DNA of 64,000 nt, taken from the NCBI RefSeq assembly GCF_023734095.1, contig NZ_AP024620.1, positions 1,422,501 through 1,486,500 on the forward strand. Direction: 5' to 3'. Under the pieces are notes generated by a model. It saw only the letters and a program-made list of their open reading frames with translations, did no database searches and had not been told where the DNA came from. Source of the stretch: Moorella sp. Hama-1. GTDB lineage: Bacteria > Bacillota > DSM-521 > Neomoorellales > Neomoorellaceae. This document shows, piece by piece, positions 1-64,000 of the stretch; the stretch's first letter is position 1, and every line of letters starts with the position of its first letter. Made by a program: the position numbers and the translations under genes.

Positions 1-812
1 ACCGCGGGCAGGCCATTGTTATTTGCCCGTAATGACAGTCGAGAGAAGGGGCTGGGGGAATTGTCAGATGGCAGGCCGCCACCAGCTGATGGTATGGCCA
101 GGGCTGCCAGGCTGGGGCGGACATCCCTACCTTGCAATACCTGGCTGTAGTCCTCATGGCCAATCAATCGCCCCTCTCCATCGACCAGGAAGAGATAGCC
201 CCCTGGCCCTACCGGGATGGCCGTCAGGCGGTCGATGATATTACGCAGGCTGACCAGGGCGATAAGGCCCCCGCCCGGGTGACCATCGGGCTCGGGTAGT
301 AAAGGAACGGCCAGTTGAAAAACGGGTTCTTTATCCGGGGTAAAATATACCGACCCCTGATAGGTCTGCCCCTGGTTCAGGCTGTGCAGGGCGGCAGCAT
401 ACAAATCCGGTTGGAATTGTTGGGGTGGGAGGACCTCGCGGCCGGAAACCTGGGCCAGGAGGTGGCCAGCGCTATCGACGACCAGGAGTTCCCGGACATC
501 AGGCATCTTGCTCCTGGCGGCGTCCAACAACCAGGCCCGTTCCCTGGCGGGCATGGCGGCCAGGCCACTACCAGAGGTAACGGCCAGGACCTTTAAGGAG
601 TGCTGGAGTTCATTTAAAAGGGAGGTCAGGTTGTCGGCTACCTGGGAAATACCCAGGGCGTGGTGATAGCTGATGCTGGTCTCCAGGTTCTGCCGGGCGA
701 TGCGCAGGTTATAAAACCCCAGCAGGGCCAGGGGGAGGATGGACATTAAAACCCCAAAGCAAAGGAGACGAAACTTGATCCGCCGCCACCAACGGGGCCG
801 TAAGGGCTTCAC
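1..812 (-). CDS. Membrane sensor protein, N-terminal part (cut by window edge)
   Basis: The minus strand is open from a GTG at 812 to the window edge (about 270 codons), so the C-terminus lies outside. A basic N-terminus is followed by one hydrophobic segment (about residues 14-34, LLCFGVLMSILPLALLGFY), then a long extracytoplasmic region with Cache-like features (LLVVDSAGHLLAQVSG, GGYLFLVDGEGRLIGHED). This is the usual input half of a histidine kinase, GGDEF protein or chemoreceptor; the output domain is not visible. The GTG overlaps the stop of the ABC_sub_bind gene by four bases (GTGA), so the two are probably co-translated and the binding protein may present ligand to the sensor (inference). 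Confidence 0.72.
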   Translation of the reverse strand, partial: MKPLRPRWWRRIKFRLLCFGVLMSILPLALLGFYNLRIARQNLETSISYHHALGISQVADNLTSLLNELQHSLKVLAVTSGSGLAAMPARERAWLLDAARSKMPDVRELLVVDSAGHLLAQVSGREVLPPQQFQPDLYAAALHSLNQGQTYQGSVYFTPDKEPVFQLAVPLLPEPDGHPGGGLIALVSLRNIIDRLTAIPVGPGGYLFLVDGEGRLIGHEDYSQVLQGRDVRPSLAALAIPSAGGGLPSDNSPSPFSRLSLRANNNGLPA

Positions 813-1825
813 TCTCCCACCCCTGTTCCCGGGGTTCTAATTATTCTCGTAGCGCAGGCCAGACCGGCGGGGTTCAGCTCTAACCCCAGTCGGGCCGCCG
901 TATTCTGATTGACAATAAACTGCACGTTGGCCGGGGACTCTACCGGAATGGTGGCCGGATTCTGGCCCCGCAGGACCTTGGCCACCAGGCGGCTGGCCTG
1001 GTGGCCCTGTTCCCGGTAAGGCATGCCATAGGAAGCCAGCAATCCCTTCAGGGTCTGGTTCTCACTGACACCCATGACGGGTAAATGTCGCTCTATAGCG
1101 ACGGGATTAATGGCCCCGGTCATGGATTCCAGTAACAGGCTGCAGAGGAGCATGACACCATCCGTCCGGTCCGGTGTCAGGGAACGTAGGGTAGCGACTA
1201 CTTCTTTTTTATCCCGGACCGGGTAAAAATCGACCTGCAGGCCCAGACGGCGGCTTACCTCTTGCACGTAGTCCACTGTGGGCCGGGCCGGGGTCACCCG
1301 GGGATCATAGAGGACGGCCACCCGGTGCAGGCCGGGCAGTAAGCGCTGGAAATACTCCAGGCGTTTGCCGGAGAGCTGGACATAGTAATTATCGACACCG
1401 GTAAAGTTATTGCCGCTGGCGAGATGGCTTTCAATCAGGCCCAGTTCTACCGGGCAACCGACACCAACGAACACTACCGGTATGGGGTGTTCCCTGGTTG
1501 CCTCCCGGGCTGCCAGGGCCTCAGCCTCACCAGTAACGACCAGGACATCAGGCTGCTGCTGGACCAGATCCCGGGCCAGCCGGGGCAGATCCTCCGAATG
1601 GCCGCCGGCGTTACGGGTGATAAAGCTAATATTTTTACCCTCGGCAAAGTTATAGCGGGCCAGGCCCTCCTTCAGGCCGGTCACTTTATCGTTTTTCAGG
1701 TCCGAGGCCATCAGGACGGCTACCTGCTGGGGCCGGGAGGAGCCAGCTATACCCGGTAGCAGGAATAAAGCTGTTGCCAGCAGGCTCCCCACGATCATGG
1801 CCATCAGGATAATCCGCGCTTTCAC
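809..1825 (-). CDS. ABC_sub_bind (TrpX-like) substrate-binding protein
   Basis: A 338-residue exported protein: one N-terminal hydrophobic signal or anchor segment (about residues 5-25), then a periplasmic-binding fold of the ABC_sub_bind/TrpX type (VAVLMASDLKNDKVTGLKEG, VVFVGVGCPVELGLI, VAVLYDP). Members bind small solutes for ABC importers or pass the signal to a sensor. No permease or ATPase gene is next to it. It instead overlaps a Cache-type sensor gene, which favours a sensing role (inference). Start is GTG at 1825, preceded by a G-rich Shine-Dalgarno sequence about eight bases upstream. There is no lipobox cysteine, so it is probably membrane-anchored or freely secreted. Confidence 0.8.
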   Translation of the reverse strand: MKARIILMAMIVGSLLATALFLLPGIAGSSRPQQVAVLMASDLKNDKVTGLKEGLARYNFAEGKNISFITRNAGGHSEDLPRLARDLVQQQPDVLVVTGEAEALAAREATREHPIPVVFVGVGCPVELGLIESHLASGNNFTGVDNYYVQLSGKRLEYFQRLLPGLHRVAVLYDPRVTPARPTVDYVQEVSRRLGLQVDFYPVRDKKEVVATLRSLTPDRTDGVMLLCSLLLESMTGAINPVAIERHLPVMGVSENQTLKGLLASYGMPYREQGHQASRLVAKVLRGQNPATIPVESPANVQFIVNQNTAARLGLELNPAGLACATRIIRTPGTGVGE

Positions 1826-1924
1826 TCGATATGCCCCCCTAAAACTCCCGGCGTTTCTACTTTTTATTTCGCCAGGATAACTTTATCTCCTGCTTAAATA
1901 GTTTTGACTTCAAAGTACTAAAAC

Positions 1925-1956
1925 AAAAAAGCCGGCCTGCTAAAGACAGGACCGGC
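1925..1956 (-). terminator. Rho-independent terminator of the first importer/aldolase operon
   Basis: Read on the minus strand, GCCGGTCCTG (1956-1947) pairs with CAGGCCGGC (1939-1931) with one bulge, followed by six T (1930-1925). It lies just past the FGGY remnant and ends the transcript that starts at the GntR or BMP gene. Confidence 0.8.
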
Positions 1957-1980
1957 AAACAATAAAACTCTCTATATAAA

Positions 1981-2141
1981 TTAACCATCATGTTTTTTAT
2001 ATAAAGGCTCTAAACTCTCGCTGAGTTCCTGGTAAAAACTAAAGGCCCAACGATAAACGGCAGCCGCCTGGGGCCGGGATGGTGTTGCCGGACTGCTTTC
2101 AGGTCCAGGGTACCAATATCGATCCCCAGAAGATAGGACAA
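1981..2141 (-). pseudogene. FGGY carbohydrate kinase reduced to its two ends (internal deletion)
   Basis: From a TTG at 2141 the minus strand encodes LSYLLGIDIGTLDLKAV, the phosphate-binding start of FGGY kinases (compare FLLGIDTGTSGSKGV in the intact kinase at 34737). In another frame, ending at the TAA at 1981, it encodes YRWAFSFYQELSESLEPLY, matching the family's C-terminal end (YNRYFTLYRELNTMIKPAF in the intact copy). About 430 central codons are missing, and the two ends are out of frame. The position directly after the aldolase and dehydrogenase mirrors the intact aldolase-dehydrogenase-kinase order at 32793-36224, so this is a dead kinase of a once-complete cassette. Confidence 0.78.
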
Positions 2142-2159
2142 GTTAATCGCCTGCCCTGC

Positions 2160-3191
2160 TTAATTGGTAAAGGTTAGGACTACCCGGAAGGTTTCCGGGC
2201 GAATTGCTTCTTTAAAGGCGGCATCTATTTCTTTGAAAGGGAAACAGGCACTAATGAGATCCCTGACGTCAACAATTCCGGCGGATAAAAGGGCCGTCGC
2301 CTGGCGGAAGCTCTCTTTATCATGGCGGATAGAACCAGTCAGGGTATATTCATCGTAGTGGAGATCATTGGGATTGAGATCCAGCGGTACCGCCGGATGG
2401 ATAGAACCGTAGACCACCAGGGTACCGCCTTTAACCAGGAGCTTTGTACCTTCGGCCAGGGCCGGGGTCCCGCCGGCTGTAAAGAAGACTGCTTCCGCAC
2501 CCCGGCCGGAGGTTAGTTCTTTTACCCGCCCGGGGAGATCCTCCTGGCGCGGGTCAATGGCGGCTATAGCGCCGAGGTGTAAAGCCTTTTCCCTCCGGGC
2601 GGCATCAGGCTCGCTGATGATTACCCGGGCCCCCCGTAGCCGGGCCAATTTTAAATGCAACAGCCCCATTACGCCGGCTCCCAGGATGACTGCCGTATCC
2701 CCAAAACGCAGGTTACCCCGGTTGATGCTTTTAGTTACACAAGCCAGGGGTTCAGCGAAGGTAGCATGAACCGGATCCACAGTATCATCTAAAGGGTAAA
2801 CCTCATAACCCCTGGCTATAATATACTCGGCGAACCCGGCTGGACCCCAGTACTCCCCCGGCGTTGATTTTTCGCCGGCATTGGCACACAGGTGATCTAA
2901 ACCCCGCCGGCAATAGTAGCATTCACCGCAACGGGTCAGGCTGGCTACAGCGACCTTTTGACCGGGATAGAGTTTTTCGGCCACCTGCCCCCCCACGGAT
3001 ACTACCTCGCCGGCGATTTCGTGCCCTCCCAGGAAGGGATAACTACCTTCAATACCCCGGTAGAATCGTTGTTCCCAGGTGCAGATACCACAGGCCTTAA
3101 CTTTGACCAGGACTTCGTTGGGGCCGGGATCCCTGACTGGTACTTCCTGTAATTCAATGGCCCCGGGGGCAACCATTACTGCACGTATCAT
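2160..3191 (-). CDS. Zinc-dependent medium-chain alcohol/polyol dehydrogenase (CTWE type)
   Basis: About 343 residues of the MDR superfamily: GroES-like catalytic domain, then a Rossmann domain with AVILGAGVMGLLHLKLA for NAD(P). Catalytic-zinc features are the first Cys of CGICTWEQ and GGHE; the structural-zinc lobe is CGECYYCRRGLDHLC. The usual CG(I/L)CG(S/T)D motif reads CGICTWE, shared with the dehydrogenases at 29414 and 33678, so they form a subfamily. I chose ATG 3191 rather than 3236, because it lies 13 bases after the aldolase stop with GGGAGAGGG before it; the longer form would overlap the aldolase gene. Likely oxidises a polyol or hydroxyl group of the cassette's substrate; substrate unknown. 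Confidence 0.87.
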   Translation of the reverse strand: MIRAVMVAPGAIELQEVPVRDPGPNEVLVKVKACGICTWEQRFYRGIEGSYPFLGGHEIAGEVVSVGGQVAEKLYPGQKVAVASLTRCGECYYCRRGLDHLCANAGEKSTPGEYWGPAGFAEYIIARGYEVYPLDDTVDPVHATFAEPLACVTKSINRGNLRFGDTAVILGAGVMGLLHLKLARLRGARVIISEPDAARREKALHLGAIAAIDPRQEDLPGRVKELTSGRGAEAVFFTAGGTPALAEGTKLLVKGGTLVVYGSIHPAVPLDLNPNDLHYDEYTLTGSIRHDKESFRQATALLSAGIVDVRDLISACFPFKEIDAAFKEAIRPETFRVVLTFTN

Positions 3192-3204
3192 TTTACCCTC
3201 TCCC

Positions 3205-3984
3205 TTAGCTGTAGATAATAGCCAGAGCGTCTTCAACAGAGGTGTTCCTGTGAATCATGGCTGCCAGGGCGGCGGCCATTTTTTCCGGGCGAGGATGGCC
3301 CCAAACGTTACGGCCAATGGCTACGCCGGCGGCACCCGCCTCCAGGGCTTCCCTGATTGCGGTCAGAAATGCCCGTTCGTCACTGGTTTTGGCTCCTCCC
3401 AGGACGACAACCGGTACAAAGCTGGTCTCCGTCACCGCCTGAAAACCCGGCTGATAAATAGTCTTGATGATATCAACCCCCAGCTCGCTGGCAATCCGGG
3501 CCCCTAACTGGATGTTGGCCAGGGTGCGTATACACGGGTCGCTATCAAAACCCCCGGGGGAGATCTCCCCAATCAGGGGTAACCCCCAGGCATCAGCCTG
3601 GCGGGCAATAGCCGCCAGTTGCGGGAGGGTGGTTTCCTCGACGCCGGCACCAGGACCGGCATTGACAATTACAGCATCAGCATCCAGGCGGAGAGCCTCT
3701 TCTACCCCGTAAATCAAACGACTGGAGTGACCCTGGCCCAGTATTGTCGGCGCCAGATCCAGGCGGAGGATAAGTCCCAATCCTGCCAGAACCCGGGAGA
3801 ATTGCCGGGCGACACCGTAATTAACGATAACAGCGTCGGCGCCGCCGGCAGCTATGCGGGCAATGGTTTCCCCGGGGTTCTCCAGTCCTGGCGGGGCACC
3901 GGCATTGGTGCCGTGATCCATGGCGACGATAAACACCCGGCCATCGGGTTGAAATAAGTGTTGCAAACGACGTGTTTTATCCAT
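3205..3984 (-). CDS. DhnA/DeoC-type class I aldolase
   Basis: A 259-residue TIM-barrel aldolase of the DhnA/LsrF/LacD-like group (FIVAMDHGTN at the N-terminus, GLPLIGEISPGG, DIIKTIYQPGF with the likely Schiff-base lysine, VVVLGGAKTSDER, GVAIGRNVWGH phosphate-binding end). Such enzymes make or cleave phosphorylated ketoses and related sugars. It has a close paralogue at 32793. It lies between the ABC permease gene (24 bases downstream of it) and the dehydrogenase, so it probably cleaves a phosphorylated form of what the importer brings in (inference). The GGAGG ribosome site before ATG 3984 is good. Confidence 0.87.
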   Translation of the reverse strand: MDKTRRLQHLFQPDGRVFIVAMDHGTNAGAPPGLENPGETIARIAAGGADAVIVNYGVARQFSRVLAGLGLILRLDLAPTILGQGHSSRLIYGVEEALRLDADAVIVNAGPGAGVEETTLPQLAAIARQADAWGLPLIGEISPGGFDSDPCIRTLANIQLGARIASELGVDIIKTIYQPGFQAVTETSFVPVVVLGGAKTSDERAFLTAIREALEAGAAGVAIGRNVWGHPRPEKMAAALAAMIHRNTSVEDALAIIYS

Positions 3985-4008
3985 GATGCTCCTCCTGTTA
4001 GTAATTGA

Positions 4009-4950
4009 TTAACGTTCATCCCGCACATAAGGAATACCCTGGGCACGGGGAACGAAGGAAGGACCTGCCAGGAAGATCAAGGCAGCCAGGGTTACAACAT
4101 ACGGTAACATCAGGAATATGTGGTGGGGTATGGGTATACCCATGGCCTGCATGCGTAATTGGAAGGCATCAGTAATACCAAAGAGCAGGGTGGCGATAAA
4201 AGCCCCTATCGGGTTGTAGCGCCCGAAGATTACTGCTGCAAAGGCGATAAAACCGCGGCCGGCCGTCATATTATCCAGGAAATAACGCAGGCCACCTACC
4301 GTCAGGCTGGCGCCGCCAAGGGAGGCCAGGATGCCACTGATGACAATACAGACATAACGGATCAGGTAGACATTAATCCCCACGGTGTCGGCGGCCCGGG
4401 GATGCTCGCCTACAGCCCGGATTTTGAGGCCCCAGGTGGTGCGATATAAAATAACATAAGTGATAGGGACCATCAGAAGGGCTATATAGGTCAGGAGCGT
4501 ATGATCAAAAAGCAAAGGGCCAAGGATGGGGGCTTTACCCAGAAAGGGTATACTCAATTGCGGTAAACCGGGGGATTCGGGTTGTTTGGTAACTACGCCA
4601 AAAATCGTCCGGTAAAGGGTGCTGGTAATTCCCAGGGCCAGGATATTCTCGCCTACGGCGGTAATGACCTGGTCGCAACGCAGGGTAACGGTAAAAAAGG
4701 CGTGTAATAACCCCATGATGAGGCCCAGGATAATGGCTGCCAGCAGCCCGGTATAGGCATTGCCGGAGTAATAAGCGAGGATAAAGGAGCCAAAGGCGCC
4801 GATAAGCATCATACTCTCCAGGCCGATATTTAAAACACCGGTGCGTTCGGCATAGATATCGCCTATAGCGGCCAGCAAAAGAGGGGTCGTCATTCGCAGA
4901 CTGGCGATGAGAAAATCCAGGGTGCTAATTGCGGCCAGGATGGCTGCCAT
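4009..4950 (-). CDS. BMP-family ABC importer, inner-membrane permease (second)
   Basis: A 313-residue multi-helix membrane protein of the BPD_transp_2 family (NupQ/YufQ side). It shows LLAAIGDIYAERTGVLNIGL near the N-terminus, the conserved ERTGVLNIGLEGMM-like start of these permeases, and the coupling region IRAVGEHPRAADTVGI. It overlaps the first permease gene by 26 bases. Together with 4925, 6025 and 7618 it forms a complete nucleoside/sugar-type importer; its counterpart in the second cassette is 25394. Confidence 0.88.
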   Translation of the reverse strand: MAAILAAISTLDFLIASLRMTTPLLLAAIGDIYAERTGVLNIGLESMMLIGAFGSFILAYYSGNAYTGLLAAIILGLIMGLLHAFFTVTLRCDQVITAVGENILALGITSTLYRTIFGVVTKQPESPGLPQLSIPFLGKAPILGPLLFDHTLLTYIALLMVPITYVILYRTTWGLKIRAVGEHPRAADTVGINVYLIRYVCIVISGILASLGGASLTVGGLRYFLDNMTAGRGFIAFAAVIFGRYNPIGAFIATLLFGITDAFQLRMQAMGIPIPHHIFLMLPYVVTLAALIFLAGPSFVPRAQGIPYVRDER

Positions 4951-6028
4951 TGGCTCTCACTCCTTTAAACCAGGCCTGTAGATAGACCTTACGGGCGGCG
5001 GTGGCACCAATAATACTCATGACCGCCAGGGCCTGGATAATATATACGATAGACACCGGGACCCCAACGGAGATCTGCATGGAGTTAGCTCCATTACGGA
5101 GGGCTCCGAAAAAGAGGGCTGCTAGAAGGGTGCCGAAGGGATGCAACCCGCCTAGAAGAGCTACGGCAATGGCATCATAGCCATAGCCGACCAGAAAGTT
5201 TTCCAGCAAGCGGTGCTGAACACCTAAAATTTCCGAGCTCCCGGCGAAGGAAGCCAGGGCACCACTGGCGGTCATGGTCAAGATCATTACTAGATTGACC
5301 TTTATGCCCCCGTAGCGAGCAGCTTCCCGGTTGGTACCTACACTTCTGATTTCATAACCCCAGGTGGTGTGCCAGAGGATGTAATAAATCAGGAGAGCAA
5401 AGATAAAAACCAGGATTAAACCGGCGTGCAGGAAAGTCCCGGGTATAATTACCGGCAACCAGGCGCTTCGCGCCACCAGGGCGCTCTGGGGAGCGGTTTG
5501 ACCTGCTTCCATAAGAAAATTATTTACCGCCAGGCCTACCAGGTAAATACCAACGTAATTCATCAGGATGGTAATCAGGATTTCATTGAAATCACGGGTA
5601 GCCTTTAAATACCCGGGAATAAAGGCGAAAAGGGCGCCGGCCGCCATGCCAGCCAGCAAGGCCAGGGGCAGGTGAATAAAGGCCGGTAGGCCCGGCATAC
5701 TTACTCCCACCCAGGTAGAGGCCAGAGCAGCAACATAAAGTTGTCCCTCAGCACCAATATTAAAGACACCGCCGCGGTAAGCCAGGGTCACTGCCAGTCC
5801 AGTAAAGGCTAAAGGAATAAAGCGTAAGAGGGTAAAGGTGAAACTATCGAGGTCGCCGAAGGCGCCCAGGAATAACTCCTGGTAGGCCTGGACCGGGTCC
5901 TTCCCCTGTTGCCAAATAAAAAGGGCTGCAATAGCAAAACCAAAGATTATGCCCAGGACAGGAGTAATTATTGCTCCCGATCCCTCCCGCGCAAGTGCTT
6001 TAAGCCAGGTTGAGGATTTCGTTGTCAT
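4925..6028 (-). CDS. BMP-family ABC importer, inner-membrane permease (first)
   Basis: A 367-residue BPD_transp_2 permease (NupP/YufP side) with about eight to ten hydrophobic segments. Family marks are YRGGVFNIGAEGQLYVAALA near residue 85 and the coupling stretch IRSVGTNREAARYGGI. Start ATG 6028 overlaps the ATPase stop by four bases (ATGA), as expected in a translationally coupled importer operon. Its paralogue is at 24339. Homologous importers carry purine nucleosides (for example NupNOPQ of Bacillus), but the substrate here cannot be read from the sequence. Confidence 0.88.
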   Translation of the reverse strand: MTTKSSTWLKALAREGSGAIITPVLGIIFGFAIAALFIWQQGKDPVQAYQELFLGAFGDLDSFTFTLLRFIPLAFTGLAVTLAYRGGVFNIGAEGQLYVAALASTWVGVSMPGLPAFIHLPLALLAGMAAGALFAFIPGYLKATRDFNEILITILMNYVGIYLVGLAVNNFLMEAGQTAPQSALVARSAWLPVIIPGTFLHAGLILVFIFALLIYYILWHTTWGYEIRSVGTNREAARYGGIKVNLVMILTMTASGALASFAGSSEILGVQHRLLENFLVGYGYDAIAVALLGGLHPFGTLLAALFFGALRNGANSMQISVGVPVSIVYIIQALAVMSIIGATAARKVYLQAWFKGVRANGSHPGRN

Positions 6029-7557
6029 TCTTGCACCTCTTTATTAGCCAGAGGCTGTGAGCCGGCCATTAATAGACCTAGGGTTTCCAGATCAGCCTGG
6101 CTGGCCTCCAGCAGGCCGACTATCTGTCCCTCAAAAAAAACAGCGATACGGTCGCTTAATTTCATAATTTCTTCCAGTTCGGTAGAAATATAAAGAATAG
6201 CCGCGCCCCGGTTTCTTTGAGCTAAAATTTGCCGCTGGACAAATTCAGTGGCCCCGATGTCCAATCCCCGGGTTGGCTGCACGGCGATAAGAAGGTCAGG
6301 CTGGCGATCAAGTTCCCGGGCGAGAATCAGTTTTTGTTGATTCCCTCCGGAAAGGAGGCGGGTTTTGCTGGAGCTTCCCGAAGTGCGGATGTCGTATTGC
6401 TCAATTAATTGCCGGGTGTGTTTTTTGATGGCTTCATGGTTGACCCTCAAGCCCCTGGCAAAGGGCGGGCGGTAGTATACCCCCATCATAGCGTTCTCTT
6501 CCAGGGTGAAATCCAGAATCAGGCCGATACGCTGGCGATCCTCCGGTATATGGGCCAGGTTAAGGTTATATAAATCCCGGGGCGGGTAATTGGTAATATC
6601 CCGGCCCTTCAGGCGAATCCGTCCGGCCGTAAGCCGGCGTAGACCGGTGAGGACCTCCGCCAACTCGGTCTGGCCGTTGCCGGCAACACCGGCAATACCC
6701 AGGATTTCACCACGGTGGATGGTAAAAGAAACACCTCGCAGGGCGGGAAGATTGCGGTTGTTCAAAGCCTGCAGGTTTTCGACTTCTAAAATTACTTCCC
6801 CGGGTGACCTGGTTTCCCTGTTTGTCTCAAAAGATAAATCACGCCCCACCATTAAATGGGCCAGGGTCTGCTTATCAGTCTTTGCTGTTGGCAGGGTGGC
6901 AACAACCTTGCCGTCGCGTAACACGGTAACCCGGTCGGCGATAGCCATGACCTCATCCAGTTTATGGGTAATGATTATTACCGCCTGCCCGGCGGTAGTT
7001 AACTGCCGGAGAACTCGAAAAAGCTCCTTAACTTCCTGGGGAGTAAGTACAGCAGTAGGTTCATCAAGGATGAGCAACCGGGCCTTACGGTAAAGGGCTT
7101 TTAGTATTTCCACCCGTTGTTGAACCCCTACCGGGAGTTGCCAGATCTGCGCCTCCAGGTCCACCTGAAGACCATAAGTCTGCATTAACTCCTTTATTTC
7201 CTTCGCCACCTGTTGTTTATCCAGAAATGGTTCCCGCTGCGAGGGTAACCCCAATATGATATTCTCCAGCACCGTCATATTGTGGATCAACATAAAGTGT
7301 TGATGGACCATGCCTATACCGGTGTTAATGGCATCACGGATAGACCGGATTTTGATCTCTTTCCCCTGCCAGGAAATCTGACCGGCATCGGGGGTGTAAA
7401 GCCCATAGACGCAATTCATTAAGGTAGTCTTACCGGCACCGTTTTCGCCCAGCAAGGCATGGATTTCCCCGGGGAGGATATCCAGGGAGACATGATCATT
7501 GGCTTTGATGCCGGTAAAATATTTGCATATCCCTTTTAATTCCAGTAGCGCGGTCAT
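6025..7557 (-). CDS. BMP-family ABC importer, double ATPase
   Basis: About 510 residues with two ABC domains, like RbsA/NupO. The first has a good Walker A ([12 protein letters not shown]) and Walker B ([13 protein letters not shown]). The second has a degenerate Walker A ([12 protein letters not shown]) but a complete signature ([12 protein letters not shown]), the usual asymmetry in this family. I chose ATG 7557, preceded by GGAGG seven bases upstream, rather than the longer 7608 start. It powers the two permeases downstream. Confidence 0.9.
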
Positions 7558-7617
7558 TTTTAAGCCTCCGCGGGAATGTTGGGCAGGCGGAAACCCGCCC
7601 GCCCTCACTCTGTCTTT

Positions 7618-8655
7618 TTATAGGCTCCCTTTGACCTGGATCTTGCCATCAACAATATCCGTGCTGGCTTTAGCTACTTCATCCTGTACTTCTTTGGGAA
7701 CCTTATTGCCGTATTTACCAATATACTGGACTCCTTCTTTCAAGCCAAACTGATCAACCTGGCCTTTAAACCGCCCCTCTTTGAATTCCTTGACCCCGGC
7801 AAAAATTAAAGAGGATACTTTTTGGACGGCGCTGGTGAGGACATTATCCGGGGCCTGGTCGCGATAGTCGCCGGTCCACCCGATGACCATGACATTCTTT
7901 TCCTTGGCGGCCTGGATGGCACCGAGATTACCGGCATCACAGTTGGCAACTATGACATCAACACCGCTGGCAATCTGCGCCAGGGCAGCCTCTTTGGCTT
8001 TATTGATATCCTCCCAACTGCCGGTATAGGCAATGGTAACCGTAACATTGGGATTGAGCTTTTTGGCCACCGCTTCCAGGTTGTCGAATTCGATTTGCCC
8101 GGTGGGGTCCTTGGTAGCAGTAACTATACCGATTTTGTTGCTCTTCGTAGCGCGGGCGGCAACGATACCGACGAGATACCCCATCTCGCCATATTTAAAT
8201 TGTAATGAGGCGAGATTGGGTCCAGTTACATTGGTTCCCACCCCGGCGAATTTGACATTGGGGTATTCCTGGGCGACCTGCTTTAAGGCATCGGAAAACT
8301 CGAAACCGTGACCAATAACCACATCAAAACCCTTACGGGCATACTCCCGCATAATCTGGACCTGGTCATTCTTCTTAACGTTTTCGGTAAAGGCTACTTC
8401 GGCATCCAACTTCTTCTGAATCTCCATTAAGCCCTCATAAGCGCTGGTACTCCAGCCGCCGTCGCTGGCAGAACCGGGTAAAAGCATGGCAACTTTGAAT
8501 TTCTTGGCGCCTTGATTGGCGTCGCCGGTTTGTTGGGACTGGCCCTGGGAGGCTCCCTTGTTGTCGTCCCCTTTGCTGCCGCCACAGGCTGTTAGCCCGA
8601 TGGTCAGGCTAATGATGAGGGCCAGTGTCAGGATGGTTTTAATAGTTTTGATCAT
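7618..8655 (-). CDS. BMP-family substrate-binding lipoprotein
   Basis: About 345 residues. A hydrophobic signal ends in a lipobox (LTAC|GG), followed by a low-complexity linker and a Bmp/Med-type binding domain (VAMLLPGSASDGGWSTSAYE, VIGHGFEFSDAL, GYLVGIVAA). These lipoproteins capture nucleosides or similar solutes for the importer downstream. GGAGGT lies ten bases before ATG 8655; a TTG two codons upstream is an alternative start. It is paralogous to 23276, sharing TGSWEDI and NVTGPNLAS, so the two systems probably take related solutes. Confidence 0.9.
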   Translation of the reverse strand: MIKTIKTILTLALIISLTIGLTACGGSKGDDNKGASQGQSQQTGDANQGAKKFKVAMLLPGSASDGGWSTSAYEGLMEIQKKLDAEVAFTENVKKNDQVQIMREYARKGFDVVIGHGFEFSDALKQVAQEYPNVKFAGVGTNVTGPNLASLQFKYGEMGYLVGIVAARATKSNKIGIVTATKDPTGQIEFDNLEAVAKKLNPNVTVTIAYTGSWEDINKAKEAALAQIASGVDVIVANCDAGNLGAIQAAKEKNVMVIGWTGDYRDQAPDNVLTSAVQKVSSLIFAGVKEFKEGRFKGQVDQFGLKEGVQYIGKYGNKVPKEVQDEVAKASTDIVDGKIQVKGSL

Positions 8656-8765
8656 AGCCAATCGTACCTCCTTTTTTGATAGTGACATAACGATTCAAAA
8701 GCCGGCCTGCCCTTGTAATCTACCCTTTACCTCACCCCTTAATCAGATTTGCTCGCGCTAATTTT

Positions 8766-8798
8766 ATCTTCCGGAGTATTTGTTTTACTCCTGAAGAT
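8766..8798 (-). other. Strong hairpin in the leader of the BMP lipoprotein gene
   Basis: ATCTTCAGGAGTA (minus strand) pairs with TACTCCGGAAGAT across a seven-base AAACAAA loop: 13 pairs with one mismatch. No T-run follows, so it is not a classical terminator. It lies about 110 bases upstream of the lipoprotein start, in a 325-base gap after the GntR gene that holds nothing else I recognise apart from a short GGCGACTCGCC palindrome (8820-8830). It could be an mRNA stabiliser or part of a regulatory leader. Confidence 0.4.
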
Positions 8799-8980
8799 GG
8801 CCAGTAAAGAAGCTAATCGGGCGACTCGCCTGCCGACTTTTCCCTACCGACAAAAATCGTATTTACACCACTCAGCACCGCCGCGACCAGCAAGTCGGTA
8901 TTGCCTTTTTTTGTATGGGCTACCAACAAGCCCAATAACCTCCAAGGTTTTACATCACCCCCCATTTTCAAGATGGTCTT

Positions 8981-9742
8981 TTATTTTTGATTCCGGTGAC
9001 CATTGGACCAATCTTTGTATAAGGTGACTTCAAAGGCGTAACGATCACTTCTATACCACGATTCCACAAACTCCACCGGAGTGTTATCACTCAAGAAACT
9101 CAAGCGATGAACGTAAAGCAAGGGGCTGGCTTTAGCAATACCCAGGAGGCGGGCTTGTTCGGATGTTGCCCGGGTAGCCTCCAAGCGCTGCCTGGCATGG
9201 TTTAACCGGAGACCATAGCGGTTTTCCAGGATAGAGTAGAGGGAATTACCCTCAAGATTTTCCTCTTCAAGTCCCGGACAAAGGGGCTGAGGAATATGGG
9301 AAACTTGAATAACTATGGGCTCAGCATTGGCAAAACGCAGGCGCTTGATCTGGTAGACTTTATCCCGCGGAGATAGCCCAAGCTTGTTGCGCAGGTCCGG
9401 ACCAGGACTGGTGATGCTAAGACCCAGAAGCCTGGATGAGGGCAGAAAACCGCGCTCCCGCATGTCATCCATAAAGCCGGTTAGAGGAGCATAACTGCAT
9501 TCAATTTTGGGTCGGGATACAAAAGTCCCTTTTCCGTGAACGCGGTATAGATAACCCTCGTTAACAAGTTCAGTTAAAGCATGGCGGGCTGTCATCCGGC
9601 TAACAGAGTAGGTACCGGCCAGGTCGGTTTCTGAGGGCACCCGATCGTCAGGCTTTAAGATACCCGTCAGGATCTGATTTAGCAGGTCTTGTTTGATCTG
9701 GCAATAAACCGGGACCGGTCCTGATGGATTAATAGCAGCCAC
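8981..9742 (-). CDS. GntR-family regulator with UTRA domain
   Basis: About 253 residues: winged-helix DNA-binding head (VPVYCQIKQDLLNQIL, VPSETDLAGTYSVSRMTARHAL) and a C-terminal UTRA ligand domain (KVYQIKRLRFANAEPIVIQ, LEATRATSEQARLLGI). HutC/FarR-type members sense a pathway metabolite and usually repress it. It precedes the importer operon in the same direction, so it probably controls that operon. I chose the GTG at 9742, which has AGGAGTG five bases upstream, over the ATG at 9760 or 9823; those longer forms would be translated through the operator-like repeats. Confidence 0.85.
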   Translation of the reverse strand: MAAINPSGPVPVYCQIKQDLLNQILTGILKPDDRVPSETDLAGTYSVSRMTARHALTELVNEGYLYRVHGKGTFVSRPKIECSYAPLTGFMDDMRERGFLPSSRLLGLSITSPGPDLRNKLGLSPRDKVYQIKRLRFANAEPIVIQVSHIPQPLCPGLEEENLEGNSLYSILENRYGLRLNHARQRLEATRATSEQARLLGIAKASPLLYVHRLSFLSDNTPVEFVESWYRSDRYAFEVTLYKDWSNGHRNQK

Positions 9743-9753
9743 GTTGTCACTCC

Positions 9754-9779
9754 TATACATGCTTATACAGGTATATACA
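9754..9779 (-). promoter_or_regulatory. Three TGTATA repeats at exact 10-base spacing (likely GntR operator)
   Basis: On the minus strand TGTATA occurs at 9779-9774, 9769-9764 and 9759-9754, one helical turn apart, ending just before the ribosome site of the GntR gene. HutC-type regulators bind TGTATA-containing half-sites, so this is a plausible autoregulatory operator in which proteins would sit on one face of the helix (inference). Confidence 0.55.
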
Positions 9780-9823
9780 AGTTGTACTATGAATAGAGTA
9801 ACAATTAAAAAACGTGACTGCAA

Positions 9824-10362
9824 ATACTATTACCTGGCTGATTCTACTTCCAGGTTAAATTAAGATAGTGGTACAAGGAAAAAGCGCGGCCGGATGAAAC
9901 TTTTTATGAATTTCAACCTGGTAGCCGAAGGCGGGAAATTTGGAAAGTATCTTGAGGCACAACGTTTAAACAGGCTCCCTCTTTTTACCGGTAAGCAAGA
10001 ATAATCCGAGCTTTGGCAGCTGCGATGCCAGATACACATAAAAAACCACCAACACCGCTGCCGGTATTAGTGGCCTCTTTGCCGCCCATAGCGAACATTG
10101 CTCACTTCAATTGAACAAGCTCATTATATAACCATAAAAATTGGCTGTCAATAGTTAAATGCCCTTTTTACATCAGGATTTAAACAGCAATTTTACCGGC
10201 AAGCAGGAGCCGCCCGGTGGCGACCCTGGCTTCTTTTGGACCCTCACATATAATTTCCCGGACCGGCGGCGGAACCGCCAGAGTATTTAGGGGTAACACC
10301 AGGTCGGTATAAGGCAACTGGCTATGTCGTCAGGGTGCGGAGAAACCATTTTTTACCGGATA
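9824..10362. other. Gap of about 540 bases with two short open minus-strand stretches
   Basis: I see no convincing gene. Two minus-strand frames read like C-terminal ends: 9966-10106 encodes a hydrophobic stretch (IPAAVLVVFYVYLASQLP) ending LLTGKKREPV, and 10180-10329 ends in LLLAGKIAV. Neither has a good start or ribosome site. They may be gene remnants. Confidence 0.3.
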
Positions 10363-10398
10363 CGAACTATTGTTTCTTCTGACCGACAGGGGTATAAT
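10363..10398 (+). promoter_or_regulatory. SigA-type promoter overlapped by a LexA/DinR-like box
   Basis: TTGTTT (10370-10375) and TATAAT (10393-10398) are separated by 17 bases. CGAACTATTGTTTC (10363-10376) overlaps the -35 and resembles the Firmicutes SOS box CGAACRNRYGTTYC, with mismatches in the centre. The downstream gene is a Y-family polymerase, a usual SOS target, which supports LexA control. Confidence 0.7.
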
Positions 10399-10428
10399 AT
10401 ATCCAAACATGTGTTCTGGGTGAGAATA

Positions 10429-11628
10429 ATGTCAGGCACCTGTCCCATTCTTTTATGCGATGCCAACAGCTTCTTTGCCTCCGTCCACCAGGCCCTGGAC
10501 CCGGCCCTGCGCGGGCGCCCGGTGATCGTCGCCGGCCAGGAAACGGCGCGCCACGGCATCGTCCTGGCGGCCAGCTATGAGGCCAAGCTGGGTTATGGCA
10601 TTAAGACCGGCATGACTGCCCGGGAGGCCCGCAGCCTCTGTCCGGACGGCATTTTCATCCCTCCCCGCCACGACCTGTATATCGAGTTCTCCACCCGCAT
10701 TTTACGCATCATGCGGGACTTTACCCCCCTGGTAGAGCCCTTCTCCATTGACGAGGCCTGGCTGGACGTCCGGGGTTGCTGCGACCTTCACGGTTCGCCC
10801 CTGGCCATCGCCAGGCGTTTAAAGCAAAGGATCCGGGATGAAGTAGGCATCACCACCAGCGTCGGCTTGGGTCCTTCGAAACTCCTGGCCAAGATGGCCG
10901 CTGCGATGCAGAAGCCCGACGGCCTGACGGTCCTGGATTACCCGGATGTCCCGGCCAAAATGTGGCCCCTGCCGGTCAAGGAACTCTTCGGCATCGGTCC
11001 CCGGATGGAAGCCCACCTGGCGAAACTCGGCATTCATACCATCGGCGACCTGGCCCGTTTTCCGGTTGAGGTGCTGGCCCGGCGCTTCGGCGTGGTAGGC
11101 CGGATCCTGCACCAGTGTGCCCACGGCCTCGACGCCAGTCCCGTTGACCCCCATTCCCTGGACGCAGTAAAATCCATCGGCCACCAGATTACCCTACCCC
11201 GGGACTACCGGGGCTATGCGGAAATCGAGGTGGTCCTGCTGGAGCTGGCCGAACTGGTGGCCCGGCGGGTACGCCTGGGGAGATACCTGGGCCGGACGGT
11301 CAGCATCAGCCTTAAAGACACTGAGTTTAACTGGCTGGGTCGCTCTTATACCCTGCCCTGTTATACCGACACGGCGGCGGCCATCTATACCGCGGCCCGT
11401 GGGCTTCTCCACAACCACTGGCCGGCCGGGCGGGCCGTACGGCTGGTGGGAGTGAGCCTGGCCGGCCTGGTACCGGCCACGGTGCGCCAGGAGGACCTTT
11501 TCGGCCGGATAGAAAGACAGGCTCGCCTGGACCGGGTTTGTGACCAATTAAAAAACCGCTTCGGCGAAAGGGTCATTCACCGGGCGGTATCCTTAACAGA
11601 GGCAGGTGTTCTTTATGCGCGGGGCTAA
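10429..11628 (+). CDS. Y-family (translesion) DNA polymerase, DinB/UvrX-like
   Basis: About 399 residues. The palm begins ILLCDANSFFASVHQALDP (metal-binding Asp), then VIVAG and AASYEAKLGYGIKTGM, and the catalytic block FSIDEAWLD. A helix-hairpin-helix region (LFGIGPRMEAHLAKLGI) and a little-finger domain follow. It would extend primers past DNA damage. I chose ATG 10429, 31 bases after the -10; an in-frame GTG at 10420 is possible. The SOS-like promoter and the overlapping small gene downstream resemble the uvrX-type mutagenesis operons of Bacillus. Confidence 0.9.
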   Translation: MSGTCPILLCDANSFFASVHQALDPALRGRPVIVAGQETARHGIVLAASYEAKLGYGIKTGMTAREARSLCPDGIFIPPRHDLYIEFSTRILRIMRDFTPLVEPFSIDEAWLDVRGCCDLHGSPLAIARRLKQRIRDEVGITTSVGLGPSKLLAKMAAAMQKPDGLTVLDYPDVPAKMWPLPVKELFGIGPRMEAHLAKLGIHTIGDLARFPVEVLARRFGVVGRILHQCAHGLDASPVDPHSLDAVKSIGHQITLPRDYRGYAEIEVVLLELAELVARRVRLGRYLGRTVSISLKDTEFNWLGRSYTLPCYTDTAAAIYTAARGLLHNHWPAGRAVRLVGVSLAGLVPATVRQEDLFGRIERQARLDRVCDQLKNRFGERVIHRAVSLTEAGVLYARG

Positions 11629-11911
11629 CGCTTTATATGAGGGGCACCGGCTGATGTTGCCGGGGCTCAAAGACCGGGCGGCGGCCACCTGCCGGGGGTG
11701 CCGCTTTTACGTCCCCATCCTGGGCCGGGAAGAAACCAGGTTGGCCTGCCTGGCCACCCTGGACCTGTACCTGACCGGCACCCGCCGGGTGCCGGCGGAA
11801 CTCCGGGCTGTTGATTTTGTCTGGCTGGCCGGGAAAGAGGCCCTGGTGAAGGCAGTAAATAAGGCGCGGCCGGAAAGCCAGGCCTGCGGTTTTTACTGCC
11901 CGCGGGGCTAA
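11615..11911 (+). CDS. Cys-rich small protein coupled to the Y-family polymerase
   Basis: 98 residues from ATG 11615, overlapping the polymerase stop by 14 bases and so probably translationally coupled. I do not recognise the family. It has CRGC near residue 26, a single Cys at 45, and CGFYC near the C-terminus, a pattern that could bind zinc or an Fe-S cluster. In Bacillus the same position holds a YolD-like accessory protein, but this sequence shows no such likeness. Function unknown; a polymerase partner is suggested by position only. Confidence 0.6.
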   Translation: MRGANALYEGHRLMLPGLKDRAAATCRGCRFYVPILGREETRLACLATLDLYLTGTRRVPAELRAVDFVWLAGKEALVKAVNKARPESQACGFYCPRG

Positions 11912-12045
11912 AATTTGGCTTTGTTGCAAGGTGGCGATAATGGACCTTTGGGCCGGCCCTTCAGAAATATTTCCGGCGGCGCTTTACACCCGTGCCGGTT
12001 ACACGGGGCCTTCCCTGGTGGCCGCTGGCTTGGCCTGGCGGCTAT

Positions 12046-13287
12046 TCACGGGTTTGTCCGGTACCCTTCAGCCGCCTGGATTCGTTCCAGGGTGGCGGGG
12101 TGGGAATAGGTCAGCCATTCAATAAAAGCCGGGGGAGCCACGTCGGCCAGGTTTTTCCGGGCCAGGTCCACCTGGAGGCGGACCATGGCCCCGGGGTTCC
12201 CGGTGAGCTCCAGGGCTACCCGGTCGGCTTCGGTTTCATAGCTACGGGAGATGGCATTCTGGACGGGCTGCCCTACGAAAGAAACCAGCTGCAGGAAGAG
12301 GAGTAGAGCCACCAGGATCTGGGGCGCATAGGGCCCTGGCCGGGCGATTTCATAGGTAAAGGTTAGCCGCAGGACGGCGTACAGCAACCCCAGGAGTAAG
12401 AAATTGGCCAGAATGCCCCAGAGCAATCCCCGGACGATATGGCCCCGCTGCCAGTGGGCCATTTCGTGGGCGATGACGGCTTCCACCTCATCAGGGGGAT
12501 AATTATCCACCAGGGTGTCATAAAGGACGATGCGTTTGGTAGCCCCCAGGCCGGTAAAATAAGCGTTGGCCGTGGTGGTCCGGCGGCTGGCGTCCATAAT
12601 CAGGATCTGGTCGATCCTCAGGCCGGCCCGGCCGGCCAGGCTGGTGACCATGGCCTTTACAGGTCCTTCGGTGACCGGTTGAAAGCGGTTAAAAAGGGGG
12701 GCAATAATTAAGGGCCAGAGAAAGGTGGAAATAAAGAGCCATCCGGACAAAAAGATGCCGGCGGCCACCCACCAGATATGGGGCCAGCGGCCGGTAGCCC
12801 AGAAAAGGAGGAGTACCCCGGCCCCGGTGAGGATCAGGTCCAGGACGGAGCCCTTGAGGTAATCGCTCCACCAGGAGGCCAGGCTCTGGGTGGCCAGGCC
12901 CCACTGGTGCTGGACAATGAAGCTGCTGTAAAAGTTGAAGGGTAGGCCTACTATTTCGAGTAACAACCAGATCAGACCGAAATAGACTACCAGGGCCGGA
13001 TAGTAGCGCCCCCCCATCAGGCGCAGGACCCCTTCCGACCACGCGCCGGCACGGGCGCTGTAGACCAGCCACACCAGGAAGGCCGTTTTGGCCAGGAAAC
13101 CCAGGATGCCCACCAGGCCCATGATTTGCTGGTAACGCCGCGCCCTTTCTACCTCGGCCGGCATGAAGTACTGCCAGGCGGCGGCCGGTACCTTCCCCGG
13201 AAAAAGGGTAAAAAAGATAAAGACCAGGCTCAAGATGGCCGTGAGGATTAACAGGGTGGTCCAGATAATACCGGCCCTGGCGCTCAT
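12046..13287 (-). CDS. M48-family membrane zinc metalloprotease (Ste24/HtpX-like)
   Basis: 413 residues with several N-terminal membrane helices and the zinc site AVIAHEMAHWQRGH (HExxH), with a downstream Glu in SRSYETEADRVAL as third ligand. Length and layout (long N-terminal membrane part, catalytic half at the C-terminus) match CAAX protease Ste24-like members. In bacteria these act in membrane-protein quality control. Start ATG 13287 has GGGGAAAG upstream. It is a lone gene with no operon partner. Confidence 0.88.
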   Translation of the reverse strand: MSARAGIIWTTLLILTAILSLVFIFFTLFPGKVPAAAWQYFMPAEVERARRYQQIMGLVGILGFLAKTAFLVWLVYSARAGAWSEGVLRLMGGRYYPALVVYFGLIWLLLEIVGLPFNFYSSFIVQHQWGLATQSLASWWSDYLKGSVLDLILTGAGVLLLFWATGRWPHIWWVAAGIFLSGWLFISTFLWPLIIAPLFNRFQPVTEGPVKAMVTSLAGRAGLRIDQILIMDASRRTTTANAYFTGLGATKRIVLYDTLVDNYPPDEVEAVIAHEMAHWQRGHIVRGLLWGILANFLLLGLLYAVLRLTFTYEIARPGPYAPQILVALLLFLQLVSFVGQPVQNAISRSYETEADRVALELTGNPGAMVRLQVDLARKNLADVAPPAFIEWLTYSHPATLERIQAAEGYRTNP

Positions 13288-13299
13288 TATTACTTTCCC

Positions 13300-13411
13300 C
13301 TCTACTTCGAAAATAGGGTTCTGCCAAAAATGGTATTTTATGGATCAATAGATACTGGATCCCATTTTCGCAGTTCGCTGGCGGAGGCATTAACCCCATG
13401 AGGGCTCCTTC
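13300..13411. repeat. Degenerate copy of a dispersed non-coding repeat
   Basis: TTCGAAAATAGGGTTCTGCC and, about 90 bases on, CATTAACCCCATGAGGGCTCC resemble the two end motifs of the repeat at 40925-41718 (CCGAAAAATAGGGTTCTGG and GTTAGCCCCCCATGAGGGGC). It lies between the M48 gene and the permease terminator. Confidence 0.45.
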
Positions 13412-13480
13412 ATCTTTTGTTATCTTATTCGTTCTCAACCTTCTTATTCCTGCCCCCGGTCTACCGCCGGCGTAACCAAT

Positions 13481-13506
13481 AAAAAATCCGGCCCCGGAGG
13501 GCCGGA
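13481..13506 (-). terminator. Terminator of the purine permease gene
   Basis: TCCGGCCC / GGGCCGGA forms a perfect eight-base stem with a four-base loop. On the minus strand it is followed by six T (13486-13481), 30 bases past the permease stop. Confidence 0.9.
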
Positions 13507-13535
13507 CCAAGAGCAGGGGGATCTGCTCTGGCTAA

Positions 13536-14861
13536 CTAAGCAAAGAAACGAATGATAAAGAGAACAGCCAGGATCCACATGGTGATGCTGATTTTTTTCG
13601 TGTTCCCGGTAACCAGGTGGAGAAAGACGTAGGCCAGGACGCCCCAGACGATGCCCTCAGCAATGTTATAGGTGAAGGGCATCATGATGATGGTCAAGAA
13701 GGCCGGGGCCGCCTCCAGGAAGTTGCTAAAGTCGATTTTCATCACCGGTTCCATCATGAAGATACCGACGATGATCAGGATGGGCGCCGTAGCTACAGCC
13801 GGTACGATACCCACCAGGGGAGAAATAAATAAACAGGCCAGGAAAAGAATAGCTACTACCAGGCTGGTCAGGCCGGTACGGCCGCCCTCGGCCACGCCGG
13901 CGGCGCTCTCGATGTAAGCCGTCAGGGTGCTGGTGCCCAGGATGGAGCCCAGGGTTGTACCTACAGCATCGGCGATTAAGGCCTGGCCGGCCCGGGGCAG
14001 GTTGCCGTTTTCATCCAGCAGGTTGGCTTTACTGCTGACCCCGATCAGGGTGCCGATGGTATCAAAAAGGTCGACGAAGGTAAAGGTAAAGATAACGGGA
14101 ATGAGGCCGGTGGCCCACAGGCCCCCCAGGCCCCGGACAAAGGCCCCGAAGGTGGGCGCCAGGCTGGGCGGCAGGCTCAATATTTTGAAGCCCGCTACCT
14201 TGGTTACACCCATGGGAATACCAATTAGAGTAATGATAATAATGCCAAGGAGTAAAGCACCCCGCACCCGCAGGGCCACCAGGAGGGCGGTAATCACCAG
14301 GCCGATGGCCGCCAGGAGGACCGGGGGTTTGCTGAGATCCCCCAGCTGGACCAGGGTGTCGGGATTGGGTACCACCAGGCCGGCGTTCTGCAGGCCTATT
14401 AGGGCGATAAACAGGCCGATACCGGCGCTAATGGCCAGTTTCAGGGACAAAGGAATAGAGTTGACGATAGCTTCCCGGGCTTTAGTAAGGGTTAAAATAA
14501 TAAAGATTACACCGCTCATAAAGACGGCTGCCAGGGCTACTTCCCAGGGATAGTGCATCTGCTTGACAATGGTAAAAGCAAAGAAGGCGTTCAGGCCCAT
14601 ACCGGGAGCAATGGCAATGGGGTAATTGGCGCTGAAACTCATGATCAGGGTAGCAATGGCGGCAGATAGGATAGTGGCTACCATGACCGCGCCGAAGTCC
14701 ATGCCGGTGCTGCTCAGGATGGTCGGATTGACGAAGATAATGTAAGCCATGGTCATAAAGGTAGTGATGCCGGCCAGTACCTCGGTACGGGTATTGGTGC
14801 CGTTGGCCCTTAATTTAAAGGCCCTTTCGAGAAAACCAGCTGGTTCCTGTTGAACTGCCAT
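13536..14861 (-). CDS. NCS2-family purine (guanine/hypoxanthine or adenine) permease, PbuG/AzgA-like
   Basis: 441 residues with about 12 to 13 membrane segments. AzgA-like marks: FKLRANGTNTRTEVLAGITTF-like start, AYIIFVNPTILSSTGMD, APGMGLNAFFAF, and the second half FVDLFDTIGTLIGV and LGTSTLTAYIESAAGVAEGG. It moves purine bases across the membrane by proton symport. A guanine-type riboswitch stands upstream and a terminator downstream, so it is a single-gene unit switched off when guanine or hypoxanthine is plentiful. Start ATG 14861 has GAGGAG six bases upstream. Confidence 0.93.
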   Translation of the reverse strand: MAVQQEPAGFLERAFKLRANGTNTRTEVLAGITTFMTMAYIIFVNPTILSSTGMDFGAVMVATILSAAIATLIMSFSANYPIAIAPGMGLNAFFAFTIVKQMHYPWEVALAAVFMSGVIFIILTLTKAREAIVNSIPLSLKLAISAGIGLFIALIGLQNAGLVVPNPDTLVQLGDLSKPPVLLAAIGLVITALLVALRVRGALLLGIIIITLIGIPMGVTKVAGFKILSLPPSLAPTFGAFVRGLGGLWATGLIPVIFTFTFVDLFDTIGTLIGVSSKANLLDENGNLPRAGQALIADAVGTTLGSILGTSTLTAYIESAAGVAEGGRTGLTSLVVAILFLACLFISPLVGIVPAVATAPILIIVGIFMMEPVMKIDFSNFLEAAPAFLTIIMMPFTYNIAEGIVWGVLAYVFLHLVTGNTKKISITMWILAVLFIIRFFA

Positions 14862-14977
14862 ACACTCCTCACCCCACTTTTTTTATTCCAACCGGGTTGT
14901 AGGCTCTGCTAAAAGCTTCCCTCCTTCCCCGCCTTTTATACTCTCCGGCCGGTAGACAGATTAAGACGAACCAATAT

Positions 14978-15069
14978 AAAAGCCCGACTACGAGGGTTAA
15001 CCTCCGTAGCCGGGCAATTTACGGTTGCCTGGTAGAAACTCCCGGACCGCATTACCGGGAATATACGAA
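14978..15069 (-). ncRNA. Purine (guanine-type) riboswitch with terminator platform
   Basis: On the minus strand the P1 strands TTCGTA (from 15069) and TACGGA enclose the aptamer (P2-L2 around CCCGGTAATGCGGTCCGGG, then GTTTCTACC, and L3/P3 CAGGCAACCGTAAATTGCCC). The base that pairs with the ligand, in GGCTACG, is C, so guanine or hypoxanthine rather than adenine. The 3' side of the aptamer can instead pair with CCCTCGTAGTCGGGC to form a long terminator ending in TTTTAT (14981-14976). This is a transcriptional off-switch for the NCS2 permease. Confidence 0.93.
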
Positions 15070-15186
15070 GCAGGGTTGGGGATTAAGTTTTTGGAAATTA
15101 AGTTTAATATAGTATTCGCGCCTACCTGGGAAATTCCTGCTGGTTGGCAGCAGGAATTTTTAAATATAGTTCTTTTTGGGTTTAAA

Positions 15187-16098
15187 CTATAAAAACCGGT
15201 TCAGGGGCGGGTCCGGTATCCGGGGGCGAACACCCTGCAGGCGGGCGGCATAGGTGCGAATGGCGTCAGCTGCGGCGCCGGCGGGGAAAGCCCAGGTGGC
15301 GTTGCCAACAGGACCGTAGAATATAAAGTCAGCGCCGTGACTTATGAGGTAAGAAAAAATGGCCCCCGCCGCCGCCTCAAAGGCGGGGGTCGCCAGACCC
15401 CGGGCCCGTTTCCAGGTATAGAGGGCATTGGCCGGGGCACAGCCAACCGGTAGTCCCGTCGCCGCCCGGATTTCTTCCATGGCGGCAGCCGTCCAGCCAA
15501 TGCTGGCGATATCCAACACGCCCGGATCGACCAGGATGTTCTCAATACCTGCACTTCTGGCAGCCGGCAGCAATTTGTCCTGGAGCAACTTGAGTTTGGC
15601 CGCCGGTTTTAAGGCTGTATTGGCGAAGGCCATAACTATGGCATTTTTAATTCCCGCCGCAGCTATCGCTGCCAGCTCGGCTTCGGTAAAGTTAATGTCC
15701 AGGGAATTATAAATCAAACGCGAGCACAGGCCGGAGCCGGCAAAATGACGCAGGGTTTCCATCCTTACCGTAGCCGACATGGAATCGACCAGCAGCGGCA
15801 TCGCGGTTTCGGCAGCCAGGAACTCCAGGTAATTGATCATGGCGGCGGTGGTACTGGCGATAACATCCAGCATTACCGGCAACCCGGTCAGGGCCGCCAT
15901 TTCTTCCTGCCTGGCCAGTAAAACCCGGGCCTGGTTGCGGTCGAACTCTCCCCTGGCTTCGTCGGTGACAATCCGGTGGCCGGCATAAAAGATACTCCCC
16001 ACCATGACGCAGGGATATTCCCCTGTCCGGCCGCCCAGGGTCAGGCCGGCACACTCGCATATTTGCGGTTGGTAATTACCCAAGTTTTTTCCCTCCAT
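15187..16098 (-). CDS. MtrH-family methyltransferase
   Basis: 303 residues resembling subunit H of methyl-tetrahydromethanopterin:CoM methyltransferase and its bacterial MtgA/MtvA-like relatives (GEYPCVMVGSIFYAGHRIV, DVIASTTAAMINYLEF, NILVDPGVLDIASIG, GLPVGCAPANALYTW, DFIFYGPVGNATWAFP). In acetogens these move methyl groups between a corrinoid protein and tetrahydrofolate. It follows a corrinoid protein gene, its expected partner. Start ATG 16098 has GGAGGG upstream. Whether the unit still works is uncertain, because its neighbours are damaged. Confidence 0.85.
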   Translation of the reverse strand: MEGKNLGNYQPQICECAGLTLGGRTGEYPCVMVGSIFYAGHRIVTDEARGEFDRNQARVLLARQEEMAALTGLPVMLDVIASTTAAMINYLEFLAAETAMPLLVDSMSATVRMETLRHFAGSGLCSRLIYNSLDINFTEAELAAIAAAGIKNAIVMAFANTALKPAAKLKLLQDKLLPAARSAGIENILVDPGVLDIASIGWTAAAMEEIRAATGLPVGCAPANALYTWKRARGLATPAFEAAAGAIFSYLISHGADFIFYGPVGNATWAFPAGAAADAIRTYAARLQGVRPRIPDPPLNRFL

Positions 16099-16121
16099 GT
16101 TCCTGTCCCCGGCTATTTTTC

Positions 16122-16156
16122 GGGCCGGGTGTACCTGCTACCAGGGTACCCGGCCC
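16122..16156 (-). other. Hairpin between the corrinoid and MtrH genes
   Basis: GGGCCGGGT... and ...ACCCGGCCC form a GC-rich stem of nine or more pairs with a bulge. It has no T-run in the minus direction and stands 24 bases before the MtrH start. It may set relative transcript levels of the two genes. Confidence 0.4.
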
Positions 16157-16194
16157 AAACTTGAAAAACCAAAACCATCGACAGTAGCTTATAT

Positions 16195-16917
16195 CTATTC
16201 CTTTTTCCTTTTTTTAACACATGATAATTTGATGCAGGTAAGCTGGATTTCCGGCCACGATGGCGTTGTCCTACCTAATGCAACCCCGTCAGCTCGCGCG
16301 CCCTGGTCACGGCCTCCAAAGGCGTCCTTGCCCCAGCAGTCGGCGCCGATTTCGGCCGCGAATTCCGCCGAAGTTGGGACGCCGCCGATCATGACCTTGA
16401 TTTTATCCCGGAGGCCCTCCTTTTCCAGTTCCTTAATTACATCACGCATCAAAAGCATGGTGGTACTCATATAGGCACCCAGGCCGATAATATCCGGTTC
16501 CAGTTCTTTGGCTCGGGCGATAAAAGTGCTGACCGGAACATCGACGCCGAGATCTACCACCTCAAAACCGGCCCCCCGGAGCATGGCCACGACAATGCTT
16601 TTACCCAGGTCGTGCATATCTCCCTGGATGGTACCGATGAGCACCCGGCCGTGCTGGTAGGCTTCGCCGGCGGCCAGCCGGGGCTCCAGGTCCAGCATGG
16701 CTGCCTTGAAGGCTTCGGCGCAGAGGATGATGTCCGGTAAGAAGTACTGGTTCTCCCGCCAGAGGCGACCGGCTTCTTCAATCCCGGCGACTACTGCCTG
16801 ATCCAGGATATCCCCGGGTGCCAATCCTGACGCCAGGCATTCCTTTACCAGTTCGGCCGCCAGGTTGTCGTCACCCTCCACGATGGCTTTCTTAAGTTCC
16901 GCTAATTGTTCAGCCAA
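16195..16917 (-). CDS. Corrinoid (B12-binding) methyl-carrier protein with C-terminal frameshift
   Basis: MtbC/MttC-like: an N-terminal helical cap (residues 1-85), then a B12-binding domain with GDMHDLGKSIV (DxHxxG, the cobalt-ligand His), GAYMSTTMLLMRDVI and MIGGVPTSAEFA. After ADCWGKDA the frame runs into an unrelated 30-residue tail. Removing one T from the TTT at 16318-16320 restores LEAVTRARELTGLH and a TAG at 16275-16277, the expected family ending. So the last 16 codons are shifted by a one-base insertion (real or sequencing error). Start TTG 16917 has GGAGGG eight bases upstream. The core fold is probably intact. It would carry methyl groups to the MtrH protein. Confidence 0.82.
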   Translation of the reverse strand: MAEQLAELKKAIVEGDDNLAAELVKECLASGLAPGDILDQAVVAGIEEAGRLWRENQYFLPDIILCAEAFKAAMLDLEPRLAAGEAYQHGRVLIGTIQGDMHDLGKSIVVAMLRGAGFEVVDLGVDVPVSTFIARAKELEPDIIGLGAYMSTTMLLMRDVIKELEKEGLRDKIKVMIGGVPTSAEFAAEIGADCWGKDAFGGRDQGARADGVALGRTTPSWPEIQLTCIKLSCVKKRKKE

Positions 16918-16932
16918 GGCTTATCCCTCCAT

Positions 16933-17530
16933 TTACAGAGTATCGATTTGGGCCATAAACTCGGCAAAGCTTTCCCGGGGCTGGGGTTTAAAAGCAGCAC
17001 CATCGTCACGGAACTGGTAAGGCAACTGTCCATAGTAATGGGCGGCCTGGATAGCAGCGTGGACGTGTTCAGGCGGCGTGTCGGCCGGGATATTGGCCAG
17101 GAAAATAGTTAAGCCGAATTCCGGGGCCAAGGTGTCGATAAGGCGTTTAACATTGAAAACTATCTTCTCTACCGGACCATCCCGGAGGAGGCGGGCATTG
17201 ATACCACCCATCACTACAACCTGTTGCCCCTGGGATTTTAATTCCCGGCCGTACTCTACTACCGTATCCAGGGGATACTCGTGCCAGCGCCCCATCCCCA
17301 GCATTAGTACCGGAGCACCCTGGGAAGCGACGGAGATTTCCAGGCAACGGCGCAGGATGCCGGCATCAAATTTTTCCGGCTGTTCTTCGCAGTAGTCGGC
17401 GGTCGCTACTGCGGCGGCATAAACCCCCATTTCGCCGCCCTTTTGCAAAAGGTGTAAATTCCAGGGCAATACCCACTCCTCAATCAATTTCAACGACAGG
17501 TTGGGAAAGGCGGACCAGGCGTCGGCCCCG
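16933..17530 (-). pseudogene. URO-D/MtaA-family methyltransferase, C-terminal half only
   Basis: The open frame begins near GADAWSAFPNLSLKLIEEW and ends with FLANIPADTPPEHVHAAIQAA. Both match the intact URO-D family protein at 18034 (VDAWGSLPNTDLQIWDEF; FLAHIIAETPPENIRAAVQAA). The N-terminal half (about 180 residues of barrel) is absent. Upstream the DNA is a PocR-like fragment in another frame. A TTG at 17493 could still start a 186-residue product, but it would lack much of the active site. It is most likely a deletion remnant. Confidence 0.72.
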
Positions 17531-17762
17531 GAACCAGCCGGACTTTTATTACCGGCAAATCGATCCTGGTTGCCAGCAGGGTCTTACCAAGGAGCTGGTT
17601 TAACAATTCCCTGGCTCCCCGGGAATCGCCGACTTTTACCCGGGCGATTAGCTGGCGCTCTTTTTCCAGAGGGTAACTTCCTGCTTCCCCGTGACTATGA
17701 AGTTGTTCCTGCCTGGAAGGCCGGAGGGTGGTCTGCTTTGAAGCCGGCAACATCTTGCTCAA
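17530..17762 (-). pseudogene. Fragment of a PocR/AraC-type regulator
   Basis: The frame from 17762 contains SYPLEKERQLIARVKVGDSR and ARELLNQLLG, typical of the linker region of PocR-domain AraC regulators that control corrinoid/C1 genes. It stops being recognisable at IDLPVIKVRLV, where the URO-D fragment begins in another frame. Both the sensor part and the HTH are missing. It looks like the loser of the deletion that joined the two genes. Confidence 0.55.
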
Positions 17763-18033
17763 CTCCCGCCAGGTTTAACTACTCTTTTCAAGGGAGCTAT
17801 GCTAAAATAAATCTCATGAACTAAACTTTAAATCTTATTTTCTTTCTGGCAACGGAAATTCCTTTAGTAAAAATCAGGGTGGATAATGGCAAACCAGGAC
17901 TGGATAGAGAGATACAAGACGGCCATGCCGCCGGCGCGGTACCAACAGAGGGATGAAAACGGCAGGGGGGAGTTATTTTCAGGATGGATTTTAAATAATA
18001 TAGCTGGTTATAGTATTTACAGGAGGCAATTAA

Positions 18034-19062
18034 ATGGAACTTCCCGGGCGGATACCAATATTTGCCCAGCTTCATGAACATGCCTGTTATCGCGCCGGCC
18101 TTGATCCCGCGGTCTTCTATAATGATGCCGGCATACTTGTCCGTAACCAGATAGAAACCAGCAAGCTGTATGAAATGGATTTGCCTATGATCCTTTATGA
18201 TGTCTATAATATTGAAGCGGAGGCCCTGGGGCAGCCGGTGGTGGGTTACCGGGCCAAAGGCCCCCAGCTGGCCGGTACGCCGTTATTAAGCAATAAAGAT
18301 GACCTGGAACAGTTGAAATTAGATTTAGGCCGGGGAAGATGGCCTGGGCGGACCCGTTTCGTAACGGAGGTTAACCGGCTAATCCAGCAGGAACTGGCTA
18401 CTCCTCCCCCGCTTTTCTTTTGCGCGCCGTTTACTCTGGCGGTGACTTTGCGGGGATATACAGGGTTGATTACGGACCTGAAACGGGACCCCGGCTTTGG
18501 CCGCCGGTTACTGGAACACCTCTGCCGGATGGTCGTCGTCCCCTGGATTAAGCTCCAGCACGAACATTGCCCGGAGGCCACCCTGGCTCAGGGGGTCGAT
18601 GCCTGGGGTTCCCTGCCGAATACTGACCTGCAGATCTGGGATGAATTTATAATCCCGATTTATGAATACCTCAGGGAATTGTTAACCGGGGAAATTGCAG
18701 TAGGGTTTGTCGGTTACTGGGGCGAGAGTTTATGCGCCGATGCCTGGGAGTTTATCAAGCGTAAACTCTACGTTTGCGGCCCTTGCTTTGGGGGGGGTAT
18801 TATTGCTACCGATCCGGATCTGAAATACCTGGGACTGGAAACCTTTGCCCGGATAGCCCGGGCCTATGGCAGGAAACTTATCCTGGGTATCGGCGCCGAG
18901 GAGTTATACCAGGGACCGCCGGAGGCTATCGCGGCCAGGATTAATCAATATAAGAGTCTTATGGGGCCTGAACAGCCCCCCATCAACCTTTTCCTCGCCC
19001 ACATTATCGCCGAGACCCCACCGGAAAATATTCGGGCGGCGGTGCAGGCGGCTCATCATTGA
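18034..19062 (+). CDS. Uroporphyrinogen decarboxylase-family protein (MtaA/CmuA-like methyltransferase type)
   Basis: 342 residues with a URO-D barrel (LPGRIPIFAQLHEHACYRAG, CAPFTLAVTLRGYTGLITDL, FVGYWGESLCADAWEF, LILGIGAEELYQGPPEAI). Outside tetrapyrrole synthesis, such proteins move methyl groups between corrinoid proteins and thiol or folate acceptors. It is divergent from the MtrH/corrinoid cluster. GGAGG lies nine bases before ATG 18034. The role is inferred from context; the substrate is unknown. An upstream plus-strand frame of 63 codons (17886-18077) overlaps it and I could not support it as a gene. Confidence 0.82.
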   Translation: MELPGRIPIFAQLHEHACYRAGLDPAVFYNDAGILVRNQIETSKLYEMDLPMILYDVYNIEAEALGQPVVGYRAKGPQLAGTPLLSNKDDLEQLKLDLGRGRWPGRTRFVTEVNRLIQQELATPPPLFFCAPFTLAVTLRGYTGLITDLKRDPGFGRRLLEHLCRMVVVPWIKLQHEHCPEATLAQGVDAWGSLPNTDLQIWDEFIIPIYEYLRELLTGEIAVGFVGYWGESLCADAWEFIKRKLYVCGPCFGGGIIATDPDLKYLGLETFARIARAYGRKLILGIGAEELYQGPPEAIAARINQYKSLMGPEQPPINLFLAHIIAETPPENIRAAVQAAHH

Positions 19063-19145
19063 TCAACTTGATCAACAAGAAAGCTCGACTTTTGAAATCA
19101 ACGGGATTATATTAATTCTGTAATAAGCAAAGTGGCTTAGATGGC

Positions 19146-19190
19146 AAAGGAGCCGGCTATTCTGCAATGGAAAAGCCGGCTCCTTTTCTT
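19146..19190. terminator. Bidirectional terminator between URO-D and LacI genes
   Basis: AAAGGAGCCGGCT (19146-19158) pairs with AGCCGGCTCCTTT (19174-19186), 13 perfect pairs, with T-rich sequence after it on the plus strand (TTTTCTTT). It serves the convergent genes ending at 19062 and 19212. Confidence 0.85.
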
Positions 19191-19211
19191 TACCGTCCTA
19201 AAAATAATAGA

Positions 19212-20216
19212 CTAACAGGTTTCCCGGATAATCAGTTCGGCCGGTACTAGTACCCGGCGCCGGGGCGTCGAGGGGTCATTAATATGATCGAGTAACATTT
19301 CAGCCGCTTTAATACCGATCTCGTTACTGGGAGAATGGACGGTAGTCAGGCGCGGTCTGGTAAAAGGGGTAATGGGAATATCGTCAAAACCAATTACGGC
19401 CACATCCCGAGGGATGTGCAACCCCATGTCCAGGGCCGCATTAAGGGCACCGATAGCTAAAAGGTCATTGAAAGTGAATACAGCAGTTACTCGGGCCTGT
19501 CTCCCCAGCAGGGTGGCCATACATCGGTAACCGCTTTCAATCGAAATATAACTACCACTAACAATCTGGTTTAATGACAAACCGGCTTTTTTTAAAACCT
19601 CATCGGTTGCTTCCAGACGGCGCTTAGTAATCAGCATTTGCGGTTCACCGGTTATAACCCCAATTTCTGTATGTCCCTTTTGTAAAAGGTATTGGATAGC
19701 CATTCGGGTTCCCTGGCAATCATCAATATTAATACAGCTAATGCCGGCCTTGACAGGTATCGAATCGAGATCGGGCATATCTTCGACGACAACAATGGGG
19801 ATATCTAAACCGGCTAGAATTTGCTGATACCCTTCTTGTAGAGAGCCAGATCCGGCCAGGATAATGCCATCGACATGCCGCTGGATGATGTTGTTAAATA
19901 TCGCCTGCTGTTTAGGGACTTCTTCCTCAAAGGAAAAGATGCTGGTAGTATAACCCGAACTGGATAAAGCCGCCTCGCATCCTTCGGCCAGCTGGCTAAA
20001 GTAAGGATTGCGCAACGTAGGAAAAACGAGGGCTATGGTATAGGTGCGGCCCGTTAAAAGGCTTTTGGCCAGGGGGTTGGGGGTATAATTCATTTCCGTT
20101 ACGATTTGCAGGATACGCTCCCGGGTTTGGGGTCGCACCAACTCCGGTTTATTTAAAGCCCGTGACACAGTAGCAATAGATACTCCGGCCCTGGCAGCGA
20201 TAGTTTTTATATCCAT
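19212..20216 (-). CDS. LacI-family repressor of the Mch-like/FolB operon
   Basis: 334 residues: an N-terminal HTH (IKTIAARAGVSIATVSRAL) and hinge (YTPNPLAKSLLTGRT), then a sugar-binding-type effector domain (IALVFPTLRNPYFSQLAEG, VIGFDDIPITPFTRPRL). It is divergent from the operon beginning at 20410, and an operator-like palindrome lies between them. It is very similar in its HTH to the regulator at 31701, so the two may share operators. The effector is probably the imported compound or a breakdown product. Confidence 0.9.
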   Translation of the reverse strand: MDIKTIAARAGVSIATVSRALNKPELVRPQTRERILQIVTEMNYTPNPLAKSLLTGRTYTIALVFPTLRNPYFSQLAEGCEAALSSSGYTTSIFSFEEEVPKQQAIFNNIIQRHVDGIILAGSGSLQEGYQQILAGLDIPIVVVEDMPDLDSIPVKAGISCINIDDCQGTRMAIQYLLQKGHTEIGVITGEPQMLITKRRLEATDEVLKKAGLSLNQIVSGSYISIESGYRCMATLLGRQARVTAVFTFNDLLAIGALNAALDMGLHIPRDVAVIGFDDIPITPFTRPRLTTVHSPSNEIGIKAAEMLLDHINDPSTPRRRVLVPAELIIRETC

Positions 20217-20377
20217 TGATGAAACAACCCCTGCTTTATACTCCGCCCTTTTTTAAACCTTCACTTTATAGTAATACCTATCTTTCAGGCCCGTCAACCT
20301 AAAAAATTACTTTAAAAATTTATTTGTTTGCAGGAGGAATTTATAAAGTAATGGCGAATTAACTTCTTATTAACTCA

Positions 20378-20391
20378 TGTAAAGGTTTTCA
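20378..20391 (+). promoter_or_regulatory. LacI-type operator before the Mch-like operon
   Basis: TGTAAAGGTTTTCA is a near palindrome with the LacI/CcpA-type TGNAAN(CG)NTTNCA layout. It lies 19 bases before ATG 20410 and resembles the sites at 31534, 31672 and 32759. Confidence 0.5.
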
Positions 20392-20409
20392 TAAAGAGGG
20401 AAATCAACG

Positions 20410-21390
20410 ATGCCTGACGGTTTAAGAGCCAGCCTTAACAACCTGGCCGCTCAAATCCTGGAAGCGGAAGTTCTGCCCCAAGCTGAATCCCTGGGTATTG
20501 GCGTCATCAGGTTAACCAACGGAGCCGTTGTTATCGATATGGGTATTCGCTACCCTGGTAGCTGGTCGGCTGCCGCTTACTTTGTCAGGGTCGGTTTGGG
20601 AGGCCTGGGGCAGTTAACTTTTAATACGTATCCTTTAAACGGTTTCCTCATTCCGGCGGTCCAGATAACGGTAACTAATCCCTTAATCGCTGAAATGGCT
20701 TCCCATGTGGCCTACTGGAAGTTAAATCACCAGGGGAAAAATCTCGTTATTTCCGGACCAATCAGGAGTATAAAAGGCTCCGATGTTTTTGCCCGGGCTA
20801 CCGCTTATCGCGATGTTGCTGCTACTAAAGCCGTAGCTTGCCTACAAACCACTGAGATCCCCGGGGAGGAATTAGCGGAACTTCTGGCCAGTGAAATCGG
20901 GCTCCCGGTTACCTCCCTTTATATCCTGGTGGCTAAAACCGCCTCCATTGTCGGCGCCGTGCAGGTTTGCGCCCGGAATGTTGAACAAACTCTACCCACC
21001 CTCTATGACCGGGGGTTTGATCTAGCGAAGATTGTCCAGGCCGAGGGCCATACACCAGTAGTTTCTATTGTTGATGATGAAGAGGTGGCTTATGGTCACG
21101 TAAATGATTGCCTTATCTATGGTCAGGAAAGTAATATATATGTTCGTTGCCAGGATGAGGAGTTAATCCAAATATTAAATGATATTCCCTTTGTTAAGAA
21201 TAGAGGTATTTATGGAACTCCATTCCAGGAGCTTTTTCAGCGCTGCAGGAATGATTGGGCCCTGGTGCCCAGGGATTGGGATGCCCCCTGCCAGGTGAAT
21301 TTGATTAACCTGGCAACCGGCAACATTTTTTCCACGGGTTCCCGCCATTTAGGTATCCTTACCAGTGATTTTTTAGGTGTAAAGGAGTAA
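20410..21390 (+). CDS. Mch-like protein (methenyl-tetrahydromethanopterin cyclohydrolase family)
   Basis: 326 residues, about the archaeal Mch length. Recognisable blocks in order: RLTNGAVVIDMG (archaeal LENG..VIDCGV), VGLGGLGQLTF, FLIPAVQITVTNPLIAEMA, LVAKTASIVGAVQVCARNVE, NDCLIYGQ, and YGTPFQELFQ. The Arg-xx-Glu pair implicated in archaeal Mch catalysis (as I recall) is kept as R189 and E192. Mch interconverts methenyl and formyl C1 units on tetrahydromethanopterin, a cofactor not expected in an acetogen, so the real substrate may be another pterin-like or folate compound. It is the first gene of the operon; AGAGGG precedes ATG 20410. Confidence 0.83.
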   Translation: MPDGLRASLNNLAAQILEAEVLPQAESLGIGVIRLTNGAVVIDMGIRYPGSWSAAAYFVRVGLGGLGQLTFNTYPLNGFLIPAVQITVTNPLIAEMASHVAYWKLNHQGKNLVISGPIRSIKGSDVFARATAYRDVAATKAVACLQTTEIPGEELAELLASEIGLPVTSLYILVAKTASIVGAVQVCARNVEQTLPTLYDRGFDLAKIVQAEGHTPVVSIVDDEEVAYGHVNDCLIYGQESNIYVRCQDEELIQILNDIPFVKNRGIYGTPFQELFQRCRNDWALVPRDWDAPCQVNLINLATGNIFSTGSRHLGILTSDFLGVKE

Positions 21391-21395
21391 CCGGC

Positions 21396-22202
21396 ATGAA
21401 ACACCTGATCGATAACCTGATGGCTAATCCGGAGATCTATGGCCTCTGGAAATATATCCCCTACCCGGGTTGCACTATTCTTGACTGCGGTTTTAATACC
21501 CCCGGCGGCTGGGAGGCCGCCCGTTTGTTGGCCCTTGCTGCTATAGACGAAAGAGGTTTGGTTTCCTTTGGAAATTTTGATTTAGGAAGCTGCAGGTTAC
21601 CGGCCATCAATATTTGTTATGATTCCCCTAAAACCCTGCTTGCTACCCTGGCGCAACCAGTGCACATAAAAAACTGGGAGATTTTTGGCCCGGCTCTTGT
21701 ACCAGGTAATAAAAATAGACTACTTTTATGTTCAATAGATAAAATTGACTCTGGTTCTTGTGGTAGGCCTGCACTTCCGGAGTTGCTGATGGGCATAAAT
21801 AATACCCTGGATCTAAATAACCACGACCAGGTTGTTATAGCTATCGCCCCCTACCCCAGCCTTGTCGGCATGATCCTCCAGACTTCCTCGGCCCTACCCA
21901 GGACCCTGCAGATTTTAATTACTAATGGTCTGGATCCCGACCAGGTACTCTGGGGATGGAGTAGTTGTCCTCTTCCCCCGTTGGTGGATGACTTGCAGTT
22001 GGCCATTGCGCGCTTGGAGAAAACCTTGCTTTATGGACTAACTATCAGCCTTTGGGTCAGGGGTGATAATGAGCAACTAGTGACTTTATTAAATAAGACT
22101 CCCGTTAACGGACAGGTGCGTCTCCATAATTTGACCACAGCCAAGACTATCGTTAAAGGATCGATTGCCGGCGATCAATTAAGAAATCTATATAGTTTAT
22201 AG
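21396..22202 (+). CDS. Second, divergent Mch-like protein without the catalytic pair
   Basis: 268 residues starting five bases after the first Mch-like gene, with GGAGTAA before ATG 21396. It keeps the fold marks (GCTILDCGFNTPGGWEAARL, LPAINICYDSP, IAIAPYPSLVGMILQ) and a shortened C-terminus. Where the first copy has ARNVE this one reads SALPR, so both candidate catalytic residues are lost. It may be a non-catalytic subunit of a heteromer or bind the same ligand for another purpose (inference). It is too divergent to be a recent duplication. Confidence 0.68.
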   Translation: MKHLIDNLMANPEIYGLWKYIPYPGCTILDCGFNTPGGWEAARLLALAAIDERGLVSFGNFDLGSCRLPAINICYDSPKTLLATLAQPVHIKNWEIFGPALVPGNKNRLLLCSIDKIDSGSCGRPALPELLMGINNTLDLNNHDQVVIAIAPYPSLVGMILQTSSALPRTLQILITNGLDPDQVLWGWSSCPLPPLVDDLQLAIARLEKTLLYGLTISLWVRGDNEQLVTLLNKTPVNGQVRLHNLTTAKTIVKGSIAGDQLRNLYSL

Positions 22203-22215
22203 GGAGGAAATGTTG

Positions 22216-22872
22216 TTGGTTAAACTTCTGGGCATTTGCGGTAGTCCTCGAAAGGCAGCCACCGAATATATTCTGACGGAAGCCTTGCAGGCGGCAGCTG
22301 AAATTGAAGGTGTAACTACGCAACTGCTTACTCTCAGAGGCAAAAAAATAAACTTCTGCCTGCACTGCGACCGTTGCGTTAAGAATGAGCTGGATTACTG
22401 CCCCACTTTTGACGATGATATGCGCCCCGTTTACCAGACTTTTTACGAAGCCGACGCTTACCTCCTGGCCTCCCCCGTCTATAACATGGGGGCCAGCGGG
22501 CAAATAGTTACTTTTTTAAACCGTTTTCGGCCAACTTATACCATATTAAAAAAGGATCCCAATTATTTTTCCCGGAAGGTAGGTGGTGCCATCGCCATCG
22601 GTGGTACTCGTAATGGCGGCCAGGAAACAGCCCTGAATGTTTTGCTGGGGTTTTATTACACCCATGGCATCCTGGTGGTCAGCGGCGGCCTGGGTATTTA
22701 TCATGGCGCTGCTATCTGGAGCCAGGATCGTAAGGTGGAAGGGGCGAGGGAGGATGTGACCGGGGTAGCGAACGCCCGGACTATTGCCCGGCGGGTTGCC
22801 GAAGCGGCTATAATGCTAAAAAGTGGAAAGGGTCTACTTAATCATGAAACAGAAACTATTGCCAGAAGGTGA
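22216..22872 (+). CDS. Iron-sulfur flavoprotein (Isf-like, NADPH-dependent FMN reductase family)
   Basis: About 218 residues with a flavodoxin-like fold. LLGICGSPRKAATEYIL forms the FMN phosphate loop, and CLHCDRCVKNELDYC is a compact CX2CX2CX7C motif, which in Isf proteins of methanogens holds a [4Fe-4S] cluster. ASPVYNMGASGQIVTFLNRF is the second FMN loop. It would shuttle one or two electrons for a redox step in this operon. I prefer TTG 22216 (GGAGG eight bases upstream); an ATG at 22210 abuts the GGAGG. It is co-operonic with the Mch-like pair and overlaps the FolB-like gene by four bases. Confidence 0.8.
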   Translation: MVKLLGICGSPRKAATEYILTEALQAAAEIEGVTTQLLTLRGKKINFCLHCDRCVKNELDYCPTFDDDMRPVYQTFYEADAYLLASPVYNMGASGQIVTFLNRFRPTYTILKKDPNYFSRKVGGAIAIGGTRNGGQETALNVLLGFYYTHGILVVSGGLGIYHGAAIWSQDRKVEGAREDVTGVANARTIARRVAEAAIMLKSGKGLLNHETETIARR

Positions 22873-23252
22873 AGTGGTTGGAAAAAGAGGATCTTTTGTT
22901 AATAAAAGGAATGCAATTTTGGGCTAAACATGGGTACTTTTCCGAGGAAAACAAGCTAGGCCAACGATTTGTGGTAGATGTGGAAGTAGCCACTGACATG
23001 AGCCATACCTGTATCACTGATGATCTTACAGGTGCTTTGAGTTATATGGATGTCTATGCCCTTACCTCTAAGGTAGTAACGCAAGAAGAACACCGGACCG
23101 TCCAGAGGATTGCCCAACGTATCGCCGATGAGATCATAGCTGCTCACCCGATAAAACAGGTCCGGGTGACGGTGAAAAAACCTTCAGTGGCTATCGGTGG
23201 TATTGTGGAGTATAGCGGTTGCTCCATAGTCCGGGAACCGCAAAACCCATAA
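22869..23252 (+). CDS. FolB-like dihydroneopterin aldolase-family protein
   Basis: 127 residues, the usual FolB/FolX length. Visible: HGYFSEENKLGQRFVVDVEV (HG...E...GQ motif), LSYMDVY with the catalytic-region Tyr, and VRVTVKKPSVAIGG with the active-site Lys. The pterin-anchoring Glu (LIE.xAER in FolB) is replaced by Gln in TVQRIAQRIAD, so it may act on a different pterin. FolB cleaves the side chain of dihydroneopterin. No other folate genes are here. Start GTG 22869 overlaps the upstream stop (GTGA). Confidence 0.82.
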   Translation: MKWLEKEDLLLIKGMQFWAKHGYFSEENKLGQRFVVDVEVATDMSHTCITDDLTGALSYMDVYALTSKVVTQEEHRTVQRIAQRIADEIIAAHPIKQVRVTVKKPSVAIGGIVEYSGCSIVREPQNP

Positions 23253-23275
23253 TAATTTTTAAGGAGGAAGATAAG

Positions 23276-24313
23276 ATGGGTAAACGCGTACGGAAAGGGT
23301 TGGCTTTAGTAGTTGTTGCTCTCCTGACCCTGACCCTGGCCCTGGTGGCCGGTTGTGGAAGCAAACCGGCCACAGATGCTGGCAAACAAGGTAATAGTCC
23401 GGCAACCGGCAATAGCTCTTCCGGTAGTGGTGATTTTAAGGTAGCCCTTGTTTGTCCCGGCGCTGTCAATGACGGTGGTTGGAATGCCTCTGCTCTCGCA
23501 GGTCTGAACGATATCCAGTCTAAACTCGGGGCCAAGGTTGCTTATACGGAAAAAGTGGCTCCTGCCAATTATGCCCAGGTGATTCGTACCTATGCCCGCC
23601 AGGGTTATAATCTGATCTTCGGCCATGGGTATGAATTTAATGAAGCCATGAAAACAGTGGCCCCGGAATTTCCTAATACCAAATTTGTGGTTATTAACGG
23701 TAACGTTACTGGTCCTAATTTGGCTTCTACGAACTTTAAATTTGGCGAACTGGGTTACTTTACCGGTATGGCGGCTGGTATGGTAACTAAGAGTAACAAA
23801 GTGGGTGTGGTTGCTCCTGAAGCCTCGCCAACGGTGACCGCAGATATTGATACCTTTAAAGAAGGCGTAGCCAAAGTGAATCCAAAAGCCACCGTATCCG
23901 TTTCCTATACCGGCAGCTGGGAAGATATCCCCAAGGCCAAGGAAGCAGCCAAGGCTTTGTTATCCCAGGGGGATGATGTCTTACTGGTTATGGGTAACTC
24001 CTTCAGTATCGGCGTTTTCCAGGCCTGTAAGGATGCCAATGCCAAGGCCATCGGTTGGGTATCAGACCAGAACTCTATGGCGCCAGATACTATTATTACC
24101 AGCGGTCTCCAATCAGTCGAAACTCTCTATGTCGATATGGCCCAGATGGTTAAAGACGGCAAATTCGAAGGTAAAAACAATATTTTTGGCATGAAAGAAA
24201 GTGCCCAATCTCTAGCACCTTTTAAGAACGTACCCCAGGATGTTGTTGATAAAGTCCAGGGCGCTGTTAAGGATTACCTGGCTGGCAAACTCAGTATTAA
24301 AACGATGTACTAA
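23276..24313 (+). CDS. BMP-family substrate-binding lipoprotein (second importer)
   Basis: About 345 residues. The signal ends in a lipobox (LVAGC|GS), followed by a Ser/Gly/Asn linker and a Bmp-type binding domain (VALVCPGAVNDGGWNASALA, LIFGHGYEFNEAMK, NVTGPNLAS, GYFTGMAAG, VSYTGSWEDI). It has a strong GGAGG nine bases before ATG 23276. It is the binding protein for the importer 24339-27900, and is clearly paralogous to 7618 but diverged enough for a different solute. Confidence 0.9.
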   Translation: MGKRVRKGLALVVVALLTLTLALVAGCGSKPATDAGKQGNSPATGNSSSGSGDFKVALVCPGAVNDGGWNASALAGLNDIQSKLGAKVAYTEKVAPANYAQVIRTYARQGYNLIFGHGYEFNEAMKTVAPEFPNTKFVVINGNVTGPNLASTNFKFGELGYFTGMAAGMVTKSNKVGVVAPEASPTVTADIDTFKEGVAKVNPKATVSVSYTGSWEDIPKAKEAAKALLSQGDDVLLVMGNSFSIGVFQACKDANAKAIGWVSDQNSMAPDTIITSGLQSVETLYVDMAQMVKDGKFEGKNNIFGMKESAQSLAPFKNVPQDVVDKVQGAVKDYLAGKLSIKTMY

Positions 24314-24338
24314 GGAGTGACTCGTTACGGGCAGCCGT

Positions 24339-25394
24339 TTGGGAGTTAAAATCCAAGACACCCTGAATTACCTCCTAGTTGCATTCCTGGCCATAATTGT
24401 CGCCCTGGGTTTAAGCTCCTTTATTTTAATCTGGCAGGGCAGCAATCCGTGGGAAGCTTATGCAGCCTTGTTTGGGGGCGCCTTTATCGGTCTGGGTAAC
24501 CTGGGTGCGAGTTTGGTCCTGGCCTTGCCTTTGATGCTGGCAGGTCTTGGTATTGCCCTGGCCTTCCGGGCAGGTATCTTTAACATCGGCGCCGAAGGGC
24601 AGCTCTACCTTGGCGCCATGGCAGCAACCATTGTAGGTTCGCGTTACCCGGATTTACCGTTTGTGATCCACCTTCCACTGGCGCTGGCGGCAAGTTGTGC
24701 CGCCGGCGGCCTGTGGGCGCTTATCCCGGGCTTTTTGAAAGTCCGGCGGGGATTTAACGAGGTTATTACCACGATTTTGTTGAACTATATCGGTGTGTAC
24801 TTTGTCGATTACTCTGTGAATAGTTTTTTAAAGGACCCAGCTACCTTTGCCCCCCAATCACCACCGATCACTCCTACCGCGCAGTTACCTAAACTTTTAG
24901 CCGGTACCGAACTCAACGCCGGCCTGTTCCTGGGTTTGCTGGCAGCAGTAATCCTTTTCATCGTTCTCTACAAAACCGATTGGGGCTTCGGGGTGCGAGC
25001 CGTAGGTTCGAACCCCGAAGCCGCTCGGACGGCTGGAATGAACGCCGGTAGAACGCTGATAGTGACCATGGTTGTCAGCGGTGCCCTGGCCGGATTAGCC
25101 GGAGCCGTCCAGATTCTAGGTTACCAGAACATTTTGCTCCAGGACTTTTCGCCTAATACCGGCTATGATGCCATTGCGGTGGCCCTTTTAGGCAATCTTA
25201 ACCCCCTGGGCACAGTAGCGGCAGCCATCTTTTTCGGGGCCCTGCGCAATGGTGCCAATACCATGCAAATCCTGATGGGTATTCCAGTAACTATTGTCTA
25301 CATCATCCAAGCAATCATTATCGTCTGCGTTCTCGCCTTTAGTAAACTGAAAATCAGGCTGATCAACTTTAAGCTGCGGGAGGGGGTCCAATAA
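24339..25394 (+). CDS. ABC importer permease (first, second importer)
   Basis: 351 residues, about eight to ten membrane segments, BPD_transp_2 family (FRAGIFNIGAEGQLYLGAMA, VRAVGSNPEAARTAGM coupling loop). It is paralogous to 4925. TTG 24339 is the only plausible start in frame after the preceding TGA; the ribosome site is weak. It shares a TAATG stop/start overlap with the next permease. Confidence 0.87.
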   Translation: MGVKIQDTLNYLLVAFLAIIVALGLSSFILIWQGSNPWEAYAALFGGAFIGLGNLGASLVLALPLMLAGLGIALAFRAGIFNIGAEGQLYLGAMAATIVGSRYPDLPFVIHLPLALAASCAAGGLWALIPGFLKVRRGFNEVITTILLNYIGVYFVDYSVNSFLKDPATFAPQSPPITPTAQLPKLLAGTELNAGLFLGLLAAVILFIVLYKTDWGFGVRAVGSNPEAARTAGMNAGRTLIVTMVVSGALAGLAGAVQILGYQNILLQDFSPNTGYDAIAVALLGNLNPLGTVAAAIFFGALRNGANTMQILMGIPVTIVYIIQAIIIVCVLAFSKLKIRLINFKLREGVQ

Positions 25395-26383
25395 TGTTTC
25401 TGCTGCATATATTCACCGAGGCCGATTTCTATAACGCGGCCATCCGCCTAACAGTTCCCCTCCTGCTGGCGGCCACGGGCGGGCTTTTTAGCGAGCGCGC
25501 CGGCGTTTTAAACCTGGGACTGGAAGGCATGATGCTCATGGGCTCTTTTTTCGGCTATCTGGGTGCCCTTTATTCCCATAGCGTGATAATCGGCCTCCTG
25601 ATTGCAGCCCTCAGTGGTGGCCTGCTGGCCCTCCTGCATGCTTACATGAGCATTACGGTCAAGGTGGATCAGATTGTAACTGCCGTAGGTATTAATATGT
25701 TAGCCCTGGGGATAACCAGTACTGTGTTTCGCTTGATTTTCGGCACCAACCTTAACCAGTTGGAATCACCGGGTATGGTACCGGTGAACTTCGGGGCTTT
25801 GAGTAAAATACCTTTCCTGGGCCATGTATTCTTTGACCAGGTCCCCCTGGTCTATGTGGCCCTCGTCCTGGTCCTTTTGGCCAACTATATCCTTTACCAC
25901 ACCTTCTGGGGACTGGCCATCAGGGCGGCGGGCGAACACCCCCAGGCCCTGGATGTGGCTGGCATTGACGTCCTTAAAGTTCGTTACGTGGCGGTGGTAA
26001 TCAGCGGTCTCCTGGCCGGATTGGGTGGAGCCGCCGTCACCTTAAGCGGTATCAATACCTTCTACGATAATATTACCGCCGGTCGTGGTTTTATCGCCTT
26101 TGCCGCCATTGTCTTTGGTAAATGGACGGCCTTCGGTACCGCCCTGGCCACCCTTCTATTCGGCGCCGGCGAAGCCCTCCAATTACGCCTGCAGGCATTT
26201 AATTTCCCCATACCCTATCAATTCTTTTTAATGTTGCCCTATGCCCTGACCCTGGTAGCCCTCATCTTTTTCATGGGGCCTTCCAAAGGCCCTGCTGCCA
26301 GCGGGGCTCCCTATAACAAAGATAAAGCCCGCGGTCACCGCCGCCGGCCCACCAAGGCATCGCAATCGGGGGCGAATTTATGA
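25394..26383 (+). CDS. ABC importer permease (second, second importer)
   Basis: 329 residues. SERAGVLNLGLEGMMLMGSF opens the conserved core, and IRAAGEHPQALDVAGI is the ATPase-coupling loop. It is paralogous to 4009 but carries a longer basic tail (KARGHRRRPTKASQSG). It overlaps the ATPase gene by four bases (ATGA). Confidence 0.88.
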   Translation: MFLLHIFTEADFYNAAIRLTVPLLLAATGGLFSERAGVLNLGLEGMMLMGSFFGYLGALYSHSVIIGLLIAALSGGLLALLHAYMSITVKVDQIVTAVGINMLALGITSTVFRLIFGTNLNQLESPGMVPVNFGALSKIPFLGHVFFDQVPLVYVALVLVLLANYILYHTFWGLAIRAAGEHPQALDVAGIDVLKVRYVAVVISGLLAGLGGAAVTLSGINTFYDNITAGRGFIAFAAIVFGKWTAFGTALATLLFGAGEALQLRLQAFNFPIPYQFFLMLPYALTLVALIFFMGPSKGPAASGAPYNKDKARGHRRRPTKASQSGANL

Positions 26384-27900
26384 AACCACTTCTGAGCCTG
26401 CGCGGCATTACTAAGGAATTTCCCGGTGTCCTGGCTAACGATCAGGTTGACCTGGATGTTTACCCGGGGGAAGTCCATGCCCTGCTGGGGGAAAATGGCG
26501 CCGGTAAAAGCACCTTAATGAATATCCTTTACGGCCTCTACGGCGCCGATGCCGGGCAAATATTTTTGGCGGGCCGGGAAGTTACGATTGCCTCCCCCCG
26601 GGAAGCCATCGAACTGGGGATTGGCATGGTCCACCAGCATTTCATGCTGATCCCGGCCCTGACCGTATCCGAAAATATTATCCTGGGTATGGGCGGGAAG
26701 GTTCATCTTAACATGCGGGAGGCGGCGCAAAAAATCAGGGCGGCCGGGGAACAATACGGTTTAAAGGTCAACCCTGAAGCCAGGGTAGCCACCCTATCGG
26801 TCGGCCAGCAGCAAAGGGTCGAGATTTTAAAGGCCCTCTACCGGGGGGCGAAAATCCTGATCCTTGACGAACCGACGGCCGTCCTCACCCCCCAGGAAAC
26901 CGAAGAGCTGTTTGCGATTTTGCGCCAGCTTACTACCAGCGGCGTAACGGTAATCTTTATCAGCCATAAACTCAACGAAGTCATGGCCATTAGCCAGCGG
27001 GTTTCCGTATTGCGCCGCGGCCGGAAGATTAAAACAGTTTTTACCAGCGAGACCTCCCCTGAGGAATTGGCCAGCCTGATGGTCGGCCGGGAAGTAAACC
27101 TGCAGTTAGATAAACACCCTGCCTCCCCCGGTGAGCCGGTACTAGAAATAAAAGACCTTTATGTACCGGGTGAACAGAACTTGCCGGCGGTCCAGGGCAT
27201 ATCGTTGACCGTCCGGGCCGGCGAAATCTTTGGCCTGGCCGGCGTCGATGGTAACGGTCAATCGGAATTAATCCGGGCCATTACGGGGTTACAGCGGGTT
27301 CTTAAAGGCCACATCCGTATCTGCGGGCAGGAAGCAACTAATTTGCCGCCCCGGCAGCTGCTGGACCTGGGCATGGCCCATATTCCGGAAGATCGGCAGA
27401 AACAGGGCCTGATTCTGGATATGAAGATTGAGGAAAACCTGATCCTGGAGTACTTTAGCCAGGCCCCCTTTAGCAGGCATCATTTCCTGCAGGCAGGATC
27501 CATCCAAAATCTGGCGCAAAAACTCATTCAAGACTTCGATATCCGGACGCCTTCCTGCGAAATACCGGCCGGTAATCTCTCCGGCGGTAACCAGCAAAAA
27601 ATAATCCTGGCGCGCTCCCTTTACCGCCAGCCCAGATTATTGATTGCCGTTCACCCCACCCGGGGCCTGGATATCGGCGCTGCCGACTTTATTCACCGTA
27701 CCTTGATTGCCGAACGAGAACGCGGTTGCGCCATTTTACTCGTTTCCACCGAACTGGATGAAATACTCCGGGTGAGCGACCGGATCGGCATTATTTATGA
27801 AGGCCGGTTAATGGGGGTAATGGACGCCACCGGCGCTGATATTACGACTATCGGACTTTTAATGGCGGGAAGGGAGCAAGAAAACGAGGTGGCAATGTAA
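26380..27900 (+). CDS. ABC importer double ATPase (second importer)
   Basis: 506 residues with two ABC domains. Walker A of the first is GENGAGKSTLMNIL and its Walker B region is [13 protein letters not shown]. The second domain has a degenerate loop (GVDGNGQSELIR) and signature [13 protein letters not shown]. It is paralogous to 6025. The next gene starts at the base after its stop. Confidence 0.9.
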   Translation: MKPLLSLRGITKEFPGVLANDQVDLDVYPGEVHALLGENGAGKSTLMNILYGLYGADAGQIFLAGREVTIASPREAIELGIGMVHQHFMLIPALTVSENIILGMGGKVHLNMREAAQKIRAAGEQYGLKVNPEARVATLSVGQQQRVEILKALYRGAKILILDEPTAVLTPQETEELFAILRQLTTSGVTVIFISHKLNEVMAISQRVSVLRRGRKIKTVFTSETSPEELASLMVGREVNLQLDKHPASPGEPVLEIKDLYVPGEQNLPAVQGISLTVRAGEIFGLAGVDGNGQSELIRAITGLQRVLKGHIRICGQEATNLPPRQLLDLGMAHIPEDRQKQGLILDMKIEENLILEYFSQAPFSRHHFLQAGSIQNLAQKLIQDFDIRTPSCEIPAGNLSGGNQQKIILARSLYRQPRLLIAVHPTRGLDIGAADFIHRTLIAERERGCAILLVSTELDEILRVSDRIGIIYEGRLMGVMDATGADITTIGLLMAGREQENEVAM

Positions 27901-29265
27901 TTGCAAAAAGTAGATCTGCTTATTGCCGGCGGCACCCTGGTAACCATGGATGCTGCCGGGACAATAATTCCTGATGGAGCCCTAGCCATTGCCGGCGGCC
28001 AGATTGCGGCCCTGGGGCCGGAGGCTGAGGTAAGGGCCATCTGTGAAGCCAGGGAAGTAATTAACGCACGGGAACAGTATATCTTACCCGGCCTGATAAA
28101 CAGTCATACCCACCTTTTTCAGACTCTGCTTAAAGGGTTGGGGGCCGACACCCCCCTACAGACCTGGATTGCCCAACTCATAAACCCGGTGATACCTTTA
28201 CTCAAGGCCGAGGACTGTTACTATGCCGCCCAACTGGGTATCCTGGAAGCTATCCGCAGCGGCACGACGACCTTGCTGGATTTCATGTACCTGACCTACC
28301 GGCCCGAGTTTTCAGAGGCGGTGATTGCGGCCGCTAAAGACGCCGGCGTCCGTTTCCTTTACGGGCGGGGTATCCACGATACTGGCCTGGGCCGGGATGT
28401 TCCGCCCCTACTGGTTGAAGATGTAGACCATGTGCTTGAGGAAGTTGATTACCTGCGCGGGCGTTATGAAGATAAAAGTGACGGTATGCTCGCCATCTGG
28501 CTGGCCCCCTCGATAATGTGGGGCATGAGTTATGACGGCCTCCGTTCCCTGGCCGCTTATGCCCTGGAGAATAGGGTTCCTGTGACTATGCATCTCATGG
28601 AGACCGACTATGATATTGAGATTTGCCTGGCTGATTACGGCCAGCGCCCCCTGGAGGTCCTGGCCGCAACCGGCATGCTGGCTAATAGATTCCTGTTGGT
28701 ACATGGGGTCCGGGCTAATGATAGGGATTTGCAGATTATGGCGGACTATCGGGTGGCCTGGTCCCATTGCATGGCCGCCAACCTCTACCTGGGGTCCGGT
28801 ATCGCCCCCGTTACCCAGGCTGCGCCGGCTGTTGCCGTTGCCTTGGCTACCGACGGTGCGGCCAGCAACAACAGCCAGAATATGATCGAGCTTTTAAAGC
28901 TTACCGCCCTGGCCCATAAGGGCTTCCGGCGCGATCCGGCGATTATCGACGCCCGGCGGGTTGCCGCCATGGCTACTTGTGAAGGTGCCCGGGCTGTCGG
29001 CCTGGATAAAGAAATAGGGGTTCTGGCGCCTGGCTACCGGGCCGATTTAATTATTATTGACCCTTACTCCCCCACTACCACCCCGGTCCACGACCCCCTG
29101 GCAACTCTGGTCTACTCTTGCGACCAGGAAAACATCGCGACGGTGGTAATCAATGGGCGGGTGGTCATGCAGGACCGGCAGGTGATTACTATAGATGAAG
29201 AAAAGGTGCTCAGGAAGGCTGCCGCTATTGCCCGGCGTTTGCAGGGAGAGTTGTCTTGCCAGTAA
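27901..29265 (+). CDS. Amidohydrolase (TRZ/ATZ, guanine/8-oxoguanine deaminase-like)
   Basis: 454 residues. The metal-dependent hydrolase barrel shows NSHTHLFQTLLKGL (HxH), VTMHLMET and LVHGVRAND (further His), and ALATDGAASNN (Asp). Closest described relatives deaminate purine, triazine or pterin rings, but exact specificity cannot be read. It is last in the operon and starts at TTG 27901 directly after the ATPase stop, with GAGGTG inside the ATPase gene. In context it probably deaminates the imported heterocycle (inference). Confidence 0.87.
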   Translation: MQKVDLLIAGGTLVTMDAAGTIIPDGALAIAGGQIAALGPEAEVRAICEAREVINAREQYILPGLINSHTHLFQTLLKGLGADTPLQTWIAQLINPVIPLLKAEDCYYAAQLGILEAIRSGTTTLLDFMYLTYRPEFSEAVIAAAKDAGVRFLYGRGIHDTGLGRDVPPLLVEDVDHVLEEVDYLRGRYEDKSDGMLAIWLAPSIMWGMSYDGLRSLAAYALENRVPVTMHLMETDYDIEICLADYGQRPLEVLAATGMLANRFLLVHGVRANDRDLQIMADYRVAWSHCMAANLYLGSGIAPVTQAAPAVAVALATDGAASNNSQNMIELLKLTALAHKGFRRDPAIIDARRVAAMATCEGARAVGLDKEIGVLAPGYRADLIIIDPYSPTTTPVHDPLATLVYSCDQENIATVVINGRVVMQDRQVITIDEEKVLRKAAAIARRLQGELSCQ

Positions 29266-29294
29266 ATCCTCAAGCAGTATGATAACTAAAAATA

Positions 29295-29337
29295 AAGGCT
29301 GGTTTCCTGGTTAAATAAAACCGGATCCAGCCTTTTG
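29295..29337 (+). terminator. Terminator after the amidohydrolase
   Basis: AAGGCTGG (29295-29302) pairs with CCAGCCTT (29327-29334), with inner GGTT/AACC pairs, followed by TTGTT. It ends the operon that begins at 20410. Confidence 0.75.
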
Positions 29338-29413
29338 TTATGGGTTGATTTTTAGGTTGTGGCCCCTAGAAAAGGTATAGGGCTGTTTTGCCGTATCAGG
29401 TTGTAGTTTGACC

Positions 29414-30448
29414 TCAATCCGGCCAATAGAGCATGACGCGGTGAATACTCCTATCCTTGGCTTTTTCGATTGCCGCTTCCATCTGGGTGAAGGGCATGGG
29501 CAAGACATTGAACAGGGATAATTCTATCACCCCCTTGGAGATTAACTCGGCAGCAGTAACAAAACTCTGATGATCATGCATGAGACTTCCGGTGAGGGTT
29601 ATCTCCCGGTAATGAAAATCATTTATATTTAGAGTCATAGCGGAATCCGGATGGATAGGAGCGTAAACTACCAGGCGGCCATCTTTGGCTAAGGCCTGCA
29701 GGCCATCTGCTATTGCTTGCTGGCCGCCGGCGGTATAAAAAACGGCGTTAGCGCCGTAACCTTCGGTATGGCGGCGGACAAAATCCACCAGTTTTTCCTG
29801 GCGCGGGTCGAGGGCATAGTCCGCGCCGAGGGCAACGGCCTTTTGCCGGCGGAGGGCACTCGGCTGGCTGACAATTACTTGGGCTCCGTAATACCTGGCT
29901 ACGAGAATAAAAAGGAGCCCCATTAAACCGGCACCAATTACTACGGCCGTATCCCCATTCCTTAAGTTAGCCCGTTTTACGGCCCGGACCACGCAGGCTA
30001 GGGGTTCGGCTAGAATTCCGGCCTGTGAATTCTGTGTGTTGGCCAGGGGGTGAACCATATAGCGCGGCACGGCAATATATTCCGCAAAGCCAGCCGGCCC
30101 CCAGGGACGGCCCCCTGCCGGCTTTTCGGCTGCTTTTAAGCAGTGATTATCCAGTCCGCGCCGGCAATAGTAACAATCCCCGCAGCGGGTGAGGCTGGCT
30201 ACGGCTACTGGTTGGCCTATTTCCACAGGAGGTGACACCTCAGGCCCCACAGCAATGACGGTGCCGGCGATTTCGTGCCCACCCCAAAAGGGAAACTTTG
30301 CCGGTTCAACCCCAGCAAAAATAGTTTGCTCCCAAGTGCAGAGGCCGCAGGCGTCAATTTTGATTAAAACTTCGTCGGCTGCCATTTCCGGTTCGGGTAC
30401 TTTGCGCAGGGCTAATTTCCCTGGGGCGTCAAAAATTATAGCCTTCAC
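29414..30448 (-). CDS. Zinc-dependent dehydrogenase (CTWE type)
   Basis: 344 residues, MDR family: CGLCTWEQ and GGHEIAG near the N-terminus, CGDCYYCRRGLDNHC for the structural zinc, and AVVIGAGLMGLLFI for the nucleotide. It is a close paralogue of 2160 and 33678. Its start overlaps the upstream dehydrogenase stop by four bases, so the two are transcribed together on the minus strand, divergent from the LacI gene at 31701. Confidence 0.88.
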   Translation of the reverse strand: MKAIIFDAPGKLALRKVPEPEMAADEVLIKIDACGLCTWEQTIFAGVEPAKFPFWGGHEIAGTVIAVGPEVSPPVEIGQPVAVASLTRCGDCYYCRRGLDNHCLKAAEKPAGGRPWGPAGFAEYIAVPRYMVHPLANTQNSQAGILAEPLACVVRAVKRANLRNGDTAVVIGAGLMGLLFILVARYYGAQVIVSQPSALRRQKAVALGADYALDPRQEKLVDFVRRHTEGYGANAVFYTAGGQQAIADGLQALAKDGRLVVYAPIHPDSAMTLNINDFHYREITLTGSLMHDHQSFVTAAELISKGVIELSLFNVLPMPFTQMEAAIEKAKDRSIHRVMLYWPD

Positions 30449-31500
30449 AGACTATGTTCCCCCTCTCCAGGGGCCAGCAAAATTTTTAAGCCCTTGCGCT
30501 CGGCCATCATTTGGAAACCTTCCTGCCATTCTGCCAGGGGCAAGCTGGTGGTAATCAGTTGCCGGTAGCCGATCCTGCCGGCAGCCATTAAAGACAGGGC
30601 TTTTTCCCAATCCGGCCAGTTATGGCAAAATACTCCCTTTACAATTAACTCTTTATAGGAAATTTGCTCGTAATCCAGTTCTACAGGATGGCCAAAAAGC
30701 CCCACCTGGATATAGGTCCCCTGGCGGCGAATAATTTCGAGACCCAGGGCTGCTCCACTGCGGGAACCAGAACATTCAAGTACAATGTCCGGACCGTAAC
30801 CGGCGGTCAAATCAAGCAAAGTATCCTTCACGCCCTCTTCAGCTTTCTCGCCAAGGGCAAAGGTGTAGTCTGCGCCCAAAGATTTGGCTACCTGTAGGCG
30901 CTCGGCATCCGCCTCTGTACCTATCACGAACACGCGGCCCCCTTCGGCTTTGGCCACTTGGGCCGCCAGCTGGCCAATGGTCCCCGGGCCGATTACCAGG
31001 ACGTTATCGCCCCAGCTAATCCTTGCCTTGCTCACGGCGTGAACGGCTGAAGCCAGGGGCTCGCTTAAAGCGGCCGCCTCTAAAGGCAGGTTTTCCGGGA
31101 GGCGGTGCAGCATATCGCTGGCGGCAATTACATATTCAGCAAAACCACCGTTGATATCAAAGCCCAGGGATTGCCTGGATGCGCACTCCTGGTATTCGCC
31201 CCGGCGGCAGTAAAGGCACTGGCCGCAGGTGGAAAAAGTATGTTCAGTAGTTACGCGCTCCCCCACGCGCCAGTCTTTAACCCCGGGCCCAGTGCCGGCG
31301 ATCGTCCCGCTTATTTCATGTCCGGGAACTAAGGGATATTTTTTAAATTCAATGGCGCCCGAATAGATATGCATATCGGAGCCGCAGATACCGGCATAAG
31401 CTACTTTCAACAATACTTGCCCGGGGCCAGGCACTGGCTCGGGTATTTGTCGTATTTCCATGTTGCCTGCACCAGGTGCGTATTTTACCAGGGCCTGCAT
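30445..31500 (-). CDS. Zinc-dependent sorbitol/threonine-type dehydrogenase
   Basis: 351 residues with the classical MDR layout: AGICGSDMHIYSG, VPGHEISG, CGQCLYCRRGEYQEC, and VLVIGPGTIGQLAAQVA. It keeps the GSD form of the catalytic motif, unlike its three CTWE-type neighbours, so the pair probably performs two different oxidation steps. It is first gene of a two-gene unit; a LacI-type operator lies upstream at 31534. Confidence 0.88.
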   Translation of the reverse strand: MQALVKYAPGAGNMEIRQIPEPVPGPGQVLLKVAYAGICGSDMHIYSGAIEFKKYPLVPGHEISGTIAGTGPGVKDWRVGERVTTEHTFSTCGQCLYCRRGEYQECASRQSLGFDINGGFAEYVIAASDMLHRLPENLPLEAAALSEPLASAVHAVSKARISWGDNVLVIGPGTIGQLAAQVAKAEGGRVFVIGTEADAERLQVAKSLGADYTFALGEKAEEGVKDTLLDLTAGYGPDIVLECSGSRSGAALGLEIIRRQGTYIQVGLFGHPVELDYEQISYKELIVKGVFCHNWPDWEKALSLMAAGRIGYRQLITTSLPLAEWQEGFQMMAERKGLKILLAPGEGEHSL

Positions 31501-31533
31501 TTTAATTTTGCCTGCCTTTCAACGGATAATTAA

Positions 31534-31547
31534 TGTAAAGCCTTACA
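31534..31547. promoter_or_regulatory. LacI-type operator between divergent dehydrogenase and lacI genes
   Basis: TGTAAAGCCTTACA has perfect five-base arms (seven with flanking AA/TT). It sits 34 bases upstream of the dehydrogenase start at 31500, where a repressor would block that promoter. Confidence 0.6.
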
Positions 31548-31671
31548 TTTAGATATATATATTCGCCGCTACTTTGCAAATTCCTGCCGGGAGATCAATA
31601 ATAAATTAAACGGTAATAGCTTGCAATAGCTACAGTAAATAGTTTATGATTTATATATCAAAGTTCTTCAG

Positions 31672-31685
31672 CGTAACCGCTTGCA
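31672..31685. promoter_or_regulatory. LacI-type operator before lacI
   Basis: CGTAACCGCTTGCA, read on the minus strand as TGCAAGCGGTTACG, matches the motif at 32759 in inverted orientation. It immediately precedes the TAGGAG ribosome site of the LacI gene and suggests autoregulation. Confidence 0.5.
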
Positions 31686-31700
31686 TTAGGAGTGATTGTT

Positions 31701-32699
31701 TTGGCTTTGGACATGAAGGCAATCGCCGAACAAGCCGGAGTTTCGGTAGCTACTGTCTCCCGGGCCCTCAGCCGGCCGGAAATGGTGCGACCGGCTACTA
31801 GGGAAAAAATTTTGGCCTTAGTAGAGGATTTGGGTTATAAACCCAATCCCTTGGCTCGGGGTTTGGTTACAGGCAGGACAGGGCAAATTGCCTTGGTGGT
31901 GCCGACCTTAAATAATCCTTTCTTTGCCCAGTTAGTCGAAGGATGTCAAAAATTTTTGATCCCCAGGGGTTATAATCTGGTTATCTTCAGTTCCCAGGAA
32001 TATAGGGAAAAAGAATTAACCATCCTCCGCAATCTGGATCAGAGGCGCCTCGACGGCCTCATCCTTTCGGGCTCGGGTTTTTTCCCCGACGATTATCACC
32101 CTATATTGGAACAAATTAGAATGCCGGCGGTTTTAATCGAACATTTAGCCGATGTCCCCCATTTGAGTTCCGTTTATATTGATGATTACGTCGGTACTAC
32201 CATGGCCGTTCAGCACCTGGTTAATGGCGGCCACCGGCAGCTGGGGGTTATTGCCGGCAGCCCTCATATGCTGACCACCAGCCGGCGCCTGAAAGCTGTT
32301 AAAAATGTTTTAAAAGAGGCCAATCTCCCCTTTACCGGGAGGCAACTTGTTTATGGTGATTATTCCTCCCTGGAATCAGGGGCTGACAGCCTGAAGGCGT
32401 TATTTAAGACCCACCACCCACCGACGGCGGTATTTGCTTTAAATGATATCCTTGCCATTGGCGCCCTTAAGGCTGCCCGGGAGCTAGGTTTAAAAATTCC
32501 TGAGGATTTGGCGCTCATTGGCTTCGACGACATTCCCATGGCAGCTTATTGCAACCCTCCTTTGAGCACCATCCGTTCCCCCAGTTTAGAACTAGGCCAG
32601 CAGGCAGCCCGGCTCCTCCTTGAGCAATTAAGCCGGGAGAAGGCGCCGGTTAAAAAGGTTTTGTTGCCGGTTGAACTGGTATTAAGGGGTTCCTGTTAA
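31701..32699 (+). CDS. LacI-family repressor of the aldolase/kinase operon
   Basis: About 332 residues: HTH (MKAIAEQAGVSVATVSRAL), hinge (YKPNPLARGLVTGRT) and periplasmic-binding-like effector domain (IALVVPTLNNPFFAQLVEG, LIGFDDIPMAAYCNPPL). I chose TTG 31701, eight bases after TAGGAG; the GTG at 31692 overlaps that ribosome site. It is closely related to the regulator at 19212. Flanking operator-like sites at 31534, 31672 and 32759 suggest it controls itself and both flanking units. Confidence 0.9.
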   Translation: MALDMKAIAEQAGVSVATVSRALSRPEMVRPATREKILALVEDLGYKPNPLARGLVTGRTGQIALVVPTLNNPFFAQLVEGCQKFLIPRGYNLVIFSSQEYREKELTILRNLDQRRLDGLILSGSGFFPDDYHPILEQIRMPAVLIEHLADVPHLSSVYIDDYVGTTMAVQHLVNGGHRQLGVIAGSPHMLTTSRRLKAVKNVLKEANLPFTGRQLVYGDYSSLESGADSLKALFKTHHPPTAVFALNDILAIGALKAARELGLKIPEDLALIGFDDIPMAAYCNPPLSTIRSPSLELGQQAARLLLEQLSREKAPVKKVLLPVELVLRGSC

Positions 32700-32758
32700 G
32701 TGACCTAAATTTTTTTATCGTTAGAGCAGGATTTTGGGGAGCGATGGAGAAATATAAA

Positions 32759-32772
32759 TGCAAACGCTTACA
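32759..32772 (+). promoter_or_regulatory. LacI-type operator before the second aldolase
   Basis: TGCAAACGCTTACA, the best match in the window to the LacI/CcpA-family consensus, 20 bases before the aldolase start. A CcpA (catabolite) site is an alternative reading. Confidence 0.6.
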
Positions 32773-32792
32773 TTAATGTGGAGGGATGCTCG

Positions 32793-33575
32793 ATGGGAAA
32801 GTATAAACGCTTGCAGCATATTTTACGTCCCGATGACCGGACGGTTATTGTGGCTATGGATCATGGCGGTACTTCCGGTCCGATGCCGGGAATTGTTAAC
32901 CCGGAAATTACCTTGCAGCAGGTTATTGCCGGCGGCGCTGATGCTATATTAACCACCGTTGGCGTGGCTAAGAATTTCGAACGGGTTTTAGGTTCAACCG
33001 GGTTGATAATACGCCTGGATTTCCCGGCTACCGATCTGGTGACTGGAGTTTATGATTGCGAGCTTTTTATTGAAGTTGAGGAAGCCGTCCGGTTAGGTGC
33101 CGATGCCGTCATCCTTTCAGCCGGACCTGGTCAAGGTGTCGAACGGAAAACCCTTAAAAATTTGTCCCGCGTAGCGCAGGAGTGCGAACGCTACGGCATG
33201 CCGTTAATCGCCGAGATGTACCCCGGCGGTTTTAACGGCCCCGCCGAGATGATTACGATTGATAATTTGAAACTGGCGGCGCGCATTGCTGCCGAATGGG
33301 GCGCTGATATGGTTAAAATGCCCTATCGTCCTGGTTTTGACGCCGTTACTGCCGGTTGTTATATTCCCATTGTGGTTTTGGGTGGTGCCAAAACAAATAA
33401 CGAAGAAATATTTTTCACTAACATCTGGGATGCCCTTCGCAATGGGGCGCAGGGCGTAGCTATTGGCCGCAATATTTGGGGCCATCCCCAACCGGCCAGG
33501 GTGCTTAAGGTTTTAAACGCCTTGGTGCATGAAAAGACAGATGTAGCCACAGCAATGGCGCACCTGGTTAAGTAA
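32793..33575 (+). CDS. DhnA/DeoC-type class I aldolase (second copy)
   Basis: About 260 residues, clearly paralogous to 3205: VIVAMDHGGTS, GMPLIAEMYPGGF, DMVKMPYRPGFDAVTAGCY with the likely Schiff-base Lys, VVVLGGAKTNNEE, GVAIGRNIWGHPQ. I chose ATG 32793 (GGAGGG upstream); the GTG at 32778 would overlap that ribosome site. It leads the operon aldolase-dehydrogenase-kinase-flavoprotein, where a kinase would phosphorylate a sugar-like fragment and the aldolase would split it (inference). Confidence 0.88.
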   Translation: MGKYKRLQHILRPDDRTVIVAMDHGGTSGPMPGIVNPEITLQQVIAGGADAILTTVGVAKNFERVLGSTGLIIRLDFPATDLVTGVYDCELFIEVEEAVRLGADAVILSAGPGQGVERKTLKNLSRVAQECERYGMPLIAEMYPGGFNGPAEMITIDNLKLAARIAAEWGADMVKMPYRPGFDAVTAGCYIPIVVLGGAKTNNEEIFFTNIWDALRNGAQGVAIGRNIWGHPQPARVLKVLNALVHEKTDVATAMAHLVK

Positions 33576-33677
33576 AAATATTAGTATTTATCGCTAGTGT
33601 ATATACCGTCATTTTCTCCTTTGCTAGACGGTGAAAGTCGTTTCGAGTCAGACTAAATTCTTGAAGGGGTAATTTAA

Positions 33678-34721
33678 ATGCCAGGCACATATAAAGCAGC
33701 CGTGATGACGGCACCGAAAACCATTGAATTTTGGGATGTTCCCATACCTGAACCAGGCAACGGTGAAGTCTTAATAAAGGTCAAGGCGGTCGGTATCTGC
33801 ACCTGGGAGCAAAGGATTTACCAGAGCGCCAAACCCGATGCCTATCCTTTCTGGGGCGGGCACGAGATCGCCGGGGTCGTTGCTAAGATTGGTCCTGGGG
33901 TACGCAATGACCTGCAGGAAGGAGATCATGTAGCCATCGCCAGCCTCACCCGCTGCGGCGAATGCTATTTCTGCCGCCGTGGCCTGGACAACCTGTGCCT
34001 GTACGCTGAAACTCCTATGCCCGGCCAGCCTAAAGGGCCGCGGGGTTTTAGCGAGTACCTCCTGGTACGCGGTTATGAATGCTATAAAATCTCCCCTGAA
34101 TTGGACTTTACCCAGGCCGCCTTGTCTGAGCCGGTGGCTTGCTGTACCCGCAGCGTCAGGCAATTGGCGGTCGCTTTCGGCGATACCGTTGTCATTCAGG
34201 GAGCTGGCATTATGGGGCTTTTGCACGCTAAATTGTGCAAGCTCCGGGGAGCTACGGTTATTATCGCCGAACCGGATGCCGCCAGGAGAGAAGCCGCCTT
34301 AAAAGCTGGCGCCGATTACGCCCTTAATCCCCTCGAAGAAGACCCTACCGGTTATGTGCGGCGGCATGTCAATCCCCAGGGTGCCGAGATAGTTGTTTTT
34401 ACGGCCGGCGGCCCGGTCGCTTTTCAACAGGCTGTTACGACAGTAGCGGCCGGCGGGCGCATTATGCTTTACGGCTCCATGCACCCCTCGGGCACGGTTA
34501 CCATTGATGCCAACGATATTCACTATCGTGAGTACCGCTTGCTGGGCAGTTCCCGCCACGACAAAGAAAGTTTCCGGGAAGCGGTGGCCCTGCTATCCAG
34601 CGGGAGCATTAAAGTCGACGATATGGTAAGCACCGTTCTTCCCTTCGACCAAATCCAGGCTGGCTTTCAATTAGCCCTCGCCGGTGGTCAGTACCGGGTT
34701 GTACTGCGAATCGCAGAATAA
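33678..34721 (+). CDS. Zinc-dependent dehydrogenase (CTWE type, third copy)
   Basis: 347 residues, MDR family: VGICTWEQRIY, GGHEIAG, CGECYFCRRGLDNLC, VVIQGAGIMGLLHAKL. It is closest in motif to 2160, and both directly follow an aldolase gene. About 100 bases separate it from the aldolase; nothing else is seen in that gap. Confidence 0.88.
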   Translation: MPGTYKAAVMTAPKTIEFWDVPIPEPGNGEVLIKVKAVGICTWEQRIYQSAKPDAYPFWGGHEIAGVVAKIGPGVRNDLQEGDHVAIASLTRCGECYFCRRGLDNLCLYAETPMPGQPKGPRGFSEYLLVRGYECYKISPELDFTQAALSEPVACCTRSVRQLAVAFGDTVVIQGAGIMGLLHAKLCKLRGATVIIAEPDAARREAALKAGADYALNPLEEDPTGYVRRHVNPQGAEIVVFTAGGPVAFQQAVTTVAAGGRIMLYGSMHPSGTVTIDANDIHYREYRLLGSSRHDKESFREAVALLSSGSIKVDDMVSTVLPFDQIQAGFQLALAGGQYRVVLRIAE

Positions 34722-34736
34722 GGGGGAATATACCTC

Positions 34737-36224
34737 GTGGGCGCCAGGTTCCTTCTGGGCATTGATACAGGTACCAGCGGTTCCAAGGGTGTTTTGGTTG
34801 ACTTGACTGGGCGTGTCCTGGCCAGCCATACTACCAAGCACACCTTGATCCAGCCCTACCCTGGTTGGGCGGAACATGATCCTGAGACTCAATGGTGGGG
34901 CGATTTAATCGCGATTGTTCGCCATGTGCTGAAGGAAGCGGCAGTTGACCCCCGTAATATAGGCGGCGTATCTTTGAGCGGCCTGGTTCCCAACCTCTGC
35001 CCCATTGATGCCCGGGGCCGGCCCGTCCGCAGGGCCATCATTTATCGTGATAATCGGGCCATAAACGAAAGCCGGGAAATAAATCAGCGTTTTAACCTGG
35101 CCCTGGGAACTGATGCCGTAACACCAAAGTTGCTGTGGCTGAAGCGTCATGAACCTGAAAATTACCGGCAGACCCTGGTGGTCCTGAACGCCCATTCTTA
35201 CCTCGCCTATAAGCTGACGGGCAATTTGAGTACCGATTGCGATACGGCCAATATTTTCGGAGGGATCTTCGATACCGTCAATTTAACCTGGCGTACCGAC
35301 CTGGTTAAAGCCATGGGACTGGATCCGGGCAAGCTGCCACCTGTTTTCCGGCCAACGGAGGTTGTCGGCCGGGTTACCCCTGAAGCTGCGTGGGTTACCG
35401 GCCTGGCTCCGGGTATACCGGTAGTCGCCGGTAACGGGGATTCCTTTATGTCGTTACTTGGTGCCGGCGTCGTTGAACCAGGCGAGGCCATGATCTACTT
35501 CGGGACTGCCGGAACGATGCTGACCTGCCTTACCCCCCTCGAGAAAATAGCCGCCGGCCCGGCCATTAGCAGCGGTCAGGTCCAATTCCTGGCCAATATT
35601 CTTACCGGCGGCGAACTAACCAGGTGGTTCCGGGAACAAGTCCTATTGCCGTCAGGGTCACTGGATTTCACCGTTCTGGAAAATATGGCCCAAAATATCC
35701 CGCCGGGTTCTGAAGGCCTGATTATCTTGCCCCATCTTATGGGCGAAAGAACGCCAGTGAATAATCCCCTGGCCCGGGGGGTGATCTTGGGCTTGACTAC
35801 GGCCCATAGCGGGGCCCACCTTTATCGTGCCCTGTTGGAATCCTTCGGCTATGCCCTCCGGGATAGCTATGAACAGGCCAACATTCCCGTAAAACGAGTG
35901 GTGGCCACCGGCGGGGGCGCTACCAGTCCCCTCTGGCGCCAGATTGTTACGGATATTTTAGGTTTGCCCCTGGAATATGTCCCCCGGGGAGATGCCGCCC
36001 TGGGCAATGCTTATTTCGCCGGTTTCGCCCTGGGTTATTTCCCGGATTTTAAGGACCTGAAAAATAAATGGTTGCAAGTTGACGATATCACCTTTGTTAA
36101 TGACGCTAACCACAGGCTGTATAATCGCTATTTTACTTTGTACCGGGAACTTAATACCATGATTAAGCCTGCTTTTAGCCAGCTGGCGCGTTTGGGAGAA
36201 ATCGGGCCGGAACGGGAGGAATAA
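34737..36224 (+). CDS. FGGY-family carbohydrate kinase
   Basis: 495 residues with both FGGY domains: the N-terminal phosphate loop (FLLGIDTGTSGSKGV), substrate side (AEHDPETQWWGD), the second-domain loop (MIYFGTAGTM) and the family signature region (ALLESFGYALRDSYEQ, RVVATGGGATSPLWRQI). It phosphorylates a pentose, ketose or polyol; the exact sugar cannot be told. GTG 34737 has GGGGGA upstream. It is the intact counterpart of the remnant at 1981-2141. Confidence 0.9.
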   Translation: MGARFLLGIDTGTSGSKGVLVDLTGRVLASHTTKHTLIQPYPGWAEHDPETQWWGDLIAIVRHVLKEAAVDPRNIGGVSLSGLVPNLCPIDARGRPVRRAIIYRDNRAINESREINQRFNLALGTDAVTPKLLWLKRHEPENYRQTLVVLNAHSYLAYKLTGNLSTDCDTANIFGGIFDTVNLTWRTDLVKAMGLDPGKLPPVFRPTEVVGRVTPEAAWVTGLAPGIPVVAGNGDSFMSLLGAGVVEPGEAMIYFGTAGTMLTCLTPLEKIAAGPAISSGQVQFLANILTGGELTRWFREQVLLPSGSLDFTVLENMAQNIPPGSEGLIILPHLMGERTPVNNPLARGVILGLTTAHSGAHLYRALLESFGYALRDSYEQANIPVKRVVATGGGATSPLWRQIVTDILGLPLEYVPRGDAALGNAYFAGFALGYFPDFKDLKNKWLQVDDITFVNDANHRLYNRYFTLYRELNTMIKPAFSQLARLGEIGPEREE

Positions 36225-36226
36225 AA

Positions 36227-36829
36227 ATGAAGGTCGTTGCTTTTATCGGCAGCGCCCGTAAAAACGGCAATACAGCTACGGTGGTAAAACAAATCCTGGC
36301 CGGAAGTCAAAGCAAAGGGGCGACGACTGAGGTCTTTTATCTCCACGACTACAATATTAAACCCTGCCAGGGATGCCGCTACTGCGAAGAAAGAAACAGA
36401 TGTAAAATAACCGATGATGATGTACCAGTATTGCACCAGGCTATTATTGCCAGTGATGCTATCATCCTGGGAACACCTACCTATTACGGTGATATTACCG
36501 GCCAGTTTAAGCAATTTGTTGACCGGTGTTATCCTTTTTGCCAGATAGTAACTGATGGTAAAGGTAAAATGGAGTTTTATAGTATCCTTCCTCAACGCAA
36601 ACTGGGAATTCTAGTAGCGATCAGTGGTAGTATGGGGCCGGAAGTTTTAGATAGCCATATAAAAGTGGCCGGACATTGTTTTAATGATATAAATGCCGAG
36701 TTCTGGCGTAAGATTTTGGTGCCGTATACAACCTGGACCCCGGTAACCGCCGACCATCCGGTAATGGCCACAGCTTTTAAAACCGGTGAAGAATTGGTAG
36801 AAGCCATTGCTAACAAGAAGGACGGCTAA
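36227..36829 (+). CDS. Iron-sulfur flavoprotein (Isf-like), second copy
   Basis: 200 residues with a flavodoxin-like fold: VVAFIGSARKNGNTATVV (FMN loop), CQGCRYCEERNRC (CX2CX2CX5C, possible [4Fe-4S] site) and LGTPTYYGDITGQFKQFVDR (second FMN loop). GGAGG lies just before ATG 36227, two bases after the kinase stop. It ends the aldolase/kinase operon just as 22216 sits inside the Mch-like operon. Confidence 0.82.
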   Translation: MKVVAFIGSARKNGNTATVVKQILAGSQSKGATTEVFYLHDYNIKPCQGCRYCEERNRCKITDDDVPVLHQAIIASDAIILGTPTYYGDITGQFKQFVDRCYPFCQIVTDGKGKMEFYSILPQRKLGILVAISGSMGPEVLDSHIKVAGHCFNDINAEFWRKILVPYTTWTPVTADHPVMATAFKTGEELVEAIANKKDG

Positions 36830-36844
36830 CACATTTTTTCCCGC

Positions 36845-36890
36845 GGATCTAAAAACCCCGGCCGTAGCAGCGACCGGGGTTTTTAGATCC
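36845..36890. terminator. Bidirectional terminator, 17-base-pair stem
   Basis: GGATCTAAAAACCCCGG pairs perfectly with CCGGGGTTTTTAGATCC around a 12-base loop. The A/T runs within the stem give T-tracts in both directions; it serves the convergent flavoprotein and QueT genes. Confidence 0.9.
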
Positions 36891-36911
36891 AGCTTAACGC
36901 GTGTCCCCCGT

Positions 36912-37361
36912 TTACCCCAGGTTCATCTTTTGCAGCCTCTTTAGCAACGGCACCCCCAGGACCAGGACGGCGATGGCCTCACCCAGGGCGACACTGCCCA
37001 CGGCCAGGAGGATATTAACGTGCAGCAGGTAGGAAAGGTAGGCGCCTACGATGATGCCGTTCAAGGCAATGGGGGGTAAATAGGCGAGCCGGCTCTGCCG
37101 CCAGGCGTAGGTCAACCACGCGGCGGCCAGGGTGGTGAGGCTGCCTAGGAAGATATCGATTGGCCCCAGGCCGCCGTAAATATTGCTTACCAGGCAGCCG
37201 ATAAAGAGCCCCGGGATGGCCTCCGGGAAAAGAATGGGTAAAAGGGTCAAAGCCTCTGCCACCCGCACCTGGAGGTAGCCGAAGCTGATGGGTTTGAGGA
37301 TAATCGTCACCACCGCGTAGAGGGCGGCGATAACTGCTCCCCGGGCGATCTTAGCAGTCAT
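36912..37361 (-). CDS. queT: QueT-family queuosine-precursor ECF transporter S component
   Basis: 149 residues with about five membrane segments. VRVAEALTLLPILFPEAIPGL and SNIYGGLGPIDIFLGSLTT are typical of QueT, which binds a queuosine precursor such as preQ1 and works with a shared ECF module (not in this window). I looked for a preQ1 riboswitch in the 225-base leader and saw none. Confidence 0.88.
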   Translation of the reverse strand: MTAKIARGAVIAALYAVVTIILKPISFGYLQVRVAEALTLLPILFPEAIPGLFIGCLVSNIYGGLGPIDIFLGSLTTLAAAWLTYAWRQSRLAYLPPIALNGIIVGAYLSYLLHVNILLAVGSVALGEAIAVLVLGVPLLKRLQKMNLG

Positions 37362-37588
37362 CGATATGTCACTCCCTGGTGGGTAAATGCAACTTTCCCT
37401 TGATCTGTATTTTTATTCGTGGGGTTACCTGACGGTTTAGGAAAACTATGGGCTCCTAGTTATCGTAGCTGACTGGCTGTAGTTTGCCCGCTATTGCTCT
37501 TTTAATTAGCATTTCATATAGGTTGTTTAGCCCTAACTGTTCGTGGAGAGCAATTTCCAGTCTCGCTAGAGGAGCCCTCTACGGTCCT

Positions 37589-38818
37589 TTATTCAGGCTT
37601 CGGAACCGGATGTCCGGACAGATTTACATAAGCAGGGAGACCGTCACGGTAGGGAATGTTTACCTCCCCCTGGATGAGGGGGCGGGCGTAATTAATAAAA
37701 GCGGCCGTTATATCGTTTCCTTGAGCGTTGATCCAGGTCCGGGGTACCTTCTTTTCCCTGTTAGCCACCTGGTCCAAATCGACCAGTTCACAGGTACAGC
37801 AATAGGCTTCCCCATCCTGCCGGTTCAGGGCCACCATTTTGCCACTGGCGCCCTGGACGGCCGCCTCCACCGCCGCTCGGCCGACGGCATAGGCTTCTTC
37901 AGCATCAGTTCGCGAGGCCAGGTGCATGGCGCTACGCTGGCTGGTTGCCGGGAGGATCACCCGACCTTTAATCTTTAGTTCCCCTTCGATTTTATTTAAA
38001 AGGAACTGCCCCAATCCGCCCAGGCGTTGATGGCCGAAGACATCCTGCGTTGCAGCATCGTTAAAGATATAATTACCGTCTTTATCCAGCAAGCCTTCGG
38101 AAACGACCACCAGAACAGTATCATGCTGCCGGTAGGCTTCCTCCACATCCGTCAGAAAGGTTGCCATGTCAAAGGCTACCTCGGGCAGGTAGATCAGGTG
38201 GGGGGCGTCACCTGGCTGTCGCCGCGCCAGGGCTGTAGCCGCCGCCAGCCAGCCGGTATTGCGGCCCATAGTTTCCACAATGGCCACCTTGGTGGAGGTG
38301 ACAATGCTCTGGATATCGATTCCCATCTCCAGGACACTGGCGGCCAGAAATTTAGCAGCACTACCGTAACCCGGACAGTGATCCGTCAGGGGCAGGTCGT
38401 TGTCTACTGTTTTAGGAATACCGATGACCCGCAGGTCATAGCCCTCCTCCACCGCCAGCCGGTTGACTTTAGCGGCGGTGTCCATGGAGTCGTTGCCACC
38501 GATGTAAAAAAAGTAGCGGACATTATAGCGGCGGAAGATATCCAGGAGTTTCTCATAATCCTCCTGCTTTTTTAACTGGTAGCGGCAGGAACCCAGGGCT
38601 GCCCCCGGGGTATGGCGCAAGCCCTGGATGCTGGCCGGGTCTTCCCGGCGCAAGTCCCAGAGATTTTGTTGGAGAATCCCCAGGATACCATGGCGGGCGC
38701 CGTAAACCTCGTTGATGGCGGCACTACCCAGGGCTGCTTCAATAGCCCCCGCCAGGCTACTATTGATCACCGCCGTGGGGCCGCCTGATTGGGCGATAAC
38801 ACAATTCCCCTTGAACAA
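37589..38818 (-). CDS. Pyrophosphate-dependent 6-phosphofructokinase
   Basis: 409 residues of the PFK family. CVIAQSGGPTAVINSSLAGA opens the protein; FFYIGGNDSMDTA is the phosphoryl-donor site; GIPKTVDNDL has the Lys typical of PPi-using enzymes (ATP enzymes have PGTIDND); and ETMGRNTGWLA contacts fructose-6-phosphate. It converts fructose-6-P and PPi to fructose-1,6-bisphosphate, reversibly, in glycolysis or gluconeogenesis. TTG 38818 has GAGGGGG upstream. Downstream, an open minus-strand stretch (37456-37570) of about 38 codons without a start is seen. Confidence 0.92.
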   Translation of the reverse strand: MFKGNCVIAQSGGPTAVINSSLAGAIEAALGSAAINEVYGARHGILGILQQNLWDLRREDPASIQGLRHTPGAALGSCRYQLKKQEDYEKLLDIFRRYNVRYFFYIGGNDSMDTAAKVNRLAVEEGYDLRVIGIPKTVDNDLPLTDHCPGYGSAAKFLAASVLEMGIDIQSIVTSTKVAIVETMGRNTGWLAAATALARRQPGDAPHLIYLPEVAFDMATFLTDVEEAYRQHDTVLVVVSEGLLDKDGNYIFNDAATQDVFGHQRLGGLGQFLLNKIEGELKIKGRVILPATSQRSAMHLASRTDAEEAYAVGRAAVEAAVQGASGKMVALNRQDGEAYCCTCELVDLDQVANREKKVPRTWINAQGNDITAAFINYARPLIQGEVNIPYRDGLPAYVNLSGHPVPKPE

Positions 38819-39101
38819 TAAGATCCCCCTCTCCCGAGTGCGCTTAACATTTTTCTACTATTATACCCCGCCCCGGGCTTTCTGGCTACTGAGTGGTACC
38901 CTCTAGTTCTCAGGTAGGAAGCGGCCGGCTTCCCGACTGTTCAAAAAAGAGTACGGCTAATGGTTGATTAGCACGCCGGAAAGCACTGCCGCTGCATGGT
39001 TGCCCGGCAGAAAGCATGGCTAATGGTAGTGTATTGATTGTGACATCTTCAAGGTTTGCGGAATAAGCTACAGTAGATTAAACCATATTGGAGGTGTAAC
39101 C

Positions 39102-39236
39102 ATGGCTGAAGAAGGCGGCAGCTTGTTTGGGCCGAAAAAGGGCGGCCAGGAAAGCGGTCTGGGAGCTTTCCCCGGTGGTAACTTTGCCTTAATCCTGTTT
39201 CTGATCCTGATTTTGCTGTTCTTCGGTGATAACTAA
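39102..39236 (+). CDS. Small hydrophobic YjcZ-like (sporulation) peptide
   Basis: 44 residues: a charged Gly-rich head, then GGNFALILFLILILLFFGDN, a single membrane segment. Similar Gly-Phe-Ala-Leu membrane peptides (YjcZ family) are found in spore coats and membranes of Firmicutes. GGAGGTG stands seven bases before ATG 39102 and a terminator follows, making a complete small transcription unit. Confidence 0.75.
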   Translation: MAEEGGSLFGPKKGGQESGLGAFPGGNFALILFLILILLFFGDN

Positions 39237-39253
39237 ATACTGAAGTTGGTATC

Positions 39254-39276
39254 CCCCGCTGCTAGCGGGGCTTTTT
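39254..39276 (+). terminator. Terminator of the YjcZ-like gene
   Basis: CCCCGCT / AGCGGGG stem with a three-base loop followed by CTTTTT. Confidence 0.88.
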
Positions 39277-39442
39277 ATGTAACTAATACTGCTACTACCG
39301 GCGAAGTAAGGGATGTTTTTGATAACGTCCTCACCCTGGTTGTTGCCAGCACCCTGGTACACTTCAACATTGCCCTCATCGTCCGGGTATCGCCTTAGGA
39401 AGGGAAACCCGCCAACCTCTTTTTAAATCAGCGCGACCGGAT

Positions 39443-39464
39443 GGCCCCCTCTGGGGGCCCTTTT
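39443..39464 (+). terminator. Terminator-like hairpin with no clear gene
   Basis: GGCCCCC / GGGGGCC with a TCT loop, followed by CTTTTC. Upstream, 39279-39399 is an open plus-strand stretch ending STLVHFNIALIVRVSP without a start codon, perhaps a gene remnant that this hairpin once ended. Confidence 0.55.
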
Positions 39465-39528
39465 CATTTGCATGCAGGTATTCGTATCCGGGGCATCCCG
39501 CTGGGCGGCATGGATCCGCATCCTTATT

Positions 39529-40908
39529 TTAAACTAGCTCCACAGGAGTATTACTAACCTCCGCCAGTTTAAGATAATGTTCCCCTCTGAGGTCCCGGCC
39601 TCGGTAGTCAAAGGCAATAGACGGCAGGATGATAAGATCTGCTGGCCCATTATTTCCTTGCCACTCCTGCCAGGCGTCCTGGAAATCCGCCAGGGTTAAG
39701 AGGCCGGCACAGCCGATGGAACCACCAAAGAAATGATTGGGTGCGGCAACGACTTCCAGGTCGGGCAGGCCGGCCAGGGCTTTCCCCACTACCCGGGCGG
39801 CCAGTGCTGAAGTCAGGACTACTGCCCTGCCGGCGTGGCGCCGGCAGGCCTTCTCTACCTCCGGGAGCAGGTCCGGGTCAAAGTCCCAGGTAAAGGTCAA
39901 GCCGCTGCCCTCCTCCCCTACCTGCAGTTCCAAAAAACTCGTTTGCCAGCCATCCCCGGCGACTGGCGGTAGCGCTACTTCTTCCCCGTCGCTGTTGTTT
40001 TTTACCCGGCGCCTACCAATCAAAAGGCGCCGCCGGCCGGGGGCAGCAGCCAGGCGGTAGGCTTCCACCCGGCAGCGGGGTCGCCGGCCGTCGACCTCAA
40101 GGACCAGGTCGCCCTGCTGCATCCCGGCCGCAGCTGCGGCACTATCCCTGATGACTCCTTCTACGATTGGCGCCAGGTCTCCAAGACAAGGTGGTTCCAA
40201 TAGCAGGGGGACGCTGGTCCGGGTACGCAGTTCCTCCAGTTCCCTCTCCAGCCGCTGGCGCAGGTTGGGAGGAAAGCGTAGCTCCGGTGGCGCCAGCCGG
40301 GTATAACCTGGTAAAAAAACGCGGATGGTTCTGGCCCCGGACTGGCTTAGATAGAGAATGGTTTCCCGGATGTCCTGCCAGCCCACCAGCCAGGGGCAGG
40401 CTACCAGGCTGCCATGATAGGGAATCCCGGCTTCCTGTAAAGCCCGGGGGGCCTGGAGGGCAATAACCGGGTTTTGCTCCCGCATGAGACGCCGGCGGCC
40501 CTCCGGGCTGGCGCTGTTGAGGGAGAGGTTTATTTCCAGTGGTCCTAAACTGGCCAGGGCCGCGACCATCTCCCGGGTTAACCGGGTGCCGTTGGTCGTC
40601 AACTCGACCTGTGTCCGGGGAAAGCGCCGTCGTACTTTATGCAGGATGGCCAGGAAATCAGGATGGGTCAGGGGCTCACCCTCGGTTAACCGGGTGGCGG
40701 ATTCGCCGATCACTATTTTCCTGTTACCATCCAGGTAATCCAGGAGGGTGTTTACCTCCTCACTTTTAAGGGGTGGGAGGGGCCAGGTTTCGACCCCCGG
40801 AGGGTTCTGGCGATGGCTGCAAAAAACGCAGCTTAGATTGCAGGTTGAGGTAAGGGGGAGGATATTGTACCTGGAGGCTGTTACCAGGGCCAACTGCAAG
40901 TTATCCAT
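39529..40908 (-). CDS. Radical SAM protein with PDZ-like and DUF512-like domains
   Basis: About 459 residues. An N-terminal radical SAM barrel (STCNLSCVFCSHRQ, CxxxCxxC; RLTEGEPLTHPDF) is followed by a PDZ-like segment (VEGVIRDSAAAAAGMQQGDL) and a C-terminal part resembling DUF512 (LEVVAAPNHFFGGSIGCAGL, DLIILPSIAFDYRGR). In common DUF512 proteins the PDZ comes first, so the order looks permuted. I chose ATG 40908; the longer frame to 41118 runs into the repeat element. The ribosome site is poor, so the start is uncertain. Function unknown. Confidence 0.75.
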   Translation of the reverse strand: MDNLQLALVTASRYNILPLTSTCNLSCVFCSHRQNPPGVETWPLPPLKSEEVNTLLDYLDGNRKIVIGESATRLTEGEPLTHPDFLAILHKVRRRFPRTQVELTTNGTRLTREMVAALASLGPLEINLSLNSASPEGRRRLMREQNPVIALQAPRALQEAGIPYHGSLVACPWLVGWQDIRETILYLSQSGARTIRVFLPGYTRLAPPELRFPPNLRQRLERELEELRTRTSVPLLLEPPCLGDLAPIVEGVIRDSAAAAAGMQQGDLVLEVDGRRPRCRVEAYRLAAAPGRRRLLIGRRRVKNNSDGEEVALPPVAGDGWQTSFLELQVGEEGSGLTFTWDFDPDLLPEVEKACRRHAGRAVVLTSALAARVVGKALAGLPDLEVVAAPNHFFGGSIGCAGLLTLADFQDAWQEWQGNNGPADLIILPSIAFDYRGRDLRGEHYLKLAEVSNTPVELV

Positions 40909-40924
40909 ATCTGGTAGTAGGAGT

Positions 40925-41312
40925 CCTCCTCCGAAAATCGGGTTCTGGTAATAATGGTTGCAACTTACAGTGACCGCTGCGGGGCTGGCGGTACAGGTCT
41001 CCAGGCTCCGTGGTTCTCGGCGAGCAAACTTAGCGCTCAGCCTTCCTCGGCGGCGGGGGTGGCTCGGCTGTATCCCTTTGAATAAACGCAACGGGGAGCG
41101 GAACTCTTCGTTCCTCAACTTACGTTACGATCCCCATCCCGTTCACCGCCGCCTCGGTGCGGCTTCGCTGAGTTTGCTCTGCGCCTCAAACCAAGTCGCC
41201 TTCCGCCTGTACCAGCCAGCCCTTGCCTCAACCTACATTTTCATAGTCCGTGGAGGGGGGCGTTAGCCCCCCATGAGGGGCTCCTCCGAAAAATAGGGTT
41301 CTGGTAAAAAGA
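40925..41312 (+). repeat. Dispersed non-coding repeat, tandem copy A
   Basis: Bounded by CCTCCGAAAATCGGGTTCTGG (40926 on) and CTCCGAAAAATAGGGTTCTGG (41283 on). It holds the core GGTTCTCGGCGAGCAAACTT (41012-41031), the block from ACGTTACGATCCCCATCCCG (41122), and the hairpin AGCCCCCCATGAGGGGCT. It shares the block with copy B and the core with the copy at 54890. No transposase or long frame is seen. Confidence 0.7.
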
Positions 41313-41718
41313 GCAATTTTTGTCAAAGAATATTCCGTTATGTTCGGGGGTGAAGCAGGTTCCCTCCGGGCGCTGGTTGCGCCCTTTCGCAGGCCTCGGG
41401 CGCGGCCAAACTCGGCCCTGCGGGCCTCAAACAGGTGGCCGCGCCGTTTCCTCGGTCTGCTCCGCTCTTGATACTCAAGGCGCCAAGGCGCCCTCCGGGA
41501 ACCTGCCTCACCCCCTTTCAACAACTACTCACGTTACGATCCCCATCCCGTTCACCACCGCCGAGACTATCGGCTTCGCTGAGTTTGCTCTACGCCTCGA
41601 ACCAAGTCGCCTTCCGCCTGTACCCGCCAGCCCCTTCCATCAGCAAACATTTTCATTAGTTCGTGTAGGGGAGTGCTAGACCCCCCAGGGGCTTTTGCAA
41701 AAATAAGGTTTCTTTAAT
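41283..41718 (+). repeat. Dispersed non-coding repeat, tandem copy B
   Basis: Begins with the same CCGAAAAATAGGGTTCTGG boundary. From 41531 it repeats the 3' block of copy A (ACGTTACGATCCCCATCCCG ... GAACCAAGTCGCCTTCCGCC) with point changes, ending in a decayed hairpin and CAAAAATAAGGTTTCT. Its middle (41340-41520) differs from copy A. An open frame (41320-41679) crosses it, but its reading is not conserved in copy A. Confidence 0.65.
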
Positions 41719-41733
41719 AGCCGGGGCCAGCAT

Positions 41734-42450
41734 ATGATTAAACCAGGGGTAACCCGGATGTTCAAGTTTAGAGGGATGGACGAGGAGTTTTTCCGGTTAT
41801 TTGCCGAGACGGCGGCGACCCTGCACCGGGCCGCCCTGGCGCTGCAGTACACCTGCAACCATTACGACACGGCCCCGGAGGGCCTGAAGAACCTGGCCGA
41901 ACTCAAACTTAGGGTAGAAAGGACCACCGAGGCTATTATAGAGAAACTGGGTGCGACCTTTATCACCCCTTTTGATCGGGAAGATATATACAGCCTAGCC
42001 AGGTGGTTGAACGAAATAGCAGTATCCCTTTATCTGACAGCGGAAACACTGCTTGTTTATGATCCGGGAAGGCCCGGGGAACACTTCCTGAAACTACTAG
42101 AGGTGCTGGTTACGACCATTGCCACCCTGAAAACCCAGGTCACGGCCCTGCCCGGGCTGAAAAAGAATGCGGTGGCAATCCTGCGCTTGGCGAGGGCGAT
42201 AAAAAAGTACCGCGACCAGGGTGACGGGCTCTACCACGAGGGTCTGGGGGAGATGTACAGAAGCTGCAGGGATTATTATACCGCCGGGCAGGGCCGGTTA
42301 AGGGACCTGGCAGCAGCACAGGATCAAGGCCTGCGGGACCTGCTGGCCGTCCTCAAGTGGCAGCGGGTCTTTGACCAGGTCTATGTTACCCTGCGGGAGT
42401 GTGCAGCCGTAGCCAGTTTGCTGCAAGGGATTGTCATGAAGTATGTTTGA
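41734..42450 (+). CDS. DUF47/PhoU-like phosphate transport regulator
   Basis: 238 residues, nearly all helical, of the DUF47 (PhoU-like) family, for example FFRLFAETAATLHRAALALQ and EAIIEKLGATFITPFDREDI (the conserved TPFDREDI block). These small proteins accompany PiT transporters and help control phosphate uptake. It overlaps the transporter gene by eight bases. A second in-frame ATG at 41758 has a G-rich stretch upstream and is an alternative start. Confidence 0.88.
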   Translation: MIKPGVTRMFKFRGMDEEFFRLFAETAATLHRAALALQYTCNHYDTAPEGLKNLAELKLRVERTTEAIIEKLGATFITPFDREDIYSLARWLNEIAVSLYLTAETLLVYDPGRPGEHFLKLLEVLVTTIATLKTQVTALPGLKKNAVAILRLARAIKKYRDQGDGLYHEGLGEMYRSCRDYYTAGQGRLRDLAAAQDQGLRDLLAVLKWQRVFDQVYVTLRECAAVASLLQGIVMKYV

Positions 42451-43423
42451 GTTATCATTAGTAATTGCCCTGGCCCTGGCCTTTGATTTTATTAACGGGT
42501 TCCATGATACCGCTAATGCCATTGCTACCTCCATAGCCACCAGGGTACTCTCCCCTGCCCAGGCGATTACCATGGCGGCAGTCCTCAATTTTACCGGTGC
42601 TATGGTCAGCACCGGGGTTGCCTGGACCATTGGCCACGGTATAATTAACCCCCACTTAATTGATAACCGGGTCATAAGCGCCGGCCTGATTGGCGCTATC
42701 TCCTGGAACCTTATCACCTGGTACGGCGGCCTGCCCAGCAGCTCTTCCCACGCCCTCATTGGTGGTCTGGCCGGAGCGGCCACCGCCGCTAAAGGCCTGG
42801 TGGCCCTTAATGCCCGCGGGTTAGTAGAAAAGATTTTCCTCCCCCTGATTACCTCGCCCCTCGTCGGCTTTGGTGCCGCTTATATTGTCATGGGGTTGAT
42901 TCTGTTCCTGGTGGGTTACGCTTCGCCACGGCGTTTAAACAGCTGTTTTGCACGGCTGCAGGTTCTGTCGGCTGCCTTTATGGCTTTCAGCCATGGGGCC
43001 AATGATGCCCAGAAGTCCATGGGAATAATTACTGCGGCCCTACTGGCCGGCGGTGAAATTTCTTCTTTCCGGGTGCCCTGCCTGGTGATTATCGCCTGCG
43101 CGGCGGCCATGGCCCTGGGTACTTCCCTTGGTGGCTGGCGGATTATCCGGACGGTGGGTTCCCGGATCATTAAGCTGGAACCTATCCACGGATTTGCCGC
43201 TGAAGCCACCGCGGCCATGGTTATTATAACCGCTTCCCTCCTGGGAAGCCCGGTGAGCACTACCCACGTCCTCTCCGCCGCGGTCATGGGCGTTGGGGCG
43301 ACCAGGCGGGTGACGGCCGTAAGGTGGAACGTGGCCGGGAGGATGGTCCAGGCCTGGTTGCTGACCGCCCCGGCGGCGGCCCTGGTAGCAGGGGCGGTCT
43401 ACACCTTGCTGGGCGTTATTTGA
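42443..43423 (+). CDS. PiT-family inorganic phosphate transporter
   Basis: 326 residues with about nine to ten membrane segments and the two PiT signature repeats: FDFINGFHDTANAIATSIAT and FMAFSHGANDAQKSMG. It carries phosphate with a cation down the ion gradient. It is translationally coupled to the DUF47 gene (ATG within its last codons). Confidence 0.93.
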   Translation: MFELSLVIALALAFDFINGFHDTANAIATSIATRVLSPAQAITMAAVLNFTGAMVSTGVAWTIGHGIINPHLIDNRVISAGLIGAISWNLITWYGGLPSSSSHALIGGLAGAATAAKGLVALNARGLVEKIFLPLITSPLVGFGAAYIVMGLILFLVGYASPRRLNSCFARLQVLSAAFMAFSHGANDAQKSMGIITAALLAGGEISSFRVPCLVIIACAAAMALGTSLGGWRIIRTVGSRIIKLEPIHGFAAEATAAMVIITASLLGSPVSTTHVLSAAVMGVGATRRVTAVRWNVAGRMVQAWLLTAPAAALVAGAVYTLLGVI

Positions 43424-43438
43424 GAAGAAACAATATAT

Positions 43439-43475
43439 AATGAGACAGGCCATTTTGCCGATGGCCTGCCTCATT
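43439..43475. terminator. Long hairpin after the phosphate transporter
   Basis: AATGAGACAGGCCAT pairs with ATGGCCTGCCTCATT (14 pairs, one mismatch). The following sequence is only moderately T-rich (TTGTAATTACTTCTTT). It could end both the transporter transcript and the tRNA transcript from the other side. Confidence 0.6.
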
Positions 43476-43488
43476 GTAATTACTTCTT

Positions 43489-43575
43489 TGGTGCGGCAGA
43501 AGGGACTTGAACCCCCACGGCTGTTACACCACTAGAACCTGAATCTAGCGCGTCTGCCAATTCCGCCACTGCCGC
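43489..43575 (-). tRNA. tRNA-Leu (CAG anticodon), CCA encoded
   Basis: On the minus strand GCGGCAG (43575-43569) pairs with CTGCCGC at the 3' end before ACCA. Anticodon arm CTAGA-TTCAGGT-TCTAG gives anticodon CAG (leucine, CUG). The long variable arm (class II) and T-loop GTTCAAGTC are present. Confidence 0.95.
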
Positions 43576-43689
43576 ATATCTGTTTGCTCCCTCGGAAGCA
43601 AGACTTATTATAGCAGGCATTTTGCTGGACGTCAAGGGCTTTTAAAACTATCCATAGCGAAATCTTAAATAGTATAGCCTCTTTTAGAG

Positions 43690-43761
43690 CCCATGAGACG
43701 CGCTAGACCCGTCAGTTATTGAATTGTCAAATAGCCGCGTGCTAGACCCGGTTCTAGCGCG
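43690..43761. repeat. tRNA-Leu-like fragments beside the tRNA gene
   Basis: AGACGCGCTAGA (43696-43707) is identical to 12 bases of the tRNA D/anticodon region in inverted orientation. CGTGCTAGA-CCCGGT-TCTAGCGCG (43738-43761) forms a hairpin like its anticodon arm. GCTAGACCC occurs twice (43702, 43741). Confidence 0.4.
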
Positions 43762-43798
43762 CCTACAGGGCTATATTTGCCTGGCCCCCTGAATCCTA

Positions 43799-45742
43799 TC
43801 AAGGGTCCCAGCGTAGGGTTACGGCATCGCCTTCAGCCAGGGGGGTAGTAAATTCGGCCGGGCGGCCGTTGATTTCCATGACCAGGGTTTTCCGGCCCGG
43901 TGGCGGGCTGGCAGGAAAATCCAGGTAGTTAAAGACATCGGTGAACAGGACATCTGCTGCCTGGACCTTCAGGGTGGCCGGCCGGCCGTTTAAAGTGATG
44001 TTTATACTCCGGCCGATGGCCCCGGTGCCGGTAACCAGGTTATCGCCATTCTGGATAGGGGCTTCCGGCCGCACCTGCTGGCCGTTTAAAAGGATGGGCC
44101 CTTCCAGGGGTTCCCCCAGGTGGGCCAGGACTTGGCCCACGGTATTTAGGGGCTCATAGGTGAGCCGGGCCTGATCCTGGACCGGCGTCCGGTAATCAAC
44201 CCGGTTGCCGTTCATGGTAATCTCTGGTTCCAGGGTTACCTGCCGGCCGTTGATGGTGATGGTTTTCGGCGTCAGTTGCGGTACCAGGTCGGCGACGGTA
44301 CCCCGGGCATCGGCCCCGTCCCGGCCCGGGGTGACGGCCAGGCGATCCCCGGCCCGGACAAGGGTTTCCAGGGTGGCCGGGGTGTCATTAACCAGGATGC
44401 TTCCCGGCTCTCCGGGCTGGCCCCGCAGGAAGGTTAAACGGCCGTTGACCTCCACCCCCAGGCCCTTACCAGGACGGCCGTAGAGAAGGCGGGCCGGGAT
44501 ACCTGCCGCCAGGAGGGCCTGGGTGACGGTCATCTGCTGGCCGGCCAGGAAATGGACCGGGCGGCCGTTGACGATCACCCGGGCCAGGCCCAGGCCCTCC
44601 CGCTTCAAGGCCGCAATGGCGATACCGATGGGGGTGATGGCCTGGGGCCCCTGGAGGTTTTTGGCGCCGCTGATGTTACTTAAAACCTCGCGGTCCCGGA
44701 CGGCCACCCTTTCCGGCGAGATCTCCAGCTGGCCGGCCAGGGCCGCCGCCAGCCCCGGGGTCAAGCTGCCGCCGCCCACCAGCAGGACGGCCTGGGGTGG
44801 TTTGTCGTTGAGAAGGACTATCTGGGTGGCAATCTGCCGCGCCAGCTCTGTTACAGCCGGTTTAATTAGTTCAATAATCTCCGCTGCCGCCAGGGTGCGC
44901 CGCTGGCCGACAACATCGGTAAAGGTCAGCTTTTCCTGGCTCAAGAGCTTCCTTTTTACCGTTTCAGCCGTGTTAAAATCGAGGATTAGGGCTGCTGCCA
45001 GGGCCTCGGTAATTTCATCGCCGGCGGCGGGGACCATGGCATAGCCGGTGATGGTGCCCTGGCCGGTAATGGCGATATCTGAGGTGCCAGCACCGATATC
45101 TACCAGGACCAGGTTTAAGCCCCGCATGGCGGCCGGGACGGCCACTGCGCTGGCGGCAATGGGCTCCAGGGTGAGGGAATTCATCATCAGCCCCGCCCGT
45201 TCCAGGGCCGCTACCAGGGAGTCCACCACTACCCTGGGGAGGAAGGTGGCGATAACCTCGGCGGCCATGCTCTGCCCCCGTTGTCCCACCAGGTTGCCGA
45301 TGGGGTGTTCATCCAGGTTGTAACCGACTACGCTGTAGCCAACACAGTGATAGACCGGCTGTCCCTGGCCCTTCTCCAGGAGAAGCTTTTCGGCTTCCTG
45401 GACGGCGGCGGCTTCCAGGGCCAGGACGGCCTGGGGAGCGATCTCCTGGGCCGGCGAGAGGCTGGTTGTAGCGGTGGCCCGCCGGGTCTTTAAAGCCCGC
45501 CCTGCCGCGGCTACGGCTGCTTCTTTTAAGGATAGATGTAGCTTCTTTTCCAATTGCTCTTTAACGACCTGGATGGCCAAGGCTACCTGGGGAATATCGT
45601 GAATCTGGCCGTCGAGCATGGCCCGCTGCTGGTGTTCAACAACGGCCGCAGCACGGATATGGTAGCCTTTTTTACCGGGTGCCAGCACCAGGCCGGCTAC
45701 CTTGCGGGTACCCACATCCAGGGCAAAGATTGCTTCAGCCAT
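43799..45742 (-). CDS. FtsA-like actin-fold protein with repeated C-terminal domains
   Basis: 647 residues, far longer than FtsA (about 420). Residues 1-365 are FtsA-like: FALDVGTRKVAGLVL phosphate loop, an SHS2-like insertion region, VLVDIGAGTSDIAI second loop, and VLLVGGGSLTPGLAA adenosine region. From about residue 385 come eight short repeated units with NGR/NG turns (VIVNGRPVHFL, VEVNGRLTFL, ITINGRQVTL, ITLNGRPATLK, MEINGRPAEF). No C-terminal amphipathic membrane helix like that of FtsA is seen. It may tether or scaffold envelope or division components; function not known. Confidence 0.75.
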   Translation of the reverse strand: MAEAIFALDVGTRKVAGLVLAPGKKGYHIRAAAVVEHQQRAMLDGQIHDIPQVALAIQVVKEQLEKKLHLSLKEAAVAAAGRALKTRRATATTSLSPAQEIAPQAVLALEAAAVQEAEKLLLEKGQGQPVYHCVGYSVVGYNLDEHPIGNLVGQRGQSMAAEVIATFLPRVVVDSLVAALERAGLMMNSLTLEPIAASAVAVPAAMRGLNLVLVDIGAGTSDIAITGQGTITGYAMVPAAGDEITEALAAALILDFNTAETVKRKLLSQEKLTFTDVVGQRRTLAAAEIIELIKPAVTELARQIATQIVLLNDKPPQAVLLVGGGSLTPGLAAALAGQLEISPERVAVRDREVLSNISGAKNLQGPQAITPIGIAIAALKREGLGLARVIVNGRPVHFLAGQQMTVTQALLAAGIPARLLYGRPGKGLGVEVNGRLTFLRGQPGEPGSILVNDTPATLETLVRAGDRLAVTPGRDGADARGTVADLVPQLTPKTITINGRQVTLEPEITMNGNRVDYRTPVQDQARLTYEPLNTVGQVLAHLGEPLEGPILLNGQQVRPEAPIQNGDNLVTGTGAIGRSINITLNGRPATLKVQAADVLFTDVFNYLDFPASPPPGRKTLVMEINGRPAEFTTPLAEGDAVTLRWDP

Positions 45743-45854
45743 ACTCCGCAGCCACTCCCGTCACTTAAGCAAATTAGCTACCAAAACTTTAGATCTATTT
45801 CTCCCAAATCGCAGGAAAATCCTTTTTTCTCGCGGAAATATTATCCCTGACGAC

Positions 45855-45876
45855 AAAAAAGCAGGAGCCGGGCTCC
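45855..45876 (-). terminator. Terminator of the small paralogue pair
   Basis: GGAGC/GCTCC stem with a CGG loop. On the minus strand it is followed by TGC and six T (45860-45855). Confidence 0.65.
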
Positions 45877-45915
45877 CTCTCTAAGCTCAATCTTTTCATA
45901 TCAATTTTATTGCCG

Positions 45916-45944
45916 GACCACTACGTCCGATAGTGGGGCGGACG
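45916..45944. repeat. 29-base direct repeat, first copy
   Basis: From GACCACTACGTCCGATAGTG through GGGCGGACG. It contains an inner hairpin CCACTA-CGTCCGA-TAGTGG. Identical to 45981-46009, 36 bases away. It lies in the downstream region of the small paralogue genes. Confidence 0.85.
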
Positions 45945-45980
45945 CGAAGTGCCCCTTGTGGTTGAACATAGGCAACTTGA

Positions 45981-46009
45981 GACCACTACGTCCGATAGTG
46001 GGGCGGACG
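45981..46009. repeat. 29-base direct repeat, second copy
   Basis: Identical in all 29 bases to 45916-45944. Sequence after each copy is loosely alike (GAAGTGCCCCTT and TGATGCCCTTT), so the duplicated unit may be longer than 29 bases. Confidence 0.85.
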
Positions 46010-46112
46010 GTCTGATGCCCTTTCCCACCAGGAAATATACTTCTGCCAATTCAGGAGGTTATCCGGGAGGATAGAGGTACAAAGGGTTGGCCCCCATGAG
46101 GGGCTATCCCAA

Positions 46113-46358
46113 TCATTTCTCCTGGCCTTTCTCGCTATACGGAGTATATCCCGGAGGTCCTTCCGGGCCGGGGTACCAGCCGCCGTGGGAAGAGAGAATC
46201 GCCTGCAGGGTACGCATTTCGTCCCTCTCCCGGTCCATCATGGCCCGGATGATCACCCGCAGCTTTTCCGAAGGTGCACCGGCGGCAATCTCCGCCCAGA
46301 GGGCAAGCTCAGTCTGATCGAGTTCCAGGACGCGTCGAATTTTATCCCACCAGTCCAT
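46113..46358 (-). CDS. Small protein, paralogue of its upstream neighbour
   Basis: 81 residues from ATG 46358 (GGAGGAACAAT upstream): MDWWDKIRRVLELDQTELAL, then a helical segment rich in Met and Arg, ending in a Gly/Pro/Tyr tail (YPGPEGPPGYTPY). It has no recognised family. The start matches MDWLHKVRRAFDLDMEEIKL of the next gene, so this is a tandem duplication that diverged. The two share a TAATG junction. Soluble; role unknown. Confidence 0.65.
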   Translation of the reverse strand: MDWWDKIRRVLELDQTELALWAEIAAGAPSEKLRVIIRAMMDRERDEMRTLQAILSSHGGWYPGPEGPPGYTPYSEKGQEK

Positions 46359-46657
46359 TATTGTTCCTCCTTCTCGGCTTCTTTTGTAGTAGCTGGTTTT
46401 TCGCTCACGGTATAGGGTGGGTCGGCAAAGGGCGGCCGCGGCGGGTAAGGCGGCGGTGAGGGCGGTGGAAACGCATGCATGCCATCGCAAGCGGCCAGGA
46501 TGCCGTCCCAGAGGCTGGCCTCCCGCATTTCCGAACCGATCATTCCCAGCATTTGGTGGGCTACCGGTACCGGTGCCTCCCGGGCGGCTTCAGCGAACAG
46601 TTTAATTTCCTCCATGTCCAGATCAAAAGCCCTGCGAACCTTGTGCAACCAATCCAT
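46358..46657 (-). CDS. Small protein with proline-rich tail (paralogue pair)
   Basis: 99 residues: a helical domain (MDWLHKVRRAFDLDMEEIKL, HQMLGMIGSEMREASLWDGI), then a Pro-rich stretch (FPPPSPPPYPPRPPF) and a Lys/Glu end. Same layout as the downstream paralogue: a four-helix-like head and a disordered tail. No family recognised. Start ATG 46657 has GGAGGG upstream. Confidence 0.62.
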   Translation of the reverse strand: MDWLHKVRRAFDLDMEEIKLFAEAAREAPVPVAHQMLGMIGSEMREASLWDGILAACDGMHAFPPPSPPPYPPRPPFADPPYTVSEKPATTKEAEKEEQ

Positions 46658-46750
46658 AGGGTTGCCCTCCCTTAATTTAGATTACACTCCATTATATGCC
46701 ATGGTACCTGTGGCGTGACAGTTGGGCGCCAGGCCATAGGCGAACCGGGA

Positions 46751-46779
46751 TTGACGTCGACGGTGGTATATTATAAGAT
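46751..46779 (+). promoter_or_regulatory. SigA-type promoter of azlCD
   Basis: TTGACG (46751-46756), 17-base spacer, TAAGAT (46774-46779). The start of transcription would fall a few bases before the GAGGAGGAAC ribosome site. Confidence 0.7.
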
Positions 46780-46801
46780 TGACTGGTGAGGAGGAACGCC
46801 G

Positions 46802-47533
46802 GTGGATCTACAAATAGAGACAGGTACTAAAGATACTACAGAAGAAGGTTTTACTATTTATTTCGCCCGGGGAATCCGGGCTGCCCTACCCATTGTCCTG
46901 GGCTATTTGCCCCTGGGTTTCGCCTATGGCGTCCTGGCCCGGGAGGCTGGATTAAACCTCTGGGAAACGGTCCTGATGTCCGTCCTCCTTTATGCCGGTT
47001 CCGGCCAGTTTATTGTCGTTAGTCTCCTGAGTAGCGGTGTAGCCCTGGCGGCTATTATTTTTACCGTTTTCCTGGTCAACCTGCGCCACCTGCTTTTCAG
47101 TGCTTCCTTCGTCCCCCATCTGCGGCGCTTCAAACCGGGACTACTGGCCCTCCTGGCTGCTGAGATAACTGATGAGACTTTCGCCGTGGCCATCAGCCAC
47201 TATGCCGAGCATGAAGCACGCCTCCCCTACCACTTCGGTCTCCACCTGACAGCCCACTCCTCCTGGATCTTGGCATCTCTGCTGGGCGGGCTGGCGGGTA
47301 ATCTCATCGGTGATCCGTCCAGGTTCGGTTTTAACTTTGCCCTGCCGGCCATGTTCATCATCCTGCTGGTCATGCAGTTAAAGGATAAAAAAACGTTACT
47401 GGTTGCCGGGTTGGCGGCTGCTTTTTCCGTCGCTATCGCCGTCGCCTGGCCGGGGAACTGGAACATAATCCTGGCTACCATCCTGGCAGCCACCCTGGGG
47501 GTGATCCTGGAACCATGGACAGGCAGATCTTAA
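46802..47533 (+). CDS. azlC: AzlC-family branched-chain amino acid exporter, large subunit
   Basis: 243 residues with about six to seven membrane segments (ALPIVLGYLPLGFAYGVLAR, YAGSGQFIVVSLL, NLRHLLFSASFVPHL). With AzlD it exports branched-chain amino acids and analogues. GTG 46802 has GAGGAGGAAC upstream; the gene overlaps azlD by 19 bases. Confidence 0.9.
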   Translation: MDLQIETGTKDTTEEGFTIYFARGIRAALPIVLGYLPLGFAYGVLAREAGLNLWETVLMSVLLYAGSGQFIVVSLLSSGVALAAIIFTVFLVNLRHLLFSASFVPHLRRFKPGLLALLAAEITDETFAVAISHYAEHEARLPYHFGLHLTAHSSWILASLLGGLAGNLIGDPSRFGFNFALPAMFIILLVMQLKDKKTLLVAGLAAAFSVAIAVAWPGNWNIILATILAATLGVILEPWTGRS

Positions 47534-47832
47534 TCCTCATCCTGGGTACGGCCCTGGTAACCTACCTGCCGCGGATGCTCCCCCTGGTGCTCTTAAGCCG
47601 GGTACAGCTACCAGAGGTCTTTTTACGCTGGTTGCGGTATATCCCAGCGGCTGTCCTGGCCGCTCTCCTGGCGCCGGGCATCCTGTTGCCCGGGGGTAGG
47701 CTGACTTTTAGTGGTAACCCTTACCTGCTGGCAGCCATTCCTACAGGGGTCATAGCTGTCAAGACCCGCAGCATGGCCCTGACTATTTTAACGGGCATGG
47801 CGGCCATGGTCCTGATCCAGCACTGGATGTAA
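47515..47832 (+). CDS. azlD: AzlD-family branched-chain amino acid exporter, small subunit
   Basis: 105 residues with four membrane segments (ALVTYLPRMLPLVLLSRVQL, LRYIPAAVLAALLAPGIL), typical of AzlD. It starts inside azlC, so they are translationally coupled. The following gene begins 15 bases later. Confidence 0.9.
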   Translation: MDRQILILILGTALVTYLPRMLPLVLLSRVQLPEVFLRWLRYIPAAVLAALLAPGILLPGGRLTFSGNPYLLAAIPTGVIAVKTRSMALTILTGMAAMVLIQHWM

Positions 47833-47846
47833 AGGGGGATTGACCG

Positions 47847-49832
47847 TTGACCACCCATCGTTCCGTCTGCCCCCTGGACTGTCCCGATGCCTGCGGCCTG
47901 CTCCTGGAAGTCAATGATGGCCGGGTGACGGGAGTCAGGGGTGACCCGGAGCACCCTTATACCAGGGGCTTTATCTGCGCTAAGATGCGCCATTACGGGC
48001 AACTAATCCACTCTCCAGAGCGAATCCTGACGCCCCTGAAGCGTAATGGCCCCAAAGGCAGCGGCCTGTTTACCCCCATCTCCTGGGAAGAGGCCCTGGA
48101 GACCATTGCCGGCCGCTGGGGGGAGCTTATGGCTCGCTACGGTCCGGAAGCGATCCTCCCCTACTCTTATGCCGGGGTCATGGGTCTTCTCCAGCGCAAT
48201 GCCGGCCATCCTTTTTTCCACCGCCTGGGGGCTGCGGAACTCCAGCGCACCATCTGTTCCCCGGCCGCCGAGGCCGGCTGGCAGCAGGTCCTGGGCGCCA
48301 CCTGGGGCAGCGACCCGGAGACCATTGTTGACGCGGACTTGATCATCATCTGGGGGATGGACCCGGCCGCCACCAGTATTCATTTAATGTCCCTGGCGCA
48401 ACAGGCCCGGAGGAAGGGAAACTCGCTTATTGTCATCGACGCCTACCGCACCCGGACGGCGGCCCTGGCCGATGAGGTCGTCCTGGTGCGGCCCGGCAGC
48501 GACGCCGCCCTGGCCCTGGGCCTGATGCAGGTGCTGGTAGCAGAAGACCTAGTTGATAAGGATTTTATCGCCGCCCACGTCACCGGCTACGAAGAGCTCT
48601 GCCGCGTCCTTCCCCCTTATTCCCCGGACCGGGTGGCGGAACTTACCGGCGTCCCGGCTGCCACCATCATTAACCTGGCCCGGGCCTACGGCCGTGCCCG
48701 GGCGCCCTTTATTCGCATCGGCCACGGCTTTTCCCGCCACCGCCAGGGGGGCCTGGCCGTCCGCCTCATTGCCTCCCTGCCGGCCCTGGTAGGGGCCTAT
48801 GGTAAACCCGGCGGGGGAGCCTTCCAGAGTTCCGGCAGCGGCAGTGCCGTCAGGTTGGAGGCCGTAACCAGGCCGGACCTGCGGCAGCGGCCGGTACGGG
48901 CTATAAACATGGTCCAGCTGGGCCGGGCTTTGACCGGTAGCCTGGAGCCGCCTATCATGAGCCTGTACGTCTATCACGGTAACCCGGCCACGGTGGCACC
49001 GGAGCAAAACCGCGTCCTGGCGGGGCTGCGGCGGGAGGACCTTTTTACCGTGGTCCACGAACGCTTCCTGACAGACACGGCCCTTTATGCTGACATTATC
49101 CTGCCGGCTACCTTTTCCGTAGAACAGGAGGATCTCTACCGTAGCTACGGCCACTTCTACCTCCAGCGCACCCGGGCGATCCTGTTGCCGCCAGGGGAGG
49201 CGCGCAGCAACTGGCAGACCTTTTGCCTCCTGGCCCGCGCCCTGGGTTTTGCTGAGGATATCTTCCGGCGTTCTGAGGCCGAGATGGTGGACGCTCTTCT
49301 CCAGGGGGTGGACCTCACCCCTGAGGAGCTGGAAGCCCTGGCGGCCGGGCGACCGGTGAAATTAAAACCGGCGCCGGGCTTCGCCACCCCTTCCGGGAAA
49401 GTTGAGCTCATGAACCCGGCAGCCGGCTTGCCCGCATACCGGCTGCCAGATGATGACGGCCTGGCGGAGCGCTACCCCTTCTACCTCCTGACGGCCCCGG
49501 CCCACTTCGCCCTGAACTCTAATTTCGGGCAGCTGGCCGAACTACGGGAACGGGAGGGCGGCCCCCGGGTCCTGGTCAACCCGGACGACTGCCGGCAAAG
49601 GGGCCTGGTGGAGGGTGCCCTGGCTGAGGTTTATAACCAGCGGGGTTCCTGTCTCCTTAAAGTTCAGGCCAGCAGCGAGGTGCCCCCGGGAGTTGTCGTT
49701 GCCCTCGGTGTCTGGTGGTACCAGCACTCCCCTGGCGGCCGCAATATCAACAGCGTCATCGGTGACGATTTAACCGACCTGGGTGGGGGCAGCACCTTTT
49801 ACGACCACCGGGTGGCCATCCGGCCCCTTTAA
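47847..49832 (+). CDS. Molybdopterin-dependent oxidoreductase (DMSO reductase family)
   Basis: 661 residues. The N-terminus has a [4Fe-4S] site (CPLDCPDACGLLLEV and later FICAKM), then a large bis-MGD-binding body (IIWGMDPAATSIHLM, YVYHGNPATVAPEQN, LYADIILPATFSVEQEDLYR). Mo-ligand candidate is the Cys in QRTICSPAAEAG (inference). The compact single-subunit type without partner subunits suggests a soluble reductase or dehydrogenase; the substrate is unknown. TTG 47847 has GGGGGA upstream. Confidence 0.88.
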   Translation: MTTHRSVCPLDCPDACGLLLEVNDGRVTGVRGDPEHPYTRGFICAKMRHYGQLIHSPERILTPLKRNGPKGSGLFTPISWEEALETIAGRWGELMARYGPEAILPYSYAGVMGLLQRNAGHPFFHRLGAAELQRTICSPAAEAGWQQVLGATWGSDPETIVDADLIIIWGMDPAATSIHLMSLAQQARRKGNSLIVIDAYRTRTAALADEVVLVRPGSDAALALGLMQVLVAEDLVDKDFIAAHVTGYEELCRVLPPYSPDRVAELTGVPAATIINLARAYGRARAPFIRIGHGFSRHRQGGLAVRLIASLPALVGAYGKPGGGAFQSSGSGSAVRLEAVTRPDLRQRPVRAINMVQLGRALTGSLEPPIMSLYVYHGNPATVAPEQNRVLAGLRREDLFTVVHERFLTDTALYADIILPATFSVEQEDLYRSYGHFYLQRTRAILLPPGEARSNWQTFCLLARALGFAEDIFRRSEAEMVDALLQGVDLTPEELEALAAGRPVKLKPAPGFATPSGKVELMNPAAGLPAYRLPDDDGLAERYPFYLLTAPAHFALNSNFGQLAELREREGGPRVLVNPDDCRQRGLVEGALAEVYNQRGSCLLKVQASSEVPPGVVVALGVWWYQHSPGGRNINSVIGDDLTDLGGGSTFYDHRVAIRPL

Positions 49833-49904
49833 ACGACGGCGATAGACTGATGGCCGTGGGCCTTAAATTTGCCGCGGCCGAATATTACTTTACCTGGCAT
49901 CAAA

Positions 49905-49940
49905 AAACGCCCGGTCCTTTGACGGCCGGGCGTTTATTTT
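49905..49940. terminator. Terminator after the molybdopterin enzyme (both strands)
   Basis: AAACGCCCGG / CCGGGCGTTT stem, followed by ATTTT on the plus strand and by six T on the minus strand. It separates the convergent units. Confidence 0.85.
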
Positions 49941-49953
49941 CCGGGAAAACCAA

Positions 49954-49985
49954 CAGGGCCTTGAACGTCATTGCTCAAGGCCCTG
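49954..49985 (-). terminator. Second hairpin, end of the tetrapyrrole operon
   Basis: CAGGGCCTTGA pairs with TCAAGGCCCTG (11 pairs). On the minus strand it is followed by TTGGTTTTCC. It stands about 90 bases past the hemL stop. Confidence 0.7.
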
Positions 49986-50073
49986 CTGGCTCAAGGAGGT
50001 CTTTGAAGAAGTGAGTGTGTATTCCTATTATAACCTCCCCGCTTAATCTTATACATGGTTGCCAAAAATAAAT

Positions 50074-51378
50074 TCAAATCTCCTGGAAGGCTTCCCGGGC
50101 GGCTGTGATAGTCCGGTCGATGTCGGCTTCCGTATGGGCCAGGGACATAAAGGCTGCTTCAAACTGGGACGGAGCCAGGTAAATGCCCCGGCGGAGCATG
50201 GCCCGGAAGTAAGCGGCAAAGGCCTGGGTATCGCTGGCCGTAGCGGTGGCATAATCCGTTACCGGGCCGGGGTTAAAGAAGGTCGTAAACATAGCTCCCA
50301 CCCGGTTGAGGGTTACCGGCACCCCGGCGGCGGCATCCGCCAGGCCTCCTGCCAGGCGGGCGGATAAGGTTTCCAGGCGCTCATAAGTACCCGGTTTTTG
50401 CAGTACCTTCAGGGTCGCCAGGCCGGCGCTCACGGCCAGGGGGTTGCCGGAAAGGGTACCGGCCTGGTAAACCGGCCCGGCCGGGGCTATGCGTTCCATG
50501 ATCTCCCGCCGGCCGCCAAAAGCCCCCACCGGCAGGCCGCCGCCGATGATCTTCCCCAGGCAGGTAAGGTCGGGACGGATACCATAGAGGGCCTGGGCGC
50601 CGCCGTAGGCCACCCGGAAACCGGTCATCACTTCATCGAAGATTAACAGGCTGCCATACTGCTTGGTTATGGCCCTCAGCCCGGCCAGGAAACCCGGTAC
50701 CGGGGGGACGCACCCCATGTTCCCGGCTACAGGCTCCACAATAACGGCGGCGATCTCCTCCCCCGACTGGTGGAAGATAGCCTCCACGGCTGCCAGGTCA
50801 TTGTAGGGGGCGACGATGGTATTGGCGGCCGTGGCTGTCGGCACCCCGGGGCTGTTAGGGACGCCGAAGGTCAGGGCGCCGGAACCGGCCTGGATCAGGA
50901 AGTAGTCGGCATGGCCGTGGTAACAGCCGGCGAATTTGATTACCTTTTCCCGGCCGGTATAACCCCGGGCCAGGCGCAGGGCGCTCATGGTAGCTTCGGT
51001 CCCGGAGTTGACCAGGCGCACCATCTCCACGGCCGGCATAGCGGCGGTGATCTCCCGGGCCAGGTCGTTTTCCAGTTCCGTAGGGGCGCCGAAGCTGGTA
51101 CCCATGGTCTGTATTATTTTTTCCAGGGCGGCCATGACCTCCGGGTGCCGGTGGCCCAGGATCAGGGGTCCCCAGGAAAGGACATAATCAATATATTTAT
51201 GGCCGTCAATATCATAAAGATAAGCCCCTTCTCCCCGCCGGATAAAGGGCGGGGTCAGGCCTACCGATTTAAAAGCCCGGACCGGGCTGTTGACGCCCCC
51301 GGGCATAAGCTTGATGGCCTCGGCGTAGGCGGCAGCCGATTGCGGCCAGGCTTCCGGATCAATCAAAGAAGCTCCCAC
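50074..51378 (-). CDS. hemL: Glutamate-1-semialdehyde 2,1-aminomutase
   Basis: 434 residues, PLP class-III aminotransferase fold: [72 protein letters not shown] (PLP Lys). It converts glutamate-1-semialdehyde to 5-aminolevulinate, the second committed step of the C5 pathway. It is last gene of the operon. GTG 51378 with AGGAAGG upstream is taken; TTG 51366 is possible. Confidence 0.94.
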
Positions 51379-51537
51379 CTTCCTGCTGGTTTTCGATCTT
51401 AAAAACAGCCTTTTACCACTCTACCTGCACGACTGGTGCCGCCAGGGTCGTACGGCTGTGGTTATACTGGTGCCACCCGGACGACATAAGAGTCTTCTAT
51501 CCGGGCAAAGGCACGGTAATCAGGACCGCGGTGGTAG

Positions 51538-52566
51538 TTAAGCACCGGGCGAGGCCCTGTGGCCTCCCGGCGTGACTTTATCCTGCCGGCTCTGGTAAAG
51601 GCACCAGGGTTCGGCGGCCATGTAATCGCCGTGATAATACCAGGCTCGGGCCCGGCAGCCGCCGCATATCTTTTTATAGCCGCAGCGGCCGCAGGCGCCG
51701 CTGTAGTTCTCTGTCCGCAGGCGCTGGAAGACCGGGCTCTCCCGCCAGAGGCGGCTGAAGGGCACCTCCCGGACGTTGCCCACCGGCAGGTTCAAATAGG
51801 CGCAGGGCTGGACATCACCCCGCGGGCTGATGATGCAATAGGCAGTACCGGCCAGGCAACCCCGGTTATAACGCACCGGGATACCCATCTCCCGGGCGAT
51901 GCGCATGAACTGGGGGGCGCAGGTAGGCTTTAACTCGATATCAACCTGCTGTTGCTTTAGTAAGATACGTCGCAGGGTGGCTTCGTATTCAGCAGCCCGC
52001 AGCGACTCGGCCTCGATGCTTGCCGCCCGGCCGGTGGGCACCAGGAAAAAGAAGTGATGGGCCATAGCCCCCAGTTCTACCGCCAGATCGGTCAGTTGTT
52101 CCAGTTCGTCCTGGTTCCAGTCGAAAACGGTGGTATGGAGCTGGAAGGGCAGGCTGGCCTCCCGGCAGGCTGCCATGCCGGCAACGGCCTGCTGCCAGGC
52201 CCCTTTCTGTCGCCGCAGTTGGTCGTGGCGGCCGGGGTCGCAGCTGTCCAGGGAGATCCCTACGGCCCGGGCCCCGGCGGCCTTTAACTCCCGTGCCAGT
52301 TCCGGTGTTAGCAGGGTACCGTTGCTTCCCAGGACGGGGCGCAAGCCCCTGGCCGCCGCCCGGGCGATTAAATCCAGCAGGTCGGGCCGGAGCAGTGGTT
52401 CGCCGCCGCTGAAGATCATGATTCGGAAACCGGCCTGGGCGGCTTCATCAATGAGGTTACCGGCCTCGACAGTGGTCAATTCGTCGGCGGCCCTGGCCCC
52501 GGCGTCGCGGTAGCAGTGATCGCAGTAAAGATTGCATTGGTTGGTCGTATTCCAGGATAAAAGCAC
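51538..52566 (-). CDS. Radical SAM heme-synthesis protein, NirJ2/AhbD-like
   Basis: 342 residues: CNLYCDHC (CxxxCxxC radical SAM cluster), SGGEPLLRPDL (SAM contact), GRAASIEAE, and a C-terminal SPASM-like set of Cys (CAYLNLPVGNV, CGRCGYKKICGGCRARA) for a second cluster. In siroheme-dependent heme synthesis AhbD turns Fe-coproporphyrin III into heme b; NirJ2 annotation is common for this operon slot. Assigning it to AhbD rather than AhbC rests on order and SPASM spacing and is moderate. After its stop lies another open frame without a clear start (about 51460-51600). Confidence 0.8.
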   Translation of the reverse strand: MLLSWNTTNQCNLYCDHCYRDAGARAADELTTVEAGNLIDEAAQAGFRIMIFSGGEPLLRPDLLDLIARAAARGLRPVLGSNGTLLTPELARELKAAGARAVGISLDSCDPGRHDQLRRQKGAWQQAVAGMAACREASLPFQLHTTVFDWNQDELEQLTDLAVELGAMAHHFFFLVPTGRAASIEAESLRAAEYEATLRRILLKQQQVDIELKPTCAPQFMRIAREMGIPVRYNRGCLAGTAYCIISPRGDVQPCAYLNLPVGNVREVPFSRLWRESPVFQRLRTENYSGACGRCGYKKICGGCRARAWYYHGDYMAAEPWCLYQSRQDKVTPGGHRASPGA

Positions 52567-52668
52567 GACTATAAACCCCTATCTCGTTGATGGTGAAGGC
52601 CCCGCGTTCGCCGACACGTCCACGCCAACTTGTTCGCGGGGATAAGAACTAGATGGGACGGGGGGCGT

Positions 52669-53643
52669 TTACTTAAGCCACTTAGCTACCTCTTTAGCGT
52701 AGTAAGTGATAATGAGATCCGCCCCGGCCCGCTTGATGGCCGTCAGGGTTTCCAGGACGGTTCTTTCTTCATCCAGCCAGCCGTTGGCGGCAGCGCTTTT
52801 CAGCATGGCGTACTCGCCGCTGACCTGATAGGCTGCCAGGGGAGCGTTAAAGTTGTCCTTCACCCGGCGGATAATATCCAGGTAAGGCAGGGCCGGCTTG
52901 ACCATGACCATATCGGCCCCCTCCTGGAGGTCGAGTTCGACCTCCCGCAGGGCCTCGTTGCTGTTGGCCGGGTCCATCTGGTAGCCCCGGCGGTCGCCGA
53001 ACCGGGGCGTCGAACCGGCGGCGTCCCGGAAGGGGCCATAAAAAGCAGAGGCGTACTTGGCCGCGTAGGCCAGGATGGGTGTCTGGGTAAAGCCGTTGGT
53101 ATCCAGGAGCTGGCGGATGGCCCCTACCCGGCCGTCCATCATATCCGAGGGGGCGACGATGTCGGCCCCGGCTTCCACATGGGAGAGGGCCGTTTTAGCG
53201 ATTAACTCCAGGGTCGGGTCATTCAAGATCTGGCCGTCGTCCACCAGGCCGCAATGACCGTGGCTGGTGTACTCGCAGAGGCAGACGTCGGTAATGACCA
53301 GCAGCTCGGGGTAAGCCTTTTTGATGGCCCTGGTGGCCTTCTGGACGATGCCCTGGGGGTCGTAGGCCCCGGACCCCACTTCATCCTTTATCGCCGGGAT
53401 GCCAAAGAGAAGGACGGCGGGGATGCCGGCAGCCACCACCCCTTCAACCTCTGACACCAGGTTATCAACAGAAAGCTGGTAAACCCCGGGCAGAGAGGGT
53501 ACGGGGTTCTTGACCCCCCGGCCGTGGATGGCGAAGAGGGGGTAGATCAGGTCACGGACGTTAACCTCGGTTTCCCGGACCATGGCCCGCAGGGTTTCGT
53601 TCTGGCGCAGGCGCCGTGGCCGGCAAATAGGGAAACCCGTCAT
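52669..53643 (-). CDS. hemB: Porphobilinogen synthase (5-aminolevulinate dehydratase)
   Basis: 324 residues with the zinc-type Cys cluster ([14 protein letters not shown]), the active-site Lys regions [11 protein letters not shown] and [11 protein letters not shown], and the C-terminal YQVSGEYAM. It condenses two 5-aminolevulinate into porphobilinogen. ATG 53643 overlaps the NirJ1 stop by four bases. Confidence 0.94.
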
Positions 53644-54824
53644 GCTAATTCACCTCCGGCAATCTCTTTTTCCGTTAAATAACAGGCCGGATCGGCATCC
53701 CAGAAGTCGCCGGCGACGCTCTCCGCCCGGACGCGGCAGTTGCCGTTGCAGAGGCCCAGCCAGGCACAGGTTGCGCAGCGACCCTTCAGCAGGGGTTTGC
53801 GGTCCCGTAGGCCCCGGAGCAGGGGGTGGCTTAAATCTGTCCAGATGGTACCGAAGGGCCGTTCGCGGACGTTACCCAGGCTGTGGTGCATGGTAAACTG
53901 GTCCGGGTGGACGGCGCCGGTCCAGTCCACGGCACCGATGGCAATACCGCTGCGGTTGCCGCCATTCAGGCGCAGCAACTCCCGGACAGATGCCGCCCGT
54001 TCCGGGTCTTCCCGGAGCAATCTCAGGTATAAATAGATGCCGTCGGCATGGTTATCCACCGTCAGGATCTCCACTTCCCGCCCCATCCTTTTCAGGCGCC
54101 GGGTGGCGTCGATCAAGAAGTCCATGGTCGCCCGGCTTTCTTCATGATCCAGGTCTTCCCCGGCCAGTTCGCTACCCCGGCCGCTGTAAACCAGGTGGTA
54201 GAAACAGGCCCGGGGGATGTTCTCTTCCTGGAGGAGGTAAAAGATCTCCTCCAGTTGATCGACGTTGTTGCGGCTGATGGTAAAACGTAAACCAACCCGC
54301 TGGTTCACGGCCAGGCAGTTGCGGATGCCCTCCAGGGCGGCCTGGAAGGACCCTCGGACGCCCCGGAAGGCATCGTGTTTGGTCTCGACACCGTCCAGGC
54401 TGATGCCCACATAGCTGATACCGATTCTTTTCAGTTCCCTGGCAGTGCTGCGATCGATAAGGGTACCGTTGGTGGAGAGGGTAACCCGCAGGCCCTGCTG
54501 GACGGCGGTGGCCATTAGGTCAAAGACGTCCGGCCGCACCAGGGGTTCCCCCCCGGACAGGAGGAGGACCGGCACCCGGAAAGCCACCAGCTGGTCCAGG
54601 AAGTCCCTGGCCTCCGGTGTAGTCATTTCCCCTGGCGCCGCTTCCCGGCCGGCACCGGCGTAGCAATGGCGGCACTGCAGGTTACAGGCCCGGGTGCAGT
54701 TCCAGACGACTACCGGGCCGCCGTCCCGGCGCGCGCCGGCAGTCGCCCCCCTGGCCTCATTGCTGTAACGCAGGGAGTCACCAAAGTAGTTATCATTAAA
54801 AAGCAGTTTAGTAAAGCTGATCAC
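53640..54824 (-). CDS. Radical SAM heme-synthesis protein, NirJ1/AhbC-like
   Basis: 394 residues: [16 protein letters not shown] (radical SAM motif CxxxCxxC), [24 protein letters not shown], and a C-terminal SPASM-like set ([18 protein letters not shown]). AhbC removes the acetate groups of 12,18-didecarboxysiroheme to give Fe-coproporphyrin III. With the NirJ2-type protein it points to heme or d1-like synthesis from siroheme. The decarboxylases AhbA/B expected before it are not in this operon. The repeat at 54890 lies upstream. Confidence 0.8.
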
Positions 54825-54889
54825 TTGTTATCACCCGCCTTGGGTTCTGCTGTTATAACTGGTTTATCTTCTTGCGGGCTGGCAGATAC

Positions 54890-54980
54890 AGGCTACAGGC
54901 TCCATGGTTCTCGGCGAGCAAACTTGGCGCTCAACCTATATTTTCATACCTTCGGGGTTGGGGCGGTAGCCCCCAAGGGC
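54890..54980 (+). repeat. Dispersed repeat, short internally deleted copy
   Basis: GGTTCTCGGCGAGCAAACTT (54908-54927) is joined directly to CTCAACCTATATTTTCAT and a GTAGCCCCCAAGGGCGGCT hairpin. In copy A at 40925 those two parts are about 190 bases apart, each beside a CTCARCC sequence. The copy covers the end of the cobA-hemD gene. Confidence 0.65.
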
Positions 54981-56501
54981 GGCTCTCCCGTAATAAGCTG
55001 CAATAGCCTGCGCCAGGCCCTCTTCTGTATATTTCGCCGCCGTGGCGGTGACCTTCAGGCCGGCTTCCCTGGCCGTGGCCGCGGTAACCGGGCCGATACA
55101 GAAGACGTCGACGCCCGTCAGTAAGTCCCGGGCGCCCTCCCCCAGCAGCTCAAGGAAGGCCCTGACCGTCGAGGAGCTGGTGAAGGTGACGGCTGCTACT
55201 TTGCCCCCGGATAGCATTTCCTTCAGGTACCCGGCGTCTTCTTGCACCTTCACCGTCCGGTAAGCCGTCACTTCGGTTGCCTTCGCTCCCTGGCGGCGGA
55301 GGTCCGCCGCCAGGAAGGGCCGGGCGATATCCGCCCGGGGTAGGAGCACCCGCTGCCCGCGCAGCAAAGGACCCAACCCCGCGGCTACGGCTTCGGCCAC
55401 GTACTCCTCCGGCTGCCAGTCGGCCCGGATCCCCCGTTCCTGCAGGGCCCGGGAAGTAGCCGGGCCGATGGCCGCAATCTTTACCCCGGCCAGGGAGCGG
55501 ACATCGCGGCATTTTTCTAGCAGGCGTTGCCAGAAATAGCGAACGCCGTTGGCACTGGTGAAGATAATCCAGTCCAGTTCCTGGAGGGCCTCCAGGGCGG
55601 CATCCAGGGGTTGCCAGTCGGCGGGTGGCTCCGTACTGATCACCGGGCAGGTCAGGACTTCCGCCCCCAGTTCCGCCAGGCGACGGGACAGCCCGCCGGC
55701 CTGGGCCCGGGGACGGGTAACGACCACCCGCCGCCCGAAGAGAGGCTTGTCTTCCAGCCAGGCCAGGTTGGCCCGCAAGCTAACCACCTGGCCGACAACG
55801 ATAATAGCCGGGTTGCTGAAACCAGCTTCCTGGGCCCGGCCTTCGATATCCGCCAGGGTAGCGGTCAGGGTCTCCTGTTCGGCCCTGGTGCCCCAGCGGA
55901 TCAAGGCCACCGGCGTGTCCGGGGAACGGCCGCAGGCCAGCAGGCGCGCGACGATATGGGGGAGGTTGGCCATACCCATTAAAAAGACCAGGGTATCAAC
56001 GGCCCGGGCCAGTCCTTCCCAGTTAATGGCACTGTTTTCTTTCCGCGGGTCCTCATTGCCGGTTATAAAGGCCACAGTAGAAGCCAGGCCCCGGTGGGTA
56101 ACCGGGATACCGGCATAGGCCGGGACGGCCACGGCGGCCGTCACCCCGGGCACCACTTCGATGGGAATCCCTGCCGCCCGCAGGGCCAGGGCTTCCTCCC
56201 CGCCGCGGCCAAAGACAAAGGGGTCGCCTCCTTTAAGGCGCACCACCTGCTTCCCTCGCCGGCCCAGGCTGACTAAAAGTTCATTGATCTCGTCCTGGGT
56301 CAGGGCATGGCGGTCAGGGGCCTTACCGACGTAAATCCGTTCCGCTCCCGGAGGGGCAAAGGCCAGCAGGGCCGGATTGAGCAGACGATCGTAGACGACG
56401 ACCTCCGCCCGGGCCAGGCATTCCCTTCCTTTGATTGTTAGCAGGCCCGCATCGCCGGGGCCGGCACCGACTAGATATACTTTACCCCTGCTATTTTCCA
56501 C
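54936..56501 (-). CDS. cobA-hemD: Fused uroporphyrinogen-III C-methyltransferase / uroporphyrinogen-III synthase
   Basis: About 521 residues. The N-terminal half is CobA/SUMT (VYLVGAGPGDAGLLTIKG, VVRLKGGDPFVFGRGGEEA, PVTHRGLASTVAFITGNEDP). The C-terminal half from about residue 260 is HemD (RVVVTRPRAQAGGLSRRLAE, IIFTSANGVRYFWQRL, VTFTSSSTVRAFLE). One protein thus makes uroporphyrinogen III and methylates it to precorrin-2. I chose GTG 56501, overlapping the hemC stop by 11 bases, with AGGAGGTC upstream. The last 15 or so residues (GGYRPNPEGMKI) are encoded by the repeat at 54890. Confidence 0.92.
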   Translation of the reverse strand: MENSRGKVYLVGAGPGDAGLLTIKGRECLARAEVVVYDRLLNPALLAFAPPGAERIYVGKAPDRHALTQDEINELLVSLGRRGKQVVRLKGGDPFVFGRGGEEALALRAAGIPIEVVPGVTAAVAVPAYAGIPVTHRGLASTVAFITGNEDPRKENSAINWEGLARAVDTLVFLMGMANLPHIVARLLACGRSPDTPVALIRWGTRAEQETLTATLADIEGRAQEAGFSNPAIIVVGQVVSLRANLAWLEDKPLFGRRVVVTRPRAQAGGLSRRLAELGAEVLTCPVISTEPPADWQPLDAALEALQELDWIIFTSANGVRYFWQRLLEKCRDVRSLAGVKIAAIGPATSRALQERGIRADWQPEEYVAEAVAAGLGPLLRGQRVLLPRADIARPFLAADLRRQGAKATEVTAYRTVKVQEDAGYLKEMLSGGKVAAVTFTSSSTVRAFLELLGEGARDLLTGVDVFCIGPVTAATAREAGLKVTATAAKYTEEGLAQAIAAYYGRAALGGYRPNPEGMKI

Positions 56502-57423
56502 CTTGTAGCCTGACCTCCTGTAGAATCTTTCCCGCCCCCTGGGCCAGGATTTTCCGCGCCAGCTCCCTTCCAGCGGACTCCGGGTCCCGGGTACTGCCGG
56601 AAGCAATATCCCGCAGCATTTCCCGCCCGTCCAGGCTGGCTACCATGCCTCGCATCACCAGAGCTTCGTCCTCTACGGTGGCCAGGGCGCCGATGGGAAC
56701 CTGGCAGCCACCCTCTAATTCCCGTAAGAAGGCCCTTTCCGCCCGGACGGCGGCTGCCGTAGGGGGATGATTAATGGCAGCCACCAGTTCGGCCACCCGG
56801 TGGTCATTAGCCCGGATCTCGACGCCGATGGCCCCCTGGCCCACGGCCGGCAGGCAGATATGATAGGGGATAGGTTCACCCAGGACCTGGCCGTGGTAGA
56901 GCCGTTTAACTCCGGAAGCTGCCAGGACGATGGCCGCCAGGCCATCCCGCTCCATTTTGGCCAGGCGGGTGGGCACATTGCCCCGCAGGTCCGCCAGTTC
57001 CAAGTCCGGCCGGGCGTAGGCCAGCTGGGCTTTGCGCCGCAGGCTGCTGGTTCCCACCCGGGCCTTAATAGGCAGGCTGGCCAGGGTATAACCATCGCGC
57101 GAAATCAGAATGTCAGCCGGGTCTTCCCTGGGGCCTATGGCACCGATGACGAGACCCTCCGGCAGGACCGTAGGCATGTCCTTCATACTGTGAACGGCCA
57201 GGTCAATGGCCCCATCCAGGAGGGCCAGTTCCAACTCTTTGGTAAAAAGGCCCTTATCGCCTATACGCGCCAGGGCCACATCGAGGATTTTATCCCCTTT
57301 GGTTTTCAGGGTTACCAGGTGGCAGCGCAGACCAGGCCAGGCCTTTTCTAGGGCCTGGATGATCCAGCGGGCCTGCCAGCGGGCGAGCTCGCTCTCCCGG
57401 GAACCAATCTTAATTTCAATCAA
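56491..57423 (-). CDS. hemC: Hydroxymethylbilane synthase (porphobilinogen deaminase)
   Basis: 310 residues: IKIGSRESELARWQARWI, KMERDGLAAIVLAASGVKRL, and the dipyrromethane-cofactor Cys in REMLRD-type C-terminal domain context (FLRELEGGCQVPIGAL). It joins four porphobilinogens. TTG 57423 has GGAGG nine bases upstream and overlaps the hemA stop by four bases. Confidence 0.94.
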   Translation of the reverse strand: MIEIKIGSRESELARWQARWIIQALEKAWPGLRCHLVTLKTKGDKILDVALARIGDKGLFTKELELALLDGAIDLAVHSMKDMPTVLPEGLVIGAIGPREDPADILISRDGYTLASLPIKARVGTSSLRRKAQLAYARPDLELADLRGNVPTRLAKMERDGLAAIVLAASGVKRLYHGQVLGEPIPYHICLPAVGQGAIGVEIRANDHRVAELVAAINHPPTAAAVRAERAFLRELEGGCQVPIGALATVEDEALVMRGMVASLDGREMLRDIASGSTRDPESAGRELARKILAQGAGKILQEVRLQGGK

Positions 57424-58745
57424 AACTGCCGGCCTCCTTCTACCCTGGCAGCCATCTCTCCCGCCGACTGGGCGTCTTTAACCTGGAGCCCGAAGAGTTG
57501 TTGCAGGGCTTCGGCATAAAGGTGCCCCCGGGAAGTCAAGGCAGCTGTCTTCAAGTTAACGACGGCTTCATGGAGGAGCTGGTTAACAATAGTATTGGCC
57601 ATGGTGGCGATTATCTTCTGCTGCCGGGGAGTCAATTCCCCCAGGCGATTGCAGGCCCGGCGAACCTCAGCCTCTTTGATGGCGCCGGCCTTTTCTTTCA
57701 GGGCTACAATAGTTGGTACAACGTACAGGGAACCAAGCCACCGGAAGAAAGCCTCTACTTCGGCCGCGACGATAGTCTCGGCCTGCCGGGCGGCCTTTTT
57801 CCTTTCTTCCAGGTTGGCCAGGACCACCTGCTGGAGATCGTCAATATCATAGAGCTTGACCCCCGGCAGGTCAGCGGCCGCCGGTTCGATATCCCGGGGC
57901 ACGGCAATATCAATGAGCATCAGGGGCACCCCCGGGCGTGCAGCCACAGCCCGGTCCACCTGCTCCCGGTGCAGGATATAATGGCTGGCTGCTGTACAGC
58001 TAATGACAATATCGGCCCGGCACAGGTAATCCTCCAGGGCATCCAGGCGTATAGCCCGGCCGCCAATAGTCTCGGCCAGGGCGACGGCCCGGTCGTAGGA
58101 CCGGTTGGAGACCAGGACCGTAGTTACGCCTTTATCCTTCAAGTAACGGGCTGCCAGGGTGCTCATCTTGCCGGCGCCGATGACGAGGACCGTCCGGCCG
58201 GCCAGATCGCCGTTAAAAACCTGACGGGCGAGTTCCACGGCGGCATAACTGACGGATACGGTGTTGGCATCGATACGCGTCTCAGTGCGAACCCTTTTAC
58301 CGGCAGTGATGGCCTGTTGCCAGAGGGTGTTGAGGACATTATTGGTCGTTCCCGTTTCCCGGGCCACCTGGTAGGCTTCCGCCACCTGGGCCAGGACCTG
58401 GTCTTCGCCCAGGATCATCGAATCCAGGCCGGCGGCGACCCGGAACAAATGACGTACAGCGTGATGGGTATTAAAGGTATAAAGATACCCCTCAAGCTCC
58501 GCCGCAGCCAGGTGGCAGGATCGGCCCAGAAAGTTTTTCGCCGCCCTGAGGCCTGTTTCCTCCTGATTGCAGGCCACATAAACCTCCGTCCGGTTGCAGG
58601 TGCTCAGAATTACACACCCGGCTACGCCGGTTTCTCCTTTTAATTTACATAAAGCAGCCGGTAGACCATGGCCAGCAAAGGCCAGTTGCTCCCGGACGGC
58701 TACCGGGGCCGTGCGGTGGTTTAAACCGGCGGCAACGACAAACAC
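57420..58745 (-). CDS. hemA: Glutamyl-tRNA reductase
   Basis: 441 residues: GLNHRTAPVAVREQLAF, VILSTCNRTEVYVA (nucleophilic Cys), GLDSMILGEDQVLAQV, VLVIGAGKMSTLAARYL (NADPH site). First committed step of 5-aminolevulinate synthesis by the C5 route; control of its start by heme is common in bacteria but not visible here. GTG 58745 overlaps the previous gene by 25 bases. Confidence 0.94.
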   Translation of the reverse strand: MFVVAAGLNHRTAPVAVREQLAFAGHGLPAALCKLKGETGVAGCVILSTCNRTEVYVACNQEETGLRAAKNFLGRSCHLAAAELEGYLYTFNTHHAVRHLFRVAAGLDSMILGEDQVLAQVAEAYQVARETGTTNNVLNTLWQQAITAGKRVRTETRIDANTVSVSYAAVELARQVFNGDLAGRTVLVIGAGKMSTLAARYLKDKGVTTVLVSNRSYDRAVALAETIGGRAIRLDALEDYLCRADIVISCTAASHYILHREQVDRAVAARPGVPLMLIDIAVPRDIEPAAADLPGVKLYDIDDLQQVVLANLEERKKAARQAETIVAAEVEAFFRWLGSLYVVPTIVALKEKAGAIKEAEVRRACNRLGELTPRQQKIIATMANTIVNQLLHEAVVNLKTAALTSRGHLYAEALQQLFGLQVKDAQSAGEMAARVEGGRQF

Positions 58746-59365
58746 TGTTTGACCCGCTCCTTTGCCAGTTCTTCTTTGCCCCGGGCCACCAGGCGAAATA
58801 AAATCTCGTCGCCCGTCAGGCGGCGCAGGAGTTCCTCCCGCCTCTGGGGATCATGGGGCCAGACGGTTTTGAGAAAAGGGCGGAGTTCACCGAGAAAATC
58901 GACCCAGAGCCCGTACTCCGGTCCGATCTCAGCCTCGATTTGTTTGCGCAGCTGGCGGGCCAGGGCCGGGCTTTTGCCGGCAGTGGAGATGGCGATTTGC
59001 AGATCTCCCCGCCGGACGACCGCCGGGACATTGAAGGTGCAGAGCTCCAGGTTGTCAGCAACGTTGACCAGGATTCCGGCCTGGTGGCAGGTTGCAGCTA
59101 TCCGGGCATTGAGGTCAGGATCATTGGTGGCGGCAAAAACCAAAACCATCCCTTCCAGGTCACTCTCCCGGTACTCCCGCCGCCACCATGTTACCTGGCT
59201 GGCCAGGGCGAGATCCGCCAGGGTACGGGTAACCTGGGGACTGACAATGGTTATTTTAGCTCCTGATTCCAGTAAATTTAAAACTTTACGCTCGCTGACA
59301 GCACCACCACCAATAACCAGGCAGGGGCGGTCGGTTAGCTCCATAACCAGCGGATATAAGCCCAT
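58721..59365 (-). CDS. Precorrin-2 dehydrogenase / sirohydrochlorin ferrochelatase-like protein
   Basis: 214 residues of the Met8/CysG-N type: VIGGGAVSERKVLNLLESGA (NAD site), ITIVSPQVTRTLADLAL, VLVFAATNDPDLN, STAGKSPALARQLRKQIE. It oxidises precorrin-2 to sirohydrochlorin; iron insertion may also be here. Leads from uroporphyrinogen III to siroheme, matching the NirJ-type genes downstream. It shares a TAATG junction with the prenyl synthase gene. Confidence 0.9.
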   Translation of the reverse strand: MGLYPLVMELTDRPCLVIGGGAVSERKVLNLLESGAKITIVSPQVTRTLADLALASQVTWWRREYRESDLEGMVLVFAATNDPDLNARIAATCHQAGILVNVADNLELCTFNVPAVVRRGDLQIAISTAGKSPALARQLRKQIEAEIGPEYGLWVDFLGELRPFLKTVWPHDPQRREELLRRLTGDEILFRLVARGKEELAKERVKQCLSLPPV

Positions 59366-60333
59366 TAAAAACCACGCGTCCTTACATAATAAGTCAGGCC
59401 GGTGAGGGTATCCCGGGCTGCTCCCGGGGGTAGATAAGACGCCTGGCGCCTGGCCCGTTCCAGGTAGCCCTCAGCCACGCCCAGGGCATATTTAATGCCG
59501 CCGCATTCCTTAATTATCTCGATGGCCTCCTGAATTTCGGCCTGGTTTTTGTCCCGCTTTCCCAGGAGATGGATAAGTTTTTGTTTTTTCTGGCTGGCCT
59601 GCAGGGCATATATAGCCGGCAGGGTAATGACCCCCTGGCGCAGGTCGCCGCCGGTAGGTTTACCCAGCTGTTCCGGGTCGGCCGCTATATCCAGAACGTC
59701 ATCGGTAATTTGAAAAGCCAGGCCCAGATTGCGGCCATAATAACGCAGGTGGCGGACAGTTTCCGTATCGGCCCCGGCAGCGATGGCTCCCAGTTCGCAA
59801 CTGGCGGCTATCAATAAAGCTGTTTTACGATAAATGCGATCCAGATACTCCCTCAAGGTGATGTCGACATCGAAGGTGGCTGCCAGTTGCTGGATTTCAC
59901 CCTGGACCATTTTGACGCTGACGCTGGCCAGTACTGATGGTATCCGCGGGTCGTCATAGATCGAGACCAGGATCAAAGAGCGGGCAAAGAGATAATCCCC
60001 TGTATGCAAGGATAGCTCCTGGCCCCACCGGGCCCAGACTGTGGGCCGTCCGCGGCGGATAGGAGAAGCATCGATAACGTCGTCGTGGACCAGGGTAGCC
60101 ATGTGAATCATTTCCAGGGCCACGGCCAGGGGCAAGATACTTTCCAGGGTAGCCCCACAGCACCTGGCCGCCAGGATGGCGAAGGCCGGCCGGAGCCTTT
60201 TACCCCCCGCCTGGATCAGATGTTGGGCGGCCTGGCTTAAGACCGGGTCAGGGGCGTCTACCTGCCGCAGCAGTTCCGCCTCTACCTGTTGTAAATCGGC
60301 TTGTACCTCCTGCCAGAGGGCTAACTCCTTCAT
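59365..60333 (-). CDS. Polyprenyl diphosphate synthase (HepT/IspB-like)
   Basis: 322 residues: GGKRLRPAFAILA, first Asp-rich LVHDDVIDASPIRRGRPT, and second FQITDDVLDIAADPEQLGKP. It builds long-chain prenyl diphosphate for quinones or bacterial lipid carriers. It is first in the tetrapyrrole operon, sharing its promoter; a link with quinone/heme electron transport is plausible. No clear ribosome site precedes ATG 60333 (see the -10 note). Confidence 0.9.
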   Translation of the reverse strand: MKELALWQEVQADLQQVEAELLRQVDAPDPVLSQAAQHLIQAGGKRLRPAFAILAARCCGATLESILPLAVALEMIHMATLVHDDVIDASPIRRGRPTVWARWGQELSLHTGDYLFARSLILVSIYDDPRIPSVLASVSVKMVQGEIQQLAATFDVDITLREYLDRIYRKTALLIAASCELGAIAAGADTETVRHLRYYGRNLGLAFQITDDVLDIAADPEQLGKPTGGDLRQGVITLPAIYALQASQKKQKLIHLLGKRDKNQAEIQEAIEIIKECGGIKYALGVAEGYLERARRQASYLPPGAARDTLTGLTYYVRTRGF

Positions 60334-60339
60334 ATTTAG

Positions 60340-60345
60340 ATTATA
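60340..60345 (-). promoter_or_regulatory. -10 TATAAT very close to the prenyl synthase start
   Basis: TATAAT on the minus strand ends six bases before ATG 60333. Transcription would start almost at the ATG, which would give a leaderless message. No matching -35 is clear, so the reading is uncertain. Confidence 0.4.
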
Positions 60346-60388
60346 CCACCTGTAGCATTTCTTGCCGAGTTTTTTTCTTTTCGGTTTT

Positions 60389-62893
60389 TTAGCTTCCCAG
60401 GACGGGCAGGTTTTTCAACTGGTCGTACTGTTTGGCCAGGTTGGGGTTGGCCTTATGCACCCCGGCCAGGAGCTGGCCGGCCCGGATGCTGTCGCCCTGA
60501 TGGAAGGCCATAACAGCCTGCCACAGGTTGGCCTCGGCCTGGAGTTGCTTATCCTTAGCTGCTGTTTCCAGGTTGACGGCAGCTTCTTTTTGCTGGCCCA
60601 GGAAGTACTGGGCGATGCCCGCCCGCAGTTGGATGGCAGGCGTCAGGGCCACACCCCCGGGCTGGTGCAGGTCATTAAATTCCCCCAGGGTATTCACTTT
60701 CGCCTTTACTGCCTCAGGCAGGGCGGCCGCCTGCTGGAACATCTGCCGCGCTTTATCTCGTTGCCCGGCCTGGAGATAGTTGAGACCGGCGGCGTCATAG
60801 GCCTGGCCCAGGTTCTCCCATCCGGCGCCGACCCAGGGGGCCAGTTGCCGGGCCCGCTCCATGGTAGCGACAGCCTGTTCGACGGAACCATTCTGCCAGT
60901 AGACCTCAGCCAGGCGATTTAAGACGGCCAGGTTGTAGGGGTCTTTGGCGCTGGCAGCTAGGGCCATGGCCAGGGCCTCCTTAGTTTTCCCCGCCTGCAG
61001 ATAAATACCAGCCAGGTCGCTGTTATAGGAAGCAGTAAAGGGATCATAGCGACTGGCCTCTTCCAGGTAGGCGGCCGTGGCGGCGATATTCTTCCGCTGC
61101 AGGGCGGCGGCCGCCTGGCGAGCGCTGGCAACCCCGGCCAGGTAAGAACCGGCAAAGAGGACCAGAACCAGGCTAGCTATGGCTGCGGCCGTTGTCCAGG
61201 CTAGTTGTTGGTTTTTAAATATGGTCACGGGTAGCACCGGTTCCGGCCCCAGGCGCTGGCCCTCCAGGCCCCGGGCCAGGCCGAAACAGGCCCAGAGCAT
61301 TATGGAAATCGCCCCCAGGGCCAGGTCAAAATCAATAGCCGCGTGGAGCCCCAGGTTAAGGGCGGCTATGCCAATGGCCAGGGCCTGCAGGCGCTCTGGA
61401 CCCCGGCTGTGCCGGTAGTTACCAATAGTCACCAGGAGGAATAGTAACCATATTAGCGCCAGGACACCCAGGCCCAGCAAGCCCGTCTCCACGGCTACCT
61501 GGGCGTAATCGTTATGCACCTGGGTGGAATTGTAGAAGTAGCTCTGGTACTGGCGGTAGGCCGCTTCCCAACCGCCGCCGCCGAAGCCCAGGAACGGCCG
61601 CTCGCGGATCATCTTCAGGGCGTCACCTGTCCAGAGCAGCCGTTCGCGGCTGCTTTTCGTCTCCAGGTTAATGTCCTGGACGCGGGCCCGGATCTGGGGC
61701 GGCAGGATTCTGGCCATGAGACCGGAGGGCTGTTCACCGGTGGAGGCCGGGGTCGCCGCCAGCTGGTGCTGGATAAAGAAGGCCCCTGTTCCCACCAGGA
61801 CGATCAAGACGGCTACCCCGGCTGCAAGCCTCGCCCGGGGCGTACGCAGGCTCCAACTGGCTCCCTGGATAAGTAACTGGCCGGCCAGGGCCACTACTAA
61901 CCCCAGGGCAAACCAGCCCCAGGCCGGCCCGTGGGCCTTGGCTACGGCCAGGGGGATAAAGCGGGCAACGCCGACCAGAGCGGCGACGCCGCTGGCCACC
62001 AGGTGGGCCAGGGTATTCAGCCGGTAGCCGCCGGGCGCCAGCAACCAGTACAGGAAAACCACCGCCGGGAAAATCAGGAAGGCCCCCCGGGAGCCTGTCC
62101 CCAGGAAGACCATGAGTAAGAGGTAATTGGCAGCAGCGTAACCATAGCGCCACCGGTTCCCGGCCCGGGCCCAGAGGTAAAAGCCGAGGATGCTCCCGGC
62201 GCCGACATAACTGGCCAGGGCGTTGGGATATTGCAGGGTGGAGAAAAAACGACCGCCAACAAAACCGTCTTTAATGTAAACCAGATCGGTAGCCGCAAGG
62301 AGCGCGGCCAGGGCCGCTCCCACGGCGGCCAGGTACAGGGCATGGATAATGTAGAGGGTACGACGCTGCCCGGCCAGGCGGGAGGTCAGCCAGAAGGTCA
62401 GAAAGTAAAGGGCTATCTTGGCGACCTCAGCTGCAGCCAGGCCTCGGCTGGCGGGTTTAATAGCCGCCAGGATATAGATCACTACCAGGGCTGCCGCTGC
62501 GAAATCCAGGGGCCGGGTGAGGAAAAAAGCCTCTCGGCGGGAAAGTTTCCAGAGGTAAGTAAGGAAGAAAAGAATAGCTGCCAGCATCAGGGTCCAGTGC
62601 TGCTCTACCGGAAAGAACAACCCCCGGAAGAAGGGCGGGTAAAAGAGGAGCAGCAACAGGCCGGCAAAGGCGATGGCCAGCAGGGTTTGACTGCCCCCCT
62701 CCGGCCAGAAGGGTTCCCCTGCCGTGGCTTTTCCTTGCTGGCGACGCCAGGGAGCCACCGGGCTGCCGGTTGCCTTTTCCCTGGACGGCTGGCGTTCGCC
62801 CCTGCCTTTTTGGCCTTTATTTATCGCTTTTTGCAGGGGGATAACCTTACCCCGGCGATTATCTTTACTTTTTTTGTTGTGTACCTGTGCCAT
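60389..62893 (-). CDS. O-antigen ligase/polymerase-like (Wzy_C) protein with TPR tail
   Basis: About 834 residues from ATG 62893. The first 75 residues are basic and cytoplasmic; then about 12 membrane segments with a Wzy_C-type loop (RPFLGFGGGGWEAAYRQYQS, VHNDYAQVAVETGLLGLGVL); then from about residue 565 TPR repeats (IAATAAYLEEASRYDPF, AGKTKEALAMALAASAKDP, VEQAVATMERARQLAPWV). It probably ligates or polymerises surface glycans. Seven bases of GGAAAGGGG precede ATG; the longer start at 62938 is less likely. No glycan genes are adjacent. Confidence 0.82.
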   Translation of the reverse strand: MAQVHNKKSKDNRRGKVIPLQKAINKGQKGRGERQPSREKATGSPVAPWRRQQGKATAGEPFWPEGGSQTLLAIAFAGLLLLLFYPPFFRGLFFPVEQHWTLMLAAILFFLTYLWKLSRREAFFLTRPLDFAAAALVVIYILAAIKPASRGLAAAEVAKIALYFLTFWLTSRLAGQRRTLYIIHALYLAAVGAALAALLAATDLVYIKDGFVGGRFFSTLQYPNALASYVGAGSILGFYLWARAGNRWRYGYAAANYLLLMVFLGTGSRGAFLIFPAVVFLYWLLAPGGYRLNTLAHLVASGVAALVGVARFIPLAVAKAHGPAWGWFALGLVVALAGQLLIQGASWSLRTPRARLAAGVAVLIVLVGTGAFFIQHQLAATPASTGEQPSGLMARILPPQIRARVQDINLETKSSRERLLWTGDALKMIRERPFLGFGGGGWEAAYRQYQSYFYNSTQVHNDYAQVAVETGLLGLGVLALIWLLFLLVTIGNYRHSRGPERLQALAIGIAALNLGLHAAIDFDLALGAISIMLWACFGLARGLEGQRLGPEPVLPVTIFKNQQLAWTTAAAIASLVLVLFAGSYLAGVASARQAAAALQRKNIAATAAYLEEASRYDPFTASYNSDLAGIYLQAGKTKEALAMALAASAKDPYNLAVLNRLAEVYWQNGSVEQAVATMERARQLAPWVGAGWENLGQAYDAAGLNYLQAGQRDKARQMFQQAAALPEAVKAKVNTLGEFNDLHQPGGVALTPAIQLRAGIAQYFLGQQKEAAVNLETAAKDKQLQAEANLWQAVMAFHQGDSIRAGQLLAGVHKANPNLAKQYDQLKNLPVLGS

Positions 62894-63234
62894 ACAGCGG
62901 CCCCTTTCCTGCAGCTTCTTTCTAAAGCCTCTATTCATTTCATTCGCCGTGGGAGAGCCCTTTTCCTGCCAGAGGTAAGAATCATGGTCTATACTTTAGT
63001 TTGACCTGATGGATGTTTAACTTGCACCTGTCCCGTCCAGGGCCGCCTGCACCAGATTCCTTTGACGCCGTGGGGCTCTGGTGCTATCCTTATATTATCT
63101 TTTCCATACTCCTGGAATGGACTTTTACTGGAAAGTAAAGTACGCCGCCACAGGGTGGGCATCACAGCCCCCGATAGTGGTTCCCCGGTTAGCAAATTTT
63201 GAGCTCATGTTGATATAATTGCGGAGGAAAAATA
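62894..63234. other. Gap of 340 bases between divergent genes
   Basis: Contains promoter-like A/T-rich runs on both strands, for example TATAAT at 63214-63219 on the plus strand before the MBL gene. I see no gene, RNA or repeat. Confidence 0.4.
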
Positions 63235-64000
63235 ATGGCGACTTTAAGCATCCTGGCCCTGCTGGCGGCCCTGATACTGGTAGTAAATGCCGGTTGGCAC
63301 TTCATCCGCCGCGCCGGGAAAAAAGCCCGGCGCCAGCTCCTGTATGCCGTCTTGGCCTTTATCCTTTCGGCAGCAGCAGCTGCCGCGAACCCCGGGGGAA
63401 CCCGGACCCTTTCCCTACTACATAGTTCACAGCCCCCCAACCAGGTATCTGCCCCCGCTCAGGCGCCTGACGCTGCCCCAGCACCATCCGCCCTTCCGGC
63501 CACTCCGGACACTGCTATCTCACCGGAAACTCCCACTACTCCTACCCCGCCTCTAGGTGCGGCCGGTAAATTGCGCGTCCATTTCCTGGATGTGGGTCAG
63601 GGGGATGCTATTCTGGTACAATTGCCCGACGGGCGAAATATATTAATCGATGCCGGCAGCAACGAAGCCGGTCCTACGGTAATTAAGAACCTGAAGGAAT
63701 ATGGGGTGGCGCAACTGGATTATGTTATCGGTACCCACCCCCATGAAGACCATATCGGCGGCATGGATCAGGTCATTGATGCCTTCCCGGTGGGGAAAGT
63801 CTACCTGCCCCGGGTGACCCATAATACGGATTCCTACCGGGATCTACTACTGGCAATAAAAAACAAGGGCCTCCAGGCTACGGAGGCGAAGGCCGGCGTT
63901 ACCCTACCTTTGGGAGAAGGGGTCCAGGCCACCTTTGTCAGCCCGGCGAAAAGCAACTATGAGGACCTGAACGACTATAGCGCCGTTCTCCACCTGACTT
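63235..64000 (+). CDS. ComEC-like metallo-beta-lactamase-fold hydrolase, exported (cut by window edge)
   Basis: The first 255 codons, open at the edge. An N-terminal membrane segment (about residues 2-20) and a second hydrophobic stretch (37-52) are followed by a Pro/Ala/Thr-rich linker, then the hydrolase: LRVHFLDVGQGDAILVQLPD, ILIDAGSN, and the metal motif GTHPHEDHIGGMD (HxHxDH). Such secreted ComEC/Rec2-like domains are suspected nucleases or phosphodiesterases. GGAGG stands seven bases before ATG 63235. Confidence 0.85.
   Translation, partial: MATLSILALLAALILVVNAGWHFIRRAGKKARRQLLYAVLAFILSAAAAAANPGGTRTLSLLHSSQPPNQVSAPAQAPDAAPAPSALPATPDTAISPETPTTPTPPLGAAGKLRVHFLDVGQGDAILVQLPDGRNILIDAGSNEAGPTVIKNLKEYGVAQLDYVIGTHPHEDHIGGMDQVIDAFPVGKVYLPRVTHNTDSYRDLLLAIKNKGLQATEAKAGVTLPLGEGVQATFVSPAKSNYEDLNDYSAVLHLT

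Follow-up and report, generated by a model that had tools for sequence, protein, structure and literature searches.

Mch, the methenyl-tetrahydromethanopterin cyclohydrolase, is in use as a marker of methanogenesis and of tetrahydromethanopterin (H4MPT)-linked methylotrophy. In the genome of Moorella sp. Hama-1, two adjacent Mch-family genes lie in an operon together with genes for an importer, an amidohydrolase, a flavoprotein and a FolB-like protein, which raises the question of what cyclohydrolase-type proteins do in such a setting. The window analysed here is a 64-kb stretch (bases 1422501–1486500) of the one-contig 3.32-Mb genome (referred to as G000); coordinates of features are those of the window unless stated otherwise.

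Organization of the operon and extent of the regulon

Nine co-directional genes, never more than a few tens of bases apart, were identified at 20410–29265 (ORFs and Pfam). All are on the plus strand and encode MchA, a non-canonical Mch-family protein (20410–21390; PF02289 MCH, 247.7 bits); MchB, a shortened partner of predicted Mch fold (21396–22202; PF02289 MCH, 71.5 bits); an Isf-like FMN flavoprotein (22210–22872; FMN_red); a FolB paralogue whose ring-binding residue is Gln79 (22869–23252; FolB PF02152, 104.6 bits); a BMP/PnrA-type substrate-binding lipoprotein (23276–24313; Bmp, 200.5 bits); ABC permease A (24339–25394; BPD_transp_2); ABC permease B (25394–26383); a double-cassette ABC ATPase (26380–27900; two ABC_tran stretches); and a cog0402-type amidohydrolase, probably a ring deaminase (27901–29265; Amidohydro_1, 214.7 bits). 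Permease B was called from an ORF in register between permease A and the ATPase and also from its 57–86% identity to permeases in sister operons. The gene for a LacI-family repressor (19212–20216, minus strand; Pfam LacI and Peripla_BP_3) is divergent from the operon, and its orthologue in G004, a genome of the same genus, is 78% identical and lies beside the same operon. A LacI-type operator (ATGTAAAGGTTTTCAT) is located at 20377–20392 (plus strand), and a terminator-like hairpin (−24.6 kcal/mol, z −4.28) follows the operon at approximately 29291–29338 (plus strand); a simple terminator scan missed this hairpin because its apical part is long. The original prediction, in which nine packed genes containing a Mch pair, an Fe–S-type flavoprotein, a FolB-like protein, an importer and an amidohydrolase were placed between a LacI-type site and a terminator, was confirmed in these respects. 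Its limits (20378–29337) enclose a real operon but are too narrow, because a downstream block (29414–36829) is tied to it by the operator, by its arrangement in the sister genome G091 and by four gut genomes.

This block begins with two minus-strand genes for Zn-dependent alcohol dehydrogenases (Zn-ADH 1, 29414–30448; Zn-ADH 2, 30445–31500), for which the neighbouring NCBIfam models are those of scyllo-inosose and threonine dehydrogenases, with scores below the cut-off. They are followed on the plus strand by genes for a second LacI-family regulator (31692–32699; approximately 49% identical to orthologues of the first), a DhnA-type class I aldolase (32778–33575; NCBIfam; nearest solved structures MJ0400 and LsrF), Zn-ADH 3 (33678–34721; NCBIfam comparison), a pentulose-kinase-like FGGY kinase (34737–36224; XylB, 331.7 bits, below the cut-off of 380) and a second Cys-motif FMN flavoprotein (36227–36829; FMN_red; CQGCRYCEERNRC). 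The operator motif has exactly three matches in the 64-kb window, each of them in a promoter gap, and a count of three was reached in 0 of 100 shuffles. The second (ATGTAAAGCCTTACAT, 31533–31548, plus strand) and the third (ATGCAAACGCTTACAT, 32758–32773, plus strand) precede the two Zn-ADH genes and the DhnA aldolase–Zn-ADH–FGGY kinase–flavoprotein run, respectively, and the same motif was found upstream of several sister operons. Three putative operators of one type thus join the importer/Mch half and the sugar/polyol half. A LacI-controlled catabolic regulon at 19212–36829 is tentatively proposed as part of the best explanation described below, and the probability given there applies to the whole. 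A chance neighbourhood was rejected on the basis of conservation and the shared operators.

The genes from the LacI repressor to the BMP lipoprotein (19212–24313) have a GC content of 46–50%, compared with 56% for the window, which suggests that they arrived recently. Directly upstream of the LacI gene (15187–19062), corrinoid-methyltransferase-type genes (DHPS/MtrH-like, corrinoid protein and URO-D family) were recognized by reading, with URO-D assigned by Pfam at 18034–19062. A second BMP importer occurs at 2160–9823, together with a DhnA aldolase, a Zn-ADH and a GntR regulator; this block contains neither a Mch gene nor a LacI operator.

MchA and MchB are distinct from the Mch of the C1 pathway

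MchA scored 223.2 bits against the NCBIfam Mch equivalog model TIGR03120, narrowly below the cut-off (228.8 bits), and MchB scored 56.3 bits, also below it. In MchA, R189 and E192 of the AxRxVE motif, which we take from work on A. fulgidus to be the catalytic pair of Mch, are invariant in an alignment of 30 Mch-like proteins. The MchA model (pLDDT 92.7) resembles solved Mch (PDB 1qlm, 4gvq and 4fio) over its full length, with TM scores of 0.90–0.94. MchA differs from these proteins in its sequence (29–33% identity), in forming a separate clade in the tree of Mch-family proteins, in its constant partner gene and catabolic neighbours, and in that its host genome has a true Mch elsewhere. MchB lacks both the Arg and the Glu of the AxRxVE motif; its model (pLDDT 84.6; TM approximately 0.75 to Mch) predicts that the Mch fold is kept despite this loss. 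A strict division of two active-site motifs between the partners (RxVE in MchA and WGxCPxPP in MchB) was considered and rejected, since archaeal Mch also lack the second motif. The two genes lie side by side on the same strand in all 16 loci (16/16), often with an overlap of a few bases, and from this pairing we infer that MchA and MchB form a complex.

Its family membership and invariant Arg/Glu pair would allow MchA to be the organism's own tetrahydromethanopterin cyclohydrolase, acting in a C1 pathway. This is highly improbable and was rejected, because the same genome encodes a 415.7-bit Mch (at genome position 2040564) inside an Fhc/MtdB-type tetrahydromethanopterin cluster, so that the MchA–MchB pair is not genuine Mch. 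The clade position of MchA also argues against it, as does the lack of Ftr in the MchA-carrying genomes G004, G126 and G403–G409. Ftr was confirmed in the G000 cluster, whereas the Ftr search found none in these genomes or in G017, though all have Mch-like genes. H4MPT-pathway genes were absent around MchA in the window (context check). The original account of Mch and acetogens had missed the true Mch of this genome. Compared with the bacterial H4MPT/methanofuran C1 pathway (PMC5020050), the Mch and Ftr families are shared, but here they sit in heterocycle/polyol clusters, several of them in pathway-free genomes. By reading, the region around the true Mch (2031000–2050999 of the genome) contains a full-looking tetrahydromethanopterin/methanofuran C1 cluster, with genes for Mch, Fhc A/B/C/D, an MtdB-like protein and cofactor biosynthesis; the same cluster is present in one sister genome and absent from most of the genus.

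A Glu-to-Gln switch in the FolB paralogue

The window FolB scored 98.4 bits against TIGR00525, above the cut-off (72.15 bits), and shares with dihydroneopterin aldolase FolB the domain, the GxxxxExxxxQ motif and, by alignment, the active-site Tyr and Lys. It differs in the ring-binding residue: all FolBs of the system have Gln (Gln79 in the window copy), whereas housekeeping FolBs have Glu. In E. coli FolB, the residue aligned with Gln79 is Glu73, which forms two persistent hydrogen bonds, one with the ring NH and one with the 2-NH2, and is the most important residue for binding (PMC4176595). Of the 30 nearest FolB hits of the window protein, Gln is found in 9/9 genomes with a non-canonical Mch and in 0/21 others (Fisher p = 7e-8, relatedness ignored). 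As an internal control, a second, housekeeping FolB has been retained in G000, G004, G063 and G126 and keeps Glu. The Gln-type FolBs form nearly one clade in the tree, and the switch appears to be close to a single event. The original prediction had recognized the families of the Mch-like pair and the FolB-like protein but had missed both the MchA/MchB division of labour and this switch.

In its simplest reading, the Gln points to a substrate carrying a 2-oxo instead of a 2-amino group, which would correspond to the product expected from a deaminase-type (HxxE) amidohydrolase. Alternatively, the Gln could reflect a 2-oxo ring of the purine type, or a reaction that has changed.

Importer, amidohydrolase and flavoproteins

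The Bmp-domain lipoprotein is encoded with two permeases and a double ATPase, as in BMP/PnrA importers. Its solved relatives are Lbp (7x0r, the closest), Brucella BMP, purine-base binders and the atrazine-binding protein; with Lbp as the closest, a plain-sugar ligand may remain compatible. Vitamin B6 import was rejected: the NCBIfam B6 transporter models were nearest, yet all scores were far below the cut-off. The nearest solved relatives of the amidohydrolase are AtzA, deaminases and 8-oxoguanine deaminase, and its metal and acid-base residues (HxH, HxxE, H and D) are conserved in 10 aligned sequences. BMP/PnrA importers and the atrazine-binding protein with AtzA-type hydrolases are similar in importer family and cog0402 amidohydrolase, but those systems lack Mch and FolB and are regulated differently. 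The flavoprotein at 22210–22872 contains a C-x2-C-x2-C-x7-C motif (CLHCDRCVKNELDYC), as in Isf-type Fe–S flavoproteins, which is kept in orthologues. Having both the FMN_red domain and the compact four-Cys motif of Isf, it is likely to be of this type, with a predicted 4Fe–4S cluster.

Conservation and related clusters in other genomes

The neighbours of the Mch-like pair are kept in approximately 10 other genomes of several families, so that the original prediction passed its own check of neighbour conservation. MchA–MchB occur with the flavoprotein, FolB, importer and amidohydrolase in G004 and, with variations, in G063 and G126, around which sampling at order/class rank comprised 3–4 genomes each. 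In Marasmitruncus massiliensis, an Oscillibacter MAG and a Lachnospiraceae MAG, the system is accompanied by Mo-hydroxylase subunits and extra amidohydrolases. Four gut genomes (G406–G409, three of them Pseudoflavonifractor) contain DhnA, FGGY, flavoprotein, three Zn-ADH, MchA and MchB genes in one run, with counterparts of Zn-ADH 1 and Zn-ADH 2 adjoining MchA, and a BMP importer follows MchA–MchB in the three whose contigs continue. These sugar-gene operons contain no FolB and no amidohydrolase gene, and MchAB does not need FolB because G406, G407 and G409 have no FolB anywhere in the genome. In G091, the same sugar block lies beside a FolB–FolB/BMP/flavoprotein operon, and MchA–MchB are found in a related cluster. 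Because the sugar/polyol half belongs to the regulon, a sugar or polyol is probably part of the ligand.

The gut version, the most compact one, consists only of DhnA, FGGY, flavoprotein, three Zn-ADHs, MchAB and the importer, and would suit a plain sugar, polyol or cyclitol regulon in which a cyclic sugar derivative is hydrolysed by MchAB and individual lineages have added FolB and the amidohydrolase. The resemblance of the Zn-ADHs to scyllo-inosose dehydrogenase and that of the binding protein to Lbp are consistent with such a regulon. We consider it rather improbable, as it would leave unexplained the deaminase and the FolB switch, the Mo-hydroxylase, UbiD and RibD_C genes of other versions, and the presence of two H4MPT-enzyme families (Mch and Ftr) in the clusters.

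Mch-family genes were found in 25 of the 398 sampled genomes of the phylum. Some encode true Mch, and others fall into further non-canonical clades with different neighbours, either an SDR and E1/E2 of the 2-oxoacid-dehydrogenase type or DAO/2Fe-2S oxidases, Amidohydro_2, ECF transporters and a Pterin_bind methyltransferase. Further genes in related clusters encode Mo-hydroxylase, UbiD, RibD_C-like reductase, AOR and Fe-ADH, and homologues of the pterin C1 enzymes Mch, Ftr and Pterin_bind recur in such clusters. Two-lobed Ftr/FhcD homologues (L185–L189, in G063, G091 and G146) lie beside genes for Zn-ADHs, FGGY, DhnA, amidohydrolase and ECF transporters, and FhcA/B/D-like genes of G091 adjoin those for a BMP protein, an amidohydrolase and DAO. 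Judged by family assignment, two H4MPT-pathway families (Mch and Ftr) have been drawn into putative catabolic clusters of this type, and the Ftr homologues in parallel clusters strengthen the surprise of finding a C1-enzyme family in a catabolic cluster.

These recurring homologues (Mch, Ftr, FhcA/B/D and Pterin_bind) all have tetrahydropterin C1 units as substrates, and MchAB and its partners might remove such units from C1 cofactors taken up by the cell (folates or tetrahydromethanopterin), in salvage or degradation. Methanopterin carries a deoxyribitol, and one cluster contains an M20 amidohydrolase-family gene distantly similar to pteroyl-glutamate hydrolases. The MchA–MchB clusters, however, contain no peptidase, and the presence of several Mch paralogues in one genome points to a role beyond C1 removal, which makes this a distinctly improbable explanation.

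A purine-type nucleoside or base is a more serious candidate, albeit an unlikely one. MchAB would hydrolyse the imidazole carbon (N–CH=N, opening at C8) as Mch does the methenyl bridge, and the carbon would leave as formyl; the leftover ribosylamino-uracil would, equally conjecturally, pass to the RibD_C-like and sugar enzymes. Nucleosides are the classical cargo of BMP importers, the relatives of the deaminase and of the Mo-hydroxylase are enzymes of purines, and the related clusters supply RibD_C-like genes and, in parallel clusters, formyl-moving or -hydrolysing Ftr/Fhc homologues. Urate oxidase, a FolB relative by fold, holds a 2-oxo ligand with Gln228 among other residues (PMC7792999). 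On the other hand, phosphorylases readily split ordinary purine nucleosides, so that a polyol module would not be needed; moreover, FolB is an enzyme of pterins, and no nucleosidase was noticed in the clusters.

Proposed pathway and its implications

Our best reading, with a probability of roughly 0.4, is an inducible pathway that imports and breaks down a pteridine (pterin/lumazine) ring bearing a polyol. This reading builds on the observed families, conservation, gene and operator sharing, strict MchA–MchB pairing and residue switches, from which we infer the substrate, the order of steps, the MchAB chemistry and the A–B complex. The BMP importer would take up a fused-pyrimidine compound with a sugar or polyol, most likely a pterin or lumazine, and the amidohydrolase would exchange the 2-amino group of the ring for oxygen. 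The resulting 2-oxo ring would then be processed by the FolB paralogue, with Gln for Glu, most likely by cleavage of the side chain in the manner of ordinary FolB, and the MchA–MchB complex would open the bicyclic ring by cyclohydrolase-type C–N hydrolysis through the family Arg/Glu pair. The flavoproteins would adjust the redox state, and the Zn-ADHs, FGGY kinase and DhnA aldolase would convert the sugar/polyol part to central metabolites. The original idea of inducible uptake and breakdown of a pterin- or purine-like compound finds partial support, in that the deaminase, FolB paralogue, Mo-hydroxylase, RibD_C-like and UbiD proteins fit a fused-pyrimidine heterocycle; the C1 bridge that it assigned to the Mch-like protein would be a candidate target of MchAB, and it had overlooked the sugar/polyol half. 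Several points weigh against the pteridine reading: nucleosides and perhaps sugars are also ligands of BMP proteins, the sugar-gene gut operons do without FolB and the amidohydrolase, the Gln-type FolBs form nearly one clade, and Gln may reflect a purine-type ring or another reaction.

Pterin deamination in folate degradation by Variovorax (PMC9513972) is similar in that deamination to the lumazine level is a catabolic step, but it concerns a soil bacterium, and no Mch, FolB, BMP importer or regulon was described. Literature searches on the gene set and on how pterins are degraded anaerobically, with incomplete coverage of subscription papers, found nothing matching. This agrees with the earlier remark that no described pathway with this set was known, although at this coverage the novelty of the route is likely rather than proven.

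On a broader scale, we would put at somewhat below even odds the existence, in anaerobic Firmicutes including common gut genera, of an undescribed network that dismantles pteridine- or purine-type cofactors or nucleosides. It would be built from recruited tetrahydromethanopterin C1 enzymes (several Mch paralogues, the MchA–MchB heteromer and Ftr/Fhc relatives) serving as ring-opening and formyl-moving catabolic enzymes. A large non-canonical Mch branch, often with several copies per pathway-free genome, would mislead inferences from Mch as a marker. If the catabolic reading is true, it would show how pterin- or purine-type cofactors are dismantled by anaerobes, gut bacteria among them, and would reveal that cyclohydrolase chemistry has been put to a new use. 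Direct bench tests are made possible by the FolB switch and the strict MchA–MchB pair.

Other related loci

Double-domain FolB proteins (L097–L104, in G146, G030 and G091) are highly diverged and have Gln as the ring-binding residue in one or both domains; most are located away from other system genes. A decayed related cluster (L058; G075:C1:1191300-1211299) contains fragments of Mch, amidohydrolase, permease and RibD_C-like genes. In three genomes (L040, L043 and L045), a threonine synthase gene is located a few kilobases upstream of the SDR–Mch–E1/E2 clusters.

Follow-up and report, generated by a model that had tools for sequence, protein, structure and literature searches.

Tandem Mch-like proteins in a LacI-associated uptake operon: a possible hydrolase with a pseudoenzyme subunit

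Why does a bacterial uptake operon encode two adjacent Mch-like proteins, only one of which features the residues expected of an active enzyme? The question was pursued within the window, i.e., the whole 64 kb stretch of DNA that was analysed, and in the genomes in which the same pair occurs.

The two proteins and their active sites

The first gene (20410..21390, plus strand) encodes a Mch-like protein of 326 aa, here named MchA', and is followed on the same strand after a gap of 5 bp by the gene of a shorter Mch-like protein of 268 aa, MchB' (21396..22202), according to the ORF list. The initial annotation had described two tandem Mch-like proteins, the second being about 60 residues shorter; both ORFs lie where it placed them, the difference amounts to 58 residues, and all motifs that it quoted are present in the translations. 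On the Pfam MCH profile (PF02289), MchA' scored 248 bits (E = 2e-73) over its whole length (profile positions 1-309 of 311) and MchB' 72 bits (E = 1e-19), both above the curated cut-off. With TIGR03120, the NCBIfam equivalog of H4MPT cyclohydrolases, MchA' reached 223 bits, narrowly below the cut-off of 228.8, and MchB' 56 bits. The copy of MchA' in G005, a close relative of the window genome (G000) within the same genus, passes this cut-off with 232 bits.

In the alignment, A-R-N-V-E of MchA' (residues 188-192) coincides with G-R-I-V-E of A. fulgidus Mch, in which R183 and E186 are the counterparts of R189 and E192 (positions counted from the alignment). This Arg/Glu pair, which we take to be the catalytic residues of Mch, is replaced in MchB' by S165 and P168, and MchB' likewise misses internal and C-terminal segments of Mch. 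The early observation that one copy keeps and the other loses the pair was thus borne out, and MchA' is apparently active-looking and MchB' inactive-looking, the latter being a probable pseudoenzyme subunit. Among the orthologues from 12 genomes, both Arg and Glu are retained in every MchA', the Glu is missing in every MchB', and the Arg is still present in 4 of the 12 MchB' proteins.

AlphaFold2 models (pLDDT 89.4 for MchA' and 80.5 for MchB') predicted a Mch fold for both proteins. The model of MchA' matched the solved Mch 4gvq with a VIA Z of 43.5, the best non-Mch chain reaching 5.1, and that of MchB' matched Mch 1qlm with a VIA Z of 27.0 (rmsd 2.6, 258 residues), the best non-Mch chain reaching 6.2. 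Single-chain models and profile search, both far above chance, hence agree with the initially proposed relation to Mch, as neither an unrelated fold nor a lack of Mch matches was encountered.

Pairing, phylogeny and C1 metabolism

MchA' was found in 12 genomes, five of which were identified by whole-genome search (G000, G005, G067, G130, and G095). A scan of named genomes contributed the other seven: Marasmitruncus massiliensis, three Pseudoflavonifractor genomes, and one MAG each of Oscillibacter, Lachnospiraceae, and Clostridiales. The scan also found G095 again, and its ninth match (L070), an outlier at 35%, was discarded as no MchA'. In all 12 genomes, which range from Moorella-class bacteria to Clostridia of the gut, an intact MchB' gene directly follows that of MchA' on the same strand; in G005, the pair lies at the opposite end of the operon and is still together. 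MchB' diverges faster than its neighbours: G000 and G005 share about 30% identity in MchB', 55% in MchA', and 73-84% in the further operon proteins that were aligned. The length of MchB' ranges from about 207 to 271 aa across the genomes. Such variability in length and sequence is unusual for a subunit with a tight structural role. A literature search on pterin deaminase/isoxanthopterin, T-fold uricase/DHNA, and Mch in Moorella returned nothing on this system.

In the phylogeny, the 12 MchA' proteins form a single clade (100/100) and the 12 MchB' proteins a clade of their own (96/64) with long branches. Archaeal, proteobacterial, and H4MPT-cluster Mch, including the one of G000 itself, constitute a third group (99/99), outside of which MchA' is placed, and additional Mch-like proteins are located nearer to MchA'. 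As this first tree included a badly trimmed row (M_L017), a quicker rerun omitted it; the MchA' clade and the H4MPT group hold, and the MchB' of G067 falls just outside the other MchB' proteins. A long-branch warning applies to MchB', for which depth and internal order are unsure. Judging from adjacency in 12 of 12 genomes, the consistent residue pattern, and the separate clade, MchB' is an old, maintained partner of MchA' and not a decaying copy; a decaying duplicate was rejected since MchB' is intact throughout and belongs to one clade. Likewise, a recent duplication within Moorella was rejected, as the split between the two proteins predates their spread over these genomes.

At three loci (L046, 4063-9580; L047, 6146-11579; L093, 9468-15578) from three Bacillota families, a 2-oxoacid-dehydrogenase-type E1alpha-E1beta-E2 set with an SDR gene is bordered by other Mch-like proteins; in G095 and G150, a GntR regulator was identified as well. 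To our knowledge, no known pathway joins Mch-like proteins with a set of this kind.

Besides MchA' and MchB', the 3.32 Mb genome of G000 encodes a further Mch of full strength (416 bits) at 2.04 Mb in an H4MPT/Fhc cluster (2.03-2.055 Mb), which comprises Fhc-type subunits, an FhcD/FTR homologue, and ATP-grasp genes, with beta-RFAP synthase nearby. The surrounding region (2,030,001-2,060,000; L005, L006) with its FhcA/B/C/D-like, Mch, and ATP-grasp genes of C1 metabolism is found in only some relatives. G005 retains the operon and carries neither an H4MPT/Fhc cluster nor another Mch nor an H4MPT marker. Beta-RFAP synthase (TIGR00144) served as the marker of H4MPT biosynthesis. Of the 11 pair-bearing genomes searched, G000 encodes it and the other 10 do not (the Clostridiales MAG, L066, was left out of this search). 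A role of MchA'/MchB' in H4MPT-based C1 metabolism is consequently unlikely, because 10 of the 11 searchable pair genomes are without the marker. The archaeal-type Mch chemistry on H4MPT that the initial annotation implied is not supported by this distribution, nor by the position of MchA' outside the H4MPT-Mch clade.

FTR/FhcD-like formyltransferases were observed in genomes without beta-RFAP synthase as well (L088 and L089 in G095; L090-L092 in G095, G067, and G150). Their genes have Bmp/Nup importers and COG0402 amidohydrolases as neighbours or occur together with ADH and FGGY-kinase genes, and these formyltransferases apparently represent another C1-cofactor enzyme family recruited to uptake or catabolic operons.

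The operon and its second FolB

The pair is followed on the plus strand by the gene of an FMN_red-family flavoprotein (22210..22872; PF03358, 88 bits), whose translation features the motif C-x2-C-x2-C-x7-C of the iron-sulfur flavoprotein type and whose relatives are encoded adjacent or close to the pair in 7 genomes. It is followed by the gene of a second FolB of the dihydroneopterin-aldolase family, here named FolBq (22869..23252; TIGR00525, 98 bits, cut-off 72). Genes of a Bmp/PnrA-type ABC substrate-binding protein (23279..24313; PF02608, 200 bits), two Nup-type ABC permeases (24339..25394 and 25394..26383), and a Nup-type ABC ATPase (26380..27900) come next; the first permease has orthologues next to the pair in G005, G130, and G067 as well as in gut genomes. 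The last gene encodes a COG0402-type amidohydrolase/deaminase (27901..29265; PF01979, 215 bits). Its best NCBIfam equivalogs all remained below their cut-offs (5'-deoxyadenosine deaminase, 317/522 bits; 8-oxoguanine deaminase, 279/532), with 185/455 bits for SsnA. Solved structures were rejected as a guide to its substrate, since only distant relatives were found (atrazine chlorohydrolase, MTA/SAH deaminase, and 8-oxoguanine deaminase).

A LacI-family repressor (PF00356 and Peripla_BP_3) is encoded divergently at 19212..20216 on the minus strand, and a LacI-family gene adjoins the operon in G005, G130, and G067 as well. The spacer between this gene and that of MchA' contains the palindrome ATGTAAAGGTTTTCAT (20377..20392), a candidate LacI-type operator. 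The pattern TG[TA]AAASSTTT[TA]CA has this one match in the 64 kb window and recurs in the matching spacers of the same three genomes; promoter and terminator scans gave results at chance level. The gene order of G130 equals that of the window, and in G067 it is split around a second LacI gene. FMN_red, FolBq, and Nup genes also surround the pair in Marasmitruncus, Oscillibacter, and Lachnospiraceae. Nevertheless, the operon is not universal, because the pair lies away from FolBq and transporter in G095 and Pseudoflavonifractor-type loci. Additional genes comprise Fe-ADH (G005, G067, Marasmitruncus), AFOR (G067), and ALDH, UbiD, and XDH (Marasmitruncus), and the loci of Oscillibacter and Lachnospiraceae add XDH subunits as well as PreA/PydA-like, hydantoinase-like, and YgeY proteins, i.e., heterocycle-degrading enzymes.

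Elsewhere in the window, MtgA/MtgC-type corrinoid methyltransferase genes and a short URO-D-like gene are located at 15187-17493 (minus strand). An affiliation of the pair with these Mtg genes was rejected, since the operon of G005 does not have them as neighbours. A sugar/nucleoside-type operon with a second Bmp/Nup ABC set, a DhnA aldolase, and a dehydrogenase occupies 2160-8688. The region 31692-36829, likewise a sugar/nucleoside-type operon and syntenic in G005, features LacI, DhnA aldolase, dehydrogenase, FGGY kinase, and a paralogue of the FMN_red flavoprotein.

FolBq retains E22, Y54, and K100 (the lysine of the KP motif), the catalytic residues of dihydroneopterin aldolase. Position 74 is Gln in all seven operon-linked copies and Glu in all 23 ordinary FolB proteins. 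The corresponding Glu73 of E. coli DHNA bonds to N3-H and the 2-amino group and was reported to matter more for binding than any other residue (PMC4176595). We infer that Gln74 is better suited to a 2-oxo ring than Glu, and such a preference would match the product expected of the deaminase in the same operon. G000, G005, G067, and G130 each possess one ordinary FolB besides the operon copy, and among the 22 genomes of the class Moorellia, a second FolB occurs in exactly two, which are the two with the pair; FolB was not found in two Pseudoflavonifractor genomes. Fused double FolB proteins with Gln at both anchors are encoded at L079 (7006-7743; G095) and L078 (9714-10520; Pseudoflavonifractor), where they adjoin FMN_red and Bmp/Nup genes away from the mch pair. 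The exchange of Glu for Gln offers a cheap sequence marker for finding further loci of this kind.

Proposed function and relation to known systems

A heteromer of MchA' and MchB' is the likeliest reading of the pair, because both strictly co-occur in 12 of 12 genomes, and the operon probably serves the catabolism of an imported bicyclic N-heterocycle and not one-carbon metabolism. In the proposed sequence of events, the Bmp/Nup transporter would import the heterocycle, the COG0402 enzyme would strip the 2-amino group and leave a 2,4-dioxo ring, and the iron-sulfur flavoprotein would then reduce this ring. FolBq may act on the deaminated ring, e.g., by retro-aldol loss of the side chain, and the resulting aldehyde could be passed to the Fe-ADH, AFOR, or ALDH present in some loci. 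MchA', as the putative catalytic subunit of a heteromeric Mch-fold hydrolase, would hydrolyse a cyclic amidine bond (N-CH=N) with its Arg/Glu pair, as Mch does with methenyl-H4MPT, and the non-catalytic MchB' would complete or hold the assembly. Taken together, we give an even chance to the best-supported reading, in which a heteromeric hydrolase of the Mch fold that includes a pseudoenzyme subunit takes part in the LacI-controlled uptake and breakdown of a pterin- or purine-class heterocycle, with heteromer, substrate class, reactions, and their order all being deduced from genes and models. The broad specificities of the deaminase, transporter, and flavoprotein families speak against this reading, as do the variability of MchB', the Arg retained by four MchB' proteins, the loci in which the pair is separated from FolBq and transporter, and the two Pseudoflavonifractor genomes with no FolB.

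A more specific version, offered tentatively as possible rather than probable, has MchA'B' opening a ring in a hitherto undescribed route of anaerobic pterin degradation (import, deamination, side-chain cleavage by FolBq, and ring opening) common to Moorella-class bacteria and gut Clostridia, with C1-cofactor enzymes (Mch-like and, in some genomes, FTR/Fhc-like) recruited to catabolism. It is somewhat unlikely that the same complex instead handles a purine, with MchA'B' opening the imidazole at C8, an N-CH=N unit like the methenyl bridge, and FolBq being a T-fold protein for a xanthine-type ring. Bmp/Nup importers typically carry nucleosides, and uricase, likewise a T-fold protein, has Gln as its ring anchor, both of which suit a purine. 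The XDH, PydA/PreA-like reductase, hydantoinase-like, and YgeY genes of the Oscillibacter and Lachnospiraceae loci point in the same direction, as they resemble the reductive uricolytic pathway (PMC12507026). However, E22, Y54, and K100 of FolBq would be needless for a purine that lacks a polyol side chain, and a metal-free hydrolase is poorly suited to an aromatic imidazole.

That MchA'B' builds or alters a modified pterin cofactor, be it in biosynthesis or in salvage, and does not degrade a nutrient, appears improbable: FolB and Mch are both pterin-enzyme families and the operon could serve the salvage of an imported pterin, but the LacI gene with its conserved operator, the importer, the amidohydrolase, and the Fe-ADH, AFOR, ALDH, XDH, and YgeY neighbours look catabolic. 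The initial annotation had also considered a ligand-sensing role, and a fold kept without the catalytic Glu would suit MchB' as a free sensory or regulatory protein. Nevertheless, the Pfam profile search recognised no DNA-binding or signalling domain in MchB', the operon already encodes a LacI-family sensor, and the strict 1:1 adjacency with MchA' suits a subunit better, which makes this role quite improbable. Already disfavoured and the least credible is an ordinary H4MPT cyclohydrolase accompanied by a degenerate duplicate. The TIGR03120 scores of MchA' close to and, in G005, above the cut-off and the H4MPT-type cluster of G000 speak in its favour, yet that cluster contains its own Mch, G005 carries neither another Mch nor an H4MPT marker, and MchB' is intact in every genome and forms its own clade.

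If the proposed heteromeric hydrolase is real, a Mch lineage has departed from C1 metabolism, acquired a pseudoenzyme as obligate partner, and now acts on a host- or environment-derived heterocycle. Proteins of the MchA'/MchB' type are likely annotated as H4MPT enzymes, and C1 metabolism could thereby be attributed wrongly to Clostridia that live in the gut or are related to acetogens. The locus moreover offers a concrete, testable lead on the use of pterin- or purine-like compounds by anaerobes, including gut bacteria.

Compared to archaeal and bacterial Mch (PF02289; 1QLM, 4GVQ, 4FIO), MchA' shares the fold, the full-length alignment, and the Arg/Glu pair, and MchB' the fold. Unlike these enzymes, MchA' belongs to a separate clade, occurs in genomes without the H4MPT marker, is encoded with a partner that lacks the Arg/Glu pair and internal segments, and has its gene in an uptake operon instead of a C1 cluster. 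FolBq resembles FolB dihydroneopterin aldolase in family and in E22/Y54/K100 but differs in the ring-anchoring Glu74, which is Gln in all operon-linked copies, and in being a second copy beside an ordinary one in G000, G005, G067, and G130. The reductive uric-acid degradation cluster includes XdhD, YgfK/UacX, SsnA, HyuA, and YgeY and, in the sections consulted, is not described with Mch, FolB, or Bmp genes (PMC12507026). The window operon differs from it in featuring no XDH, PydA-like, or YgeY genes and an amidohydrolase far below the SsnA cut-off. Two gut genomes, in contrast, encode XDH, PydA/PreA-like, hydantoinase-like, COG0402, and YgeY proteins beside the pair, in common with that cluster, and the gut loci can be regarded as partial look-alikes of the reductive uric-acid pathway.
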